Assembly (NCBI GenBank): GCA_030168575.1
Contig: CP115555.1
Coordinates: 744,001 to 808,000 of the forward strand
Direction: 5' to 3'
DNA: 64,000 nt
Source of the DNA: Methanomassiliicoccales archaeon LGM-RCC1
Lineage (GTDB): Archaea > Thermoplasmatota > Thermoplasmata > Methanomassiliicoccales > Methanomethylophilaceae
This document shows, piece after piece, positions 1 through 64,000 of the stretch. The position numbers were made by a program, and so were the translations under genes. Each line of letters begins with the position of its first letter. The first letter of the stretch is position 1. The notes under the pieces were generated by a model, which had not been told where the DNA came from, searched no databases, and worked only from the letters and a program-made list of their open reading frames with translations.

Positions 1-769
1 TCTAGTCCGTGCCCACGGTGCGGATATCGACCGTTCAAGGGTGACCGATGTGGAGGACATCCCCGGAAAGGGAGTAGTCGCCAAGGTCGACGGTGTATCC
101 GTCGCGGTCGGAAACAAGAGACTCATGGAGATGCTCAACCTCACGTTCGAGGAGGTCCCCATGATAGGCACCACCGTCTATGTCGCGTTGGACGGCAAAT
201 ATGCGGGATCCATCACGATCTCTGATGTGATCAAACCTGAATCACCAGAGGCGATGAGGGATCTGAAGGCCGCAGGCATAAAGAAGACCGTCATGCTCAC
301 CGGCGATACCGATGCTGTAGCCCAGAAGGTGGCGGGAGACATCGGTCTGGACGTAGTCCACAGCCAGCTTCTCCCCGGTGACAAGCTCGAGCATCTCGAG
401 AAGATCATGAAGGACACCAGCGCCAAGGTCGCGTTCGTAGGCGACGGAATCAACGATGCACCGTCGTTGGTCAGAGCGGATATCGGAATCACTATGGGTG
501 CCATTGGATCCGATGCAGCCATCGAGGCGTCGGACGTTGTAATCATGGACGACGACCCGAGGAAGGTCGCTACCGCCATGGGAATCTCCCGCAAGGCCAT
601 GAAGATCATCCACGAGAACATCGTAGGTACATTGCTCATCAAGTTCCTGTTCCTCGGACTATCAGCGGTGGGAATCGTGAACATGTGGCTGGCCATCATC
701 GCAGATGTTGGAGTCATGATCGTTGCGGTTCTGAACTCCGCCCGCGCCCTTAGGTACAAGAGACGCTGA
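1..769 (+). CDS. P1B-type heavy-metal ATPase, C-terminal part (5' end outside window)
   Basis: The reading frame is open from base 2, so this is the C-terminal part of a larger gene. It would export a divalent heavy metal across the membrane using ATP. Visible are the end of the nucleotide-binding region (IPGKGV, then GN..LM), the P-domain TGD motif (MLTGDT) and the hinge motif GDGINDAP. Two C-terminal membrane helices follow. A Lys in the first (LLIKFLFLG) and a DxG in the second (ADVGVMIV) are the signature of the Zn/Cd/Pb subgroup (CadA/ZntA), as opposed to Cu exporters. The aspartate phosphorylation site and the metal-binding N-terminus lie before the window. The gene ends in TGA and is followed by a strong hairpin terminator. 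Metal specificity is inferred from the helix residues. Confidence 0.9.
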   Translation, partial: LVRAHGADIDRSRVTDVEDIPGKGVVAKVDGVSVAVGNKRLMEMLNLTFEEVPMIGTTVYVALDGKYAGSITISDVIKPESPEAMRDLKAAGIKKTVMLTGDTDAVAQKVAGDIGLDVVHSQLLPGDKLEHLEKIMKDTSAKVAFVGDGINDAPSLVRADIGITMGAIGSDAAIEASDVVIMDDDPRKVATAMGISRKAMKIIHENIVGTLLIKFLFLGLSAVGIVNMWLAIIADVGVMIVAVLNSARALRYKRR

Positions 770-777
770 AACCAATC

Positions 778-800
778 TCCCGGGGGGACCCGGGATTTTT
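778..800 (+). terminator. Hairpin-plus-T-run terminator after the P-type ATPase
   Basis: TCCCGGG, loop GGGA and CCCGGGA form a perfect 7-bp stem directly followed by five T. It lies 9 nt after the ATPase stop codon. Confidence 0.8.
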
Positions 801-865
801 AGTATTATCAAAAATCAAATGGTATTAATTTAAATACTGAGCCAAGGTAGAGGAATAAGATCGGA

Positions 866-2257
866 ATGACGGCTGAAACAGACCTCCAGAGGATGTTGGG
901 TGAGCCTAAGGCCGCAATCCGTAACATGATTCTTCCATTCCTGATCGCATTGGCCATCGTAGAGGTCAATCAGTTCGTGGATACGTATTGGGTGTCCGGA
1001 CTCGGAATAGCACCCGCATCAGCGGTCTCCACCATCATCCCAATCTACGGTCTGATGACCTGTGCCGGGATCGGTGTCGCAGCAGGGATCACCGCAACAG
1101 GTGCGGCGCACCTAGCCCGTGGAGAATACGAGATAGCGGGAAAGCTGGCGTCCAATTCGGTAATCCTCGGAATCATCTTCGCCATTCTGTCATCCATCCT
1201 GGTGGCGATATTCCTCAATCCTATCATCGACTTCATGGGCGCTGATGAGGTCCGCGAGGAAGCGATCCAATACATGATACCGTACATCCTCCTCTCACCG
1301 ACCATCACTCTGCTGTCGATCTTCGGAGGTATGCTGAGAGCGGAAGGCGCTGCATCAAAGTCCACCATCATTCAGACCATATCCGCCGTATTGAACATGG
1401 TCATCGACCCGATCCTTATCTACATGATGGGAATGGGTGTGTTCGGCGCCGGCCTCTCAACCGTCGTATCCTCGCTGATAGCGATCCTCGTCGGAGTATT
1501 CTGGTATCTGAGGGGGCGTACCATCATCCAGGTCAACCGTTCCAATTTCCGCCCGGACAAGGATGCCATGAGGGAGGTCCTTGGAATAGGCGGTCCTAAG
1601 ACCGTCCAGATGATGATAACGAGCTTAACGGACTTCCTGCAGAGGATATTCCTCATCATCGCCGGAGGAACGGTCGCCGTCATGCTCTACAACTATACCT
1701 GGAGGTACATAGGTCTGGTCAACCTGCCTGGAAGGGCGGTGGACATGGCCATGCTGCCGGTATGCTCCGCAGCTTACGGAGTGAAGGATCTGGAGAGGAT
1801 GAAGACAGGATTCATCTACTCCACCAAGCTGGTCTTCCTGTTCGGCACGGTACTTGGCATCATACTGTTCGTCTTCGCCGAGCCGTTCATGTCCATAATG
1901 ACCTACGAGGAGTCCATGCACGAGATCCTCCCGATGTTCGTCTGGACCCTGCAGGCATCGGTGCTCCTCATACCCTTCGCCATGATGATGGGCGTGGCAT
2001 CGTCCATGCTCCAGGTCATGAAGAAGGCGAAGATCCCTATGTACTACTACATGTTCTGGGGTTTCTTCAAGCTGTGCCTCTATGCGATCGCCGCATACGG
2101 GCTGTTCGGGATCGATCCATTCGAGGCCATCATCTACATCATGGTGGCCGTCCATATCTTCGGTGCGGCCTGTCTTTCCTGGTTCGCCGTCGCTGAGTTC
2201 AGGAAGCTGAAGAGGGAAGCGGAGTGGTACGAGGCCCATGAGCACATCGACCAATGA
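866..2257 (+). CDS. MATE family multidrug/sodium antiporter
   Basis: Integral membrane protein of 463 residues, the usual length for MATE exporters. About twelve hydrophobic helices form two six-helix halves. The first half has the typical start (MILPFLIALAIVEVNQFVDTY) with the family's conserved residues around helix 1, and a GAGLSTVVSS-like segment near residue 195. Such proteins extrude cationic drugs or metabolites in exchange for Na+ or H+. Substrate cannot be read from sequence. The ATG at 866 lies about 30 nt after an AT-rich TATA-like stretch (827-838), with GAGGA at 850-854 as a distant ribosome site. The gene stands alone between the ATPase terminator and tRNA-Thr. Confidence 0.9.
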   Translation: MTAETDLQRMLGEPKAAIRNMILPFLIALAIVEVNQFVDTYWVSGLGIAPASAVSTIIPIYGLMTCAGIGVAAGITATGAAHLARGEYEIAGKLASNSVILGIIFAILSSILVAIFLNPIIDFMGADEVREEAIQYMIPYILLSPTITLLSIFGGMLRAEGAASKSTIIQTISAVLNMVIDPILIYMMGMGVFGAGLSTVVSSLIAILVGVFWYLRGRTIIQVNRSNFRPDKDAMREVLGIGGPKTVQMMITSLTDFLQRIFLIIAGGTVAVMLYNYTWRYIGLVNLPGRAVDMAMLPVCSAAYGVKDLERMKTGFIYSTKLVFLFGTVLGIILFVFAEPFMSIMTYEESMHEILPMFVWTLQASVLLIPFAMMMGVASSMLQVMKKAKIPMYYYMFWGFFKLCLYAIAAYGLFGIDPFEAIIYIMVAVHIFGAACLSWFAVAEFRKLKREAEWYEAHEHIDQ

Positions 2258-2320
2258 GACGGTGGCTGGCAGTCATCCATCAGCTATTTATATGGTCCTT
2301 GCTTAACCACGAATACACAT

Positions 2321-2392
2321 GCCGTTGTGGCTAAGGGGTATAGCGACGCCTTGGTAAGGCGTAGGTCGAGGGTCCGATTCCCTCCAACGGCT
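2321..2392 (+). tRNA. tRNA-Thr (anticodon GGU)
   Basis: Acceptor stem GCCGUUG/CAACGGC, D stem GCUA/UAGC, anticodon stem ACGCC/GGCGU with loop UUGGUAA (anticodon GGU), and T arm GAGGG/CCCUC. CCA is not encoded. A TTTATAT box lies about 30 nt upstream (2287-2293). Confidence 0.95.
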
Positions 2393-2422
2393 CTTTTATC
2401 TTCCTATCACGATACGCCTGTC

Positions 2423-3256
2423 ATGGATTCCACATCAAAGTCCTATGTCAGTTCGGCCCTGACCGTGATGATCATATCGACCATTTTGGTCCTGGTGTTC
2501 ACGGATTATGCGATAGAGGAGTGTATATTGGCATTGATCTCGATCTTTGCACTTTATCCGATCCTCATACTGTCTTTGTACATGTTCCTAGAAGGGAAGA
2601 ATTACAAGTGGGTTAACGGTATGGACTGGTCATCGATGACCGAGCAGGAGCGCGTCAATGCGGTCTCCTATTGGGGAGCATATATGTTGGCGGGGTCCAT
2701 CGTTATGATCATCGCCATCAACATCTTGTTCGGATACATGTGGCTAGGGTTATTCCTGATATTCCTTTCGACCATCATCATGTTGATCCCTGGTGTCAGA
2801 AGGGAAACTGCGGAGTCCAAGCTGTTCGTCGAGAAGTCCAAGGGGACCAAGGTGGCGATTTTCATCGCAGTCACTCTGCTGGCAATGATCCCGACCGTCG
2901 GATTGGCCGGAGCCGATTTCACATCTGATGCGGTGACAGTGGAGTTCACTGATGAAGGGGTGCACATCAGTGCCCCGATGGTGGACAGGACGTTCAAGTA
3001 CGATGAGATCGAGCAGTTGGAGCTCGATCCGAATTTCGACAAAGGAAAGCGTATCATGGGTTACGGCACTCCGTACATATGCAGCGGAACGTTCAAGAAT
3101 GATGCATTCGGGAGTTACACTCTGATGTCCTACACCAAGGTGAAGCCTTGCGTATTCTTCCTCTATGGTGAGAGGTACTTTGCCTTCAACCAGTCCACGG
3201 ACGAGCTGACGCAGCAGGCCTATGAAGAGCTTCTCTTGAAGGTAGCAAAAGGATGA
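2423..3256 (+). CDS. Membrane protein with DUF3784-like and bacterial-PH-like parts
   Basis: Protein of 277 residues. I start it at the ATG at 2423 because the upstream open frame runs back into tRNA-Thr. Two hydrophobic helices at residues ~10-55 are followed by a soluble NGMDWSSMTEQER segment, typical of DUF3784 proteins, and then two more helices (~85-125). After a further helix at ~155-170, the last ~105 residues form a beta-rich, PH-like module (VTVEFTDEGVHIS..., then FKYDEIEQLELD). Such small membrane proteins have no settled function. The family resemblance is my reading of the motif pattern. The gene converges with the DUF1015 gene, with a hairpin between them. Confidence 0.65.
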   Translation: MDSTSKSYVSSALTVMIISTILVLVFTDYAIEECILALISIFALYPILILSLYMFLEGKNYKWVNGMDWSSMTEQERVNAVSYWGAYMLAGSIVMIIAINILFGYMWLGLFLIFLSTIIMLIPGVRRETAESKLFVEKSKGTKVAIFIAVTLLAMIPTVGLAGADFTSDAVTVEFTDEGVHISAPMVDRTFKYDEIEQLELDPNFDKGKRIMGYGTPYICSGTFKNDAFGSYTLMSYTKVKPCVFFLYGERYFAFNQSTDELTQQAYEELLLKVAKG

Positions 3257-3274
3257 GAAACCAGTTTTCTGAGA

Positions 3275-3291
3275 GAGGGGTGAACCCCCTC
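3275..3291. terminator. Hairpin between convergent genes
   Basis: GAGGGG, loop TGAAC and CCCCTC form a stem sitting on the stop codon of the minus-strand DUF1015 gene and 19 nt after the plus-strand stop. It may terminate in either direction. There is no clear T run. Confidence 0.5.
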
Positions 3292-4474
3292 ATCTCATAA
3301 GATAGAAGACGAATCCTGACCAGATCTTCGGGAAGAAGAATGTGGTCTTCTTGGGCATCCTCTTTCCTATCATGGAGAGGTCCCAAATCGTCTGGAGCTT
3401 GGGATCGTTCAATATGATGGCGAGGTCGTGCTTCTTCTCGTCCATCTGCTTCTTGACCGAATCATACTCCGCGTCATAGGATATCGTCGCCTTGCCCTCA
3501 TCGGATTTGTAGACTCCTTTGAGGATCTTCTCCTGAACGACGTAGGTATCGAGCTTCCAAAGGGGCTCATCGCCGTCGAAGTCAGCGAGCATGCACTTTC
3601 CGGACTTGAACATCAATCCCATCATGTGGTCCTTGAGCTGGGCTTCCATCTCCTCTCTGGAGACCTCTATTGTCTTCAGCGCGGATGAGATGCCCTTGAC
3701 CGCATTCTTCTCGGAGATGTTCTCGGTGTTCACCATCCTGTGGGTGGGCCAGATGACCAGTCCCTCGTTGTCCGAGGCCACCAGGGTCGCCAGGACGAAT
3801 GACTTCTTCTCGTTTCCAGGGTTCTCCAGCGAGTAGTTCAGCGCGGTCTCGTACCTGTGGTGACCGTCCGCGATGAGCATCTTCTGTCCCTTCAGCTGCT
3901 CGGTTATCTCCTTGCAGATATCGGGGTCGGAGAGCCTGTAGTACTTGTGCTCGACGCCGGCATCGTCCTTGTACATGTAGATCAGCCTGGCGTTGTCGTT
4001 GATCTTCTTGTTGAGATCGGGTGTGAATCCCTCGAAGATGCCGAATATGGATTCAAGGTGCGCTTCCATGTCCCTCAGAAGGTTGAGGCGGTCCGCCTTG
4101 ACCTTGGAGAAGGTCTCTTCGTGGGGGATGATGTTTCCGTCCTCGTACTTCTCCGTCTTCAGGATGCCGACGATTCCAGTGCGGACCCTCTTGGTCCCTT
4201 TGTCGTCGAAGGTCTGCTCGTAGATGTAGAAGGAATCATCGTCCTTCTTCAGCTCACCGGACTCGATCCAGGAGTCCAGTTCCTTCCTTGCGGAATGGTA
4301 CCTCTTGTCAGGATCCTGCTTGAGCGTCAGGTTCGTCACGTTGTGGGGGTGAGACTGGAGCTCTTTGAGATAATCGTCGCTGATGACGTCGTAGGGAGGA
4401 GAGATGCGGTCCACCTCGTGCTCCCCGTTGCTGAGGTTCGGTCTGTATCCGGCGAATGGAAGGAATGTAACCAT
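3290..4474 (-). CDS. DUF1015 family protein
   Basis: Protein of 394 residues from the ATG at 4474. That start places the family's hallmark N-terminus (LPFAGYRPN...ISPPYDVIS) at the beginning. An upstream in-frame ATG at 4516 would overlap the CYTH gene by 14 nt. Other family features are FYIYEQTF, GIVGILKTEKYEDGNIIPHEET, LIADGHHRYETAL around residue 200, and a C-terminal KKTTFFFPKIWSGFVF. DUF1015 proteins are widespread in archaea and bacteria. They were once annotated as nucleoside- or HTH-like, but no reaction is established. The overlap or near-overlap with the CYTH gene suggests co-transcription. Confidence 0.85.
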   Translation of the reverse strand: MVTFLPFAGYRPNLSNGEHEVDRISPPYDVISDDYLKELQSHPHNVTNLTLKQDPDKRYHSARKELDSWIESGELKKDDDSFYIYEQTFDDKGTKRVRTGIVGILKTEKYEDGNIIPHEETFSKVKADRLNLLRDMEAHLESIFGIFEGFTPDLNKKINDNARLIYMYKDDAGVEHKYYRLSDPDICKEITEQLKGQKMLIADGHHRYETALNYSLENPGNEKKSFVLATLVASDNEGLVIWPTHRMVNTENISEKNAVKGISSALKTIEVSREEMEAQLKDHMMGLMFKSGKCMLADFDGDEPLWKLDTYVVQEKILKGVYKSDEGKATISYDAEYDSVKKQMDEKKHDLAIILNDPKLQTIWDLSMIGKRMPKKTTFFFPKIWSGFVFYLMR

Positions 4475-4502
4475 CGTTGCACCAGTATACTTGATGTTGT
4501 GC

Positions 4503-5135
4503 TCATATTTGTGCATTGAGGGATTGGATCCACTCGATGCCCCTCTGATATTTGCTCTTGGTCACTGGGAAGAACGAAAGCTGCTTGGTGAAGTCTCTCA
4601 TCCCTATGAGGTCGAAACCCCTTTCGGTGGTGTTCCCCATGGATTCGATCTCGATCTCCAGGAACCTCTTGCTGTTCTCCCCGGAGATGTATCTGCAGGT
4701 ATCGAACGAGAGCATGATGTCGGCACCGTCGATGTAGTAGATGGCAGTGCGCTCGGTCTCTATCGTGAGGACAGGCTCCTTTCCTATTGTGAGATCGGGG
4801 AAGCATTCCTTCCCGAAGGCCTCCAAGGATTCGAAGGTTCCGTCGGAGAGGATCTCCGTCTCCTCCCTTGACATCATCTCCTCTGCGTTGGAGATGGGCT
4901 TCTTGGCCGTGAGCTTGATCCTTCCGTTGGAGGAGTTCTTCTGCCTCAGGATGCACCCTCCGCGGAAGAGTGCCAGATCCTTAGAGTCATAATATGTGTC
5001 GGTGGACTGCCTGCTCTTCTTGTTGTACGGGATACCGCGGTCCTTGAGGAACGTCTCAAGGCTTTCGATGGTATCCGCTGCGTTGAGCTTCTGATCGGTT
5101 GTGAACTTGAACTCGTTCTCGACTGCCGTGCCCAT
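4503..5135 (-). CDS. CYTH domain protein (class IV cyclase / triphosphatase-like)
   Basis: Protein of 210 residues. I chose the ATG at 5135 because a GAGG lies six bases before it. TTG (5147) and ATG (5141) lie just upstream in frame. The N-terminal VENEFKF carries the ExExK metal- and phosphate-binding signature of the CYTH superfamily. DTYYDSKDLALF, GCILRQK and KLTAKKP supply the basic residues that line the tunnel, and a late ERTAIYYIDGADIMLSFDT segment gives later strands. Members hydrolyse tri- or polyphosphate compounds or make cAMP. Archaeal members are usually taken as triphosphatases, but the substrate is unknown here. The gene is followed closely by the DUF1015 gene. Confidence 0.85.
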   Translation of the reverse strand: MGTAVENEFKFTTDQKLNAADTIESLETFLKDRGIPYNKKSRQSTDTYYDSKDLALFRGGCILRQKNSSNGRIKLTAKKPISNAEEMMSREETEILSDGTFESLEAFGKECFPDLTIGKEPVLTIETERTAIYYIDGADIMLSFDTCRYISGENSKRFLEIEIESMGNTTERGFDLIGMRDFTKQLSFFPVTKSKYQRGIEWIQSLNAQI

Positions 5136-5277
5136 GTGCATCCTCAAGGACAGGAATGCATCGGTAGGATATGATTCTCTCTATGGACCGCGTCTTCGAT
5201 TTACGGACCACATCATAATTCCATTGTTGGGTAGAATGGTTTATACCGTCCGCATGCATGCGAATGGCCGGAACAAG

Positions 5278-5847
5278 ATGTCTCGCATCATCAGGATCGG
5301 CTACATGGGCATACCTTTCTCCAATACGGAGGAGATGGCCCTGATATTCTCGAAGAAGTTCGATCTCAAGGATGCGGAGCTGGTCCCTCTGATGTCTGCC
5401 AAGAATGTCATGGCCGAACTGGTGGCAGGAAGGGTCGACTACGGCGTGCTGGCGGTGGAGAACAAGTTCGCAGGCATCGTCGAGGAATCCAGGATCGCCA
5501 AGGCCGGGGTCAGGAACCTGAAGGAGCTCGATCTGATGTGGTCCCCGATCCATCACTGCGTATTCAAGAGGAACAAGGACGACGAGGTCAGGAGTCTGGT
5601 CTCCCACATACAGGCCCTCATGCAGTCGCAGAACAACCTGAGGAGGCTCTATCCGGGTGCGGAGTTCGTCGAGTGCGAGGACACCGCGTATGCGGCTGAG
5701 ATGCTCTCTAAAGGGGAACTTCCGGAAGGATCGGCAGCAGTATGCCGCAGGGATGCCGGGGAGCATTACGGCCTCTACTTGGATAACGAGAACGTCGAGG
5801 ACAACAAGGAGAACATGACCAGGTTCTCACTGGTCAAGCTCGAATGA
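5278..5847 (+). CDS. pheA: Prephenate dehydratase without ACT domain
   Basis: Protein of 189 residues from the ATG at 5278, about 30 nt after a TATA box (GGTTTATACC, 5238-5247). It would decarboxylate and dehydrate prephenate to phenylpyruvate on the way to phenylalanine. Sequence support is GYMGIPFSNTEEMA near the start, DYGVLAVENKFAGIV (the vPvENS-type motif) at ~60, and ENMTRFSLV at the end, matching the conserved TRF motif. Usual enzymes have 270-280 residues because a phenylalanine-sensing ACT domain follows. Here the protein stops right after TRF. Its 3' end overlaps aroC on the other strand by 21 nt. It is the only aromatic-pathway gene here on the plus strand. Confidence 0.75.
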   Translation: MSRIIRIGYMGIPFSNTEEMALIFSKKFDLKDAELVPLMSAKNVMAELVAGRVDYGVLAVENKFAGIVEESRIAKAGVRNLKELDLMWSPIHHCVFKRNKDDEVRSLVSHIQALMQSQNNLRRLYPGAEFVECEDTAYAAEMLSKGELPEGSAAVCRRDAGEHYGLYLDNENVEDNKENMTRFSLVKLE

Positions 5848-6897
5848 CATCTTCTGGTCCAGGATTGTCAGCGCGGTCATGGCCTCCACGACGGCCACGG
5901 CCCTGGGGACTATGCAGGGATCGTGCCTGCCCCTGATCTCCAGCACATCATCGGTCATCGTATCGAGGTTGACCGTGTTCTGGAGTTTCGATATTGAAGG
6001 GGTGGGTTTGAAGGCCACGTTGAATGTAAGCGGCATTCCGTCGCTCATGCCTCCGCACACCCCGCCCATGTTGTTGGTGGATGCGGAAACGAATCCGTTC
6101 TTGATGCAGTACTGATCGTTGCTCTGGGAACCCTTCATGTAGGCAAGTCCGAAACCTTCTCCGAACTCTACACCCTTTGCTCCGGGGATCGAGAACATCG
6201 CTTTTGCGATTGAAACGTCCAAAGCGTCGAACCAGATGCCTCCGAATCCTATGGGGAGTCCGATGACCATGCATCCCACGATTCCTCCGACGCTGTCCCC
6301 CTCCTTGGCTGCATCCTCTATGGTGTCCCCCATGAGGCGATCGAATGCGTCATCGATGGCACGGGTCCTGAACATGCAGGAACCTTGTATCTTGTCGAAG
6401 GAGTGCTTTCCGTCATCCTTCACGCAGTGGATCTGCTTGGTGTAGGCTGCGATCTGGATTCCGTAGGATTCCAGGCACTGCCTGGCAATCGCTCCGGCCG
6501 CTACAAGCGGGGCGGTCATCCTTCCGGAGAACTGCGCCCCTCCGGCCACGTCGAAGTCCTTGAACTTCATCAGTGCAGGAAGGTCCGCATGTCCCGGCCT
6601 CGGCTTGGTGTTGAACTGTGAGTAGGATGAGGAGTCGGTGTTGCGGTTCATTATCTTCAGCAAGACGCTGTTCGAGGATACCTTGCCTTCCACGACGCCT
6701 TCCTCGAAGATGACTACATCGTCCTCCTTCCTGGCGGTACCGATGCCCATGGAAGGCTTCCTCAGGGCCATCTGCTCGCGTATGTTATCGAAATCGATCT
6801 CCATGCCTCTGGGCAGCCCCTCGATTATGCAACCTATGCATTCGTTGTGGCTTTTGCCGAATAGGCTGACCTTGAGCTTGTTCCCTATGGAGTACAC
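5827..6897 (-). CDS. aroC: Chorismate synthase
   Basis: Converts EPSP to chorismate with reduced FMN. It has 356 residues, a normal length. Visible are the N-terminal SIGNKLKVSLFGKSHNECIGC (the GeSHg region), the RPGHADL signature near residue 100, GGAQFSGRMTAPLVAAGAIA (family: GGGRxSxRET) and a late HDPCIVPRAVAV. It is the last gene of the minus-strand aro operon, 4 nt after the aroK-aroA gene, so it is probably translated by coupling. GGAQFSGR departs slightly from the common GG(G/R)RSS form, but the catalytic framework is present. Confidence 0.95.
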   Translation of the reverse strand: MYSIGNKLKVSLFGKSHNECIGCIIEGLPRGMEIDFDNIREQMALRKPSMGIGTARKEDDVVIFEEGVVEGKVSSNSVLLKIMNRNTDSSSYSQFNTKPRPGHADLPALMKFKDFDVAGGAQFSGRMTAPLVAAGAIARQCLESYGIQIAAYTKQIHCVKDDGKHSFDKIQGSCMFRTRAIDDAFDRLMGDTIEDAAKEGDSVGGIVGCMVIGLPIGFGGIWFDALDVSIAKAMFSIPGAKGVEFGEGFGLAYMKGSQSNDQYCIKNGFVSASTNNMGGVCGGMSDGMPLTFNVAFKPTPSISKLQNTVNLDTMTDDVLEIRGRHDPCIVPRAVAVVEAMTALTILDQKMSFELDQ

Positions 6898-6901
6898 GGT
6901 A

Positions 6902-8956
6902 TCATCTCTGGACTATCTGGAGCATCTCATCCACGAATCCCGGATAGGATACGTTCCAACATCCGTCGTTATCCATGGAAACGAATCCATCGGATATCAA
7001 CGATGCGATTGCTGCGGACATGAAGAGCCTGTGGTCTCCCAGGTGCTCTATCCTGCCGCCCTTGAGCCTCTCCACCCCGTTAATGATGCATCCGTCGTCC
7101 GTGCCGGTTATGTCCGCACCCAGCGATCTTAGCATCCTCTCCACGGAGGCGATCCTGTCGCTCTCCTTGAATCTCAGCTGGGGCGCGCCGTAGAGACGGC
7201 TGGTGCCATCTGCAGTGCTCAATAGTACAGCTATTATTGGGAACAGGTCAGGGATGTCCGAGAGGTCTATGTCCAGGGCCTTCGGCCTGCCCTTGCGGGA
7301 GCAGGTGATCGTGCCGTTCTCAATCTTAACGTCGCATCCGCAGTCCCTGAGGATGTCAACTATCCTCTTGTCCCCTTGGGGATCCTCCATGTCCAGCCCA
7401 TCGACCGTCACGCTTCCGCCCAGGCCTCCGGCGACCAGTGGGAATGCCGCCGATGAGAAATCAGAGGGGACGGTGTAATCGCAGGGTCTGTACTGCTGCG
7501 GTTCCACATGGAATCCGGAACCGGTCCTCTGCACTTCGATACCGAATGACTTCATCATGGAGACCGTGATCTCCACGTACGGTTTGGACACCTGGTTGCC
7601 TTCTACGATTATGTCGACGGGCCTTCCCACTAGAGGGGCCATCATCAGCATAGACGATACGAACTGGGAGCTGATGCTGCCGTCGATCCTTATCTCGGAT
7701 CCGGATATCGGACCCTTGATCGTGAGGGGGGCCTTCCCCTCATCGGAGATGCATCTCACCCCGCATCCCTCCAGAGCATCTAGCAGGGACTTCATAGGCC
7801 TCTTCCTGATGGATTCGTCGCCGGTGATCGTGATCGGTACGTCGAACAGGGACGCTATCCCCGTCATCAGCCTCATCGTTGTGCCTGAGTTGAGCACATC
7901 GATGGTCCTGTCCGGTGCATGGAGGTTCGTTGAATCTATCGTTATCTTTCCGCTGTCAGCGATGACCTCCGCGCCCATGGCACGGACGGCATCCATCGTG
8001 GCGCGGGTATCGAACGAATCGAGAGGGTTCGATATGACGCATCTTCCTCTTGAAAGTGCGGACATGAGGATCGCTCTGTGGGTGTAGCTCTTCGAGGGAG
8101 GCACATCCACCTTTCCCTTGACATCGTCGAATTGGAATGCGATCTCCGATCTGGTTGTGGTCATTATGCTGACACGCCCTAACTTCTCGGCTATACGGTG
8201 GCCCTGGCCCTCCTCGGCTATTATGGCGACAGCAGGCCCCGTACCGGTGACGCCTGCCGCCAAGGCACCGAGCGCCATGGCCTTCTTTGCGATACCGCCG
8301 TCATCGACTATGGAGCCCACGGCCTCGCCGTTCTTGGTGAGGACCTTGAGATAGCTGTCCCCGATCGTGGGGACCATCTTCTCGTATTCGGATGAGAACT
8401 CCTTGTATCTGTCCACTGGCACCTTGTTCTTGGGTATCATTTTGTCAGGGACGATGATGACCACATCGTAGCGGGGGACCGGTTTCTTCAGAAGGATCCT
8501 GTTGTCCCTGTTGTCGGTGACGACCAGTCCTCCGAGGTGGCATCCGCATGCATCATCGAAGGCGCCGGTTATCGTGACCTTGCACTCCTTGGCGCACTCC
8601 ACCCCCAGCTTGATGACCTCTAGACGGTCTTTCCGGACCCTGTAATGGTCCAGGACAGCGGATATGACCGCGTTGCATACGGAGCTGGAGCTCTTCAGTC
8701 CCATAGAAGGGGGTATGTCGGTCCTCACGGTGAGACGATATCCTGTCTTCTGGCCTATCCAGTCCAGGGTCCTCTGCACGCATGTGCGTACAAGCGTATC
8801 GTCGGTATCCGGTCTGTCGATCAATTCTACAGTTGTCGAATCTGAAGGCTCGAAGACCGCTTCCGTCCTCAGCGATATGCCTATGGTCGAGCCTATGCCG
8901 CAGGGTATGGCGTTCATGACCGAGATCGCACCGAAAGATGTGCCGTAACCGGTCAT
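6902..8956 (-). CDS. aroKA: Fused archaeal shikimate kinase - EPSP synthase
   Basis: One 684-residue reading frame covers two successive steps. Residues ~1-275 are a GHMP-type shikimate kinase, the archaeal form unrelated to bacterial AroK. They contain the ATP-binding PPSMGLKSSSSV at ~78, a GAFDDACGCHLGG motif, and the late GVTGTGPAVAII. Residues ~280-684 are EPSP synthase (AroA), with VPPSKSYTHRAIL, LNSGTTMRLMTG, RPMKSLLDAL, SDIPDLFPIIAVL, QLRFKESDR and LGDHRLFMS. Both active sites look intact. The start ATG overlaps the aroDE stop (ATGA). No stop or frameshift separates the halves. In most archaea these are separate genes, so substrate handover within one chain is possible but inferred. 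Confidence 0.93.
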   Translation of the reverse strand: MTGYGTSFGAISVMNAIPCGIGSTIGISLRTEAVFEPSDSTTVELIDRPDTDDTLVRTCVQRTLDWIGQKTGYRLTVRTDIPPSMGLKSSSSVCNAVISAVLDHYRVRKDRLEVIKLGVECAKECKVTITGAFDDACGCHLGGLVVTDNRDNRILLKKPVPRYDVVIIVPDKMIPKNKVPVDRYKEFSSEYEKMVPTIGDSYLKVLTKNGEAVGSIVDDGGIAKKAMALGALAAGVTGTGPAVAIIAEEGQGHRIAEKLGRVSIMTTTRSEIAFQFDDVKGKVDVPPSKSYTHRAILMSALSRGRCVISNPLDSFDTRATMDAVRAMGAEVIADSGKITIDSTNLHAPDRTIDVLNSGTTMRLMTGIASLFDVPITITGDESIRKRPMKSLLDALEGCGVRCISDEGKAPLTIKGPISGSEIRIDGSISSQFVSSMLMMAPLVGRPVDIIVEGNQVSKPYVEITVSMMKSFGIEVQRTGSGFHVEPQQYRPCDYTVPSDFSSAAFPLVAGGLGGSVTVDGLDMEDPQGDKRIVDILRDCGCDVKIENGTITCSRKGRPKALDIDLSDIPDLFPIIAVLLSTADGTSRLYGAPQLRFKESDRIASVERMLRSLGADITGTDDGCIINGVERLKGGRIEHLGDHRLFMSAAIASLISDGFVSMDNDGCWNVSYPGFVDEMLQIVQR

Positions 8957-10233
8957 TCCAGCGCACCCCTCATGACATCGCAGTCCGGTTCCTTGCCGAA
9001 CCACAGTTTGAACGATGCGGCCCCTTGGCCCACAAGCATCTCCTTGCCGTCGACGATCCTGCACCCAGCGGATCTCGCGGATGATATGAGCGGAGTGTCC
9101 CTTCCGTAAACCATATCGAATACGGCCTGATCCCGGGACAACGTGGTGATATCCGAGGGATATCTACCTTCCACGAGGCCGATCGGTGTGCAGTTGACGA
9201 TGAGATCGAAACCTTCCGCTGAGCCATTGTGGATCTCGGCACCGAAGGAATCGCAGATGTCCCTCACGGTGGACTCGTTCCTGCCCGAGACGCTTAGTTC
9301 GCATCCCAGGGAATCCAATGCAAATGCGGCCGCTCTGGCAGCCCCTCCGGAACCCATTATCAAGGCTTTCCTTCCTCTCAGCGGGACGTCAAGCAGAGCG
9401 TACTCTATGCCGACGATATCCGTGTTGTCGCCTCTGAGCTTTCCGTTATCGTTGATTATCGTGTTGACAGCGCCGATCTTCTCGGCCGCGGCAGAGATGC
9501 AGTCCAGATGTTGGATGACATCCTGCTTGTAGGGTATCGTGACGTTCATTCCTCTGAGGTCGTATCCGCGGATGACGGCCTCCATGCGCTCGAGGTCTGG
9601 CGAATCGAAGACAAGGTACTTCCCGTTGATCCCGGCGGACCTCATGGCGGCATCCTGCATCTTCGGGGAGCTGGTATGCGATAACGGATGGCCTGCTATG
9701 CCTACAAGCGAGCAGTCGTCCCCCAGTTCCTCCATCCTCTCGGCGCTGAGCTGTCCCGGGGCGGTGGACACCCCTTCGTAGCCGAACGTGAACTCGTTGC
9801 CCAATATCTTCTGGCGTATGCGGGTGACCTCTCCGATCTGACCCATTCCGAGCAACACATGCGCTCTCTCAAGTCTCTTCGAGGCGTCGAGTATCGACAT
9901 CAGATCCCTGAACGACGATGCAACGAACGCACCCTTGGAGATCTCCTGGTCCCCTTCCGAGAGCATCTTCACGATCTCGTCTGCCGTTGGGGTCTTCTCA
10001 AAATCATGTATGGACCTGATCTTCCTGTGCGAGGTGGCCACATCTTTGTCGGCGACATCCACCAGCCCATCGAAATCATCAGGTATGGCCGAGATGTCCT
10101 TGCCGCAGAGCGTTACCAAGGATTCGCTGCCCACACCGTCCGGTATCCTGTCGAATACATCGAGGCGTATCTCGTGCATCTCCGCACCCTTTCTCAGGGG
10201 GATGTCGGAGCCGTATGTGGTGCAGACCTTCAT
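8953..10233 (-). CDS. aroDE: Fused 3-dehydroquinate dehydratase (compact) - shikimate dehydrogenase
   Basis: Protein of 426 residues. Residues ~1-170 resemble type I dehydroquinase: EIRLDVF, the His of SIHDFEKTP, the Schiff-base Lys of ISKGAFVASSFRD, GEVTRIR and STAPGQ. The segment between the first strands is short and the usual RxxxEGG loop is absent, so the domain is about 50 residues shorter than normal. Residues ~175-426 are shikimate dehydrogenase, with GHPLSHTSSPKMQ, NVTIPYKQ (catalytic Lys), GAVNTI, GDNTD and the Rossmann GSGGAARAAAF. The pair would turn dehydroquinate into shikimate. It abuts the DHQ synthase stop and overlaps the next start by 4 nt. The dehydrogenase is certain; activity of the dehydratase half is less so. 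Confidence 0.88.
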   Translation of the reverse strand: MKVCTTYGSDIPLRKGAEMHEIRLDVFDRIPDGVGSESLVTLCGKDISAIPDDFDGLVDVADKDVATSHRKIRSIHDFEKTPTADEIVKMLSEGDQEISKGAFVASSFRDLMSILDASKRLERAHVLLGMGQIGEVTRIRQKILGNEFTFGYEGVSTAPGQLSAERMEELGDDCSLVGIAGHPLSHTSSPKMQDAAMRSAGINGKYLVFDSPDLERMEAVIRGYDLRGMNVTIPYKQDVIQHLDCISAAAEKIGAVNTIINDNGKLRGDNTDIVGIEYALLDVPLRGRKALIMGSGGAARAAAFALDSLGCELSVSGRNESTVRDICDSFGAEIHNGSAEGFDLIVNCTPIGLVEGRYPSDITTLSRDQAVFDMVYGRDTPLISSARSAGCRIVDGKEMLVGQGAASFKLWFGKEPDCDVMRGALE

Positions 10234-11244
10234 TCACTTCTCCGAGATGGTCTCTTCGATGGCCATTCCGAAGTGCCTGCCGCCCTTGTCCAGCTTGGCA
10301 AGGAACTTGTCCCCGGGCACGACCTTTGTGACGGACTTGGCGCCGTCCTTCCCGACCATCTTAATGGTCTCGGCGTTCTGGAGCATGACCGTGTACTCCC
10401 TGTCCCCGTCTGTGGCGGTGACCATGAGGAGCGGTCTCTTCTCGATCTTGCATCTTCCTACGGATGCGATCCTGGTGTTGCCTTCCCTGTCGCAAAGGAG
10501 AACGGTGTCCCCGCTGGCGATCTCGGAAAGGTATCTGGTCCCTCCTCCGGGGACCTCCATGTATGAATGCACTGCGCCGGCGTTGACCCTGAACGGTCTG
10601 CTGGCGACGTAGCCGTTGTCCTCGCTCTCGGACTGGATGAGGAACAGGCAGTTGGAATAGGAGCCGATGAGCATCCCCTCTCCGGGGACCATCATGCTGC
10701 TGGTGTCTATGCAGACCCTGTCGCCCATCTCCACCGCCTTGACGGATGTGACCGTGACCTCTGTGAGGTTCTCCTTTCCGGTGGAGGCGAGAGTCTCGAA
10801 GCCGTGGAGCTTGAGGGGATCTGCGATGTCGATGACGATGCCGTCCACTCCCTTCTCCATAGTGGTGAGGAAGAGCTTAGCCTCGTCGATGTCCGATGTG
10901 CAGGCGTATATCTCGGTGCCCGTGCCGCCGAACTTGGCGATCATGTTCTCCAGCGGGATTATGGTCCAGTCGGAGGTCGTGACGATGACCGCCTTCTTCT
11001 TCCCGGCAAGGGACATCGCATGCGCCTGTGTCTCGGGGGTGTCGATATCGACGTACTCATAGGAACCGTCGGCGAAGGAACCGTTCTCAGTGTAGAGGGC
11101 ATCCATCTTGCCGAGCTGCTCCAGACCCTCGTCCCCTTTCCTCAGGATGAATGTGGTCATCCCGGATTCCAGACCGCATGTGACGTAGTCCTTCCTCTTG
11201 CTCGGGTCATCGGACCTGTCGGCTCTCACGATCAGCTTCTTCAT
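10234..11244 (-). CDS. aroB': 3-dehydroquinate synthase II (archaeal)
   Basis: Protein of 336 residues from the ATG at 11244 (MKKLIVRAD). The frame is open further upstream, but that overlaps ADH synthase. The family replaces bacterial AroB in archaea: it oxidatively deaminates and cyclises 2-amino-3,7-dideoxy-D-threo-hept-6-ulosonate to dehydroquinate using NAD+. Typical segments are VDGIVIDIADPLKL, the VGDRVCID-like MGDRVCIDTSSMM, GEGMLIGSYSNCLFL, RPFRVNAGAVHSY and the C-terminal HFGMAIEETI. It lies 8 nt after the ADH synthase gene, which makes its substrate, and its stop adjoins the aroDE start. Confidence 0.95.
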   Translation of the reverse strand: MKKLIVRADRSDDPSKRKDYVTCGLESGMTTFILRKGDEGLEQLGKMDALYTENGSFADGSYEYVDIDTPETQAHAMSLAGKKKAVIVTTSDWTIIPLENMIAKFGGTGTEIYACTSDIDEAKLFLTTMEKGVDGIVIDIADPLKLHGFETLASTGKENLTEVTVTSVKAVEMGDRVCIDTSSMMVPGEGMLIGSYSNCLFLIQSESEDNGYVASRPFRVNAGAVHSYMEVPGGGTRYLSEIASGDTVLLCDREGNTRIASVGRCKIEKRPLLMVTATDGDREYTVMLQNAETIKMVGKDGAKSVTKVVPGDKFLAKLDKGGRHFGMAIEETISEK

Positions 11245-11252
11245 CGGATCAC

Positions 11253-12044
11253 TCAAAGGAATTTGGCGGCTTCCTCGACGGAGAATCCGTCCAGAACTAT
11301 ACTGGAAATCGCCTTGGTGATTCCCATGACGTTCTTGTTCTGGAAGACGTTCCTTCCGATGGACACTCCGTGTCCTCCGGCTTCCATGGAATCGTGGACC
11401 ATGTTCAGGATGTCCATGTCGGAATCCATCTTGGGTCCGCCTGCGATGACGACGGGTGCGAGTGCGCCTTTGCAGACATCTCTGAACGAGTCGATGTCTC
11501 CTGTGTAGCTGCACTTGACGATATCTGCACCCAACTCCGCTGAGGCCCTGGCGACGTGTGCGATGGCATCGGGGTCGAATGAGTTCTTGATCTCGGGTCC
11601 GCGGGGATAGGCCATGACGATGAGGGGCATTCCCCACTCGTTGCACTGCTCGGAGATCTTTCCTGCCTCCTCCAGCATGTTGGGTTCATCCTCTGAACCG
11701 AAGTTGATGTGTATGGAAACCGCGTCTGCACCGTATTTGATGGCCTCTTCGATCGATGTGATCTGGACCTTGCTGTTCCTGTTCGGTCCGAGGTCGGTGG
11801 AGGCGGATAGGTGCATGATGAGACCGACATCCCTTCCCGACTGACGGTAGGAGTATCTGATTAGTCCCTTGTGCATGATGACGGCCGTTGCGCCGCCGTT
11901 AGAGACGTCATCCACCGTCTTCCTCATGTCGATGAGTCCGTTCACTGGTCCGACCGATATTCCGTGGTCCATAGGCACGAGGACCGCGTTTCCGGTCTTC
12001 CTGTCCATTATCCTTTCCATACGAATGCTCTTTCCATACATCAT
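11253..12044 (-). CDS. aroA': 2-amino-3,7-dideoxy-D-threo-hept-6-ulosonate synthase (ADH synthase)
   Basis: Protein of 263 residues of the class I FBP aldolase-like (DeoC/FbaB) fold. In archaea it condenses a deoxy-ketohexose phosphate with aspartate semialdehyde, the first step of the archaeal route into shikimate synthesis. LVPMDHGISVGPVNG at ~22, HINFGSEDE at ~105, the Schiff-base Lys in DIVKCSYTG at ~180, VVIAGGPK and the phosphate-binding GVSIGRNVFQ are present. ATG codons at 12044 and 12041 are both possible. GTGAGG sits about seven bases upstream, and a TATA-like stretch (12077-12085) may give an internal promoter. The next gene is DHQ synthase II. Confidence 0.95.
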   Translation of the reverse strand: MMYGKSIRMERIMDRKTGNAVLVPMDHGISVGPVNGLIDMRKTVDDVSNGGATAVIMHKGLIRYSYRQSGRDVGLIMHLSASTDLGPNRNSKVQITSIEEAIKYGADAVSIHINFGSEDEPNMLEEAGKISEQCNEWGMPLIVMAYPRGPEIKNSFDPDAIAHVARASAELGADIVKCSYTGDIDSFRDVCKGALAPVVIAGGPKMDSDMDILNMVHDSMEAGGHGVSIGRNVFQNKNVMGITKAISSIVLDGFSVEEAAKFL

Positions 12045-12090
12045 GTCGATGCCTCACGCCATTGTATTCTCGTTTGTATTAAAATTTACG

Positions 12091-13146
12091 TCACCTACTC
12101 TCAAAGTAATTCCGGCCTACGTTCATCAGAGTCACGAACCCTTCCGGATCATCGTCCAGAGACTTCTCCTTGAGCTCATTTACAGTATCGGTGAACAGGG
12201 TCCACATTTCGTCCCTGTGAGCGTTCATGTGCTGTATCTCGTAGTACAGCATCGGGTCCTCGGATGCCACGGATCTATTGGTATCGAGTCCCTTGTTGAA
12301 TGTTGTCGATGAGACCGTCAGCAGATCCTCGAAGCTGTATCCGCTCCTCTCGAGGACCGTGAACAGCGCGATGTTGACGGCATGCGTCAGCCCGAGGACG
12401 TATGACATGTATCCGTCGTGCTCCGAGACGTCCATGACCCTTATGTTGCCTCCCCTGTCGTCGAAGAGATCCTTGGTCATGTCGACAGCTACCTGGTTGC
12501 CGCAGTCGCAGATGATCAGGTTCCTTCCGTACATCGATGTCGCGGACGGTCCGAACATAGGGTGAACCGAACATACCTTGCGGGTCTTAGCCATGGCCTT
12601 CAGCCTTCCGATCAGAGGCGTCTTCAGGGAAGTGAGGTCGAAGATTAGGCAATCATCGGAGCATATGTTATCCAGTTCCGCCAGAGTGGTGTAGGTCAGG
12701 TGCATGGGCACGGAGACGATGACGATATCGCAGCCCTTGCAGTCCTTCAGGGTCAGGCCGTTGTTGGTTGCAGGATCTATGATGATTATCTTGTGACCAG
12801 ATGCCTTGAGCATCTCTGCGAACCAGGCGCCCATCTTACCGGCTCCTCCAACCACAGCGACGATCTTGGGCTCGGACTTCTTGGGAAGTCTGGCCTCAGC
12901 ATCGACAGCTTCCTTGATGACAGCTTTCGAGATCGATTCCATGACCTCCTTGCTGAGACCCTGCTTGGAGCCGCTGTCGACGTATCTGGCGATGACCTTC
13001 TTCTCGACCTCGATGTTCCTGATGGGGAGGTTGTTGGCCCTCTTGTATTCGCCTACCTTCTCCGCAAGCCTGGTGCGTTCTGATACCAGTCTGATGATCT
13101 CCTCATCCTTGCTGCGGATCTCGTCCCTGAGTTCGTCAAGATTCAT
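12091..13146 (-). CDS. tyrA: Chorismate mutase - prephenate dehydrogenase fusion
   Basis: Protein of 351 residues from the ATG at 13146 (a TTG lies one codon upstream; GAGG precedes by about eight bases). Residues 1-85 are an AroQ-type chorismate mutase helix bundle, with LRDEIRSKDEEIIRLVSERTR and EYKRANNLP typical of the family. From residue ~95, VAVVGGAGKMGAWFAEML is the NAD-binding motif of prephenate dehydrogenase. SVPMHLT, HPMFGPSA (catalytic His) and LGLTHAVNI follow. The enzyme converts chorismate to 4-hydroxyphenylpyruvate for tyrosine. This T-protein-like order occurs in enterobacteria and some archaea. It is the first gene of the minus-strand aro operon, 46 nt before ADH synthase. 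Confidence 0.93.
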   Translation of the reverse strand: MNLDELRDEIRSKDEEIIRLVSERTRLAEKVGEYKRANNLPIRNIEVEKKVIARYVDSGSKQGLSKEVMESISKAVIKEAVDAEARLPKKSEPKIVAVVGGAGKMGAWFAEMLKASGHKIIIIDPATNNGLTLKDCKGCDIVIVSVPMHLTYTTLAELDNICSDDCLIFDLTSLKTPLIGRLKAMAKTRKVCSVHPMFGPSATSMYGRNLIICDCGNQVAVDMTKDLFDDRGGNIRVMDVSEHDGYMSYVLGLTHAVNIALFTVLERSGYSFEDLLTVSSTTFNKGLDTNRSVASEDPMLYYEIQHMNAHRDEMWTLFTDTVNELKEKSLDDDPEGFVTLMNVGRNYFESR

Positions 13147-13183
13147 CAAATCCCTCTGATTCTGCGGCGCCCATGTCCGTAGG

Positions 13184-13210
13184 ACGTATTAATTGAATCG
13201 ATTAGTCGAT
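13184..13210 (-). promoter_or_regulatory. tyrA/aro operon promoter with inverted repeat
   Basis: A TATA-like AATTAATACG (minus strand, ~13186-13196) lies about 40 nt before the tyrA start. Immediately upstream, ATCGA-4nt-TCGAT (13197-13210) is a perfect inverted repeat at the BRE position, where a repressor would compete with TFB. The role is inferred. Confidence 0.45.
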
Positions 13211-13220
13211 AGTAGAAGAA

Positions 13221-13236
13221 CTCCCCCGAAGGGGAG
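13221..13236 (-). terminator. UUCG-capped hairpin after trpB2
   Basis: On the minus strand CTCCCC-TTCG-GGGGAG forms a 6-bp stem with an extra-stable cUUCGg tetraloop 8 nt after the trpB2 stop, followed by the pyrimidine-rich TTCTTCT. Confidence 0.75.
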
Positions 13237-13244
13237 AATTAGTT

Positions 13245-14576
13245 TCAGCTGTGGATGTCCGACGAGGGGAGCGTTCCGTCCAGGTACTGCTCGTATCCGT
13301 ACAGGTCCAGCAGACCGTGTCCGGACAGGCAGAAGACGATGGTCTTCTCCTCGTTCTTCGCCTTGGCGTCCAGCGCCAGGTCGATGGCTCCCTTCAGGGC
13401 GTGGCAGGATTCCGGCGCGGGGATGATTCCCTCGGTCCTGGCGAACAGCAGACCGGCCTCGAAGGTCGCGGTCTGGTCGTATGACCTTGCGGAGATCATT
13501 CCGGAGTCGTAGGCTGCGGAGACCAAAGGCGACATTCCGTGGTACCTGAGTCCTCCTGCGTGGATCGCGTTGGGGATGAACTCGCTTCCCAGGGTGTACA
13601 TCATCAGTAGAGGGGTGAATCCTCCCGTGTCCCCGAAGTCGTACTTGAACTGACCCTCGGTGAGACTGGGTGCTGCCTTGGGCTCGACGGCCACGAACTG
13701 GGTGTCCTTGAAGCCCTCTCCCCTGATCTTCTTTCCGAGCATGGGGAAGACCATTCCTCCGAAGTTGGATCCTCCTCCGGTACATGCTACGACGTAGTCG
13801 GGAGTGATCTCTCCGATCTCCATCTGCTGAATGGTCTCCTGACCGATGACTGTCTGGTGGAGCATGACGTGGTTCAGCACGCTTCCCAGGGAGTAGTTGG
13901 TTCCCGGGTCCTTTGCCGCAAGCTCGCAAGCCTCGGAGATTGCGATTCCCAGGGATCCGGATGTCTCCGGGTGCTCCTTGAGGACCTTCTTTCCGAACTC
14001 GGTGTACTCGCTGGGCGAGGCGTAGATCTTCGCACCGTAGGTGTTGATGATCGTCTTCCTCAGGGGCTTCGCCATGTAGCTGCCCTTGACCATGAAGACG
14101 GTCGTGTCCAGGTCGTAGAGGTTGGACACCATTGCGAGAGCGGTTCCCCACTGTCCCGCACCGGTCTCGGTGGTCAGGGTGTGGATTCCGGCCTCAGCGT
14201 TGTAGTATGCCTGTGCCAGCGCTGTGTTTCCCTTGTGGCTTCCAAGGGGGCTCATGTCCTCTCTCTTGAAGTAGATCTTGGCGGGTGTCTTCAGCGCCTT
14301 CTCCAGCCTGTATGCCCTCTGAAGGGGTGCGGGCCTGTTCAGGTAGATCAGGTTGTCGCGGACCTCTTCGGGGATGTCTATGTACCTCTCCGTGCTGCCT
14401 TCCTGCTTGATGATCTCCTTACAGAAGATCGGCTCGAAATCCGAGGGTTTGGCAGGTTCGCCGGTTCCCGGGTTTAGAGGGGGCTTGAGGTCGGTCAGGT
14501 CGGATGCCAGATTATACCATCTCTTGGGGATGTCCTCTGGCGACAGATTGATTCTTGCATCTTTCGGTATTGCCAT
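13245..14576 (-). CDS. trpB2: Tryptophan synthase beta chain, TrpB2 type
   Basis: Protein of 443 residues, longer than the ~400 of ordinary TrpB and typical of the TrpB2 class. The PLP Lys lies in SHKGNTA near residue 129. The ETGAGQWG loop, the GGGSNFGG phosphate cradle and the VEPKAAPSL region are all present. TrpB2 condenses indole (or an alternative donor) with serine. It often acts without TrpA, and no trpA is near. The long N-terminal extension (WYNLASDL...PPLNPGTGEP) is characteristic. The start ATG at 14576 lies about 28 nt after a TAAATA box, so the message is probably leaderless. A terminator hairpin separates it from the tyrA operon. Confidence 0.93.
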   Translation of the reverse strand: MAIPKDARINLSPEDIPKRWYNLASDLTDLKPPLNPGTGEPAKPSDFEPIFCKEIIKQEGSTERYIDIPEEVRDNLIYLNRPAPLQRAYRLEKALKTPAKIYFKREDMSPLGSHKGNTALAQAYYNAEAGIHTLTTETGAGQWGTALAMVSNLYDLDTTVFMVKGSYMAKPLRKTIINTYGAKIYASPSEYTEFGKKVLKEHPETSGSLGIAISEACELAAKDPGTNYSLGSVLNHVMLHQTVIGQETIQQMEIGEITPDYVVACTGGGSNFGGMVFPMLGKKIRGEGFKDTQFVAVEPKAAPSLTEGQFKYDFGDTGGFTPLLMMYTLGSEFIPNAIHAGGLRYHGMSPLVSAAYDSGMISARSYDQTATFEAGLLFARTEGIIPAPESCHALKGAIDLALDAKAKNEEKTIVFCLSGHGLLDLYGYEQYLDGTLPSSDIHS

Positions 14577-14608
14577 GATTAGGAGTCAATTTTGTCATGT
14601 ATTTAATG

Positions 14609-14622
14609 TTAATGTTCATTAA
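14609..14622 (-). promoter_or_regulatory. Inverted repeat next to the trpB2 promoter
   Basis: TTAATG-TT-CATTAA (14609-14622) is a 6-bp inverted repeat just upstream of the minus-strand TAAATA box. Extra ATTAATG/TTAATG half-sites flank it (14603-14624). It could be an operator for trpB2; no protein is identified. Confidence 0.35.
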
Positions 14623-14695
14623 TGTATATTTCTATTCATTGAAGATATTAAGAGTACAAGATTTTGGTGCTTAAAATGTCATTTAGTACAAAGAA

Positions 14696-14735
14696 TAGTA
14701 CAATTATATACGGCAAAAGCGATCAAATTGTACTA
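14696..14735 (+). promoter_or_regulatory. TATA box framed by a perfect inverted repeat
   Basis: TAGTACAATT (14696-14705) and AATTGTACTA (14726-14735) are perfect 10-bp inverted repeats. The TATA box ATTATATA (14703-14710) overlaps the first arm and the start codon overlaps the second. Related AGTACAA half-sites occur at 14652 and 14685. It looks like a private operator of the ATPase gene. Confidence 0.55.
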
Positions 14736-16633
14736 TGGTCAGAATCCCGGAGAATATCAGGAAGGTCAAGAGACCTAAGAACACTGTAGTCACCCCGCCT
14801 TCCAAGGATGGGAGGTATCCGGTAAGGATCAAGGAAATCGACAGTGACGGCAAGCAGAAGAACGGAGCCACTATCGGTTACATCTGCGGAGAGATGTTCA
14901 TCCCTTCTGGAGAGATCACAGAGCATTTCGTTCATCACAGGAGTTCAAGGTTCTCCACTTCGGCGATGGGATTCAGAGAGCTGCTTGAAAACGGGTTCGC
15001 CTATGTCGACAAGACGAGCCTCATCGCAGAGATCCTTGATTCAGATCCGCGGTCCGTCCACTTCTTCACTCGCCCCACTAGATTCGGGAAGACCCTGAAT
15101 TTGGACATGCTCGACTGCTTCTTCAACATCGAGACGGCAGGTATTCTGGACTACTTCTATGGGATGAAGATAACAGATAGTCCTTATTACACGGAATATA
15201 GGAGGTACAAAGGAAGCTTCCCGGTCATACGTCTGAACATGGGCACCATAGATGCGTCGAGTGCCGACGCCGTCAACCGTTCTCTGGGGAACATGGTATC
15301 CGATCTTTTCAGGAGGATGAGGCAAAGGCTGAGCGAGTTCCCGGAGTTCGATTCATATCGTTTCTGGTTTGACAGGTTCATCGACGGAACGGCATCCGAA
15401 CAGGACATCTCCACATCGATAATGGATCTTTCCAGCTGCATCTTCTCCTGCTACGGGAAGAGGGCGATAATCCTGATAGACGAATACGATTCCTTCATCC
15501 AGACGATGGGAGGGGATAACAGCGGCCGGGATTCTGTTCTGGGCCTCCTCTCCAGATTCATGACGTCGACTCTGAAGCACAACGACAATCTCGAATATGG
15601 GGTAGTTACAGGTGTTCTGAGATTATCGCAGACCGGGATGATCAGCGGTCTCAACAATACTGTCATCCACGACATCTTCGATGAGAGGACCGGGGATTGC
15701 TTCGGTTACACCAATGACGATCTGGACGATCTCCTGGACAGGACGATTCCAGAAGAATCTGACAGGGTGTCAGTCAAGGCCGCGATCAAGAAGGCCTATG
15801 ACGGATACGTGTTCGGCGGCAGGGAGATCTACAACCCCCGCAGCGTGAACATGTACCTATCGGAGGGGACGTTCGGTCATCCTCCCAGGGCATATTGGGA
15901 TCAACAACGCCATAACGCATTCCTCGACGATATGCTGAATCGGGCACCGAGGTGGATCCTGAACGAGATTGCGGCATTGATGGATACAGACGGATTCAAG
16001 GTCAGGAAGGAGGTGGACCCGTCCGTATCATACTGGGATCTGAACGACGATGATTTCGAAGGCACCCATCTGTATTCGATACTGGTCACCACAGGATATC
16101 TGAGGGCCGAGGTCGTTGAAAGATGGATAAGGACGTACATCTGCGACATCTCGTTGCCGAACGAGGAGGTAAGGGAATCCTACAGGGATCTGATCAGGAG
16201 GGCAGAGGGCATCAGAGCGGAGTATCGTACCGGGCCGATGCCGATGATAGCGAGGAAGGACTCGGCCGGTGTGACAGAGTATTTCAACTTCTATCTGGCC
16301 AGGAATTCGATAAGGGACAGCTGGAGCCATGATGACTGCAAGAAGTGGATGCTGAACCGCCTTCTGGATTCCGGGATTGAGGCGAATGCGGAAGCCGAGT
16401 CAGGGAACGGTTTCTGCGATATCCTGATACCTAAGAAGGATAGGATGCCCCGCGTCTGCATAGAGATAACGACATCCGCTGAGGCGGGCACCGATAATCT
16501 GGACCTGTTGGTCGCTGAAGGATTCCGTAAGATCAGGGACAGACGCTACGCTGGCCCTGGCGATATTGTAATGTCCGTGGGATGGAACAGAAAATATCTG
16601 AAGGCCGAATTGATAGACCATCGGGATCTTTAA
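14735..16633 (+). CDS. AAA-ATPase / PD-(D/E)XK nuclease-like protein (DUF1703 type)
   Basis: Protein of 632 residues. After an unusual ~75-residue basic N-terminus, the 'predicted AAA-ATPase' domain starts with the classic MGFRELLENGFAYVDKT. The Walker A is RPTRFGKTL at ~110 and the Walker B is IILIDEYDSFI at ~245. A C-terminal part (from ~480) matches the position of the PD-(D/E)XK nuclease-like domain of this family, with DILIPKKDR and CIEITTSAE in place of the usual FDI...vIEfK. These families are expanded in some gut archaea and bacteria; their biology is unsettled and a mobile-element or defence role is often guessed. The ATG lies ~28 nt after the TATA box, so the transcript is probably leaderless. 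It converges with hypE, with a 2-nt gap. Confidence 0.8.
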   Translation: MVRIPENIRKVKRPKNTVVTPPSKDGRYPVRIKEIDSDGKQKNGATIGYICGEMFIPSGEITEHFVHHRSSRFSTSAMGFRELLENGFAYVDKTSLIAEILDSDPRSVHFFTRPTRFGKTLNLDMLDCFFNIETAGILDYFYGMKITDSPYYTEYRRYKGSFPVIRLNMGTIDASSADAVNRSLGNMVSDLFRRMRQRLSEFPEFDSYRFWFDRFIDGTASEQDISTSIMDLSSCIFSCYGKRAIILIDEYDSFIQTMGGDNSGRDSVLGLLSRFMTSTLKHNDNLEYGVVTGVLRLSQTGMISGLNNTVIHDIFDERTGDCFGYTNDDLDDLLDRTIPEESDRVSVKAAIKKAYDGYVFGGREIYNPRSVNMYLSEGTFGHPPRAYWDQQRHNAFLDDMLNRAPRWILNEIAALMDTDGFKVRKEVDPSVSYWDLNDDDFEGTHLYSILVTTGYLRAEVVERWIRTYICDISLPNEEVRESYRDLIRRAEGIRAEYRTGPMPMIARKDSAGVTEYFNFYLARNSIRDSWSHDDCKKWMLNRLLDSGIEANAEAESGNGFCDILIPKKDRMPRVCIEITTSAEAGTDNLDLLVAEGFRKIRDRRYAGPGDIVMSVGWNRKYLKAELIDHRDL

Positions 16634-16635
16634 GT

Positions 16636-17682
16636 TCAGCAGATCCTGGGAACGGGGTCTCCGGCAGGAGCCTCAAGTATCCTCTTTCCTCCGATCTCGG
16701 TCTTGAGGACGACCCTCTCGGGACCGTCGGTAGCATATCCAATGATGGCTGCATCCTTTCCTTCAGGAGTCCTCCTAAGGGTCTTCAGGACCTCTTCGGC
16801 CATCTCGGGAACGACTCCGATGACAGCCTTTCCCTCGTTACCGATGCTCAGGGGATCGATACCGAGAAGGTCGCATCCGTTGACGACGGCATCCCTCAGG
16901 GGGATGTCAGCATAGTTGATCTCCATACCGATGTGGGATTTGGAGCACCACTCGTTGAGGGTGTTGGCCAGTCCTCCCCTGGTAGGGTCCTTCATGGCGA
17001 CGATTCCTCCGGTCTTCAGGCCTTCGGCGATCATCTTGTTCAGAGGAGCGACATCGCTCTTCAGGTCCGCATCGAATCCGTAGCCCTCACGGAACGAGAG
17101 CAGCGACACTCCATGGTCACCGAGGTAACCGGAGACGATGATGGCATCTCCGGGCCTGACGCTGGAGTCCGTGCACCATCTGTTCTCCACTTTTCTGTAC
17201 TCCGCAGCCTTGGCGAGGTTAGAATCCAGATAGGGGGACCTCTTTCCGACTGCAGATGTGGACATGACCATCTGGTCTATCGCTCCGGCCTCGACGACCT
17301 TCGTGTCGCCGGTGACGATGGGGACTCCGCAGTCTGCGGCGGTCTTTCCCATGCTGTCCATGACCTTGTCCACGACATCCAGGTCCAGCCCCTCTTCGAT
17401 TATGACTGAGCAGGCGAGGGCGATGGGCGTCGCACCCATGACCGATATGTCGTTCACAGTTCCGGATACGGAGATCTTTCCGATGTCCCCTCCGGGGAAG
17501 AACAAAGGTTTGACTGTGTGCCCGTCGATGGTGAACACCACGTCGTCCACTACAGCGGAATCGTCCATGGAGTCCAGAGGTACTTCCGCCTTCATCTTGG
17601 GGAAGTGGCTTGTGATGTGCTTGCTGAGGAACTCCTGCATGAGCTCTCCGCCGGCGCCGTGATTCATGATCACCTTCGACAT
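16636..17682 (-). CDS. hypE: Hydrogenase maturation factor HypE
   Basis: Protein of 348 residues from the ATG at 17682 (a GTG lies three codons upstream). HypE dehydrates the thiocarboxamide attached by HypF to its own C-terminal Cys, giving the cyanide ligand of [NiFe] hydrogenases. The sequence ends in exactly PRIC, the carboxy-terminal tetrad that carries the reactive Cys. N-terminal HGAGGELMQEF, then DDSAVV, DGHTVKPLFFPGGDIGKISV and the late MKDPTRGGLA are the ATP-binding motifs of the PurM-like fold. No other hyp gene is in the window. Its presence implies that the organism makes a [NiFe] hydrogenase. Confidence 0.95.
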   Translation of the reverse strand: MSKVIMNHGAGGELMQEFLSKHITSHFPKMKAEVPLDSMDDSAVVDDVVFTIDGHTVKPLFFPGGDIGKISVSGTVNDISVMGATPIALACSVIIEEGLDLDVVDKVMDSMGKTAADCGVPIVTGDTKVVEAGAIDQMVMSTSAVGKRSPYLDSNLAKAAEYRKVENRWCTDSSVRPGDAIIVSGYLGDHGVSLLSFREGYGFDADLKSDVAPLNKMIAEGLKTGGIVAMKDPTRGGLANTLNEWCSKSHIGMEINYADIPLRDAVVNGCDLLGIDPLSIGNEGKAVIGVVPEMAEEVLKTLRRTPEGKDAAIIGYATDGPERVVLKTEIGGKRILEAPAGDPVPRIC

Positions 17683-17783
17683 AGTTCGCACAATGGGATA
17701 GGTTGGATAAAGGCATTGCCCACCCGGAGCTTTGGATTATTGTTCCAATCTGGTTTATATCGATGTATCGGCGTTCATTGTTC

Positions 17784-18533
17784 ATGAGCAGATTGTCCGA
17801 GATACTGAAGCTTGAGAACCATGCCGTCGCCATCTATCGCGAGGCCAAGATCCCGGAGGACGCTTGCGTTCCCCAACAGGGTCATTGCACCATACCTTCG
17901 CTGTTCATGCGCTGTGTGCGCTTAGGGGACAAGTGCGCCGCGGATTCCGAGCATTCGCCCTGTCACGGTTCCAAGAGCGGTTTCGGTTTCGGAGGGATAT
18001 CCGACCGTCAGAGGTCTGCCTGGTCTGCTTCTACAATTCCTGAGGAGGTAAGGGAGACCATCGCCCACAAGAGCTCGGGGATGTCGTACTTCAAGACGCC
18101 GGAGATCGCCATGATGCAGCTGGAGAAGGTGAAGGACTACGGCGATGGAAAGGATGCCATAGTCTTCCAGGACCTAGACGAGGCGCTCAAGGAAGGCAAG
18201 CCGATAGAGGTCGTTGCATTCCTGGTGGATCCTGTCCGTCTCAGCCTCCTTCAGCAGCTCGCGGCATTCTCCAAGACCACACCGGGCCCCGCTGCTATCA
18301 TGCAGTACGGTTTCGCATGTCAGCAGGTCTATGCCCTGCCCAGGGGAGAGGGTGAGAGCGACGATCCGCATGCCATCATCGGGATGACCGACATGTACGC
18401 AAGGCGCTTCGTTGACAAGGACAAGCTTTCGTTCGCCGTGCCCTTCAAGCTCTACCAGCGCATGGTCGCGGACATTGACGATTCCTTCCTGTCGAAGGAC
18501 AAGTACCTGGAGAACTTCGAGAAGGCTCTCTGA
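17784..18533 (+). CDS. DUF169 family protein with N-terminal cysteine cluster
   Basis: Protein of 249 residues. I start it at the ATG at 17784, which lies ~27 nt after a TATA box (GGTTTATATCG, 17752-17762) and fits a leaderless message; the frame is open 27 codons further up. DUF169 features are FKTPEIAMMQLEKVKDYGDG, VVAFLVDPVRLSLLQQL, QYGFACQQVYALPRG and IIGMTDMYARRF. Five cysteines fall within residues 28-60 (positions 28, 35, 44, 51 and 60), followed by a later Cys in ACQQ. This suggests a metal or Fe-S site. DUF169 is common in anaerobes and methanogens with no proven reaction. It diverges from hypE, though a link with hydrogenase maturation is only suggested. Confidence 0.8.
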   Translation: MSRLSEILKLENHAVAIYREAKIPEDACVPQQGHCTIPSLFMRCVRLGDKCAADSEHSPCHGSKSGFGFGGISDRQRSAWSASTIPEEVRETIAHKSSGMSYFKTPEIAMMQLEKVKDYGDGKDAIVFQDLDEALKEGKPIEVVAFLVDPVRLSLLQQLAAFSKTTPGPAAIMQYGFACQQVYALPRGEGESDDPHAIIGMTDMYARRFVDKDKLSFAVPFKLYQRMVADIDDSFLSKDKYLENFEKAL

Positions 18534-18580
18534 GATAGTCGATATAAAACCTTTAATCGGCGATGGTGCTACGATGTGGT

Positions 18581-18657
18581 GGCCCTATGGGGTAGCTTGG
18601 ATATCCTGCCGGACCTCGACTCCGCTGACCTGGGTTCGAATCCCAGTAGGGCCACCA
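18581..18657 (+). tRNA. tRNA-Arg (anticodon UCG)
   Basis: Acceptor GGCCCUA/UAGGGCC, anticodon loop CCUCGAC with anticodon UCG, and T arm CUGGG-UUCGAAU-CCCAG. Discriminator A and an encoded CCA end the gene. The anticodon stem has one C-C mismatch at its outer pair. A TATAAAA box lies at 18543-18549. Confidence 0.92.
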
Positions 18658-18670
18658 TAATTGATTCTAA

Positions 18671-19195
18671 TCAGTTTCCGGGGTATGTGATCAGTGCGAA
18701 GGGGTTGTACTTCGCGAACTTCTCCCTGCCCTTGAGTCCAGCCAGCTCCAGGACGAATCCCATGCTGACGATCTCTCCGCCCAGCCTCTCGACGAGCTTG
18801 ACGATGGCCTCGGTGGTTCCGCCTGTGGCGATGAGGTCGTCGATGATGACGACCTTCTGTCCGGGCTTGATGGAGTCCTTATGCATCTCGATCGTAGCCG
18901 TTCCGTACTCCAGATCGTATTCCTGGCTGATGACCTCTCTCGGGAGCTTTCCCTTCTTCCTGGCGAGGATGAATCCCTTCCCCATGGCGTATGCGACGGG
19001 GGCTCCGAAGAGGAATCCGCGGGATTCCGATCCCACTACGACGTCGAAGTCCACATCCTTCAGGTGGTCGATGAGCTGGTCGATCGCCATCTTCAGTCCC
19101 TCGGGGTCCTGTAGGATAGTTGTGATGTCCCTGAACATGATCCCTTCCTTGGGGAAGTTGGGGATCGTCGTGACATAGTCGGCTAACTGCTTCAT
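18671..19195 (-). CDS. apt: Adenine phosphoribosyltransferase
   Basis: Salvages adenine to AMP with PRPP. The 174-residue length is usual. The start (IPNFPKEGIMFRDITTIL) is the family signature. GSESRGFLFGAPVA, ARKKGKLPRE and the PRPP-binding VVIIDDLIATGGTT near residue 120 follow. It converges on tRNA-Arg with only 13 nt between them. A TATA-like AATAAAATAA region lies just before the start on the opposite side, but no ribosome site is evident. Confidence 0.95.
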   Translation of the reverse strand: MKQLADYVTTIPNFPKEGIMFRDITTILQDPEGLKMAIDQLIDHLKDVDFDVVVGSESRGFLFGAPVAYAMGKGFILARKKGKLPREVISQEYDLEYGTATIEMHKDSIKPGQKVVIIDDLIATGGTTEAIVKLVERLGGEIVSMGFVLELAGLKGREKFAKYNPFALITYPGN

Positions 19196-19246
19196 GGATT
19201 CGGCAACGGTTCGAACCTAAATAAAATAATGCCAGCGGAGGACTCG

Positions 19247-19747
19247 TCAGTGCTCGTGGGCCAGTATCCTGAGGATGCGGGTGTCCCTGTCGATGGCCAC
19301 CTTATGGTCCCTCTTGAGGTATCTCTCGTTGGCCTCGATGGCCGTTTCCGGATCGGCATACTCGAGGACGAACTTGGCCTCCTTCTCGTGCTTGGTCAGC
19401 TTCTGCCTGTAGGTCTTGTCCGATACATCGCATATGTAGTAGTAGCTGTCCTGGTCGAGGACGTAGTCCCAAATCCCCTTCTCCCTGCGCTTGGACATCC
19501 CGTATTCGTGGATGCTCGTGCGGATGACCTCCAGCCCAGTCTCCTCCCTGACCTCGCGGATCAGCGCATCGATCAGAGTCTCATCCTCTTCGACTCCCCC
19601 TCCAGGGAACTTGTAGTAGCCGTACTTCACACTGCGTATCAACGCAAGTTTGCCGTTCTTCCAGATGATCCCCCTGGATGCCGGCTGGTAGAGGACCGGA
19701 TCGGAATCATCGTAGTCCTCCATGTCGATGGTGAAGAATGGCCTCAT
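19247..19747 (-). CDS. Nudix hydrolase
   Basis: Protein of 166 residues. The Nudix box runs from GGGVEEDETLIDALIREV into REETGLEV, giving the GX5EX7REUXEEXGU pattern with all metal-binding glutamates. The domain starts at about residue 20 (QPASRGIIWKNGKLALIRS). After the box, a longer C-terminal part (HEYGMSKRREKGIWDYVLDQDSYYY) suggests a nucleotide or sugar-nucleotide substrate, but specificity cannot be read. It lies 13 nt after the end of a short membrane protein gene and may be the last gene of that minus-strand run. Confidence 0.85.
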   Translation of the reverse strand: MRPFFTIDMEDYDDSDPVLYQPASRGIIWKNGKLALIRSVKYGYYKFPGGGVEEDETLIDALIREVREETGLEVIRTSIHEYGMSKRREKGIWDYVLDQDSYYYICDVSDKTYRQKLTKHEKEAKFVLEYADPETAIEANERYLKRDHKVAIDRDTRILRILAHEH

Positions 19748-19760
19748 GTACGTGCTCCTT

Positions 19761-20114
19761 TCAGAGGTATTTCCTGTAGCGGGAGAATAGGATGGCGGAG
19801 GACAGCAGCATCACTGCGATCAGACAGACGACCGTGATGACCACGCTCTCTGTGAAGCTGTAGACGAATCCGCATGCGCCTATCCCTGCCAGAAGGATGC
19901 CGCCCGTTATCGCGGCGCCAAGCTCCGAGGGCCCTCCGGTGTTCTCCTCCTTATCCTTCAGATAGAGCGATACGGAGAGATAGACGCCAGAGACGATCAG
20001 TATGGTGAATACGCCGTTCATTATGCCGTAGTTGATCCCTATGAAGATCCCCAGCAGGATGGCGACGCCGAACGCCGCTCCGGTTGTGATGTTGTGTTGC
20101 TTGTTCTCTGTCAT
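19761..20114 (-). CDS. Small four-helix membrane protein, unknown
   Basis: Protein of 117 residues from the ATG at 20114; a TTG four codons upstream overlaps the HPP gene. Four hydrophobic stretches (from AAFGVAILLGIFIGINYG through VVCLIAVMLLSSAILF) with short loops predict an integral membrane protein. I recognise no family. It lies 8 nt after the HPP gene and 13 nt before the Nudix gene on the same strand, so it likely belongs to the same transcript. A role as partner of the HPP protein is possible but unsupported beyond position. Confidence 0.6.
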   Translation of the reverse strand: MTENKQHNITTGAAFGVAILLGIFIGINYGIMNGVFTILIVSGVYLSVSLYLKDKEENTGGPSELGAAITGGILLAGIGACGFVYSFTESVVITVVCLIAVMLLSSAILFSRYRKYL

Positions 20115-20122
20115 GGTATACC

Positions 20123-20611
20123 TCAACTGGCGGTCTCAGGTTTGGGTTCGTACCTCTCGCAGGCCTTGTTCGCGAAATATGCGACGATGACCAGGAACAC
20201 CACTCCTACTAGGACTGGTGCGAATATGAATGTCCAGGGCATGGGCATGAGGACCGCGCTCAGCGCTGTGGCTCCTCCCGGCGGGTGGACGCAGTTCAGC
20301 AGGACCATCACAATCAGGGACAGCATTACGGCTATGGCGCAGGCGTACCATTCCGATCCAAGCAGGTACTGCACAACCCATCCGCAGATCGCGGATGAGA
20401 ACTGTCCGAGAATTGCGCTCTTGGGCTTAGCGGCCGGGGCCTTTGGAAGGCCGTACAGGGTCACCGCTGTTGATCCCAGAGATGCTATGAGCAGCGGAAG
20501 GTCGTGGAAGGCCCAGAGTATCCCAAGGAAGCCTATGCCTATGAAACAGGCGATGGCTCTGATGATCTGGGGCTTATCCATGCGTTCCTTGACGCCTTCC
20601 CAATAATCCAT
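20123..20611 (-). CDS. HPP family integral membrane protein
   Basis: Protein of 162 residues with four or five membrane helices and the family motif VHPPGGATAL near residue 105. LIASLGSTAVTLYGLP matches the conserved first half (FASAVLLFG.P). A plant HPP protein has been reported to carry nitrite, but most members are uncharacterised. I start at the ATG at 20611 because a minus-strand TATA box (GGATTTATACC, 20630-20640) lies 25 nt upstream of it. Two ATGs at 20629 and 20626 would fall inside the untranscribed promoter. It diverges from glnN across a 120-bp region with an inverted repeat, which is compatible with a nitrogen-related role. Confidence 0.8.
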   Translation of the reverse strand: MDYWEGVKERMDKPQIIRAIACFIGIGFLGILWAFHDLPLLIASLGSTAVTLYGLPKAPAAKPKSAILGQFSSAICGWVVQYLLGSEWYACAIAVMLSLIVMVLLNCVHPPGGATALSAVLMPMPWTFIFAPVLVGVVFLVIVAYFANKACERYEPKPETAS

Positions 20612-20656
20612 GGGCGGTGATTCCATCATCGGTATAAATCCCCATTGTCATCCCTC

Positions 20657-20675
20657 GTACCTCTGTCAAAGGTAC
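20657..20675. promoter_or_regulatory. Inverted repeat between HPP gene and glnN
   Basis: GTACCT-7nt-AGGTAC is a perfect 6-bp inverted repeat, 17 nt upstream of the HPP TATA box and ~23 nt upstream of the glnN TATA box (TATATATTA, 20698-20706). Its position suits an operator acting on both divergent genes. Confidence 0.45.
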
Positions 20676-20730
20676 AACAATTCTCGCGACTTTGATAATA
20701 TATATTAAGTCAGTCGCAATCTGTCTGAAC

Positions 20731-22914
20731 ATGCCTAGCAGCAGGTTCAGAGCCGTCGATGAAGCGTTCAGGAAGATGCCTGTGCATGTCGATGCACCGG
20801 CAGCGGTCACATCGGACTACTACGGATGCAACGTTTTCAACAGGAAGGCCATGAGGCAGTATCTCTCCGAGGATACAAGGCGCAAGATCTACGAGTCCAG
20901 CGAGCAGGGGAAGACCCTCGACAGGGACACGGCCGAGGATGTGGCTGCAGGTCTGAAGAAGTGGGCCATGGAGATGGGAGCCACCCATTACACCCACTGG
21001 TTCCAGCCTCTGACAGGCGGTACCGCCGAGAAGCACGTATCTTTCATAGAGCCCTTCGGGAAAGGGGAGGCCATCGAGGAGCTGACAGGGAAGCTGCTCT
21101 GCCAGCAGGAGTCCGATGCATCATCGTTCCCCAACGGAGGACTGAGGAACACCTTCGAGGCCAGAGGATACACCGCATGGGATCCGTCGTCGCCCGCTTT
21201 CATCATCGCGGACACGTTGTGCATCCCCACGATTTTCATCTCATACAACGGGGAGGCCCTGGACTACAAGGCGCCTCTTCTCAGGTCGGAGATCGCCGTC
21301 GGCAAGGCAGCCGAGGATCTCCTTGAGTACTTTGGAATCAAGGACGACAGGGTCGTCTCCTATCTCGGATGGGAGCAGGAGTACTTCCTGGTCGATTCCG
21401 CATTGTACTCTCTGCGCCCCGACCTCATAATGGTCGACAGGACGCTCATCGGCCACAACGCGGCCAGGAACCAGCAGCTCGAGGACCACTACCTGGGATC
21501 GATCCCTGAGAGGGTCCTGGCGTTCATGAGGGACCTGGAGTTCGAGTGCTACAAGCTCGGCATCCCGATAAAGGCCAGGCACAACGAGGTCGCACCCAAC
21601 CAGTTCGAGATTGCTCCCGTGTTCGAGGCAGCGAACCTCGCTAACGACCACAACCTCCTGCTGATGGCCATGATGAAGAAGGTCTCGGAGAGGCACGGAT
21701 TCAAGGTGCTATTCCACGAGAAGCCCTTCGCAGGCGTCAACGGATCCGGTAAGCACTGCAACTGGTCCATCGGTACTGTGTCCGGAATCGGACTGTTCAC
21801 ACCCGGCAAGACCGACAGCGAGAACCTGATGTTCCTGATGTTCGTGGCCAACGTTCTCAAGGCCGTATACGATCATAACGCGCTGCTCAAGGCATCGGTC
21901 CTGACAGCGACCAACGCCCACAGGCTGGGCGCCAACGAGGCCCCTCCGGCGATAATCTCCACTTTCCTGGGAGCTCAGCTTATGCAGGCATTCGACGACC
22001 TGCTTAACTCCTCGGACATGGTCAAGCTGAATGGCAAGAAGTCATACAAGCTCAACATCCCGCAGGTGCCCGAGCTCCTGCTGGACAACACGGACAGGAA
22101 CAGGACCTCGCCCTTCGCATTCACGGGTAACAGGTTCGAGTTCAGGGCGGTCGGTTCCTCAGCGAACTGCTCCAACGCCGTCGCCACGCTCAACACCATC
22201 GTGGCGGACCAGCTGACGATATTCAAGAAAGCCGTCGACAAGAAGGTCGCCGCAGGCACACCCGTCATGCAGGCCATCCTCGACGAGACCCGCGAGACGT
22301 ACAAGGCATCGATGAACATCTGCTTCGACGGAAACGGATACTCCGAGGAGTGGAAGAAGGAGGCCAAGAAGCGCGGGCTCGACTGCGAGACATCACCTCC
22401 CAAGTCCTACTGCGCCCTGACCGACAAGGCCACGGTCGCGATGTACAAGAGGACCGGGGTCATGAACGCGGCGGAGCTGGAGGCGAGGAAGGAGACCTTC
22501 TGCGACATCTACAGCAAGAAGGTGGAGATCGAGGCCAGGATCCTCGCGGACCTCACCGAGAACCACATCCTGCCCATCGCCACCCAGTACGAGACAAGGC
22601 TGCTCGACAACGTGTCCAAGATGAAGGATATCTTCTCCGAGGCCGACTACAAGAAGCTCTCGGCGGGCAAGGTCGCCATGATAAAGACCATAGCGGAGGA
22701 CCTGTCCGAGGCACGCAAGCTCGCCATGGACATGGAGAAGGCCTGCGACAAGGCCAACACCGCGAAGTCGGAGTACGCCAAGGCAAATGCCTATCACGAC
22801 AAGGTCATCCCCTACATCGAGAAGATCAGGGTGCTCGTCGACGACCTCGAGATGATCGTGGACGACGAGATGTGGCCTCTGCCCAAGTACCGCGAGCTCC
22901 TGTTCATCCGCTGA
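20731..22914 (+). CDS. glnN: Glutamine synthetase type III
   Basis: Protein of 727 residues, the size of GSIII and far longer than the ~450 of the GlnA type. It makes glutamine from glutamate, ammonia and ATP. GSIII hallmarks are the N-terminal VFNRKAMRQYLSED, ATHYTHWFQPLTGGTAEKH, SEYF-like DSALYSLRPDL, the ATP/glutamate site KARHNEVAPNQFEIAPVFE, HEKPFAGVNGSGKHCNWS and RNRTSPFAFTGNRFEFRAVGSS. The start at 20731 lies ~28 nt after a TATATATTA box, so the message is probably leaderless. GSIII is mostly bacterial (Bacteroides, cyanobacteria), which suggests acquisition by transfer. It stands next to the HPP gene across a shared regulatory region. Confidence 0.95.
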   Translation: MPSSRFRAVDEAFRKMPVHVDAPAAVTSDYYGCNVFNRKAMRQYLSEDTRRKIYESSEQGKTLDRDTAEDVAAGLKKWAMEMGATHYTHWFQPLTGGTAEKHVSFIEPFGKGEAIEELTGKLLCQQESDASSFPNGGLRNTFEARGYTAWDPSSPAFIIADTLCIPTIFISYNGEALDYKAPLLRSEIAVGKAAEDLLEYFGIKDDRVVSYLGWEQEYFLVDSALYSLRPDLIMVDRTLIGHNAARNQQLEDHYLGSIPERVLAFMRDLEFECYKLGIPIKARHNEVAPNQFEIAPVFEAANLANDHNLLLMAMMKKVSERHGFKVLFHEKPFAGVNGSGKHCNWSIGTVSGIGLFTPGKTDSENLMFLMFVANVLKAVYDHNALLKASVLTATNAHRLGANEAPPAIISTFLGAQLMQAFDDLLNSSDMVKLNGKKSYKLNIPQVPELLLDNTDRNRTSPFAFTGNRFEFRAVGSSANCSNAVATLNTIVADQLTIFKKAVDKKVAAGTPVMQAILDETRETYKASMNICFDGNGYSEEWKKEAKKRGLDCETSPPKSYCALTDKATVAMYKRTGVMNAAELEARKETFCDIYSKKVEIEARILADLTENHILPIATQYETRLLDNVSKMKDIFSEADYKKLSAGKVAMIKTIAEDLSEARKLAMDMEKACDKANTAKSEYAKANAYHDKVIPYIEKIRVLVDDLEMIVDDEMWPLPKYRELLFIR

Positions 22915-23042
22915 CCAGATCATCTGGCCATCGCTTCGGGATGCTACGGTCCCACCGATAGTACAACGGATTAGATTTATATAGAAGAACAAACTTTATC
23001 CGTTTCAGTCATTCCGTAATGGAATATATCGGAGGAAGAAAA

Positions 23043-24668
23043 ATGGGAATGGGTAACGCACCCGTCATCATCCTTAGAGAAGGAACAAAGAGGGAGAAGG
23101 GCAAGGACGCTCAGATGAACAACATCTCAGCAGCGGTCGCCATCTCCGGAGCAGTCAAGAGCAGCCTGGGACCCAGGGGAATGGACAAGATGCTTGTCGA
23201 TTCCATGGGAGACGTCATCATCACCAACGATGGAGTTACCATCCTCAAGGAGATGGATGTCCAGCACCCCGCAGCAAAGATGCTCGTCGAGGTCGCAAAG
23301 ACACAGGACGCAGAGGTCGGAGACGGAACAACAACATCCGTCATCCTCGCAGGTGAGCTCCTCAAGAAGGCAACAGACCTGATCGACGCGAACGTCCACC
23401 CCACAATCATCGCAAAGGGATACAGGATGGCGAACGAGAAGGCCCAGGAGATCCTGGACAAGATCGCCATGAAGGTCTCCATCGACGATGAGAAGACACT
23501 CAAGCTCATCGCAGAGACCGCGATGATCTCCAAGCAGGTCAACCAGTCCAAGGAGCTCTTCGCAGACATCGTCGTCGACGCCATCAAGACGATCGCCGAG
23601 AAGAAGGGCAAGGGCTACGAGATCGACCTCAAGAACATCACCACAGTCAAGAAGGCAGGCGCCAACATGGAAGAGACGCAGATCGTCAAGGGTCTCGTCA
23701 TCGACAAAGAGCCCGTCCAGCTCAACATGGAGAAGTGCGTGAAGAAGGCGAAGATCGCCCTCATCGACTCGGCATTCGAGGTCAAGAAGACCGAGATCGA
23801 CGCCAAGATCCAGATCAACGATCCCTCGCAGATCGCCGCTTTCGTCAAGGAAGAGGAGAACATGCTCAAGAAGATGGTCGACCAGGTCATCAAGTCTGGT
23901 GCGAACGTCGTCTTCTGCCAGAAGGGAATCGATGACCCCGCCCAGCACATGTTCACAAAGGCAGGCATCTACGCATGCAGGCGTGTCAAGAAGTCCGACA
24001 TGGAGAGGCTCGCCAAGTCCACCGGTGCAAACATCTGCAACAACCTGAACGACCTCGATAAGTCAGACCTCGGATACGCAGACTGCGTCGAGCTGAAGAA
24101 GGTCGGAGAGGAGCAGATGACATTCATCTCCGGACTCAAGGACCCCAAGACCGTCACCATCCTCGTAAGGGGAGGAACCAACCACGTCGCAGACGAGGTA
24201 GAGAGGTCACTGGTCGATGCATGGTCCGTCGTCAAGGTCGCAATCGAGGACGGAAAGATGGTCACCGGAGGAGGATCCACCGCAATGGAGATCGCAATGC
24301 AGCTCCGCGACTACGCACAGTCCGTAGGCGGAAGGGAGCAGATCGCAATCGAGGCATTCGCTTCCGCAATGGAGGCCATCCCCTCGACTCTCGCAGAGAA
24401 CGCAGGACAGGATCCCATCAATGTACTCATCGAGATGAGGAAGCAGCACAAGGGCAAGAAGGTCTACGCAGGATTCAACCCCTACACCGGAAAGGTTGAG
24501 GACATGAAGAAGCTCAACGTCATCGAGCCCTACAGGATCGGAACACAGGCCATCAACTCGGCCACCGACGCTGCAGTCATGATCCTCAGGATCGACGACG
24601 TCATCGCTGCTGCAACGCACAGCGGACCCGGTCCCCAGGACATGCCCGACATGAGCGACATGATGTAA
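23043..24668 (+). CDS. thsA: Thermosome subunit (group II chaperonin)
   Basis: Protein of 541 residues that folds proteins in a double-ring ATP-driven cage in the cytoplasm. The start at 23043 is chosen because GGAGGA sits six bases upstream; an ATG eight codons earlier would overlap that site. [21 protein letters not shown] and the ATPase motif [16 protein letters not shown] are at ~30-95. [12 protein letters not shown] and the C-terminal [10 protein letters not shown] follow. The end is Met/Asp/Ser-rich ([13 protein letters not shown]), a short version of the flexible tail. A TATA box (TTTATATAG, 22974-22982) gives a leadered transcript. The bias to G/C-ending codons is strong, as expected for abundant proteins. 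Confidence 0.97.
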
Positions 24669-24682
24669 ACACGATGAACACT

Positions 24683-24706
24683 GGCAGGGGGCCAGTGCCC
24701 CCTGTC
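24683..24706 (+). terminator. Strong hairpin between thermosome and grpE
   Basis: GGCAGGGGGC, loop CAGT and GCCCCCTGTC form a 10-bp stem with one G-U pair, 14 nt after the thermosome stop. No T run follows, so it may only attenuate or protect the message end. Confidence 0.5.
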
Positions 24707-24741
24707 TACACTTATCCAAGCGCACTACAGAAGGTAACAGC

Positions 24742-25257
24742 ATGACTGGAAGGTCTAAAGAGAAGAAGGAGGAAACATCCAACGACGATGTCGAGATCAT
24801 CGAGGAGCAGCCCCAGGTCGATCCCTTGAAGGAGGCCCAGGAGCAGGCTGAGAAGTACCTCGACATGGCAAGGAGGATCCAGGCCGACTTCGATAACTAC
24901 CGCAAGAGGACGCAGCGCGAGAATGAGGACTTCAAGAAGTACGCCTCGGCAGGAATCGTGATCGACCTCCTCACGGTGGTGGATGACCTCGACCGCGCAT
25001 TGGATCACGCGGAGGGCGACGACGTGTTCGTCACCGGAATCCGCGGAGTGAGAGCGAATCTGATGAAGGTCCTGGAGAAGAACGGTCTCGAGGAGATCCC
25101 CGCAGACGGCAAGTTCGATCCCAACTACCACGAGGCCCTGATGTCCGTGGAGGGAGAGGAGGACGATCAGATCGCAGAGGTGTTCCAGAAGGGATACACA
25201 CTCAACGGAAAGGTAATCAGGTTCACGAAAGTGAAAGTCACAAAGAAAACGGCTTAA
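24742..25257 (+). CDS. grpE: GrpE nucleotide exchange factor
   Basis: Protein of 171 residues that releases ADP from DnaK. A charged N-terminus precedes a long helix ([29 protein letters not shown]) ending in the family signature. The beta-domain carries [13 protein letters not shown] and [19 protein letters not shown]. It is a complete bacterial-type GrpE, first in the grpE-dnaK-dnaJ cluster and separated from dnaK by 20 nt. AAGGT lies about six bases before the ATG. The set is patchy among archaea and generally considered acquired from bacteria. Confidence 0.95.
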
Positions 25258-25277
25258 AACAAAGGAAGGTGAGCAGT

Positions 25278-27140
25278 ATGTCAAGAATCATCGGAATTGA
25301 TCTAGGAACAAGCAATTCGGCCGCCTCCATCATGGAGGGAGGAAGGCCGACAATGATCCCCAGCGCAGAGGGAACCAGCGTCGGAGGAAAGTCATTCCCT
25401 TCGTACGTAGCATTCACAAAGGACGGACAGCTCCTCGTGGGAGAGCCCGCAAGGAGGCAGGCCGTCACAAATCCTGACGGAACCATCAAGAACGTCAAGA
25501 GGAAGATGGGCGGAAACGAGAAGGTCACCGCACTCGGAAAGGAGTACACACCCCAGCAGATCTCCGCATTCATCCTTCAGAAGATCAAGAAGGACGCGGA
25601 GTCCTACCTCGGCGAGACCGTCGACAAAGCGGTCATCACCGTCCCCGCATACTTCAACGACAACCAGAGGCAGGCGACGAAGGACGCAGGAGCCATCGCC
25701 GGACTCGAGGTCGTTCGTATCATCAACGAGCCTACGGCAGCCGCACTCGCATACGGACTGGACAAGTCCGATGTCGAGCAGAAGATCATGGTATTCGACC
25801 TCGGAGGAGGAACCCTCGATGTCACCATCATGGACTTCAGCGACGGAGTGTTCGAGGTGCTGTCCACATCCGGAGACACCCAGCTGGGAGGATCCGATAT
25901 GGATGAGGCTCTCACCAAGTATGTCATCAAGGAATTCCAGAAGGAGACCGGAGTCGACCTCGCAGCCGACAACATGGCCTTCTGGAGGGTCAGAGAGGCA
26001 TGTGAGAAGGCGAAGATCGAGCTGTCCACCACGATGCAGACAGAGGTCAACCTGCCCTTCATCGCATCCGACGCATCAGGCCCCAAGCACCTGGTCCAGA
26101 CGATCACCCGTGCAAAGCTCGAGGAGCTCGTGGAGCCCATCGTCGCAAGGTGCAAGCAGTCCATCACTCAGGCGATCAGCGATGCGCACCTGTCCAACGA
26201 CAAGATCGACAAGATCATCATGGTCGGAGGACCCACCAGGATGCCCATCGTCCAGAACTTCGTCGAGAGCATCGTCGGACCCAAGATCCAGCGCGGAATC
26301 GACCCGATGGAGTGTGTATCCATGGGAGCCTCGATCCAGGGAGCCGTGCTCTCCGGAGAGGTCAAGGACGTCCTCCTTCTGGATGTCACGCCACTGTCCC
26401 TCGGAATTGAGACCCTCGGAGGTATCGCGACCAAGCTGATCGAGAGGAACACCACCATCCCGACCAAGAAGTCGCAGGTGTTCTCCACCGCAGCCGACAA
26501 CCAGCCCTCCGTGGAGATCAACGTCGTCCAGGGAGAGAGGCAGATGGCCGCCGACAATACATCGCTCGGAAAGTTCATCCTCGACGGAATACCCCCCGCA
26601 CCCCGCGGAGTGCCCCAGATCGAGGTCACCTTCGATATCGATGCAAACGGTATCATCAACGTCACCGCGAAGGACAAGGGAACCGGAAAGGAGCAGAAGA
26701 TCACTATCGCATCCTCCAACAAGCTCAGCAAGGAAGAGATCGACGACCTGGTCAAGCAGGCAGAGCAGTTCGCAGACGCCGACAAGAAGAAGGCGGAGCT
26801 GGTCGAGGTCCACAACCAGGCGGAGACCGCGGTGTACACCGTACGCAAGTCCCTGGACGAGCTCGGCGAGAAGGTCACACAGGAGGAGAGGGCATCCATC
26901 GAGCCCGCGATCTCCGACCTCGAGACTGCCAACAAGACAGACAACATCGACGACATCAAGGCCAAGATGGACGCGCTCATGAAGGCCATGGGTCCCATCA
27001 GCCAGAGGGTCTACCAGGAGGCCTCGCAGCAGCAGGCCCAGCAGGGACCTGCCGGAGAGGAGCCCAAGCAGGGCGGAAACGGCGGATCCAACAACGGCGA
27101 CTACGTCGATGCAGACTACAAGATCGTGGATGACGAGTGA
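25278..27140 (+). CDS. dnaK: Hsp70 chaperone DnaK
   Basis: Protein of 620 residues from the ATG at 25278 (a GTG lies three codons upstream; GGAAGGTG precedes). The ATPase domain opens with [15 protein letters not shown] and includes [25 protein letters not shown] and [12 protein letters not shown]. The interdomain linker [15 protein letters not shown] lies at ~370. The substrate-binding domain and helical lid follow, ending in a Gln/Gly-rich tail with [13 protein letters not shown]. It lacks the ~24-residue insert of Gram-negative DnaK, since [21 protein letters not shown] continues directly, as in Gram-positive and archaeal forms. It is followed directly by dnaJ. Confidence 0.97.
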
Positions 27141-27145
27141 GACTG

Positions 27146-28264
27146 ATGCCGAGAGACTACTATGAGGTCCTCGGGGTCGACAAGAACGCGACACCCGAGG
27201 AGATAAAGAAGGCGTACCGCTCCCTTGCGAAGAAGTACCACCCTGACGTATCCACCGAGCCCAAGGAGGTAGCGGAAGCTAAATTCAAGGAGATCTCGGA
27301 AGCCTATGAGGTCCTCTCGGATCAGGAGAAGAGGGGCCTGTACGACCAGTACGGCTTCGACGGAGTCAAACAGCAGTTCGGTGAGGGCGGGTTCACCTGG
27401 GATAACTTCACGCGTGCCGACGACATCAGCGACATATTCGGAGACATCTTCGGAAGCATGTTCGGCGGCGGCATGAGGTCCTCCAGATCCCGCAACTCAC
27501 CGTCCCAGGGAGACTCCCTCAGATATGACCTGGAGATCACCCTCAAGGACGTGTTCGAGGGCAAGAAGGTCAAGCTGGACATCCCCCACGCCGTCGTATG
27601 CAGTGCATGCAATGGAACGGGAGGGAAGGACGGCAAGGTCACCACATGCTCCAAGTGCGGAGGATCCGGTCAGGTGCAGATGGTCAGGAGGACCCCCTTC
27701 GGGAACATGGTCTCCGTATCCGACTGTCCCGACTGCCGCGGTAAGGGTAAGACCTCTGCGGAGAAGTGCCCCCGCTGCCACGGCAACGGAAGGTACACCA
27801 CCGATTCCCATATCGACCTGAACGTCCCCAAGGGGATAGACGACGGCATGAGGATCAGAGTCCCTGGAGCGGGGAACGCAGGATACAACGGCGGACCCGC
27901 AGGGGACCTGTTCGTAGTGGTCCATGTCAAGGAGAGCAAGGAGTTCGAGCGTGACGGGGCCAACCTATGGTCCAAGGTCACCACAACATATCCCAAGCTG
28001 GTCCTCGGAGGGGAGGAGACGGTCACCGCCATCGATGGCGACAAGGTCCAGATCACCATCCCTACCGGAACCCAGGTGGGAACCGTCCTTAAGGTCCCCG
28101 GAAAGGGACTTCCAAGGATGAATTCGTCCTCCAGAGGGGATATGATGGTCCGCGTCTTCGTGAACGTGCCGAAGTCGGTCACCGACGAGGAGAAGGAGCT
28201 CCTGCTCAAGCTGGACTCCACCGCTTCCAAGACAACCAAGAAGTCACGCAAGAAGCTGTTTTGA
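27146..28264 (+). CDS. dnaJ: DnaJ co-chaperone (type I Hsp40)
   Basis: Protein of 372 residues that stimulates the DnaK ATPase and hands it clients. The J domain has the HPD motif (KKYHPDVS at ~30). A Gly/Phe region ([12 protein letters not shown]) is followed by four zinc repeats, [24 protein letters not shown] and CPRCHGNG, and then the two C-terminal beta-barrels. I start at the ATG at 27146 ([10 protein letters not shown] next). An in-frame GTG at 27137 overlaps the dnaK stop and would add three residues. Last gene of the operon, ending before a strong terminator. Confidence 0.96.
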
Positions 28265-28277
28265 ACAGATCACAAAA

Positions 28278-28314
28278 ACTCTGATCCGGCATATCGGATC
28301 AGAGTCCATTTTTT
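28278..28314 (+). terminator. Terminator of the grpE-dnaK-dnaJ operon
   Basis: ACTCTGATCC (28278-28287), an 8-nt loop and GGATCAGAGT (28296-28305) form a perfect 10-bp stem, followed by CCA and six T. Confidence 0.85.
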
Positions 28315-28385
28315 CGGAACGAATTTCGCATCGCATCGAGGCAGTTCATTCATCGTTCGCCGGTCATTCTATCATATAATCCGTG

Positions 28386-29849
28386 CTAAGCATCTTTTGC
28401 GCTGTTTCTCATTCCCAATCTTTTTAAGGCGATTCTGCTCTCATCGGGCGCATCCTTTCCACCGATCATTCTGAGCCTTCCCTTCAGGTCGTCCATATAA
28501 TCGATGGGGCCGATATCGCTGTACGAAGTATCAGGGAAGAAGCAGACCCCGAACAACGGGTAGTGCTCCACACCGTTCTCATCCTTGAATACGTTGCCCT
28601 CGGAAAGCTTGATCGCCCTGCCCACGGTATGAGTCGTTGTGAAGACCATTTTCAGTGACTTGGACTTCTTTTTCCTACCGGATTTCACCTCCATGGCCGT
28701 AATGCTTCCCTGAAGGTTAACCACGAATTCTATCTCCAAGGTGCTGTTGGTTTTCTCATAGTATCTCAGGGTGTATCCTTTGGATCTAAGGGCGCAGGCA
28801 ACGGCGTTCTCCATGACCATCCCGTTGTTGGCCAGAGGATCCCTGTTGACGATCGTCCCTTCGATGTTTTCCTCTGTCAGCGCCATCAGTATGCCCGTAT
28901 CGGCCAAATAGATCTTGAACACATCAGCGACGGTTCTTTCTCTCAGAGGGGACACCGGTTCCGTGACATTGTTGCATATGTGGATCAGACCGGCATTCTT
29001 GAGCCACATCAGCGCAGGGCCGTAGATCCTCTTTCCCACGCCTTTCCTCTTCTCTATGCGGGTGTATTGGAATTTCTTATTGGGTTTTGCAAGCTGTTCC
29101 GGAATGGATTTCAGACATGCATCTATGTGCATCCTCTGCGCACCTTTGGAATATCTCTGCGCATCCTGTCCTATGAGCTCAGCTATATCACCGAGGATCG
29201 AGCGCACGCTGGAGTAATCCTGTTTGGAGGCGTAATCGATGACGGCTGCAGGCATCCCTCCGACCACGAGATATCTTCTGAACAGATCCGATATTCTCGT
29301 CAGTATGAATTCGTCGATCCTCTCGCATCTGAGGATGCATTTCCTGATGTATTCCGTATATTCGGGATCGATCCCCATTGCCCACAGGAATTCCTCAAAA
29401 TCCATGGGATACATGTCTATCATGTTCACATACCCCAGCGGGGATTGATCCTGAAGATCGTTCAACATGACCCCCAGAAGCGATCCGGAGGCGAATATGT
29501 CGAATCTGCCATCGTCGGCGAGAGCCTTCAGGGACGCATATGCTTCAGTACACGATTGGATCTCGTCCAGAAAGATTGCTGAATTGCCCGGTACGATCTT
29601 TTTGATATCGGGGGAGTCGAATATCAAACGGTCGATTATCGCAGGGGCTGTAAGATTCTTATCCCTGAAGAGCTGGGCGATGTCTTTGCGCTCTTCCAGG
29701 TTGAACTCCATGTAACATTCGTAATTGGATGATATGAAATCACGTATGATGTACGTTTTCCCAATCTGGCGGCAGCCGCGGATCAAGATAGCCTTCCTTT
29801 GGGAATCGTCCTTCCATGAAGCCATTTTCTCAGTAATTTTGCGTCTCAC
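28386..29849 (-). CDS. AAA_14/DUF4143 ATPase
   Basis: Protein of 487 residues from a GTG at 29849. That start gives the family's normal opening (RRKITEKMASWK, then IRGCRQIGKTY as Walker A) and lies ~26 nt after a TATA box (29871-29880), so it would be leaderless. The open frame above it runs through the promoter repeats. Walker B is AIFLDEIQ; YPMDFEEFLWAMG and the C-terminal DUF4143 part follow, with GMVMENAVACALRSKGYTLRYY and MEVKSGRKKKSKSL, a nuclease-fold-like EVKSG strand. Function is unknown; such genes are often multi-copy and linked with mobile regions. It is the only gene here whose frame closes with TAG; read through, it would gain 12 residues. It borders the NRPS island region. Confidence 0.85.
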   Translation of the reverse strand: MRRKITEKMASWKDDSQRKAILIRGCRQIGKTYIIRDFISSNYECYMEFNLEERKDIAQLFRDKNLTAPAIIDRLIFDSPDIKKIVPGNSAIFLDEIQSCTEAYASLKALADDGRFDIFASGSLLGVMLNDLQDQSPLGYVNMIDMYPMDFEEFLWAMGIDPEYTEYIRKCILRCERIDEFILTRISDLFRRYLVVGGMPAAVIDYASKQDYSSVRSILGDIAELIGQDAQRYSKGAQRMHIDACLKSIPEQLAKPNKKFQYTRIEKRKGVGKRIYGPALMWLKNAGLIHICNNVTEPVSPLRERTVADVFKIYLADTGILMALTEENIEGTIVNRDPLANNGMVMENAVACALRSKGYTLRYYEKTNSTLEIEFVVNLQGSITAMEVKSGRKKKSKSLKMVFTTTHTVGRAIKLSEGNVFKDENGVEHYPLFGVCFFPDTSYSDIGPIDYMDDLKGRLRMIGGKDAPDESRIALKRLGMRNSAKDA

Positions 29850-29870
29850 GAATGAATTAATGATCTGGAC

Positions 29871-29940
29871 ATATATAAATTCAATTTTTATGAGGAAAAA
29901 ATAGGACAATTTCACAACTTTTATGAGGGAAAAATAGGGA
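29871..29940 (-). promoter_or_regulatory. Promoter of the DUF4143 ATPase with two direct repeats
   Basis: TATA box ATTTATATAT (minus strand, 29871-29880). Upstream lie two near-identical direct repeats on the plus strand, TTTTATGAGGAAAAAATAGG (29886-29905) and TTTTATGAGGGAAAAATAGG (29919-29938), 33 nt apart (about three helical turns). The longer surroundings (AAAATTGAATTT) are also repeated. This is a likely protein-binding site. Confidence 0.55.
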
Positions 29941-30026
29941 TAAAATTCAATTTTTCATAGCATATCATCTAGAAGAAGCGGACTCTCGTTGCATAAGTAT
30001 AATAGACGGAAATCCAATTAAGTGAC

Positions 30027-30674
30027 ATGAAAGCCGCTCATTCTGATCTGATCGAGATCATCTCCAGGACAGAAGGGTTATCCATAATCCGCAAGGGCGA
30101 TGAGCGCACAAAAACCAGGTTCTGCGGTGAGAGCTATAGAGGATATCCGTGCTTCGACTACACATTGCCGAAAGGCTATGATGATCATTGCATCTCTGAG
30201 ATATGCGCGTTGCAGATGATCGCCTGCAGGGACGGGATCAACATATCTGTCGACGGGCACGGCATATTGTCCCTCTGCCCTCCGGGATCGAAGATAGGGA
30301 CATTCGATTTCATCATGAAAGGAGGCCTCAGGCTGGGCATGAGGTACGGATTCAGTGTCCTGACAAAGCTGTCATCCTATGAGGACTACTGCGTAGACAT
30401 GATGAACAGGTACATAGACAGGGACACATGGTACGTATCCAATCTGGCCGTAGAGCCCGCCTATCAGGGTAAGGGCCTGGCCAGGAAGATGCTTGACCCC
30501 TTCCTCGGTTACCTTGACGACATAGGTTGCTCCGCCTATCTGGAAACCCATGATGCATCCAACGTTCCCTTCTATGAGCATTTCGGTTTCGAACTGGCGG
30601 AAGTGGGGAAGCTCCCAGGAACCGACATCAAGCACTATGGGATGATCAGAAGGGCTCAATCGAATTCCGATTGA
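30027..30674 (+). CDS. GNAT family N-acetyltransferase
   Basis: Protein of 215 residues. The acetyl-CoA binding motif is LAVEPAYQGKGLARKML at ~143-159 (Q-x-x-G-x-G/A), preceded by the WYVSNLAV strand. YLETHDASNVPFYEHFGFE gives the C-terminal strand and the conserved YxxxGF. The first ~100 residues look like a normal N-terminal acceptor-binding half. The acceptor substrate is unknown. The gene stands alone, with no obvious ribosome site. It is the last ordinary gene before the left repeat of the NRPS island, which begins 24 nt after its stop, so it marks the outer edge of that island. Confidence 0.85.
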   Translation: MKAAHSDLIEIISRTEGLSIIRKGDERTKTRFCGESYRGYPCFDYTLPKGYDDHCISEICALQMIACRDGINISVDGHGILSLCPPGSKIGTFDFIMKGGLRLGMRYGFSVLTKLSSYEDYCVDMMNRYIDRDTWYVSNLAVEPAYQGKGLARKMLDPFLGYLDDIGCSAYLETHDASNVPFYEHFGFELAEVGKLPGTDIKHYGMIRRAQSNSD

Positions 30675-30697
30675 CGGGTTGTCATAAGGTGAGAATA

Positions 30698-31000
30698 GCG
30701 CCGAGAGAGATGCAGAACACTCCAGCCCAGCGAAAACGCGCGATTCACCATTTCGGTGGGTTTTGGAAAGTTGTTCAGCAACCTTTCTACGCCATGGCTC
30801 GCAGAAATCTACAACTCAAGATTCATTTTGTTATGCGATCTGATGTGAAATTACCTAATTCCGGATGTTGAACCCCTTAAATCAACGAATTGAGAGGAAT
30901 AGACATGGCAACAGGAAACATAGGAAATGATGTCATTCAGACATTCGGAATAGCAGCACAGTCCATCAGGAACAAGCACCTTCCCATGAGGGACAACGTC
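30698..31000. repeat. Island repeat, copy A (att-like core plus ~300 bp)
   Basis: Starts with GCGCCGAGAGAGA, the end of the tRNA-Ser gene (seen reversed at 50194), and continues for ~300 bp clearly similar to 47930-48239. Best preserved are GATGCAGAAC, CAGAAATCT, GAGGAATAGACATGGCA and CATAGGAAA. Together with copy B it brackets the NRPS. Similarity stops at GAGGGACAACGT (31000). Confidence 0.75.
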
Positions 31001-31057
31001 GTGGGTTCAGGAAAGGGCCTTCACGATCTCTCTGAGGACGATCCAAGATTTGTATGA
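30905..31057 (+). CDS. Possible 50-residue protein in repeat copy A
   Basis: Begins MATGNIGNDVIQTFG and ends LSEDDPRFV. GAGGA lies seven bases before the ATG, a good ribosome site, and this part is the best-conserved section of the repeat. The sequence after residue ~32 (VVGSGKGLHDL...) is absent from copy B. I recognise no family. It might be a free micro-protein or the N-terminal stump of a gene cut by insertion of the NRPS segment. The start and reading frame are supported by the pattern of differences between the copies only up to residue 14. Confidence 0.4.
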   Translation: MATGNIGNDVIQTFGIAAQSIRNKHLPMRDNVVGSGKGLHDLSEDDPRFV

Positions 31058-31137
31058 GTTAAACTATTGGCTGAGTATTCTAAAATATGGCTGGTTGAGC
31101 ACATTTCATTAATATAATATCTGCATTGGGCGTAGAT

Positions 31138-32760
31138 ATGCTGACAGCGCAGGAAATCCTCTCAACGACGTACCGTAAGATGAGAGAGGACCCCACCGAA
31201 CTCTGCGTGTATGAAACGGATGGGGACAAATCCTATTCCAATTCAGAATTCCTCGCTATGATTGGCAGATGCACCAATTATCTCAAAGATGGCGGCATAC
31301 TAAGGAAAGATGTTGTCGTTATCAACACCGGGCGTAGCGCGCTGCATTTCGCGTTTAGATATGCATGCATGAATATCGGGGCGATCTACTTCAGTTTGGA
31401 TCCCTCAGTTCCGGAGCAGCGTGCCGAGATGATGATAGCATCAAGCGGTGCTAAGCTCGTGATCAGAAGGGATTTTTCGCTGCCTGAAGGTCTGCAATCA
31501 GATTTCGAACCAGAGGTTATATCCGATAATGAACCTGCATTTATCGTCTTCACATCCGGTTCCACCGGAACGCCCAAAGGGGTGCTTCAATCCAGGGAAT
31601 GCATCTCGAATCTGGTCGAGACACAGATCGGGACCATCCCGTTAAAAATGACGGACAAAGTCGGAACGATCAGCAGCGTATCGTTCATCGTCTCAAATGT
31701 AGATCTCTACCCTACGTTCAACGGCGGTGCTTCCCTTTACATCATCGACGATGCCTTAAGAGGCGACATCCCTCGCATGCGTGCCTTTCTGGACAAGGTA
31801 CGTCTGGATTACATGATCCTCATACCTAGATACTACGATGCTCTGGGAAGACCCTCATCGATCAGGAATGTGGTTTTCGGAGGAGACAAGGCAGGTGTTC
31901 AATCCCGTGTTGACGGTGTCAGGCTATTCAACTCCTATGGATTGTCTGAAGGATTAATCTGCATCGGCGAGGTAACAAACTATAATCTGGACCCTCCCCT
32001 CGGAGAACCGCCAGCTGGTAGTTCTATAACTGTGGAGGACGAGGATGGCAACCCTGCTGATGTGGGTGAAATCGTTTGTCGTGGCAGAGGCCTCTTGTTG
32101 GGATATCTCGACGATATGTCCGAAGGATATCCGGAGACGCCCATACGCGTCCTGCACACCGGAGATATCGGTAAGAGGATGGAGGATGGGATACACATCC
32201 TGGGCAGGATCGGGGAACAGGTGAAGATTAACGGCCATAGGGTCGAACCGGCCGAGACCAGATATGCTATGTCCACCATAGATGGTGTTGACGATGCGGC
32301 AGTTGCCGTCTTCCACAGACCCGACGGGAGCCCATATCTGTGCGGTTTCTATACTGGAAAGATAGAACCAGAGAAGCTCCGTGGCGAGCTGATGAGCAAG
32401 ATCGATTCCTATCTCGTTCCCAGGCGCTTCGTCAGAATGGATTCCCTTCCGAGGAACTCCAACGGCAAGGTGGACATGCATGCACTGCCTGAGCCCGACC
32501 AATCGACACTGTTGACAGAGTATGTTGCTCCAAGCAATGATGCGGAGAGGACGCTGTGCGAGGCATTCTCCGAAGTCTTCGGAATAGAAGGCCTCGGCGT
32601 TGATGATGACTTCATCCGTCTGGGTGGAGACTCCCTCAGGGCGATTAAGCTGTCGTACATATGCAGGGATCACGGTCTGTCAGTGAGTATCGCGGACATC
32701 CTTTCCAGGCGCACCCCCCGGGCCTTGGCCGCATCTTCCGGAGGATTGGCGGAAACGCTG
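31138..32760 (+). other. NRPS loading module: A1-T1
   Basis: A1 has FTSGSTGTPKG, NSYGLSEG, HTGDIGKRMEDG and PRNSNGKVD, so the ATP and Lys (A10) sites are intact. The A4 core reads SFIVSNVDLYPTF, with Ile where the amino-group-binding Asp235 (GrsA numbering) normally sits. It is much less similar to A2-A5 than these are to one another. T1 is DDFIRLGGDSLRAIKL. No C domain precedes it, so it starts the chain. Confidence 0.85.
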
Positions 32761-35700
32761 CTGTACACGCTCGAAACCGGATGCCCTCTCACAGGCGGAG
32801 CATTGGATGTCTACCTCGACATAGTGAGCGGCAGGTCGGACGCACCATACATAGTCAGCCTTGAGCATCCTATCCCCAAGGGTGTGAGAGACGAAGATGC
32901 AAGAGCGGTGATCGGGAAGCTTCTGGAGGTGTATCCCATTCTTACGGCCAGCATCTCGGATAAGAGTGGAGAACCGAGGTTCGTTTTCGGTTCCGTGCCG
33001 GAGGTTACCGTATCGAAAGAAAGGGTGCATGATATCAGAAGGCCCTTTATCCTCTCCGATAGTCTTGCGAGATTCAACATAGTGTCGGGCGATTGCATAC
33101 AGGCAGCGTTCCACCACACGATCTCCGATGGTTTCAGCATAATGGTCCTGAATGAAGCATTGGAGAAGTTGTTCTCAGGTCTTTCCGTGGAAGCGGACAT
33201 CGGATTCCTGAGGGATGCATCCTCATATGCGGATTTCGACATCAAGGGATCATTGGAATTCTTCAGAGGATTACTGGACGACATCTATGATATCCCTGAA
33301 CCGGTACCAGATCCCAACGGCGCCAGCGGACACGTGGGCAGGAGTCTCACATCAAGTGTAAAACAGGTGGCGGAACGTGCCCGTTCATTGGGAACGACCC
33401 CTGCCAACCTTTTGACATCGGCTTTCGGATACACCCTGTCCAGATTCACCGGTTCATCGAAAGCTCTCTTCGGTACCATAGTAAACGGAAGGGACATCAC
33501 AGGCTCGCTTTCCTCTGTAGGTATGTTCGCCCGCACTTTGCCCTTGGTCGTGGACTGCCACGATCGGTCCGTGGCCGAATTCCTGAGGGAGACGAATGAT
33601 ACGATCATATCGGTGATATCGAACCAGCGCTGTCCGTTCCATGCCATCGCCAGTGAGTTCGGTATGGATTTCAGCGTGGTTTTCAACCACCTGTCCGGTC
33701 TGGAGACGGTGCGTCTCGAGGACAGGGAGATCGTCGCCGACATATCATTCGACGTGTTCGTATCCGGGGACACTTATAATCTGTCCTGTACGCACTCGCA
33801 AAAGTACACGGATGACACTGTCCAGAGGATGGCCGAGACCTTCGACAGAATCGTTGCAGGATTGATAGGATGCGAAAGACTGTCCGATATAGGATATACC
33901 TCGGAGGAAGAGCTCGATATCTTGGATTCCATCAGTGATACCGCTGTTCCGTTGAAGTTCAACGACATCACAAAAGCATTCAGACAATCCGTATCGGAAC
34001 ATGCCGACAGAACTCTGCTGACCTATCTAGATCACAACTACACCTACTCCGAGGTCGATAGGATCTCGGACTCCATAGCATCCGCACTCGTAGGTCAGGG
34101 TGTGACCAGCGGAGACAGTGTAGCCGTCATGGTCCCTAGGTCGGAATGGTATCTCCTCGGTGCCCTCGGCGTGTTGAAGACGGGTGCGGCATATGTCCCG
34201 ATCGACACATCCTATCCGGACGAGCGTGTATCATTCATGCTCAGTGATTCGTTCTCTAAAGCGGTAATATGCACTGCCGAGACCAGAGAACGCTGCAAAT
34301 CGCTTTCAGAGATCCCTATCGTCAGTTGCGACGAGGTCAAGACGTCCCGTTTCGGGCACAAGTCGATCTCGCCGACTGATACTGCCGTCATACTATACAC
34401 ATCCGGAACCACAGGAACGCCGAAGGGTTCTCTCATCACGCATCTTGCGGTCGAGAACTATTCAGAATTCTACAGCCGGGCAACATGCACATCTCCGGAC
34501 CACAAGGTGGCGCTTTACCACAGTTTCGGTTTCGACGTACATCTGGAGAGCATGTTCTCCCCCATAATTTCAGGTGCATCGGTCGAGATCATACCCGAGG
34601 ACGTGAGGCTGGACCTCGATCTTCTGTACGATTATGTTACCGACCATCGCATAGACAACCTCCACCTGCCTACAGTCATCGGCAGGATGTTCGCAGAGAA
34701 GCATCCCGAATGCGGACTGAGATATCTGGTGGTCGGAGGCGAGAAGTTCATGGACATGGCAGTCCTCCCAGACTACCCTGTCATGGAGAAGTACGGTCCC
34801 ACAGAGGCCACCGTCTCGGTCACCTATCAGGTTCTGGACGCGAGGACATACACCGAATCGGTGGGTATTCCGATTCAGAACACCGCAGTCTATCTGCTGG
34901 ACGCGGAACATCGCAGGGTCCCGATCGGGGCCGTAGCTGAGCTGTATTTGTCCGGATACCAGCTGTCATCAGGATATCTTAACAATCCCCAGAGAGAAGC
35001 TGAAGTGTTCTTCGACAATCCGTTCTGTAAGGAGAAGGGATACGAGAGGATGTACGCCACAGGGGACTTCTTCAGACTGCTCCCTGACGGTACTCTCGGA
35101 ATAATAGGCAGAAGGGACGGACAGGTAAAGATCAGAGGCAACCGTGTGGAGCTCACAGAAGTCGAGTCCTGCATCAGAATGATGGAGGGCATTGACGATG
35201 TTACCGTCCAGCCCATCGTTCAGGACGATGGCTCCAAGGAGCTCTGCGCATACATCGTGACCTCTCCCTCTTCCGAGATAACCGCTGAACAGATCAGGGC
35301 GTTCGTATCCGAGCGCAAACCCGACTACATGGCGCCCTCGTTCGTCGTCGTCCTGGACAGCATACCTTTGAATGTTAACGGAAAGGTGGACAGACATGCG
35401 CTGCCAGAGCCCAACGAATCCCAACTCATAAGGGAATTCGTCGCACCGAGGAATAATACTGAGAAGGCCCTGTGCGATTCATTCTCTGTGGCCCTGGGCA
35501 TCGACCGCATAGGCATAGAGGATGATTTCATCCGTCTGGGCGGAGATTCTTTGAAAGCTGTCAAAGCGGTCTCCGCATGCAGGTCGTTCGGACTCGAGAT
35601 CAAAGTTTCGGACATCCTGGGCAGGCGTACCCCTAAAAGCATTGCATCATCCATATCACACATTCATACAGAATGCATCTACACATTGGAAACTGGATGC

Positions 35701-38700
35701 CCGTTGACAGGCGGCTCACTCGACATATATCTGGATGTGGAAAGCGGCAAATCGGATTCGGTATACGTCATCAATACGACATACCCCGTACCAGAAGGCA
35801 TCTCTGATAAGCAGGTTCTGGATGCGATATCCGCGCTTATCGGTGTCCACCCTGTTCTGAGATCCAGAATCGTCATTCAGAATGGCGAGCCCTGGTTCGC
35901 CGTCGATGCAAAACCACTGATTACAGTCTCCGATTTACCTGTGGAAGACATCCGCAGACCATTCGAGCTGTCCGAATCTCTCAGCAGGTTCCATATCGTT
36001 TCGGGAAAGTATGTTCAGGCTGCATTCCACCATACGATATCCGACGGTCTTACCTCAGATATAGTCGGCAAGTCCCTAGAATCCATATTGAATGGAATCA
36101 TTCCCGATCGTGATGTTGGATTCCTGAAGGACGCCTCCCTTTATGCATCATCCGAACAATCAGAGGAGTTTTTCATCGAGATGCTTTCCGACACGGAATT
36201 CACTCTGACAGAGGACCTGGAAGGCGAGATAGGTTTCGGACATGTCACCCTATCGCAACCTCTGGAGCGGATAATCGAGTCTGCCAGATCCCTCGGTACC
36301 ACTCCGGCCAATCTCCTTTGTGCAGCGTTCGGATACACTCTATCAAAGTTCGCCGGAACGTCCGACGCGGTGTTCACACATATCGTCAACGGAAGGGACC
36401 TCACAGGTTCTGAGAATTCTGCAGGTATGCTGGTCCGCACCCTCCCACTGGCGTTGGACTGCAAAGACCGTACTGTCAAGGAATTCGTAACGGAGGCGTC
36501 GGAGAGGATCTTCGGCACGGTAGCGAACCAATTATGCCCTTTCCACCGTATAGTTAATGATCTGAACATAAGATTCGGAATCGTATTCAACCATCTCACA
36601 GGTGTTGAGCAACACGGCGATGCCGTCCTTTCCGGAATGAAAGAGAGGGACGTCATCGGGGATCTGACATTCAACCTCATCCAATCAGACGAATCGTACA
36701 TTCTGGCGTACGTTCATTCCTCCAAGTATTCGGAGAGTACGGTCCAGAGTATGGTGCGCGCGTTCGATCTTGTCCTTTCGGGATTCATGTCATGCTCGCA
36801 TCTGTCCGAAATTAGGTACGTCACATCAGAGGACCTGGACAAACTGGATTCCTTGAACGATACGGCTCGTTCGCTGAGATTCAACGATATACTTGAGGCC
36901 TTCAGCCATTCGGTGTCGGAGTATCCTGAGAGGAGGCTCCTTAGCTATCTTGACCGCAGTTACACGTATTCAGAGGTTGACAGGGTAACGGATTCCATAG
37001 CAGCCGCCCTGAGGGCATCCGGTGTGAACAAGGGGGATAACGTTGCGGTCCTGGTCCCAAGGTCGGAATGGTATCTGCTTTGCTCCATAGGTGCTTTGAA
37101 GACGGGTGCGGCATACGTACCCATCGACACATCCTACCCGGACGAGCGCGCATCGTTCATGATCGACGATTCATCTGCGAAAGCAATCCTATGCGTTGCT
37201 GAGACCATGGATCGTGCTTCCAGGCTTTCATCGGTGACAGTAATATGCTGCTCCGAATGCGCTGATGCGGAGTTCGAACCCGTAACGGTTTCTCCAGAAG
37301 ATGCGGCCATCGTGCTGTACACATCGGGAACCACCGGTCAGCCCAAAGGTGCGGTGATCGGCCGCAGGGCCCTGATCAATCTCTCGGAGTGGTATGTATC
37401 ATGCACGGACATGGTGCCCGACGACGTCTATTCTTTCTACACCGCCTATACCTTTGATATGCATGCCCTAGCATTGTACCCCGTTTTAGTCTGTGGAGCA
37501 TCCTTGGACATAGTGCCCGAGGACATAAGGCTGGACATGCATGTGCTGAACGATCATTTTGTGAAAGCTCACACGACCCATACCTTCATGACCACGCATC
37601 TGGGCAGGATGCTGGCGGAGCTAGGTCTCGAATCCGATCTCAGGGTACTGTTTGTCGCTGGGGAGAAGCTTGGCAAGTTCGATGCCAGTACCCCGTACCA
37701 GGTCGTGGATGGGTACGGTCCAACCGAATCGCTTGCATTGGTCACACAGATACCGGTCAATGATAAGAAAGATCCCTCGTCTGTAGGAAGGTTCCAGTCC
37801 AACATCAAGGGATACATACTCGATGCAGAGCACCGCAGGGTGCCTGTAGGAGCGGTCGGCCAGCTGTTTCTCTCGGGATATCAGCTGTCATCCGGATATC
37901 TGAATGCTCCGGAGAGGAATGCTGAGGCATTCTTCAGCAACCCCTTCTGTAAAGAGAAAGGATATGAGAGGATGTACGCCACAGGGGATTTCTTCAGACT
38001 GCTCCCCGACGGTACTCTCGGAATAATGGGCAGAAGGGACGGACAGGTGAAGGTCCGCGGAAACCGTGTCGAATTGACGGAGGTCGAGTCATGCATAAGA
38101 TCCATGGAAGGAATCGATGATGTCACTGTCCAACCCATCATCCAGAATGATGGTTCCAAGGAGCTTTGTGCTTACATAGCAATCTCTTCATCAGCGCCAT
38201 CTGTTCCCACAGAACAGGTGAGGTCGTTCGTATCGGAGCGTAAGCCCGATTACATGGTGCCTTCGTTCGTCGTTGTCCTGGATCGCATACCTTTGAATGT
38301 TAACGGAAAGGTTGACAAGAGTGCGTTGCCTAAGCCGGACGTATCCGAACTTAAAGCAGAGTTCACAGCACCTGGGAATGATACAGAGAAGGCGCTGTGC
38401 GAAGCATTCTCTGTGGCCCTGGGCATCGATCGCATAGGCATAGACGACGATTTCATCCGCCTGGGCGGAGATTCTTTGAAAGCGGTTAAAGCGGTTTCAG
38501 TGTGCAGGTCGTCTGGAATGAAAATCCTTGTTTCAGATATACTGACCAAGCGTACCCCCAGAGCTATCGCTGCATCATCAGTCTCAGCATATACTGAAAA
38601 CATCTACTCATTGGAAACAGGATGTCCGCTGACAGGCGGTTCCCTCGATGTATATCTGGACATCGAGAGCGGCAGGTCCGATTCAGTTTACATCATCGAT

Positions 38701-41700
38701 GCGACATACCCCATGCCCGAAGGTACAACCGACAATCAGGCACTGGAGGCGATATCGACTCTTTTGGATGTCCACCCGGTCCTGAGGTCCAGGATAACGG
38801 TCGATAAAGGGGAGCCGTGGTTCTCTATCGATTCAGAACCGCAGATCACAGTCTCCGATTCTCCGGTGGATGATGTCCGCAGGCCATTCGAACTGTCCGA
38901 ATCTCTCAGCAGGTTCCATATCGTTTCGGGAAAGTATGTGCAGGCGGCATTCCACCATACGATATCTGACGGCCTCACATCGAGCATCATAGGTAAGTCG
39001 CTCGAATCCATATTGAATGGAATCATTCCCGATCAGGATGTCGGATTCCTGAAGGACGCCTCCCTTTACGCATCATCCGAACAATCGGAGGAGTTCTTCA
39101 GCGATATGCTATCTGATACGGACTTCATTCTTACGGAAGGTCCGGACGGACATTTCGGTACGGGGCACATAATACTCTCCGAATCTCTTGACAGGATAGT
39201 TTCGTCGGCCAGATCCCTCGGTACCACTCCGGCCAATCTCCTTTGTGCAGCGTTCGGATACACTCTATCCAGGTTCTCAGGAACTCGCGATGCGGTTTTC
39301 ACCCACACCGTCAACGGAAGGGACCTCACAGGTTCTGAGGGTTCCGCAGGAATGTTCGTTCGCACCCTCCCGCTTGCATTGGACTGCAGGGACCGTACTG
39401 TGGGTGAGTTCGTCTCGGAGGCATCGGAGAGGATCTTCGGCACGATATCGAACCAGCTCTGCACATTCCATAGCATAGCCAAGAATCTCGGCATAGGGTT
39501 CGGCGTGGTGTTCAACCATCTTACCGGAGTCGAACAGTACGGCGATGCTGTGTCTTCTGAAATGAAAGAGAGCGACATTATCGGCGACCTTACATTCAAC
39601 CTTATTCAGTCAGACGGATCGTACATTCTGGCGTACGTTCATTCCTCCAGATATTCGGAGGGTACGGTCCAGAGGATGGCGCATGTATTCGATCATATCC
39701 TTTCGGGATTCATGTCATGCTCGTATCTTTCCGAGATTGGTTACACCTCGGCAGAGGATCTAGATATTCTGGATTCCATCAACCGTACCGCAGTACCGCT
39801 CAATTTCAGCACTGTACTGGATGCATTCAGGCACTCAGTATCTGAATTCCCGGACAGAGCTCTGCTATCGTACATGGGCCGCAGATACACCTATGCGGAG
39901 GTCGATAGGATCACGGATTCCATCGCGTCCTCACTGGCAGGACAGGGTGTGGGCATAGGAGATAGGGTGGCCATCGTGGTTCCTAGGTCGCAATGGTACC
40001 TCCTCTGTGCATTGGGCGTGATGAAAGCCGGTGCGTCATACATCCCAATCGATACATCCTATCCGGACGAGCGCATATCGTTCATGATAGACGATTCATC
40101 CGCGAAAGTGGTCCTGTGCACTTCTGAGATCAAAGGTCGCTGTGAATCCCTGACAGGCAGGCTGATTATAGGATGCGATGGTATTCAGCCATCAGAGTTC
40201 AAGCCTATGACGGTTCAGCCCACCGATGTCGCACTGATTCTTTACACATCGGGTACCACGGGCAGACCCAAGGGAACCCTCATATCGCATCGTGCAGTCG
40301 AGAACATATCGGAATGGACCGCGTATCGCTTCTCCCAGTCGTCAGAGGACGTATTGGGTATGCATTCCAGTTTCGGTTTCGATGCCCATCTCAATGCCCT
40401 CTTCGCCCCGTTCCTCACAGGCTCTGCTGTGGACATCGTCCCCGAGGAGTCCCGTCTTGACATCGATTCTCTGTATTCCCACATAGAGGGTGCGGGTATA
40501 TCGGGTATGTTCCTGTCGACACAGCTCGGAAAACTGCTCATCGAGAAGCATCCAGAGGTAAAGCTCAGGAATGTGATATTAGGCGGGGAGGCGTTGGGGA
40601 AGTTCGGTGTGTTCACCGATGTCAACGTCATCGACGGATACGGCCCGACAGAGAACACCGCCTGCACGTCATCGATATCGGTCTCGGAACGTAATTACAG
40701 CAGTTCCGTGGGAATACCGAATATGAATTCCAAAGTGTACATCCTGGACAGCGAACGCCGCAGGGTACCTGTCGGTGCCGTGGGCGAACTGTACGTCTCA
40801 GGATACCAGCTTTCCTCAGGATACCTCAATAATCCGGAGAAGAACTCAGAGGTGTTCCTTGACAACCCGTTCTGCGATGAGGAGGGTTATGAGAGGATGT
40901 ATGCCACAGGCGACTTCTTCAGACTGCTCCCGGACGGCACCCTCGGCATCATAGGAAGAAGGGATGGACAGGTGAAGATACGCGGAAACCGTGTGGAGCC
41001 TACCGAAGTCGAAGCATGCATAAGATCCATGGAAGGCATCGGCGATGTCATCGTCCAGTCTATCGTCCAGAACGACGGTTCCAAGGAGCTCTGTGCATAC
41101 GTCGTACTGCATTCAGCATCAGGCCAGCATATCTCTGGGGAATCCGTGAGGTCGTACGTGGCCGAGCGCAAGCCCGACTATATGGTCCCTTCCTTCGTGA
41201 TAATCCTTGAGAAGATCCCGCTTAACGTTAACGGTAAGGTCGATATGAGCGCCTTACCGAAGCCGGATATATCGAGCCTCAGGAAGGAGTACACAGCGCC
41301 TAGGAACGATATCGAGAAAGTCCTGTGCGACGCATTCTCTTCAGCTCTTGGTATTGAAGGCATAGGTATCGACGATGACTTCATGCGTTTGGGCGGGGAC
41401 TCCCTGAAAGCGATCAGAGCGGTATCATCATGCAGGTCGCAGGGCATAGAGATCAAGGCGAAGGACGTGGTGTCCCTGCGCACCGTGCGCGCTATCTCCT
41501 CCACAGTATCGTCGGCCGCCGATATGGGCTCCTCTGTAGGAAATATCGGGGAGATACCCATTCACAGCATATTCCTGAAATCGGGCACAGCTGATCAGAG
41601 GGACACATTCGTACAGCACATGGATCTGCTCTGTCCGCAGTCTTTGGACGAGGGCATCCTCCAGCATGCCATAGATGCCGTCACGGACAGACATGATATG

Positions 41701-44700
41701 CTCCGTGCCATCTACGACGGAAGGCCGAGGATAAGGGACCAGGGTATCAGGGTCTGCGATGTAACGCTGGTGGAAGCATTCTCGGAGGACGACATCCTGT
41801 CATCCTCAGCATTCGCGTTAAGCACGTTGTCACTTTCAGAGGGCAGGCTGATGGCATGTCTTCTCATATCGTACGAGGGCAGGAGATACATCCGCCTCAT
41901 GATCAACCATATAGCCGTGGACGGGGTGTCATGGAACATCATACTGTCGGACCTGTCCGAATGCATCTCTGCAGCCATTGACGGAAGGGAACCGTCCCTG
42001 CCGCCCAGGACCATGCCCATAAGGGATTGGATCGCCAGGGGATACCAACCGACAGAATCCGAGAGGCGCTACTGGGATAAGGTAAAGATAGATGCCAATG
42101 TTCCCGAGCTGGAGTCCGAGCCGTTCTCCATCAGCTTGCCCCTTTCTGCCGAGAACCGCTACGGCATCGGGAAACAGGACATATTGCTGACCGCATTTGC
42201 TGAATCCTTCAAGGATATCACGGGAACAGATCTGGTGCTGAGGATGGAGGGTCACGGAAGGGACCACGATGTCGAGCGCACCGTGGGATGGTTCACTTGC
42301 ATGTATCCGCTGGTGCTGTCCACGACCGGCGATCCTGTACGCGATGTCTTCTCTGTGAGGAAGGCCAGACGCTCCGTACCGAAAGGAGGCAGGGGATACG
42401 GATATCTAAGAAACGATCTTCCGCCCATAACGTTCAATTATCTCAGTTCGGCCTTCAGCTATTCTGACAGCCTCCTAGAGGCTGTTAGGTTACCTATCAG
42501 CTATCAGGAACCCCCGGACATGGGCGAATTGCTATCATTCAATATCGCAGAGACCGATGACGGCCTCATAATATCGGGCAGATGTCCGATGCAGCTGCCG
42601 ATCTTCGAGACAATAAAGAACAGGCTGGGATCGATCTTGCAGGCCTTGGCGGAATCTTTATCGGCCCCGCTCTCTGGACCACAGCTCAATGTGTATCTCG
42701 ACGAGATGGCCAATGACAAGGGGACAGCATACTCTGCTCCCGGAATGTTCCCGATTCCGGAAGGAGCATCCGATGACGACATTCTCCATGCGATAGACGC
42801 TGTTCTGGATGCACACCCCGTCCTATCGATGCACATATCCGAGGTCGGAGGCGAACCGTGGTTGGTGCCCGGTAACAGACCGATTATTGAAAAATCATCG
42901 GATGACGAGTTCCTCCGTCCGTTCAACTTCTCTGAATCCCTGTGCAGGTTCCGCATAGTGCCCGGATACATTCAGTGGAACGTCCACCATGTGATAATGG
43001 ATGCAGAGTCAAGAAGAATACTCATCCGCGATCTCGGAATGGCCTTTGAAGGAGTCCAGATACCGGCGGAATACGGATTCCTGACATCCGCCGCAGACCA
43101 GCCTGATGCGGATTACCAGGAGGATGCCCTTTCTTATTATGATGGCGTCATAGAGGACATCGAACTGCCTGTGGAGGACGGCAACGGTGTGAAAGGTTCA
43201 TTCGAGATGCCGATCCCAATCACTTCAAGAGACATCCCTTCGGGCATGACCGCTGGAGGATTCTTCACAGCTGTGTTCGGTTACACCCTGTCTAGATTCA
43301 CTGGTTCCACGCAGGCGGTGTTTCCGATGACCGAGAAGGGAAGAAACGCCGAGGGCACCGAGGATGCTGTGGGCATGTTCGTCAATACATTCCCTGTATC
43401 GATCGATTGTAGCGACCGTCCGGTATCGGAGTTCCTGAACTCATCGATGGATTCGATCCTTTCCTCGATGTCCCATTCCAAGGTCCCGTTCATGGATGTT
43501 GCAGGACGCTACGGATTGACCATGAAAGTTTCCTTCGAGTTCCTCGCAGACATCAACTCCAGCATACGCTCGATAACATCGGCTGCAAGCGGAGATTCTT
43601 CCGGCCATGGGATCTATTCGGCTGATTGGGTATCGGACCTGGCCATCTATGTCACCGAATCCAATGACGGTTTCATGGCATCATTGGAGCATTCCGGAAG
43701 GTACTCGCAAAGAACGTGCGAGCGTTTCCTGCATGCGTTTAATGAGATTGCAAAGGGTCTGATAGCCTGCGAGAGGCTGTCGGACATCCAATACACATCT
43801 TCGGAGGACATAGACATCCTCGATTCCATCAACGACACAGCTGCTCCGCTGAGATTCAACAATATCCTGGAAGCGTTCAGACATTCGGTTTCGGAGTACC
43901 CGGACAGGACCCTCCTTACCTACATGGATCGTAGCTACACCTACACAGAAGTAGATGTTATCTCGGATTCCATAGCGACCACCCTAAAGTCATCAGGCGT
44001 GATCAGAGGAGATAATGTAGCGATCATGGTTCCGAGATCGGAATGGTATCTTATCTGCGCAATCGGCGTGATGAAGACGGGAGCGGCATACGTCCCTATC
44101 GACATATCGTATCCTGACGAGCGTATATCGCATATGTTGAACGACTCATCCTCGAAAGCCGTTGTAGTAACAGGAGAGACCAAAGAACGCTGCGGTTCTC
44201 TGACCGGACTCCCGACCGTAGGCTGTGAAGGGTTAGAACCCTCCCATTTCACGCCGGTATCAGTCTTGCCGACCGATACGGCAGTCATCCTTTACACATC
44301 CGGTACCACAGGTAAGCCGAAGGGTTCCAAGATACCGCACCAGTCACTGGAGAACTTCAGTGAATGGACCTCCTCCTACACCGATTTCAAGAGCGGGGAT
44401 GTGTTCGCGCTGTTCGCATCGGTAGCGTTCGATATGCATACCATGTCGTTGTACCCGCCGATATTCACCGGAGGTTCGGTGGACATAGTTCCGGAGGACA
44501 TCCGTCTGGACATCCATCGTCTGAATGAGCATTTCGTGTCCCGCGGAGTGACGCATACATTCATCACAACCAACTTGGGGAAGATGTTCGCATCCAGTGT
44601 CAAAGCGTCCACATTGCGTTGCCTGGCCTATGGAGGGGAGAAACTCGGCGAATTCACTGCACCGGATTTCATCGGTGCTTTGGAGACGTACGGGCCGTCG

Positions 44701-46776
44701 GAGAATCTTGCGGTCAGTGCGGCGATCCCGGTAAACGAACGTGCATATAGCTCGTCTGTCGGCCATCTTATCCAGAACGTTAAGGGATACATACTCGATG
44801 CGGACCATCGCAGGGTACCTGTGGGAGCGGTAGGAGAACTGTTCCTGTCAGGATATCAGTTGTCATCAGGTTATCTCAACAATCCCGAAAGGAACGCCGA
44901 GGCGTTCTTCGGCAACCCATTCTCCGATGAGAAGGGATACGAGAGGATGTACGCTACCGGAGACTTCTTCAGGCTGCTCCCGGACGGTACGCTCGGCGTC
45001 ATAGGCAGAAGGGACGGACAGGTGAAGATACGCGGTAACCGTGTCGAACTGACGGAGGTCGAGGCATGCATCAAGGCAATGTCCGGAATAACCGGCGTCA
45101 CCGTGCAGCCTATAGCCTCCGCGAGCGGAACCAAGGAGCTCTGCGCATATGTGGTCGCATCATCTGCGACATCTGTATCCGACATTCAGAAGTTCGTCTC
45201 AGAAAGGAAGCCGGACTACATGGTACCGTCGTTCGTCATCAAGCTAGACCGGATCCCTCTGACGGTCAACGGTAAGGTGGACAAACGTGCACTGCCTGAG
45301 CCGGATCTATCCGTGCTCAGCTCCGATTATTCGGAGCCGAGGGATGAGGATGAGCGCATCCTCTGCAGAGCATTCGCTGAGGCCTTAGGTCTCGAAAGAG
45401 CGGGAATCGATGACGACTTCCAGCGTCTGGGCGGCGATTCGCTCAAAGCTACTTGGATCGCATCGATCTTCAACGAGAAATCCGGCAAGCATGTCTTCGC
45501 CCGCGATATCATGAGGAAGCGCACCGTGAGGGCGATTCTTTCAGAGCAGGAAGCCAAGGACAAGATACAGAGCTTCGTCTACGACATGGACAAGGGACAT
45601 CCTCCTTCGTTCTCGCAGATGGACGTCATAAAGTACATGCTGGTATCGAATCTCAGCCTTAACATCGCCACCATGGTGACTCTGCCACCGTTCATCAGTT
45701 TCGACATGGTGTACAAGGCTGTTGAAGCCTTGATACAGACGACTCCCGACCTCCGCATGCATATGATCGCCAAGAGCGAGAGGGACGTGACCGTAAGATA
45801 CGATGCGCACATCGATATCGAGACCGCTCAATGCGACCCGGAGGAGTTCGCAAAGACCTTCGTCAGACCCTTCACACCGTTCGGCCCGTGTCTGTCGAGA
45901 TTCGCGGTAGTGGAATGGGAGGGGCAATGTACCCTGTTCATCGACATCTGCCATTTGGCCTTCGACGGGCGTTCCATCGCTCCTCTGGCGATGCGCATAC
46001 AGTCCATAATGACCGGCACCATACCTCCGATCGATGACGGAGTGATCCGTCAGGCAGGATATGACAATGCATACATGCTGACCGAGACGTTCAAGAGGAG
46101 GGCCGCAGAGTTCCTCCAGACGTTGGAAGGAAGCGACGATACCTATGATGACGGAGTGGTGAGTGAGGATGACAGTGGTGTAGTCCAGATGCCCCTTTCC
46201 ATAAGCGCTGCGGATATGAAGCATGTCACGCAAAAGCTCAACTGCGGCCCGGCGGACGTGTTCTATATGGCGGAGGCATATGCGCTCAACCGCGTGTACG
46301 GCAAGGACAAGATGTTCTACATCATCGAGGACGGAAGGGGAGAGGTCGATGTGGAAGATTCGGTCGGAGTGTTCATGAGGCTCCATCCGATATGGATAAC
46401 CAAAGACTCCGACGATCTGATGGGATATGTAGAGAGTGCGGTCAAACAGGTCGACAGGACCCTCCAGTATCTGGACATCCCGCTGCTGCCCATATTCGAA
46501 GCACGTCCCACGATATATCCGGATGTGGTGATCCAGTTCGAGAATTACAAGATCGGCGAAGGAGAATCGGAGGGCTCGATGGGAGGCGGACTGGCCGCCA
46601 GACAGTTGCCCGCACTGTCACGTTCCCCGTTCAGGATGCACTCAGTCGTCGTACCTCACGGCGACGGATTTGCAATCGGGACCACCTATGCGGAATACCA
46701 GTCCGGAAAAGTGGTCAATCAGATAGTAATGGAGTTCGACGGGTTCCTCAGTGAGCTCGCAGAGCACATACGCTGA
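31138..46776 (+). CDS. Five-module non-ribosomal peptide synthetase
   Basis: Single 5,212-residue protein, the dominant gene of the window. Reading the core motifs gives A1-T1 / C1-A2-T2 / C2-A3-T3 / C3-A4-T4-E / C4-A5-T5 / C5. Carrier serines (LGGDSL) are at residues ~499, 1471, 2446, 3422 and 4768. Adenylation P-loops (TSG[ST]TGxPKG) are at ~140, 1088, 2062, 3035 and 4386. Condensation HHxxxDG-type motifs are at ~659, 1630, 2606, 3950 and 4938. It would build a five-unit product with a D-residue at position 4. No thioesterase or reductase domain ends the chain; a condensation-like domain does, so release is presumably by C5. The ATG at 31138 lies ~25 nt after TTAATATAA (31108-31116), so it is probably leaderless; a TTG four codons earlier is unlikely. 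Codon use is less G/C-ending than in neighbouring core genes. NRPSs are known in a few methanogens, but the product is unknown. Confidence 0.95.
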   Translation: MLTAQEILSTTYRKMREDPTELCVYETDGDKSYSNSEFLAMIGRCTNYLKDGGILRKDVVVINTGRSALHFAFRYACMNIGAIYFSLDPSVPEQRAEMMIASSGAKLVIRRDFSLPEGLQSDFEPEVISDNEPAFIVFTSGSTGTPKGVLQSRECISNLVETQIGTIPLKMTDKVGTISSVSFIVSNVDLYPTFNGGASLYIIDDALRGDIPRMRAFLDKVRLDYMILIPRYYDALGRPSSIRNVVFGGDKAGVQSRVDGVRLFNSYGLSEGLICIGEVTNYNLDPPLGEPPAGSSITVEDEDGNPADVGEIVCRGRGLLLGYLDDMSEGYPETPIRVLHTGDIGKRMEDGIHILGRIGEQVKINGHRVEPAETRYAMSTIDGVDDAAVAVFHRPDGSPYLCGFYTGKIEPEKLRGELMSKIDSYLVPRRFVRMDSLPRNSNGKVDMHALPEPDQSTLLTEYVAPSNDAERTLCEAFSEVFGIEGLGVDDDFIRLGGDSLRAIKLSYICRDHGLSVSIADILSRRTPRALAASSGGLAETLLYTLETGCPLTGGALDVYLDIVSGRSDAPYIVSLEHPIPKGVRDEDARAVIGKLLEVYPILTASISDKSGEPRFVFGSVPEVTVSKERVHDIRRPFILSDSLARFNIVSGDCIQAAFHHTISDGFSIMVLNEALEKLFSGLSVEADIGFLRDASSYADFDIKGSLEFFRGLLDDIYDIPEPVPDPNGASGHVGRSLTSSVKQVAERARSLGTTPANLLTSAFGYTLSRFTGSSKALFGTIVNGRDITGSLSSVGMFARTLPLVVDCHDRSVAEFLRETNDTIISVISNQRCPFHAIASEFGMDFSVVFNHLSGLETVRLEDREIVADISFDVFVSGDTYNLSCTHSQKYTDDTVQRMAETFDRIVAGLIGCERLSDIGYTSEEELDILDSISDTAVPLKFNDITKAFRQSVSEHADRTLLTYLDHNYTYSEVDRISDSIASALVGQGVTSGDSVAVMVPRSEWYLLGALGVLKTGAAYVPIDTSYPDERVSFMLSDSFSKAVICTAETRERCKSLSEIPIVSCDEVKTSRFGHKSISPTDTAVILYTSGTTGTPKGSLITHLAVENYSEFYSRATCTSPDHKVALYHSFGFDVHLESMFSPIISGASVEIIPEDVRLDLDLLYDYVTDHRIDNLHLPTVIGRMFAEKHPECGLRYLVVGGEKFMDMAVLPDYPVMEKYGPTEATVSVTYQVLDARTYTESVGIPIQNTAVYLLDAEHRRVPIGAVAELYLSGYQLSSGYLNNPQREAEVFFDNPFCKEKGYERMYATGDFFRLLPDGTLGIIGRRDGQVKIRGNRVELTEVESCIRMMEGIDDVTVQPIVQDDGSKELCAYIVTSPSSEITAEQIRAFVSERKPDYMAPSFVVVLDSIPLNVNGKVDRHALPEPNESQLIREFVAPRNNTEKALCDSFSVALGIDRIGIEDDFIRLGGDSLKAVKAVSACRSFGLEIKVSDILGRRTPKSIASSISHIHTECIYTLETGCPLTGGSLDIYLDVESGKSDSVYVINTTYPVPEGISDKQVLDAISALIGVHPVLRSRIVIQNGEPWFAVDAKPLITVSDLPVEDIRRPFELSESLSRFHIVSGKYVQAAFHHTISDGLTSDIVGKSLESILNGIIPDRDVGFLKDASLYASSEQSEEFFIEMLSDTEFTLTEDLEGEIGFGHVTLSQPLERIIESARSLGTTPANLLCAAFGYTLSKFAGTSDAVFTHIVNGRDLTGSENSAGMLVRTLPLALDCKDRTVKEFVTEASERIFGTVANQLCPFHRIVNDLNIRFGIVFNHLTGVEQHGDAVLSGMKERDVIGDLTFNLIQSDESYILAYVHSSKYSESTVQSMVRAFDLVLSGFMSCSHLSEIRYVTSEDLDKLDSLNDTARSLRFNDILEAFSHSVSEYPERRLLSYLDRSYTYSEVDRVTDSIAAALRASGVNKGDNVAVLVPRSEWYLLCSIGALKTGAAYVPIDTSYPDERASFMIDDSSAKAILCVAETMDRASRLSSVTVICCSECADAEFEPVTVSPEDAAIVLYTSGTTGQPKGAVIGRRALINLSEWYVSCTDMVPDDVYSFYTAYTFDMHALALYPVLVCGASLDIVPEDIRLDMHVLNDHFVKAHTTHTFMTTHLGRMLAELGLESDLRVLFVAGEKLGKFDASTPYQVVDGYGPTESLALVTQIPVNDKKDPSSVGRFQSNIKGYILDAEHRRVPVGAVGQLFLSGYQLSSGYLNAPERNAEAFFSNPFCKEKGYERMYATGDFFRLLPDGTLGIMGRRDGQVKVRGNRVELTEVESCIRSMEGIDDVTVQPIIQNDGSKELCAYIAISSSAPSVPTEQVRSFVSERKPDYMVPSFVVVLDRIPLNVNGKVDKSALPKPDVSELKAEFTAPGNDTEKALCEAFSVALGIDRIGIDDDFIRLGGDSLKAVKAVSVCRSSGMKILVSDILTKRTPRAIAASSVSAYTENIYSLETGCPLTGGSLDVYLDIESGRSDSVYIIDATYPMPEGTTDNQALEAISTLLDVHPVLRSRITVDKGEPWFSIDSEPQITVSDSPVDDVRRPFELSESLSRFHIVSGKYVQAAFHHTISDGLTSSIIGKSLESILNGIIPDQDVGFLKDASLYASSEQSEEFFSDMLSDTDFILTEGPDGHFGTGHIILSESLDRIVSSARSLGTTPANLLCAAFGYTLSRFSGTRDAVFTHTVNGRDLTGSEGSAGMFVRTLPLALDCRDRTVGEFVSEASERIFGTISNQLCTFHSIAKNLGIGFGVVFNHLTGVEQYGDAVSSEMKESDIIGDLTFNLIQSDGSYILAYVHSSRYSEGTVQRMAHVFDHILSGFMSCSYLSEIGYTSAEDLDILDSINRTAVPLNFSTVLDAFRHSVSEFPDRALLSYMGRRYTYAEVDRITDSIASSLAGQGVGIGDRVAIVVPRSQWYLLCALGVMKAGASYIPIDTSYPDERISFMIDDSSAKVVLCTSEIKGRCESLTGRLIIGCDGIQPSEFKPMTVQPTDVALILYTSGTTGRPKGTLISHRAVENISEWTAYRFSQSSEDVLGMHSSFGFDAHLNALFAPFLTGSAVDIVPEESRLDIDSLYSHIEGAGISGMFLSTQLGKLLIEKHPEVKLRNVILGGEALGKFGVFTDVNVIDGYGPTENTACTSSISVSERNYSSSVGIPNMNSKVYILDSERRRVPVGAVGELYVSGYQLSSGYLNNPEKNSEVFLDNPFCDEEGYERMYATGDFFRLLPDGTLGIIGRRDGQVKIRGNRVEPTEVEACIRSMEGIGDVIVQSIVQNDGSKELCAYVVLHSASGQHISGESVRSYVAERKPDYMVPSFVIILEKIPLNVNGKVDMSALPKPDISSLRKEYTAPRNDIEKVLCDAFSSALGIEGIGIDDDFMRLGGDSLKAIRAVSSCRSQGIEIKAKDVVSLRTVRAISSTVSSAADMGSSVGNIGEIPIHSIFLKSGTADQRDTFVQHMDLLCPQSLDEGILQHAIDAVTDRHDMLRAIYDGRPRIRDQGIRVCDVTLVEAFSEDDILSSSAFALSTLSLSEGRLMACLLISYEGRRYIRLMINHIAVDGVSWNIILSDLSECISAAIDGREPSLPPRTMPIRDWIARGYQPTESERRYWDKVKIDANVPELESEPFSISLPLSAENRYGIGKQDILLTAFAESFKDITGTDLVLRMEGHGRDHDVERTVGWFTCMYPLVLSTTGDPVRDVFSVRKARRSVPKGGRGYGYLRNDLPPITFNYLSSAFSYSDSLLEAVRLPISYQEPPDMGELLSFNIAETDDGLIISGRCPMQLPIFETIKNRLGSILQALAESLSAPLSGPQLNVYLDEMANDKGTAYSAPGMFPIPEGASDDDILHAIDAVLDAHPVLSMHISEVGGEPWLVPGNRPIIEKSSDDEFLRPFNFSESLCRFRIVPGYIQWNVHHVIMDAESRRILIRDLGMAFEGVQIPAEYGFLTSAADQPDADYQEDALSYYDGVIEDIELPVEDGNGVKGSFEMPIPITSRDIPSGMTAGGFFTAVFGYTLSRFTGSTQAVFPMTEKGRNAEGTEDAVGMFVNTFPVSIDCSDRPVSEFLNSSMDSILSSMSHSKVPFMDVAGRYGLTMKVSFEFLADINSSIRSITSAASGDSSGHGIYSADWVSDLAIYVTESNDGFMASLEHSGRYSQRTCERFLHAFNEIAKGLIACERLSDIQYTSSEDIDILDSINDTAAPLRFNNILEAFRHSVSEYPDRTLLTYMDRSYTYTEVDVISDSIATTLKSSGVIRGDNVAIMVPRSEWYLICAIGVMKTGAAYVPIDISYPDERISHMLNDSSSKAVVVTGETKERCGSLTGLPTVGCEGLEPSHFTPVSVLPTDTAVILYTSGTTGKPKGSKIPHQSLENFSEWTSSYTDFKSGDVFALFASVAFDMHTMSLYPPIFTGGSVDIVPEDIRLDIHRLNEHFVSRGVTHTFITTNLGKMFASSVKASTLRCLAYGGEKLGEFTAPDFIGALETYGPSENLAVSAAIPVNERAYSSSVGHLIQNVKGYILDADHRRVPVGAVGELFLSGYQLSSGYLNNPERNAEAFFGNPFSDEKGYERMYATGDFFRLLPDGTLGVIGRRDGQVKIRGNRVELTEVEACIKAMSGITGVTVQPIASASGTKELCAYVVASSATSVSDIQKFVSERKPDYMVPSFVIKLDRIPLTVNGKVDKRALPEPDLSVLSSDYSEPRDEDERILCRAFAEALGLERAGIDDDFQRLGGDSLKATWIASIFNEKSGKHVFARDIMRKRTVRAILSEQEAKDKIQSFVYDMDKGHPPSFSQMDVIKYMLVSNLSLNIATMVTLPPFISFDMVYKAVEALIQTTPDLRMHMIAKSERDVTVRYDAHIDIETAQCDPEEFAKTFVRPFTPFGPCLSRFAVVEWEGQCTLFIDICHLAFDGRSIAPLAMRIQSIMTGTIPPIDDGVIRQAGYDNAYMLTETFKRRAAEFLQTLEGSDDTYDDGVVSEDDSGVVQMPLSISAADMKHVTQKLNCGPADVFYMAEAYALNRVYGKDKMFYIIEDGRGEVDVEDSVGVFMRLHPIWITKDSDDLMGYVESAVKQVDRTLQYLDIPLLPIFEARPTIYPDVVIQFENYKIGEGESEGSMGGGLAARQLPALSRSPFRMHSVVVPHGDGFAIGTTYAEYQSGKVVNQIVMEFDGFLSELAEHIR
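32761..35670 (+). other. NRPS module 2: C1-A2-T2
   Basis: C1 has FHHTISDGFS. A2 has YTSGTTGTPKGS, FGFDVHLESMF (Asp235 present), KYGPTEATVS, YATGDFFRLLPDG, GRRDGQVKIRGNRVELTEVE and NVNGKVDRHAL. Pocket residues read by eye: D235 V236 E239 H278 V299 G301 K322 V330 S331. I cannot match this to a known substrate. T2 is DDFIRLGGDSLKAVKAV. Confidence 0.8.
35671..38600 (+). other. NRPS module 3: C2-A3-T3
   Basis: C2 has FHHTISDGLT and is nearly identical in long stretches to C3. A3 has YTSGTTGQPKG, YTFDMHALALY, GYGPTESLAL and the shared YATGDFFRLLPDG block. Pocket residues read by eye: D M L F F A G A L. T3 is DDFIRLGGDSLKAVKAV, the same as T2. Confidence 0.8.
36283..39269 (+). repeat. Near-identical DNA in NRPS modules 3 and 4 (C2/C3)
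   Basis: A 62-nt run is identical at 36283-36344 and 39208-39269, a ~47-nt run around 35968-36014 matches 38892-38938, and a ~30-nt run near 36080 matches 39003. The identity includes third codon positions. This shows recent duplication or gene conversion between the two condensation domains. The coordinates given span from the first to the last copy. Confidence 0.85.
38601..42660 (+). other. NRPS module 4: C3-A4-T4-E (D-residue)
   Basis: C3 has FHHTISDGLT. A4 has YTSGTTGRPKGT, FGFDAHLNALF and GYGPTENTAC (pocket D A N F I G G A C by eye). T4 is DDFMRLGGDSLKAIRAV. An epimerization domain follows (41500-42660) with INHIAVDGVSW (second His of HHxxxDG kept), EGHGRDHDVERTVGWFTCMYP and ITFNYLSS. 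This residue is expected to be D-configured. Confidence 0.85.
42661..45570 (+). other. NRPS module 5: C4-A5-T5
   Basis: C4 follows the E domain, so it should be of the DCL type. Its active site reads HHVIMDAES, with Ala for the Gly of HHxxxDG. A5 has YTSGTTGKPKGS, VAFDMHTMSLY and TYGPSENLAV (pocket D M M F A G T A V by eye). T5 is DDFQRLGGDSLKATWIA. Confidence 0.8.
45571..46776 (+). other. NRPS terminal condensation-like domain C5
   Basis: About 400 residues beginning PSFSQMDVIKYML, with DICHLAFDGRS as the HHxxxDG equivalent (first His replaced by Cys, second His and DG kept), FMRLHPIWIT and VVIQFENYKI. It is divergent from C1-C4. At the end of the chain it would release the peptide by condensation with an amine or alcohol, or by cyclisation. 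This is inference by analogy with terminal C domains of fungal and some bacterial NRPSs. Confidence 0.7.
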
Positions 46777-46863
46777 CAGGCTGCAGAGACCTTGTCCTAT
46801 TGGTCCGAATTTACATTTTAGAGGCACCAAGTAGGACGCGTCCGTTGGATCAGAAGGAAGATT

Positions 46864-46878
46864 GGGGGCTGAGCCCCC
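46864..46878 (+). terminator. Hairpin terminator after the NRPS
   Basis: GGGGGC-TGA-GCCCCC stem-loop followed by GTTTCTT, 88 nt after the NRPS stop. It also lies just past the end of the small minus-strand gene and could serve both. Confidence 0.6.
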
Positions 46879-46893
46879 GTTTCTTAATCGGTT

Positions 46894-47111
46894 TCAGGCC
46901 CTCTTGGACCTGATGACGTAGAACGCTACCGCGACCACGATCAGGATGGTGCCGTCCAGTTTATACCAAAGGTTATCACCGCATTCTGACCGTCCTCACC
47001 GGGATCGGCGGCAGCTTCCTCCGCATCGGGCATTATCATGAATGCGGAGAATATGAGCATCACGATTGTGATGGCGATTATGAACTTCGTATTGCTGAGA
47101 TGTTTGGACAT
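46894..47111 (-). pseudogene. Small secreted/membrane protein gene with a frameshift
   Basis: From the ATG at 47111 a 56-residue frame has a signal-peptide-like start (MSKHLSNTKFIIAITIVMLIF) and an acidic, Ala-rich stretch (PDAEEAAADPGEDGQ), then stops at 46941. Shifting by one base near 46955 gives KLDGTILIVVAVAFYVI and RSKRA, a membrane anchor with basic end, closing at 46894. The parts fit one ~72-residue exported, membrane-anchored protein. It is either a decayed gene or a base error in the sequence. It lies convergent with the NRPS inside the island. I know of no family. Confidence 0.5.
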
Positions 47112-47377
47112 GTTACTCAATCCTTTGGTATGCTCTTGTTCCAGCTTCCATTTGTTTAATGGTCATTTCTGATGTCTTAATAGTTTAAACATTGTCTGTG
47201 TTGGAATATTTTCTTTTTTCACAATCAATTCCGGGCGCTGACGAGAATCCGCACGCGGGTCTCGATGGGTATGCCTGTCGGCATCCTCAGTTTTCAAAAA
47301 GCCGCCCGACAGTACGCAACATTCCGAAGGACGATGACGAATGTATGTAGAGACGGAATAAATAGCGTCGATAGATA
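47112..47377. other. Intergenic stretch inside the NRPS island
   Basis: AT-rich near 47150-47225, then mixed sequence. A hairpin-capable stretch at 47265-47310 is built around GGGTATGCCTGTCGGCATCCTC (TGCC...GGCA). I see no gene and no further repeat. Confidence 0.4.
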
Positions 47378-47449
47378 CAAAAATTCATCAACGATTATAT
47401 CGAAAAATCATCAATAATCAATCCGAAAAATCATCAATAATGTATATTG
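47378..47449 (+). promoter_or_regulatory. Promoter of the ATPase fragment with three direct repeats
   Basis: CGAAAAATCATCAATAAT occurs at 47401 and again at 47424 (23-nt period), with a weaker copy (ACAAAAATTCATCAACGATTAT) from 47378. The TATA box ATGTATATTG (47440-47449) overlaps the end of the last repeat and the ATG follows 24 nt later. This is the same layout of repeats against the TATA box as at the other DUF4143 gene. Confidence 0.5.
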
Positions 47450-47468
47450 TCCAACCGATGCTACGTTC

Positions 47469-47792
47469 ATGACCCTGAAGAAGGAAGGATACGTCCCAAG
47501 ACTCATAGACAGCGAAGTGGAGAGGTGTCTGTCTCTCTTCGGTGCAGTCAATATCACAGGGCCCAAATGGTGCGGGAAGACCTGGACGTCATACAACTGC
47601 TGCAATAGCGCTATCCTCATAGCCGATCCGAAAGGGAACTATCAGAACCGCAGGCTGGCCATGACGGATCCTACCCTTATCTTCAAGGACGACCTCCCCC
47701 AGCTTATCGATGAATGGCAGGACGTCCCGGGCATCTGGGATGCTGTGAGATACAGGATCGACGATGTGGACGTGCGTATGGACGCAGAATAA
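47469..47792 (+). pseudogene. Truncated AAA_14/DUF4143 ATPase
   Basis: Codes 107 residues with the N-terminal part of the family only: RLIDSEVERCLSLFGAVNITG, Walker A PKWCGKTWTSYNC, AILIADPKGNY, and LIDEWQDVPGIWDAVRYRID as Walker B region. Full members have ~400 residues. The frame then meets TAA and I find no continuation in other frames, so the remainder is deleted. The promoter looks intact and leaderless. It lies just inside the right end of the NRPS island, 138 nt before repeat copy B, and could be the remains of a cargo or maintenance gene. Confidence 0.75.
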
Positions 47793-47929
47793 AATGATGT
47801 CTGGGTCGTGAGAAGGGACCGAACAGTTCAAACCACGTCATTTTGCACCGTATCCTGGCAGAAGCTATGCCAATGTTTACCAGAAATCGATGACAATGTA
47901 ACCTTTGCGGGTCATTTTTTATGGAATAA

Positions 47930-48239
47930 TGGCGCCGAGAGAGAGAGATGCAGAACGCTCCGAGCCAGCTTGAATGAGCGCTTCGCCATAAGGCGGGGTT
48001 TCCACAAGTTGTTTGGCAGCCTCTCTTCGCCATGTCTTGCAGAAATCTGCAACTATTAGACTTTTAATCCCACGTTAGACGGGTGATCCGCCGTGTTTTC
48101 GCATGTTGTCTAAACCCCTTCAATACACCATTGCGAGGAATAGACATGGCAATAGGAAACATAGGAAACGATGTCATTCAGACATAGGAACAGCAGCACA
48201 GCCCATCAAGAACGAGCACCCTCCCGTGAGGGACAACGT
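47930..48239. repeat. Island repeat, copy B (att-like core plus ~300 bp)
   Basis: TGGCGCCGAGAGAGAGA is identical over 17 nt to the 3' end of the tRNA-Ser gene (50192-50208, including the CCA complement) and in the same orientation. The following ~290 bp match copy A. The micro-ORF start (ATGGCAATAGGAAACATAGG at 48146) is preserved, but a one-base loss near 48183 brings TAG into frame after 13 codons. Confidence 0.8.
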
Positions 48240-48533
48240 ATGACCTTCTCCAGGGGATCCTTTAGGGTCTCCCTGGACATGAACTCCTTCTGGGACAGAA
48301 GGACCGAGCAGTACGGCGACTACACTGCCGGAATCTCACTGTTCAACAACCAGAGGTACAGTTTGATTCCCACCGATCCCAAGATCATCCTGGAGTTCGC
48401 GGATTGGCTTATGTGCCGGCCTGGGAGGCAAGCGGGGGGTTTATTGTCTCGGAAAAAGCGTGATTTCCGTCATTTGAGGCTCGCATCCGCCATTTTTCCC
48501 ACTTTCTCAACTAATGATTCGGCCCATGCGTAA
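48240..48533 (+). CDS. Hypothetical protein or gene fragment
   Basis: From an ATG at 48240 a 97-residue frame runs MTFSRGSFRVSLDMNSFWDRR..., with a plausibly folded first 60 residues (YGDYTAGISLFNNQRYSLIPTDPKIILEFADWLM). It then becomes basic and low-quality (RPGRQAGGLLSRKKRDF), and its last 64 nt lie opposite the 3' end of the acyltransferase gene. It begins exactly where similarity to copy A stops. I think it is a fragment of a larger lost gene. No family is recognised. Confidence 0.3.
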   Translation: MTFSRGSFRVSLDMNSFWDRRTEQYGDYTAGISLFNNQRYSLIPTDPKIILEFADWLMCRPGRQAGGLLSRKKRDFRHLRLASAIFPTFSTNDSAHA

Positions 48534-49777
48534 AACTTTTGCAGATACCGGTCCAGCGGCTTGAATACCAGGTATATCCTTGCCTTATCGATGAATACGC
48601 AGACTATGAACACCACCACCGTCACGGCTATGACGATCAACGGGTAGAGGGCATTTCCGAAGTATTCTGGAAGCCCGAGCCACTCATTCCATAGATGATA
48701 GTGCATGATGGGGTTCTCGTGTATCAGGTATACGCCGAACATGGATGCCGCTACCCAGTTCACGGCCTTGCTGGTTTTCGGTTTTTTGTTGAGGAAATAC
48801 AGGAAGGTCGCGAAGCCGAGCAGGAGCGTGATGCCGCTCATCTTCCCCATGTAGATATTGACCATACCCTGGAAGTCGTTGTATCCCAGATCGAGGAAGA
48901 GCGGAACTGGTAGGAACAATATCAGGAATATGAACAGTCTGTCGAAGAACTTCCCTTTGGGGGCTATCAGGCACAGCAGCGCTCCCCCGATGAAAACGAT
49001 CAAAACGATGATGAGCTGTGGGATCCAGTCCCATCCGAGGCTCCTGTCATATACCAGGAATGTCACGGCAAAGGATAGTGCCAGCGTTGCAATCAACGCG
49101 TAAGCAAGTGTGAAGCCGCTGGTCTTTTTGCTGCTTATTATCGGCTGCGGGTGCAGGCTGATGAATGCGCCGATGCAGTAAAGGGTAATCAGCGATAGGT
49201 GCTTGGATACCACCGGTGCCCCATCGATGGTGATATTGTGGATGGAAAAGAGCCCCCAGGTGACGATTAGCATGCCGGTGCACAGCGCCAGGTGGGCCTT
49301 GGTCGATATGGTGTGGAGACACAAGTTGATTAGCGGTGAAAGTAGGACAAGTATCAGATATGAGCTAATGAACCAATATTCGTCCGATATAATCGGGAAG
49401 AGCATATCCAGGATGTATTCTTCATTAACGGTATTGCCGAAGAACAGAATACCGCAAAGCCTGATAGTTATCGAGAAGAACCAGACCTCCATCAGGAGTT
49501 TGAGTATTTTTGTGACCGTTATCTTCTGATTGGCCATGAAGTACCCGGTGATCAGCGTGAAGATCACGACACCGGCAAGCCCCAGTGTGCATCCGAATGA
49601 GTAGGTCAGGACGCTTATATCGGGGGAGTCGGGGAAAGATCCGTTGGTGAAGATGATCTGATGGAACGCTATTATCATCAGCATCGCAATTATTCTGGCC
49701 ATTTCCAGATTGGAGTTGCGGGGCAGTTTGCTCTTGGACGTTGCACCTTCCACGGGTTCACCCGATTGTTGGTTCAT
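48470..49777 (-). CDS. Acyltransferase family 3 membrane protein
   Basis: Protein of 435 residues with about ten membrane helices. The first, NLEMARIIAMLMIIAFHQIIF, holds the conserved R and H of the acyltransferase-3 (OafA/WecH-type) family. LITGYFMANQK, DEYWFISSYLILVLLSPLINL and GVYLIHENPIMHYHLW (the late H-rich helix) are also typical. Such enzymes O-acetylate surface polysaccharides or modify antibiotics. Whether it modifies the NRPS product or the cell surface cannot be decided. It is the only intact gene of the second islet at tRNA-Ser. The Phe/Ile-rich, AT-richer codon use resembles acquired DNA. Confidence 0.88.
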   Translation of the reverse strand: MNQQSGEPVEGATSKSKLPRNSNLEMARIIAMLMIIAFHQIIFTNGSFPDSPDISVLTYSFGCTLGLAGVVIFTLITGYFMANQKITVTKILKLLMEVWFFSITIRLCGILFFGNTVNEEYILDMLFPIISDEYWFISSYLILVLLSPLINLCLHTISTKAHLALCTGMLIVTWGLFSIHNITIDGAPVVSKHLSLITLYCIGAFISLHPQPIISSKKTSGFTLAYALIATLALSFAVTFLVYDRSLGWDWIPQLIIVLIVFIGGALLCLIAPKGKFFDRLFIFLILFLPVPLFLDLGYNDFQGMVNIYMGKMSGITLLLGFATFLYFLNKKPKTSKAVNWVAASMFGVYLIHENPIMHYHLWNEWLGLPEYFGNALYPLIVIAVTVVVFIVCVFIDKARIYLVFKPLDRYLQKFYAWAESLVEKVGKMADASLK

Positions 49778-50047
49778 TAAGGGAAGAATAAGGATTTTTT
49801 CTTTAACAGTTTCGAAGACGAATTGTTAAGTATTATTGACTGTCAGACCATCTATGAATAATGGGAATGGCCGTCAGGCCGTATGGTCTTTCAACCGCTT
49901 CTCATGATGCCATCGCCGTTTCCTTTCCAAACAGATCCGTTCAGGTACCGGGCGGGCGGTTCGATTCCGATGCCTCAGTCCATGGAACTGAGTTGAGAGG
50001 ATGTTTCTGTTTCGATGTATCTGATATCGACCCGGATAAAGTGTATG
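49778..50047. other. Intergenic stretch upstream of the acyltransferase gene
   Basis: Contains the acyltransferase promoter region (AT-rich 49790-49860, with TTAAGTATTATTG). I see no convincing gene; the short open frames carry no ribosome site or family motif. Confidence 0.4.
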
Positions 50048-50095
50048 CTTCGTCATAAGATGGGGCTTCCACAAGCTGTTTGGTAGCCTTTAGCA
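50048..50095. repeat. Island repeat, copy C (partial)
   Basis: GCTTCGTCATAAGATGGGGC, then CTTCCACAAGCTGTTTGGTAGCC, closely match 47981-48028 of copy B (CTTCGCCATAAGGCGGGG...). Only ~48 bp remain and no att-like core accompanies it, so it appears to be the stub of an older insertion next to tRNA-Ser. Confidence 0.6.
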
Positions 50096-50191
50096 GAGCG
50101 TCAGAGATGAAGAACAGGGACGTTACCCAATGGAATTGTCACAAAAAACGGGTAATGCAGGAAGCAACACAAGGGTACCAGAAGGTAAAGA

Positions 50192-50277
50192 TGGCGCCGA
50201 GAGAGAGATTCGAACTCCCGAGGGCGAGGCCCAGCGGTTTTCGAGACCGCCGCCATACCGGGCTTGGCTATCTCGGC
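50192..50277 (-). tRNA. tRNA-Ser (anticodon CGA), insertion site of the island
   Basis: Class II tRNA: acceptor GCCGAGA/TCTCGGC, anticodon stem GCGGT/ACCGC with loop CTCGAAA (anticodon CGA), long variable arm GGGC-CTC-GCCC, T arm GGGAG-TTCGAAT-CTCTC, discriminator G and encoded CCA. Its 3' terminal bases recur at 47930 and, shorter, at 30698. Confidence 0.95.
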
Positions 50278-50330
50278 TTAGATGCCCCGACATAATTAGT
50301 CTATTAAATATCTTCGTCTATCGCTGTCTA

Positions 50331-51635
50331 ATGACTGATATCACCGATCAGATCAAAGCGGCGAAAGCGGCCACAGTCGGAATGTCCGTCCTGTCCACAG
50401 AAGTCAAGGACAGGGCGCTGGAGGCAATGGCGGTAGCTCTCGATGGGAGCCGTTCAACCATCCTCGAGGAGAACAGGAAGGACCTGGACGAAGCGAGGGA
50501 CAAGATACCTAAGCCGATGTACAAGCGCATGGTCGTGGATGACGCAAAGATCGACGATATGGTCAAAGGAATAAGGAGCGTGGAATCCCTGAAGGACCCC
50601 GTAGGGGGCACGATGTCCACCATTGAACTGGACGACGGTCTCACGCTCTATCAGGTCAGCTGTCCCGTGGGGATGCTGGGCGTGGTGTTCGAATCCCGCC
50701 CCGACGTCGTCCCCCAGATCATGTCCCTCTGCCTGAAGTCAGGCAACTGCGTGGCGTTCAAGGGAGGAAGCGAGGCCCATCGCACCATCAAGGCGATATT
50801 CGATGTCCTCAGGAAGGCTGCGGCGACAGCTGGCGTCAGCGATTCAGCATTCGTGCTCCTGGAGTCCAGGGAGGACTTCAGGGAGATTCTCGACATGGAC
50901 GGCTACATAGACCTCCTGATCCCCCGCGGTTCCAACAGCTTCGTGAAATACGTCCAGGAGAACACCAGGATCCCGGTGCTCGGTCACGCAGCAGGCATCT
51001 GCCACATCTATGTGGATTCGGAATGCGATCAGTCGATGGCGGTGGAGGTAGCGACGGATTCCAAGGTGCAGTACCCCGCTGTCTGTAATGCGGTGGAGAA
51101 CATCCTCGTGGATTCGAAGATCGTGGAGGAGTTCCTTCCCAAGCTCGCCTCCTCTCTCACGGAGAAGGGAGTGGAGATCAGGGGTGACGACCGTGTGAGG
51201 TCGATCGTCAAGGAGGCCGTCCAGGCCACGGAAGATGATTGGTACGAGGAGTACGGCGACCTAATAGTCGCGGTCAAAGTCGTAGATTCGCTCCAGGAGG
51301 CCATAGACTTCATCAACTCTCACAGCTCGCATCATACCGATGCGATCATCACAAGCAATATGCAGAAGGCATCGGTGTTCGTCAAGATGGTCGATTCCGC
51401 TGACGTGTTCGTCAACGCGTCCACGCGCTTCGCGGACGGCTACAGGTTCGGCAAGGGAGCCGAGGTCGGGATAAGCACCAACAAGATACATGCTCGCGGC
51501 CCCATGGGAATGGAGGGCCTGATGATCTACAAGTATGTGCTCATAGGCAACGGCCAGGTCGTCAAGGACTACGTCGGCAGGGATGCCAAGGCGTTCACGC
51601 ACAAGAGACTGGACTCGGAGTGTCCTTTGAGGTGA
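50331..51635 (+). CDS. proA: Glutamate-5-semialdehyde dehydrogenase (gamma-glutamyl phosphate reductase)
   Basis: Protein of 434 residues, second step of proline synthesis. I start at the ATG at 50331, ~25 nt after an ATTAAATA box; the frame is open back into tRNA-Ser. GMLGVVFESRPDVVPQIMSL, LKSGNCVAFKGGSEA, LIPRGSNSFVKY and GHAAGICHIYVD are characteristic. The catalytic Cys lies in YPAVCNAVENIL around residue 248. The end carries NASTRFADGYRFGKGAEVGISTNKIHARGP. The gene precedes proB by 4 nt, reversing the usual bacterial proBA order. Confidence 0.96.
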   Translation: MTDITDQIKAAKAATVGMSVLSTEVKDRALEAMAVALDGSRSTILEENRKDLDEARDKIPKPMYKRMVVDDAKIDDMVKGIRSVESLKDPVGGTMSTIELDDGLTLYQVSCPVGMLGVVFESRPDVVPQIMSLCLKSGNCVAFKGGSEAHRTIKAIFDVLRKAAATAGVSDSAFVLLESREDFREILDMDGYIDLLIPRGSNSFVKYVQENTRIPVLGHAAGICHIYVDSECDQSMAVEVATDSKVQYPAVCNAVENILVDSKIVEEFLPKLASSLTEKGVEIRGDDRVRSIVKEAVQATEDDWYEEYGDLIVAVKVVDSLQEAIDFINSHSSHHTDAIITSNMQKASVFVKMVDSADVFVNASTRFADGYRFGKGAEVGISTNKIHARGPMGMEGLMIYKYVLIGNGQVVKDYVGRDAKAFTHKRLDSECPLR

Positions 51636-51639
51636 TACG

Positions 51640-52752
51640 ATGTCTAGGAAGGATATTCTCGGAGAGGTCGGACGTGTCGTCATCAAGATAGGGACCACAT
51701 CCCTCATGCAGGGCAGGAAGTCCATATCGATCGATTTCATGGACTCCGTCGCGGAGCAGGTTAAGGCGCTGAAGGATGAGGGCAAGGAGGTCCTGATAGT
51801 CACATCAGGGGCCATCGGAGTCGGCCTCAAGGCCATGAAGGTCCAGGCCAATCCCAACGATATCCCGATAAGGCAGGCAGCGGCATCCGTCGGCCAGAGC
51901 ATACTGATGCAGAGATGGGCCGACAGCTTCCAGAGGCAGGGGATGATCGTCGGGCAGATTCTGATGTCCCTCGACACATACTCCGACAGGGACAGTGCGA
52001 TAAACCTCAACAACACAATCGATTCACTGTTGGACAACGGCGTGATCCCGATCTTCAACGAGAACGACGCCGTCTGCATCACGGAGATCAAGTTCGGTGA
52101 CAACGACACGTTGTCAGCGATAGTGGCCAGCAGGACGGATGCGGACCTCCTTATCATCCTCTCAGATGTCAAGGGACTGTACGATTCCGATCCCACAAAG
52201 AATCCTGACGCCAAGCTCGTTCCGGTGGTCCATAATGTGGACGCATCCGTCCGTTCCATGGCAGGGGAGAGCAGCACCGGTCTCGGAACCGGCGGCATGA
52301 GGACGAAGTTGGACGCAGCGGTCATATGCAAGGATGCAGGCTGCAGCATGATCATCGCATCCAGCAAGGAGCCCGATGCAATCTACAGGGCGGCTACCGG
52401 CGACGACATCGGAACGATATTCGTCTCCGACAGCGAGATCTCCAAGAAGCGCAGATGGATCAAGTCCGCTCATGCATCCGGAAGGCTCGTCATCGACCCT
52501 GGTGCGGAGAAGGCTGTCCTGGACCACAAGTCATTGCTCCCTGTGGGGATTCGTTCCGTAGAAGGCACCTTCGACAAGGGTGAGGTCGTGGACATCATCT
52601 GTGAGGGCCACAGGATCGCCAAAGGCATAGCCGGATACGGCTCCAAGGAGATGTCGGCGATAGCCGGCAAGCATACTGCGGAGCTCGAGGGAATTCTCGG
52701 ACGCAAGGATCACAAGGAAGCAATAATCTCAGAGAATCTGGTTGTCCTCTGA
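51640..52752 (+). CDS. proB: Glutamate 5-kinase with PUA domain
   Basis: Protein of 370 residues, the first step of proline synthesis. The amino acid kinase domain shows VVIKIGTTSL, VTSGAIGVGLKAM, RQAAASVGQSILMQRW, IFNENDAVC, FGDNDTLSAIVA and GTGGMRTKLDAA. Residues from ~275 form a C-terminal PUA domain (GRLVIDPGAEKAVLDHKSLLPVGI) as in most bacterial enzymes. It lies 4 nt downstream of proA, so translation is likely coupled. No proC is in the window. A hairpin follows. Confidence 0.96.
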   Translation: MSRKDILGEVGRVVIKIGTTSLMQGRKSISIDFMDSVAEQVKALKDEGKEVLIVTSGAIGVGLKAMKVQANPNDIPIRQAAASVGQSILMQRWADSFQRQGMIVGQILMSLDTYSDRDSAINLNNTIDSLLDNGVIPIFNENDAVCITEIKFGDNDTLSAIVASRTDADLLIILSDVKGLYDSDPTKNPDAKLVPVVHNVDASVRSMAGESSTGLGTGGMRTKLDAAVICKDAGCSMIIASSKEPDAIYRAATGDDIGTIFVSDSEISKKRRWIKSAHASGRLVIDPGAEKAVLDHKSLLPVGIRSVEGTFDKGEVVDIICEGHRIAKGIAGYGSKEMSAIAGKHTAELEGILGRKDHKEAIISENLVVL

Positions 52753-52803
52753 TCAAGTTCATCAAAGCTGCATAACTGCGCCGTTGAAATAAACAAGAAA
52801 GAT

Positions 52804-52821
52804 CGGGGGATCGCTCCCCCG
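52804..52821. terminator. Hairpin between proB and the symporter gene
   Basis: CGGGGGA-TCGC-TCCCCCG is a perfect 7-bp stem between convergent genes. A pyrimidine/AAAA-TTT context on both sides suits a shared terminator. Confidence 0.7.
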
Positions 52822-52834
52822 TAAAAGTTTGTGC

Positions 52835-54301
52835 TTACTCCTCTACTCCCTCTTCCTGAGGCGAGTCCCACTCGGTTACACCCGAGGGGTCGGAGAGAAC
52901 GTCCTTGGTGAAGATAGGCTCCTTGATGCCGTTCTTCTTCTGTTCCCTGTAGTCGTGGTAGGCCTCCATGACCGGCTTGGCCAGAAGTGCTACGACCACT
53001 ACGTTGATGGCTCCCATTGCTGCCATGAACGTATCCGATATTGTATCCATTAGAGACACGTTGATGAGACAGGATGCGAACGCCACAACGACGATGATCA
53101 AACGCATGACGAATATCAGCAGGTTGTTGTCCTTGATGAACCTCATGTTGGCCTCGGACATGGTGTAGTATCCGAGCATGCTGGTGAATGCGAAGACGAA
53201 CAGGAACAGGGCGATAACTGTGGATGCCCAGGGTCCGACTGCCTGTGATGCGACGTACATGACAAGGGGGGCCTTCTGCAGGATGATCTCATGGTCTGCG
53301 TTGTAACACAGTGCCTCGATCTGGGACCAGTCTCCGAACGAGAGAACGGCCAGAGCGGTGAAGGTACAGACGATGAGGGTGTCGACGATGACACCGAAGG
53401 ACTGCATGAGTCCCTGCTTGACAGGGTGCGTGGTGTGTGCGGTTCCTGCTATGTTGGCGATGGAACCCAGTCCAGCCTCGTTGGAGAACACTCCTCTCTT
53501 CAGACCGATCATGATGACGGTTCCGATTCCTCCACCCAAGATCGCGGGACCGGAGAAGGCGTACTGGAAGATCATGTAGATTGCGTTTCCGACGTTCTGG
53601 AAGTTGACACAGATGACTGCGAGTGCTAGGATGATCCACAGAACGGCCATTGCGGGAACGACCCTGGAGGAGAACACTCCGACGATCTTCGTTCCGCTGA
53701 AGATGATGATGGCCGCAAGGAACGCGATGAGCGCACCGACGATTGTGGGGTCGACATCGAATGCTGTTGCGATCGCATCAGCGGAGTTGTTGGCCTGGAC
53801 TCCTACGAATCCGATACCGAAGGTCACGAAGATCATGAAGGCCAGGGCGATTCCCAGCTTCCTGCTCTTGAGTCCCTTCGTAGCGTAGTACGCAGGTCCA
53901 CCGTAGTAACTTCCGTCCGACTTCCTCTCTTTGTAGATCTGAGCCGCTGTGGACTCGAAGAAGCTAGTTCCTGCACCGATGAGTGCGAAGATCCACATCC
54001 AGAAGACCGCTCCGGGTCCTCCGGTGACGATGGCGGTTGCCACTCCGGCGATGTTTCCTACACCGATACGGGCACCCATTCCGAGACAGAACGCCTCGAA
54101 CGATGACAGTCTTTTATCTCCTTTACCTTCGCTGACTCCGGACAGGGCGAGCTTTGCGTTCTCACCCATGTGGGTGATCTGCATCACCTTGAGCCTGTAA
54201 GCGAAGTACAATCCGAGACCGATCAGACATACGAAGGCGATGTACCAAATGTATGTGTTGAGGGGATCGAATATATCTGACAGGGTTTCTGCTATTCCCA
54301 T
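52835..54301 (-). CDS. Alanine/glycine:cation symporter (AGCS family)
   Basis: Protein of 488 residues with ~11 helices that takes up alanine or glycine with Na+ or H+. Family motifs are SFEAFCLGMGARIGVGNIAGVATAI (first signature), GGPGAVFWMWIFALIGAGTSFFESTAAQIYK, the extracellular YYGGPAYYATKGL, and LKRGVFSNEAGLGSIANIAGTAHTTHPVKQG late. It lacks a long N-terminal extension. Its promoter (TTTATATTAATTAAA on the minus strand, ~54381-54395) lies ~85 nt upstream, leaving a leader that contains a 21-nt palindrome. Confidence 0.95.
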   Translation of the reverse strand: MGIAETLSDIFDPLNTYIWYIAFVCLIGLGLYFAYRLKVMQITHMGENAKLALSGVSEGKGDKRLSSFEAFCLGMGARIGVGNIAGVATAIVTGGPGAVFWMWIFALIGAGTSFFESTAAQIYKERKSDGSYYGGPAYYATKGLKSRKLGIALAFMIFVTFGIGFVGVQANNSADAIATAFDVDPTIVGALIAFLAAIIIFSGTKIVGVFSSRVVPAMAVLWIILALAVICVNFQNVGNAIYMIFQYAFSGPAILGGGIGTVIMIGLKRGVFSNEAGLGSIANIAGTAHTTHPVKQGLMQSFGVIVDTLIVCTFTALAVLSFGDWSQIEALCYNADHEIILQKAPLVMYVASQAVGPWASTVIALFLFVFAFTSMLGYYTMSEANMRFIKDNNLLIFVMRLIIVVVAFASCLINVSLMDTISDTFMAAMGAINVVVVALLAKPVMEAYHDYREQKKNGIKEPIFTKDVLSDPSGVTEWDSPQEEGVEE

Positions 54302-54632
54302 GAGTTAAACCTCAATTGAGTTACGATTGCGAATGGTATCTAAGAGATACCATCAATCTATGGCCACCCCATCCTCATTTAATTAATATAAAGATTGTCA
54401 GACTTATTCGATTTTCGTAATTATAGGTACTTTTGCTGTATTAATCGAAAAAACTACTGCGAAAAATAAGCAAAATCGAAAAAAATTATTGTGATTCGTA
54501 GAAATTCTATTGATATCGAATAATTTGGTCAATAATCGTTGACCTATGCTAACTTTGATTCATTTAGAGCTTAATTGTCAGCATCGATCATGGAGACGTG
54601 AACTATGACTCAGGAGAAGTGTTGGATAAACA
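54302..54632 (-). promoter_or_regulatory. AT-rich leader and promoter region of the symporter gene
   Basis: A perfect inverted repeat ATGGTATCT-AAG-AGATACCAT (54333-54353) lies between the TATA box (~54381-54395) and the start codon, and could act as an operator or RNA hairpin. CTCAATTGAG (54311-54320), another palindrome, lies nearer the start. The rest (54396-54632) is strongly AT-rich without a gene. Confidence 0.45.
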
Positions 54633-54708
54633 TGGTGGACCCGGCCGGATTTGAACCGGCGACCTCCGCAATGTCAATGCGACGTCATAACCCCTAGACC
54701 ACGGGTCC
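54633..54708 (-). tRNA. tRNA-Val (anticodon GAC)
   Basis: Acceptor GGACCCG/CGGGTCC, D stem GTC/GAC, anticodon stem TCGCA/TGCGG with loop TTGACAT (anticodon GAC), T arm GCCGG-TTCAAAT-CCGGC, discriminator A and encoded CCA. Confidence 0.95.
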
Positions 54709-54771
54709 GATGTACGGACGATAGACTGGCAGTACATAAAGCTTTTTAGTCACGCGTTTGATTGAAGGTCG

Positions 54772-55755
54772 ATGATCACATTAGGCATCGAGGGTACCGC
54801 CCACACGCTGGGTGTCGGGATCGTGGATTCGGATCACAACGTCCTAGCCAACGAACTCGACATGTTCAGGCCGAAGAACGGCGGTCTCCACCCCAGGGAA
54901 GCTGCAAACCATCATGTGGACGTCGTCTCCACGGTGATGCAGCAGGCCTTCGATGCCTCGGGACTGAAACCCGGTGACATCGATGTCGTATCGTTCTCGA
55001 TGGGCCCCGGACTCGGGCCCTGTCTGCGTGTCGCCGCAACGGCTGCAAGGGCGTTCGCCCTCACGATGGGGATCCCGATAGTGGGAGTGAACCATTGCGT
55101 CGCCCACGTGGAGATCGGAAGGGCCCTATGCGGATGCGATGACCCCGCCCTGCTGTACGCTTCAGGCGGGAACACTCAGATCATCGCCTTCGCCGAAGGC
55201 AAGTACAGGATCTTCGGAGAGACGCAGGACATCGGTATCGGCAACATGCTGGACAAGCTCGGAAGGGACCTCGGTATGGGATTCTACGCCGGACCGATCT
55301 TCGAGAAGCTGGCCAAGGAAGGCAAGGAGTATCACGAGCTCCCCTATTCAGTGAAAGGCATGGATGTGGCATTCTCAGGCCTTATGACGGCTGCACTGAA
55401 CCTTCAGAGGAAGGGAGTTCCGTTGGAGGACATCGCGCTGTCCGTCCAGGAGACCGCTTACGCCATGCTCACAGAGGTCACCGAGAGGGCAATGGCCCAC
55501 ATCGGAAAGGACGAGGTCCTCTTAGGCGGAGGCGTCGCCCAGAACAACCGTCTGAAGGAGATGGTCAGGGAGATGGCGGAGGCCCGCGGAGCTGAGATGT
55601 ACTGTCCCGACCGCAGGTTCTGCATGGACAACGGCGCTATGATCGCTTGGCTCGGCAGCGAGATGTACGAGTCCGGCGTGAGGATGAACATCAACGACAC
55701 CATCGTGAATCAGAGATTCAGGACAGACGAGGTCGATGTCACTTGGAGGAGCTGA
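54772..55755 (+). CDS. kae1: tRNA N6-threonylcarbamoyladenosine synthase subunit Kae1
   Basis: Protein of 327 residues, the catalytic subunit of the archaeal KEOPS complex that adds threonylcarbamoyl to A37 of ANN-reading tRNAs. ITLGIEGTAHTLGVGIVD opens the ASKHA fold. The metal-binding HxxxH is in NHCVAHVEIG. The nucleotide-binding YASGGNTQII and GGGVAQNNRL are present. In many euryarchaea Kae1 is fused to the kinase Bud32; here the chain ends after the Kae1 domain, so bud32 must be elsewhere. It converges with the DHH gene, overlapping by 17 nt. Confidence 0.96.
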   Translation: MITLGIEGTAHTLGVGIVDSDHNVLANELDMFRPKNGGLHPREAANHHVDVVSTVMQQAFDASGLKPGDIDVVSFSMGPGLGPCLRVAATAARAFALTMGIPIVGVNHCVAHVEIGRALCGCDDPALLYASGGNTQIIAFAEGKYRIFGETQDIGIGNMLDKLGRDLGMGFYAGPIFEKLAKEGKEYHELPYSVKGMDVAFSGLMTAALNLQRKGVPLEDIALSVQETAYAMLTEVTERAMAHIGKDEVLLGGGVAQNNRLKEMVREMAEARGAEMYCPDRRFCMDNGAMIAWLGSEMYESGVRMNINDTIVNQRFRTDEVDVTWRS

Positions 55756-57085
55756 GCTGCTTCTCCAGAATAGAATCAAGGTTCTCTAAGAAGCCCTCTA
55801 CCATCTCGGCAGGGATGGAACCGCCTGCAGCGATCCTGTGACCGCCGCCTTCTCCGCCGACGGATGCACAAGCCTCCCTCATGGCGACAGCGAGGTCGAT
55901 TCCTCTGTCCAGCTGCTTCCACATCCCTCTCGACGAGAGGTTGACGGGATCCTTGGACTGATTCATTCCGATGGTGGGCTTGTCGGGATCCCCGATGCAC
56001 TGCATCGCGATTCCACAGAGCATTCCAGTGAAACCGGAATCGGTGCTGTCGAACCACTGGAAGTGATTCCTCTGGTTCAAGCCTTTCTTGTCCAGTTCCA
56101 CCATGTTGAGGACGACGTCCCTGTTGGAGTCGTTCATCAGCTTGGCGCCGAGCTCGATGGATTTGACATCTCCCATTCCAGCGGAGATGCCCATGCCTCC
56201 GAATCCTGCGCGGCCGCAGCTGTTGAGCACCGATGAGAGGTACTCTGCATCCATCTTGAATCCTGTGAGGAAGTACCTTGTGCGGGCGATCTCGTTCAGC
56301 GATGATTCGAGCATGCCCTGCTCTGTAAGTCTGACCGCTATGAGCGACGAGAGCTTCCTCTTCTCGTCCTCGTTGAGATCCATGTAGGATTTGCCGTGGT
56401 CTATCCCGGCATCGTCCAGTATCTTGGCCACACCGTCCTCGTTGCCGCTAATCCCGCGGATGTAGGGGTCGGTGGTGAGATAGAGCTGCGTCATCAGGTC
56501 TCCTGCGGGGATCAGCGATCCCGGCATCTCCTCCACGAAGCCTCTCTTCTTCCCTTCCTCGAGGAGGTATACGTTCAGACCGGACAGGCCGTTGATGTGC
56601 TGTCTGTCGCCGGCGATGCCTGCGAAGGCAACCTGGACAAGATCCCAGTTGGCCTCGTTCATGGTCACCGCGAAGAGCAGCGCCATGGTGGCTCCGCATC
56701 CGGAGGTCATCCCGTCGATTCCGTATAGGTGAGGGTTGGCGTAGCATACGCGCTGCGCTTCTGAGATGATGGTGTGGTGGTCAAGGACCACGATGTCGTT
56801 CTTCATGGCATCCAGCTGGTCGATGTACGACGCACCGAGATCCGTGATGATTATGCAGTCGGTCTTGGTGCTGCGGATGATGTCCATGTTGTAGTCGTTG
56901 AGCGTTGTGAAAAGGGTCACACGGAACTCCTTCCCTTCGCGGAGCAGGGTCTGTGCGATGATCGATGCGGCAGATACGCCGTCAGCATCGTAGTGAGAAT
57001 AGACTTGGATAAACTCATGCCCGCGGACGATGTCCGCGGCATGAGATAAGGTTGTAAGAAGTTTTGAGGGGACCTCAGTCTCCAT
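55739..57085 (-). CDS. RecJ-like DHH phosphoesterase/nuclease
   Basis: Protein of 448 residues. YSHYDADGVSAAS at ~28 and VLDHHTII at ~97 are the metal-binding motifs of the DHH domain, and GGGHRIAAGGSIP near the end is the DHHA1 signature. In archaea such proteins (RecJ/GAN group) are single-strand DNA or RNA exonucleases tied to the replisome. The ATG at 57085 starts 5 nt after the rps15 stop; a GTG at 57094 overlapping it is an alternative. The order rps15-recJ is common in euryarchaea and supports the call. Confidence 0.88.
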   Translation of the reverse strand: METEVPSKLLTTLSHAADIVRGHEFIQVYSHYDADGVSAASIIAQTLLREGKEFRVTLFTTLNDYNMDIIRSTKTDCIIITDLGASYIDQLDAMKNDIVVLDHHTIISEAQRVCYANPHLYGIDGMTSGCGATMALLFAVTMNEANWDLVQVAFAGIAGDRQHINGLSGLNVYLLEEGKKRGFVEEMPGSLIPAGDLMTQLYLTTDPYIRGISGNEDGVAKILDDAGIDHGKSYMDLNEDEKRKLSSLIAVRLTEQGMLESSLNEIARTRYFLTGFKMDAEYLSSVLNSCGRAGFGGMGISAGMGDVKSIELGAKLMNDSNRDVVLNMVELDKKGLNQRNHFQWFDSTDSGFTGMLCGIAMQCIGDPDKPTIGMNQSKDPVNLSSRGMWKQLDRGIDLAVAMREACASVGGEGGGHRIAAGGSIPAEMVEGFLENLDSILEKQLSSSK

Positions 57086-57090
57086 ATAAC

Positions 57091-57546
57091 TCACTTAAGC
57101 ATGAGTTCCGCGTTGCTGAGAGAATACTTCCAGTCTGCGGGGAGGACTCCGTTCCTCTTGTAGTAGCGCTCCAGTCTCCTGATCTTTGCCTCGATCATGA
57201 GAAGGCCTCTCCTGTTGGAGACGTCTCCCCTGTTGTTCTTCAAGTGAACGTTCAGTGAGATTGCGCGCCTCATGAGGTTTGAAAGGTCCTCGGGAAGAGC
57301 GGGTGCGACTCCCTTCTCAGCCATGATCTCGGTGATCGTCTTGCCGGTAGCGAGCTTAACGTCAGGTACTCCGTACTGGTCCCTGAGGATAAGTCCGATC
57401 TGGGCGGAGATGATTCCGTCTTTCGCGAGTTTCACGATGAGGTCCTCGATTTCGGTGGCGTTGAGGGGTACCCATGCGGGATTCTCGGAAACCATTGGGT
57501 GCTTTGAACAGGATTTTCCCTTTCTTCTTGTGTGCATTCTTGCCAT
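57091..57546 (-). CDS. rps15: Small-subunit ribosomal protein S15 (archaeal/eukaryal S13e type)
   Basis: Protein of 151 residues that binds 16S rRNA helices in the platform. MARMHTRRKGKSCSKHP is the archaeal N-terminal extension. The core has DGIISAQIGLILRDQYGVPD and HLKNNRGDVSNRRGLLMIEAKIRRLERYYKR. The ATG at 57546 is preceded by a strong GGAGGATC site, and a TTTATATA box lies ~60 nt upstream (57605-57612). The open frame upstream of this ATG is not coding. It is the first gene of a two-gene unit with the DHH nuclease. Confidence 0.97.
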   Translation of the reverse strand: MARMHTRRKGKSCSKHPMVSENPAWVPLNATEIEDLIVKLAKDGIISAQIGLILRDQYGVPDVKLATGKTITEIMAEKGVAPALPEDLSNLMRRAISLNVHLKNNRGDVSNRRGLLMIEAKIRRLERYYKRNGVLPADWKYSLSNAELMLK

Positions 57547-57707
57547 AGTGTGATCCTCCGAATCATATCTAGGCGGCGAGGCTACGCATGCGATTATAGA
57601 AGAAGTATATAAACATTCGAGGGACCGAAGGCATCCGTCCCTTTTTCCTGTCAAACGCATCAAATTTATAAGTGTTAACGATTGGTAAGTCGTCCTGAGG
57701 AAGGTAA

Positions 57708-59222
57708 ATGGAGAAGCAATCAAAGAAGATGTTACCTGGTCTGTGCCTGCTGTCTTTCAGCACGTTCATAGTATGTGTGCCAGCAGCCTTCACGCAGATA
57801 ATATCTTTCAACCTGATGCTAGACCTCAACGCCTTCCCCGATGACAGCTATGCATGGACCTTCCCCATGTTCGTCGCCGGAGAATGCGCGGCTATGGGCC
57901 TCTGTGCCGGAACCATGGACAGGTTCGGCCGGCGCATGCCGTATCTGGCAGGATCGCTGATGTTCGTGGCATCCTCGATCGTATGTGCGATGGCGACCGA
58001 CATGATGGTGTTCAACATATCGCGTCTGGTCCAGGGATTCGGAACCGGGCTGATCATCGTCACATGCATAGCTCAGATCTATTTCGATATAGATGACCGC
58101 AAGGACCGCTACATGGCCAACGGGATAATGTCCCTCGGATTCGGAGGGGGAATGCTCGTCGGATTGTTCGCTGGTAAGGCGGTACTGGAGACCATCGGAT
58201 GGCCGGTCGCTTTCTGGGCCATGGCCGTGCTTCAGGCGATAGTCACATTCCCTGCCCTGCAGGTGCTGAAGAACGGGAAGAACAGCGAGATGAAGGCGGA
58301 TCTGCCCGGAGCGATCATACTGACGATTTGGGCTGCAGTCTTCGTCATATTCCTCCAGGAGTTCTATCTGAACTGGTCGATCAGGGACACGATCGCACAG
58401 GCGGCGACCGCATTCATCGTCATGCTGTTCCTGATTTTCATGGTGGCCGAGGTCCGCAACCCCGATTCCATGTTCCATAGGAAGGTCAGGAACAAGAGGC
58501 TGGTCAGCGTCTCCATGGTGTTCATCGTGCTCCTCGGAGTGCTGGACATGGGTGCGGTGGGATTCATGGTGAAGACTGCGTTCTTCACTTTCCAGATGTC
58601 GGTCAGCCAGGCTGCGCCGTTCTTCATAGTCATGGTCTTGGGAGCGGCGGTCACCGCAATATGCATCTCCAAGACGATCGACAGGACCGGGCATCTCCCG
58701 TGGCTCCTGTTGAGCGTGATACTTTCCCCGATAGCATTGGTATCCATGCAGTACCTGAGTGCCGACGATCCGTTCTACATATTCGCAGGACATCTTTTCC
58801 TGCTCGGTCTGGCCATAGGATGCTTGGTCTCGATGCTCAACGCCACCATCCAGAACAGGACCAACGAGGACAACAACGGTGCGATGATGTCGTTCGCGAT
58901 CATGATGCGTACCGTGGCCCTGTGGCTGGGATACAACCTTTACCAACATGTCACTGATGCCTTCATGGCATCCAAGATCAGTTCGATCGTGGATCATTGG
59001 AATTCCATACTGCCGTTCGAACTGCCGTCGAACACATCTCTGGCGAACCTGCTGATAACCCCGCTGGGGGATGCGATAAGATTGCTTCCGGGACTCACCG
59101 ACGAGATAGCAGAAGTATTCGCAGAGGGAGTCGGCTACGCATTCACTCTGGGCGCGATAGCGTTCGTGGTGATCGGACTGCCCGTCGCACTTCTTCTGTT
59201 AAGGAGGGAGAAGGACATATGA
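57708..59222 (+). CDS. Major facilitator transporter, 14-helix (DHA2-like)
   Basis: Protein of 504 residues with about 14 helices. The loop-2/3 motif is DRFGRRMPYLAG and motif C-like glycines occur in LGFGGGMLVGLF. The size and helix number fit DHA2 drug or metabolite exporters. A TTTATAA box (57665-57671) and GAGGAAGG before the ATG give normal expression signals. Its stop overlaps the ATG of the following surface protein (ATGA), so the two are made together. The substrate is unknown; the pairing suggests export or assembly at the cell surface. Confidence 0.85.
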   Translation: MEKQSKKMLPGLCLLSFSTFIVCVPAAFTQIISFNLMLDLNAFPDDSYAWTFPMFVAGECAAMGLCAGTMDRFGRRMPYLAGSLMFVASSIVCAMATDMMVFNISRLVQGFGTGLIIVTCIAQIYFDIDDRKDRYMANGIMSLGFGGGMLVGLFAGKAVLETIGWPVAFWAMAVLQAIVTFPALQVLKNGKNSEMKADLPGAIILTIWAAVFVIFLQEFYLNWSIRDTIAQAATAFIVMLFLIFMVAEVRNPDSMFHRKVRNKRLVSVSMVFIVLLGVLDMGAVGFMVKTAFFTFQMSVSQAAPFFIVMVLGAAVTAICISKTIDRTGHLPWLLLSVILSPIALVSMQYLSADDPFYIFAGHLFLLGLAIGCLVSMLNATIQNRTNEDNNGAMMSFAIMMRTVALWLGYNLYQHVTDAFMASKISSIVDHWNSILPFELPSNTSLANLLITPLGDAIRLLPGLTDEIAEVFAEGVGYAFTLGAIAFVVIGLPVALLLLRREKDI

Positions 59223-61732
59223 TGCTGAGGGCAGCGCTCATTCTGATAGCAGTCTTTGCAATGGTTCTGTGCCTGGCCCCGATTGAAGATCAGTCGGATG
59301 CGGATATCAGGGAGATGTCCAATGGGGCTGTGACCATAAGCGGCGACGTGACTCTTACGGAGGACAGGACCTTCAATGATGGATCGACGATAACCATAGC
59401 TTTGGGCACCAGGTTGGACATCTCCACATACACCATGGATTTCGGTGCTGACTCCAACGTAATATTCCTGGGCAACGCCACCATAATCTCGCAGTACGGC
59501 GAGCTCGTTCTGGGCAAAGGGACCAGCTTCATCCTCGTCGGTGCGGTCCTTCCCGGGATGCCTGACGAGATAACATACACATTCGACGGAACGGTCACCG
59601 TAGACAACACCGGCATAACCGGGCGCGGCGCGACAGTATCCTTCACTCCAGACACCGATGATCATTCCATCCAGGTATCCTGGAAGACCACGGACATGTT
59701 CATCAACGATCCGAAGTTCACTTACAAATACACTGCCAGCTCGGGTTCGGGATCCACACAGGAGATACTGAGCTTCTCCACCGTGGATGTCATAGAGAGG
59801 TCCTACGATGACGGGAAGCTGAAGTCCATCAACACCATCAATGTGGTCGCATACGACGCGGAAAACACGATGGACACAACGATCACGACAAGCGGCGCAG
59901 TCAACGGAACGATGAGATTCTCCGAGATCAAATCCACCACCCATTACGAGGATTCCGATGTGACCAGCGTGCTTCATATCGCCGGCATGGGCATCACCAC
60001 GATCACGGGCAACTCGGACTTCATAGTGACCTTGGATTCGTCTGCGACCAATGTCCTGATCGAGCGTACCACGGCAGGCACGATGGACTCGAGGACGACA
60101 CTGACTACCACCACAATTAATGCGGAACTGGAGTTGACAGAGGTTAAGAAGCTCCTGTTCCCCGAAGAAGGAGAAGGGGTCGATATCCTCAGGTACATGA
60201 AAACCACCGCACAGATAGGAACGACAGAGAAGGCTTCCGGCAGCAGCAAAACGGTAACGGACATCGTACTCATCATAGATGGAAGGGACACTGCTACAAA
60301 CTTCCTAAGTCTCGAATTCACGGAAGACGATGTGGTGAACACGATGGTGGCCGGAAAGGCGGATATAACGTCGATGGCGTTGACCAGGAGTCTGGTCGTG
60401 GATCTCGACGCCACCATCCCGTACGTTACCCTCGACAAGACCGAGTCCGGAGCGAACATCATGCATGTGGAAGTGAAGGAGCTAAAGATCTTCACAGACA
60501 ATTTGGATGTCCTTTCACTGTACACGATATACTCCAAGGAAGGAAAGCTGACAATCCAGCAGCTCCTCGACAACAGCGAGAAGCTGAGCGTCTCGATGAC
60601 CTCGTTCAAAGAGGATTCGGACGGAGATGGAAGGACCGATACCACAGCCCTGAGTTTCGGGATGGTCCTCGAGGTGGACACCAGAGGTAAGAACACTGCC
60701 ACGGTGTACTTCGACGAGCTGACCACGAAGGTAGAATACGGCGCCAGCACAGCTGATATGCACATCGACAAGACCGAGATATACATGGAATCGGAAGGTT
60801 CTCTCTCGGATTGTCTGGATGCGTTTACGGAAGGCTTCCATTTCACCGAAGATGCCCATTCGGAATTCCAGCTCTACAACGCCGGATTCGTCATCAAGTA
60901 TCCTGACGAGAAGGGATCGTACACTATACAGAGCATCAAGTCCTCAGACTCTTCACCCAAGTTCGCATCGTTGACCATGTCCATCGATTATTCCAAGTAT
61001 CTGGGAGAGACGACCATAAGGGGCAACGTTTCCGCAGTGGGCTATACCCTGATACTGCAGAGGGAAGCGACCTACTCCGATCCCGAGGGTACCGCCAACA
61101 TCGATTTCCGCACGAACGATCTGGCCGGTGCGTTCTCGATGATCTTCAAGGACGGCATAGCATTCTCCGCCAACCTCTACATGCCTTGGATGCTGGACGT
61201 GACCTATTACGACATAGTCTTCAGGATCGTCGGGGACGATGCCTCGCTGACGCTCACCCATGGCAATCTGGCCATAGACGGTTACAATTACATGACCGAG
61301 GGCATACTGGCCATGGTCGACAAGATGGCCCACAACGATTTCAGCCTGGACACGAGGCTTTCCCTGACAGCCACCGAAGTGGAGATCTACAAGGATTCGC
61401 ACGAGGTCGTTCTGAATGCGTTCTCGGATGTGGAGCTGGACATCAGGAAAGTATCCGCAGTTCTGAAGAGAGAAGACAGTCTGAAGGCATCCCTCGATAA
61501 GGCCCACCTCAGCCTCGTGTACGAGGACGGTTCGGAACTGGACAGGCAGCTGAAGCATCTGGATGTCGCAAAGGACCTTTCGGGCGCAGAGCCTGAGCCA
61601 TCATTCATCGAGAAGAATGCCTTGTATCTGCTGATAGCATTCGCAGCCGCATCGTTGGTGCTGACGGTCATCCTCATCTACTTGAGGGTGAAGAAACCGG
61701 ATATGCTGAAGATGACGGAAGATCAGGAATGA
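59219..61732 (+). CDS. Large secreted, membrane-anchored surface protein, unknown family
   Basis: Protein of 837 residues from the ATG at 59219, which overlaps the MFS stop and has GGAGGG about eight bases upstream. A signal peptide ([21 protein letters not shown]) leads into a long Thr/Ser/Asp-rich, beta-strand-rich ectodomain that opens like a beta-helix ([14 protein letters not shown], then [11 protein letters not shown]). Near residue ~790-825 a single helix ([21 protein letters not shown]) and a basic tail (RVKKPDM) anchor the C-terminus. It contains few cysteines. I recognise no named domain; similar adhesin-like or envelope proteins are common in gut methanogens. Its last 10 nt overlap the Nudix gene on the other strand. 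Confidence 0.8.
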
Positions 61733-62073
61733 AGACGTATCTGTTCCCTTGCCCAGGGGACAGTGTCCTCATACTCCTCCCTGTCGAAGGACAATTGATC
61801 AGGGAGATCGCTGAATAGCTCGGATTCCATCTCGCAGTCGCCCTTGACTTTATCTTTCAGGATTGCGGCGCAGACATCGCAGTAGCCTATGTCGCGTGTG
61901 GAGACTATCTCGATCTCGTACCCCGCTTCTTCAAGGAATTCCCTTGCTGCAGCCTGCTCGGAGGTCTCTCCTTCCTCGACGTGACCGCCCGGCATCTCCC
62001 ACCCGTTGCGCTTCTTGTGCCAGACCATCAGGAACCTATCTCCGGAGAATGCTATTGCGTAGGCGGTGCGCAT
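61723..62073 (-). CDS. Small Nudix hydrolase (MutT-like)
   Basis: Protein of 116 residues. The Nudix box reads [27 protein letters not shown] with all catalytic glutamates. The fold begins [28 protein letters not shown]. Two cysteines (YCDVCAA) follow the box. Such short proteins clean up oxidised or non-canonical nucleoside triphosphates, though the substrate is not determinable here. It begins 1 nt after the flpA stop (62075) on the same strand, so the two are co-transcribed. Confidence 0.85.
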
Positions 62074-62074
62074 A

Positions 62075-62734
62075 TCATTCCCTTCCGATGACTATAATGG
62101 CATGCGCCTTCTCGTACGGGTCCAAAGGCTCATCGTCGATGACCTTGTAACCTCTGTCGCGGATAACTTTCTCCGCATCCCTGAATATCGATTCCGGCGA
62201 CGCGGTCACATCCTCGGAGCGCGCCTTCACGGCCACCATCCCGTACTCTGCGCTGAAGGCGTCCATGTTGTCGCATAGAATCTTCGCCTGCATCTTCTGG
62301 GCCACGTCCTGGTAGACCACGTCCACGCTGTCGGCGAACATGGAGTATTCACTGGGCACTGTGGCATCCCCGAGTATGGGCATCATGTTGGGGCGGGTCT
62401 CGCAAGTTCCGACCAGGTCCCTGAACATCCTCTGGGCGAACTCCACGCAGTAGACCTTCCCGTCAGCGCAGATATCTGCGACATGCGACGGAGTGGTGCC
62501 GCTGGAAGCTCCCAGATAAAGGACCTTGGAGTCCTTCCTGAACGGGAACTGCTTCCCTCCCACGGTGAGATAGGCAGCGAGCTTGCTCCTCCTAGGATCC
62601 CATTCGCGGTACTCGGTACCGGAGATGGTGAACAGCCTCTCTCCGTAGATCCTCCTGCCAGGGCAGAGGGATTCCGTGTAAAGCCTTCCCCTGTCGAGGA
62701 AAACCCTGTCCGAAGTGAAGTTCAGTGGCTCCAT
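62075..62734 (-). CDS. flpA: Fibrillarin-like rRNA/tRNA 2'-O-methyltransferase
   Basis: Protein of 219 residues, the catalytic subunit of box C/D RNPs. [18 protein letters not shown] near residue 70 is the SAM-binding motif. [15 protein letters not shown] and [16 protein letters not shown] are the following conserved strands, and [10 protein letters not shown] supplies the Lys-rich motif. The ATG at 62734 lies ~25 nt from the TATA box centre, whereas the ATG at 62746 would lie inside the promoter; I therefore choose 62734 and expect a leaderless transcript. nop5 is not adjacent in the visible part. It diverges from the NAD kinase gene. Confidence 0.95.
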
Positions 62735-62755
62735 CGTCCTGTCCATGGTATATTC

Positions 62756-62763
62756 TTTATAAA
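62756..62763. promoter_or_regulatory. Palindromic TATA box serving two divergent genes
   Basis: TTTATAAA is a perfect palindrome with its centre 24.5 nt from the A of the NAD kinase ATG (62784) and 25.5 nt from that of flpA (62734). It is the only TATA-like element in the 49-bp interval. Confidence 0.65.
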
Positions 62764-62783
62764 ATCCTGTCAATCGAGTGACC

Positions 62784-64000
62784 ATGATCACGATTGATAC
62801 CCTCTCGGCTATCTCGGACGCAGTCCTCGAGGAGATCCGCAAGATCCCGGACTCCAACTGCAAGGGCGACGAGATATGCATAGGAGCGGACGGCACCCCC
62901 ACCTCCAGGATAGACAAGGTGGCAGAGAACGCCGTCCTGATGTACCTTGAGAGGAACGGTGTGCCGCTGAACGTCCTGAGCGAGGAGATAGGCTTCGTCG
63001 ACAGGGGAGGGGAGGAGACCCTCGTGCTGGATCCGATAGACGGATCCAACAATGCGATCGCAGGCATACCTTACTATACCGTGTCATTGGGAGTCGGCAA
63101 GGACAACCTGTCGGGGATGAGGCTCGGATACATCCGCAACCTGGTCACCAGGGATTCCTACTGGGCCGAGAAAGGCAAGGGCGCTTTCAAGAACGGCGAG
63201 AGGATACATGTCCGCAAGCCCGATTTCAAGAACCTGTTCATCATGAACTACATCGGGAAGCACGCACATCCAGATGCGTTCCTGATGTCCAAGAAGGCAT
63301 CGTCCAGCCGTTGGATGGGATGCTCGTCTCTAGAGATCGTGGAGGTCGCGGAGGGACAGGCGGATGCGTTCTGCATGTACTCGGCTAATTACGTCCACTG
63401 CGAGAGGATTGTGGACATCGCGGCCGCTGTGCTGATCCTTAGGGAGGCCGGCGGCGAGATCTACGACATGGAAGGAAACGTCCTCGAGATGAAGTACGAT
63501 CTCGAGCACAGGAGCAACACCGTTGCTGTAGGCGACAAGACCGTGTTCGATTACCTGGTAAGGGGAAAGGACCCTGTCAGGGGCCACAGGTATGGAATCT
63601 ATGCAAACACCTCACTCTCCAAGGCTGTTGAGTACACGCAGCAGGTGATCGACGCGCTGAAAGGCCAGGAATACGTTGTTGACGATCAGATCGCCAAGAT
63701 AATGGGCATAGAAGGTACGCCGCTGAAGGACATGGATGTCGACATCGTCATAGTAGTTGGAGGAGACGGCACATTGCTGAGGGTACTCCAGCACACCGAT
63801 GCGATGGTCATCGGGATCAACGGCGGCAGCGTCGGATTCCTTGCGGAGATCGACCGCGATCACATCAAGGACGGCATAGACCGTCTCATCAGAGGAGACT
63901 ACACCATAGAGTCCCGTTTCAAGCTCAGCTCTTGGTACAACGGAGAGTACCTGAAGGACTCTGTCAACGAGGCATTGATACACACCTCGTCCGTGGCCAA
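62784..64000 (+). CDS. Bifunctional inositol-phosphatase-like/NADP phosphatase - NAD kinase (3' end outside window)
   Basis: Open from the ATG at 62784 to the window end (405 codons seen). Residues ~1-265 are an inositol monophosphatase/FBPase-type domain with LSEEIG, LVLDPIDGSNNAIAGIP (the DPxDGS metal site), MGCSSLEIVEVAEGQADAF and CERIVDIAAAVLILREAGG. Residues from ~275 begin the NAD kinase fold, with VVGGDGTLLRVL (GGDGT, catalytic Asp) and GINGGSVGFLAEI. The same fusion is known from Methanocaldococcus (MJ0917), where one chain makes NADP+ and hydrolyses NADP/NADPH. The IMPase metal site reads DGSNN instead of DGTxN. The start lies ~24 nt from a TATA box, so the transcript is probably leaderless. 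Confidence 0.92.
   Translation, partial: MITIDTLSAISDAVLEEIRKIPDSNCKGDEICIGADGTPTSRIDKVAENAVLMYLERNGVPLNVLSEEIGFVDRGGEETLVLDPIDGSNNAIAGIPYYTVSLGVGKDNLSGMRLGYIRNLVTRDSYWAEKGKGAFKNGERIHVRKPDFKNLFIMNYIGKHAHPDAFLMSKKASSSRWMGCSSLEIVEVAEGQADAFCMYSANYVHCERIVDIAAAVLILREAGGEIYDMEGNVLEMKYDLEHRSNTVAVGDKTVFDYLVRGKDPVRGHRYGIYANTSLSKAVEYTQQVIDALKGQEYVVDDQIAKIMGIEGTPLKDMDVDIVIVVGGDGTLLRVLQHTDAMVIGINGGSVGFLAEIDRDHIKDGIDRLIRGDYTIESRFKLSSWYNGEYLKDSVNEALIHTSSVA

Follow-up and report, generated by a model that had tools for sequence, protein, structure and literature searches.

Two divergent genes, flpA on the minus strand (start codon ATG at 62734) and, on the plus strand, a NADP phosphatase/NAD kinase fusion gene (ATG at 62784; hereafter NADK), are divided by a 49-nt gap. 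Judging from its sequence, this gap is very probably a compact bidirectional archaeal core promoter in which a single palindromic TATA box is used by both genes. Such a double role of one symmetric TATA element had been put forward in the original prediction, and it is strongly supported by the spacing, the symmetry and the strict conservation of the box, by the existence of relatives with two boxes and by a shift of the flpA initiator. Single-TATA two-way promoters are already known in archaea; new here are a conserved member with two protein genes predicted to be leaderless and the evolutionary series to which it belongs.

The analysed window (the whole stretch of 64,000 nt) belongs to a genome of 1.66 Mb assembled as a single contig, and the organism belongs to the methylotrophic gut methanogens of the order Methanomassiliicoccales. 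The features surrounding the gap are the following:

61723..62073, minus strand: Nudix hydrolase, adjoining the 3' end of flpA
62075..62734, minus strand: flpA, fibrillarin-like rRNA/tRNA 2'-O-methyltransferase, 219 aa (Pfam PF01269, E 1.9e-75; NCBIfam NF003276 above cut-off)
62756..62763, no strand: TTTATAAA, perfectly palindromic TATA box, scoring 7.0 on each strand against the genome's own TATA model
62784..64000, plus strand: N-terminal part of the bifunctional NADP phosphatase/NAD kinase, NADK (Pfam PF00459 and PF01513)

In NADK an inositol-phosphatase-like domain is fused to a NAD kinase. The open frame comprises 542 codons in the genome and the window ends inside it; the best NCBIfam match (NF010678) remains below the cut-off because the protein part inside the window is truncated. 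The fusion is found in most of family f1; genera g4, g10 and g13, like the remainder of the order, encode NADP phosphatase and NAD kinase in two neighbouring frames that often overlap slightly. The 1-nt gap between the Nudix hydrolase gene and flpA suggests that the two are probably co-transcribed. Nop5 and flpA are adjacent in many other archaea; the sole Nop5 (PF01798) gene of this genome lies ~500 kb from flpA (G000:C1:298215 vs 806078). An open reading frame of 5216 codons occupies positions 31126-46776 of the window on the plus strand.

The sequence and the coordinates of TTTATAAA given by the original prediction are exact, and its distances were right as well: the dyad at 62759.5 is separated from the ATG by 25.5 nt for flpA and by 24.5 nt for NADK. 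The first base of the box is thereby at -29 from the flpA ATG and at -28 from the NADK ATG. These positions were compared with a TATA model trained on 444 kb of the genome (201 upstream regions, expectation-maximisation), the seed being the sole prior knowledge of the locus. The model reads TTTATA[CT]N and is carried by about half of the upstream regions. Across the 201 upstream regions the three most frequent positions of the first base of the box before the start codon are -28, -29 and -30, i.e. a leaderless geometry. Of the leaderless promoters in this genome whose box falls at -28 to -30, 78-92% show YR at -1/+1. No BRE signal is recognisable in the promoters of the genome (<0.2 bit per position), so the orientation of TFB is not readable from the sequence; the flanks of TTTATAAA fall at the 50th percentile on the NADK side and at the 65th on the flpA side.

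The start codons themselves were considered with their alternatives. For flpA, the in-frame upstream ATG at 62746 (the choice of a simple gene caller) was rejected: it is missing in 3 of 8 close species and would place the box at -17. The start at 62734 (MEPL/MESL) is found in all eight. A GTG at 62778 was likewise rejected as the NADK start, the conserved position in 8/8 species being the ATG at 62784. The predicted transcription starts are:

62735, minus strand: predicted flpA start, 1 base before the A of the ATG (YR at -2/-1 in 7/8 species; first base of the box at -28)
62784, plus strand: predicted NADK start at the A of the ATG, leaderless (Y at -1 in 8/8 species; first base of the box at -28)

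A leaderless archaeal start is expected to have a box centre ~26 nt upstream, a Y at -1 and no Shine-Dalgarno sequence, and NADK, with its box at -28 and its Y at -1 in 8/8 species, conforms to this pattern. For flpA, with the box at -29 from its ATG and the YR just upstream of it, a leader of at most one base is predicted. From the start codons and the YR dinucleotides the two starts are predicted to lie 49-50 bp apart with the box midway. The gap holds one symmetric TATA that scores equally on both strands, as expected of a single-TATA two-way promoter. In the literature collection searched, no start-site map for Methanomassiliicoccales was found.

The conservation of the gap was followed on flpA loci gathered from 90 of the 102 family genomes, with the starts aligned. 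The nearest clade (clade A) consists of eight species (L101/L102, L103-L109), in all of which the gap is exactly 49 nt long and TTTATAAA is unchanged, scoring 7.0 in each direction. In this clade 28 of the 49 columns are invariant, with a longest unbroken run of 21 nt, and a conserved core can be delineated:

62745..62776, no strand: conserved core ATGG[TC]A[TC]A[TC]TCTTTATAAAATCCTGTCAAT[CG]G in the eight species, invariant at 62754-62774

Among four-fold degenerate columns just 2 of 66 in flpA and 1 of 99 in NADK (3/165 together) are invariant in the same species; set against this, the 21-nt run means that the block is under strong purifying selection. The eight species share ancestry and do not represent eight independent tests, and aligning the gap at the nucleotide level with that of remoter species gave no information. 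The core is 32 nt long and roughly centred on the box, extending ~11 nt to the flpA side and ~13 nt to the NADK side. Beyond the 8-bp box the conserved flanks are asymmetric; it is possible that the two directions differ in strength or that a regulator binds there.

Indeed, the conservation reaching 11-13 nt past either edge of the box, most pronounced toward NADK, is more than a basal promoter needs. It would be explained if the block were mainly an operator, with a regulator on the ATCCTGTCAAT side and/or at ATGGTATATTC controlling one or both genes. We regard this as rather unlikely, since the 19-mer TTTATAAAATCCTGTCAAT is unique in the genome at up to 3 mismatches, with no regulon seen, and the core is centred much as a two-way TBP/TFB footprint would be. 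The extended motif TTTATAAAATCCTGTCAAT was accordingly rejected as a regulon site on the basis of its single occurrence. An operator is compatible with a shared box, and both could be true together.

The relatives provide a view of how the shared box may have arisen. Among family members that do not belong to the contracted clades, divergent pairs spaced by 65-171 nt mostly carry two boxes, at a distance of 16-121 nt from each other. These boxes lie mostly 25-32 nt from their own start; several of the weaker ones score low and some promoters are unresolved. The wider gaps with two boxes suggest that the shared box is probably a merger of two ancestral promoters. In a concatenated-protein tree clade A is sister (93/86 support) to L111, L116 and L118, whose gaps measure 84-86 nt. 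Two further clades of the same genus have contracted gaps: clade B (L112, L114, L122-124) with 53-55 nt and a single TATAAAAG-type box, and clade C (L126, L128, L129, L132) with 50-51 nt and a single CTATTAAG-type box. Both are placed in another branch (83/87) than clade A, so the contraction to one box probably occurred at least twice in the genus. The symmetric box is found only in clade A and not in the contracted clades B and C.

The flpA initiator differs between clade A and the other lineages. The -1 position of flpA is a Y in 40 of 50 cases from other lineages, as would follow from transcription starting on the A of the ATG, vs a purine in 7/8 species of clade A, where the YR is shifted one base upstream; NADK keeps its Y. 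Starts at 62735 and 62784 would be separated by 49 bp, with the dyad at 24.5 nt from either of them, i.e. the shift by one base makes the predicted two-way geometry exactly symmetric. This suggests that the flpA initiator has moved in register with the box, in species that are related and hence non-independent.

These observations also bear on the possibility that the box drives one gene only, the other one using a different TATA-poor or internal promoter, and that the symmetry is incidental. In clades B and C, where the single box scores 6.2-9.2 toward flpA and just 1.4-2.3 toward NADK, such one-sided service is conceivable. Within the window a weak alternative box could be seen in TATATT at 62750-62755 (3.5 forward, 5.4 reverse), which the original prediction had overlooked when it stated, wrongly, that no other TATA-like site is present. 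As a second box this hexamer was rejected: it fits the register of neither gene, and its conservation is not strict. With the genome-trained TATA model no other in-register box was found in the 49-nt gap. The box of clade A has equal scores in the two directions and stands at the modal spacing of both genes, NADK has the Y at -1 in all eight species, and the flpA initiator is shifted in register with the box. Moreover, the palindrome scores 7.0 vs 9.7 for the genome's best-scoring box, which is unlike the expectation under one-direction selection. Service of one gene only is therefore improbable in our estimation, and use of the box by both genes remains the preferred reading.

The proposed mechanism may then be as follows. 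TBP would bind the palindromic TTTATAAA, and TFB would join it in either orientation, given binding of TBP and TFB both ways. The polymerase would thereby be loaded either toward NADK, presumably starting at the A of the ATG at 62784, or toward flpA, presumably starting at 62734/62735. Only one complex is expected to assemble at a time, so that the two events would be mutually exclusive, and both mRNAs would be leaderless or nearly so. As to the origin of this arrangement, a wider ancestral intergenic region with two separate boxes would have contracted. In its broadest form the proposal is that divergent intergenic regions of this genus contracted repeatedly to 49-55 nt with merging of the boxes, that selection in clade A holds both the palindrome and the spacing, and that the one TBP site is an obligatory switch between two leaderless genes; it is put forward tentatively, as a possibility somewhat short of even. 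If true, the series of two boxes, one asymmetric box and one palindromic box with shifted initiator would be a natural experiment on promoter direction in archaea.

The chance occurrence of such an arrangement was also estimated. TTTATAAA occurs 15 times in the whole genome. The probability that a random position is flanked on each side, at a distance of 26-31 nt, by the ATG of an ORF with a minimum of 150 aa comes to 2.2e-4, as computed on 856 kb (half the genome), and hence ~0.003 sites with the two-sided geometry are expected among the 15; two were found. The other 15 palindromic octamers made up of A and T only have 78 sites in the sampled half of the genome, and none of these shows the geometry (with ORFs of 100 aa or longer). 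A rough gene caller gave 112 divergent pairs, too few for a peak at 50 nt to become visible in the distribution of their gaps.

The second site is G000:C1:1512013 (locus L096 position 12013; L223, L225), where a single TTTATAAA is situated midway in a 50-nt gap, between two predicted leaderless starts. The genes are an MtaA-like methylcobamide:CoM methyltransferase (best match NF040654, below cut-off) and a member of the geranylgeranyl-reductase family (TIGR02032, below cut-off). The gap of this pair is 50-51 nt in five other species (L227, L228, L230, L234, L237), which have one shared box in the forms TTTATAAC, TTTATATT, TTTATAAA, TTATTAAT and TTTATATA. The spacing is thus fixed while the box drifts, which argues that the single shared box is a recurring design in the genome, independent of the functions of flpA and NADK. 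At another place (G000:C1:705720, locus L089 position 5720) a single TTTATAAC lies between the divergent genes pyrF and a radical SAM gene, at 30 nt from either start, and scores asymmetrically (7.5 vs 2.2).

The original prediction also held that sharing the TBP site may couple RNA modification and NADP supply. That joint regulation of RNA methylation and NADP supply is what the promoter is for seems to us very doubtful on the sequence evidence. The divergent flpA-NADK linkage is kept in the family, as such coupling would have it, and is looser across the order: outside the family the genes are roughly 0.35-6 kb apart and mostly still divergent. Most relatives, however, have two boxes, and some carry other genes between flpA and NADK. 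In two species of the genus the intervening gene is a 5S rRNA gene, which accounts for flpA-NADK gaps of 382 and 482 nt in L113 and L119, respectively:

L113:2234-2355, minus strand: 5S rRNA gene between flpA and NADK
L119:2222-2343, minus strand: 5S rRNA gene between flpA and NADK

The linkage thus predates the shared box, and it is also maintained where the boxes are separate or other genes intervene, so dedicated coupling is not indicated. The same design joins unrelated genes at C1:1512013, and if initiation is mutually exclusive, competition is as much to be expected as co-expression. With one TATA, flpA and NADK may equally compete rather than be co-expressed.

In archaea, two-way promoters have mostly been seen as giving rise to meaningless antisense RNA, whereas here the box stands between two conserved protein genes and is under evident selection. 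The natural variants, together with the two-box relatives, offer a test of what sets direction when BRE is weak, and also of whether sharing a TATA leads two neighbouring genes to cooperation or to competition. For annotation in this group the rule can be derived that a divergent gap of 49-51 nt means a shared box, which fixes both start codons.

Compared with the ordinary divergent archaeal promoters in the rest of the family, the present one has the same gene pair, orientation and box-start distance for each gene; the ordinary form has two boxes and gaps of ~65-90 nt or more, and clade A has one box in 49 nt. The closest known case is PF1918 of Pyrococcus furiosus, where two starts 49 bp apart from one TATA were confirmed by in vitro transcription (Gruenberger et al. 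2019, PMC6640164). The bidirectional promoters of that organism have a near-symmetric TATA, and symmetric TBP binding was proposed as the cause (PMC6640164). The flpA/NADK gap resembles PF1918 in having one near-symmetric TATA midway between starts ~50 bp apart, which are here predicted from sequence. It differs in that P. furiosus has a BRE-TATA-BRE motif and that the reverse transcript studied there is an antisense RNA with no known function, whereas flpA and NADK are two conserved genes with predicted leaderless mRNAs, no recognisable BRE and a site fixed across species. In symmetric prokaryotic two-way promoters in general, symmetry lets the polymerase load both ways, as the work of Warman et al. 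(2021, Nat Microbiol 6:746) is summarised in PMC12825309 and PMC10268837. In E. coli the two directions interact little at basal activity and compete only once one direction is strongly activated (PMC12825309). As far as these summaries go, the bacterial promoters share with the model proposed for flpA/NADK the use of one core element on which the polymerase loads in two orientations. Their form is a near-symmetric -10 element with starts usually 18 bp apart (PMC10268837), compared with ~50 bp in the archaeal TATA form.
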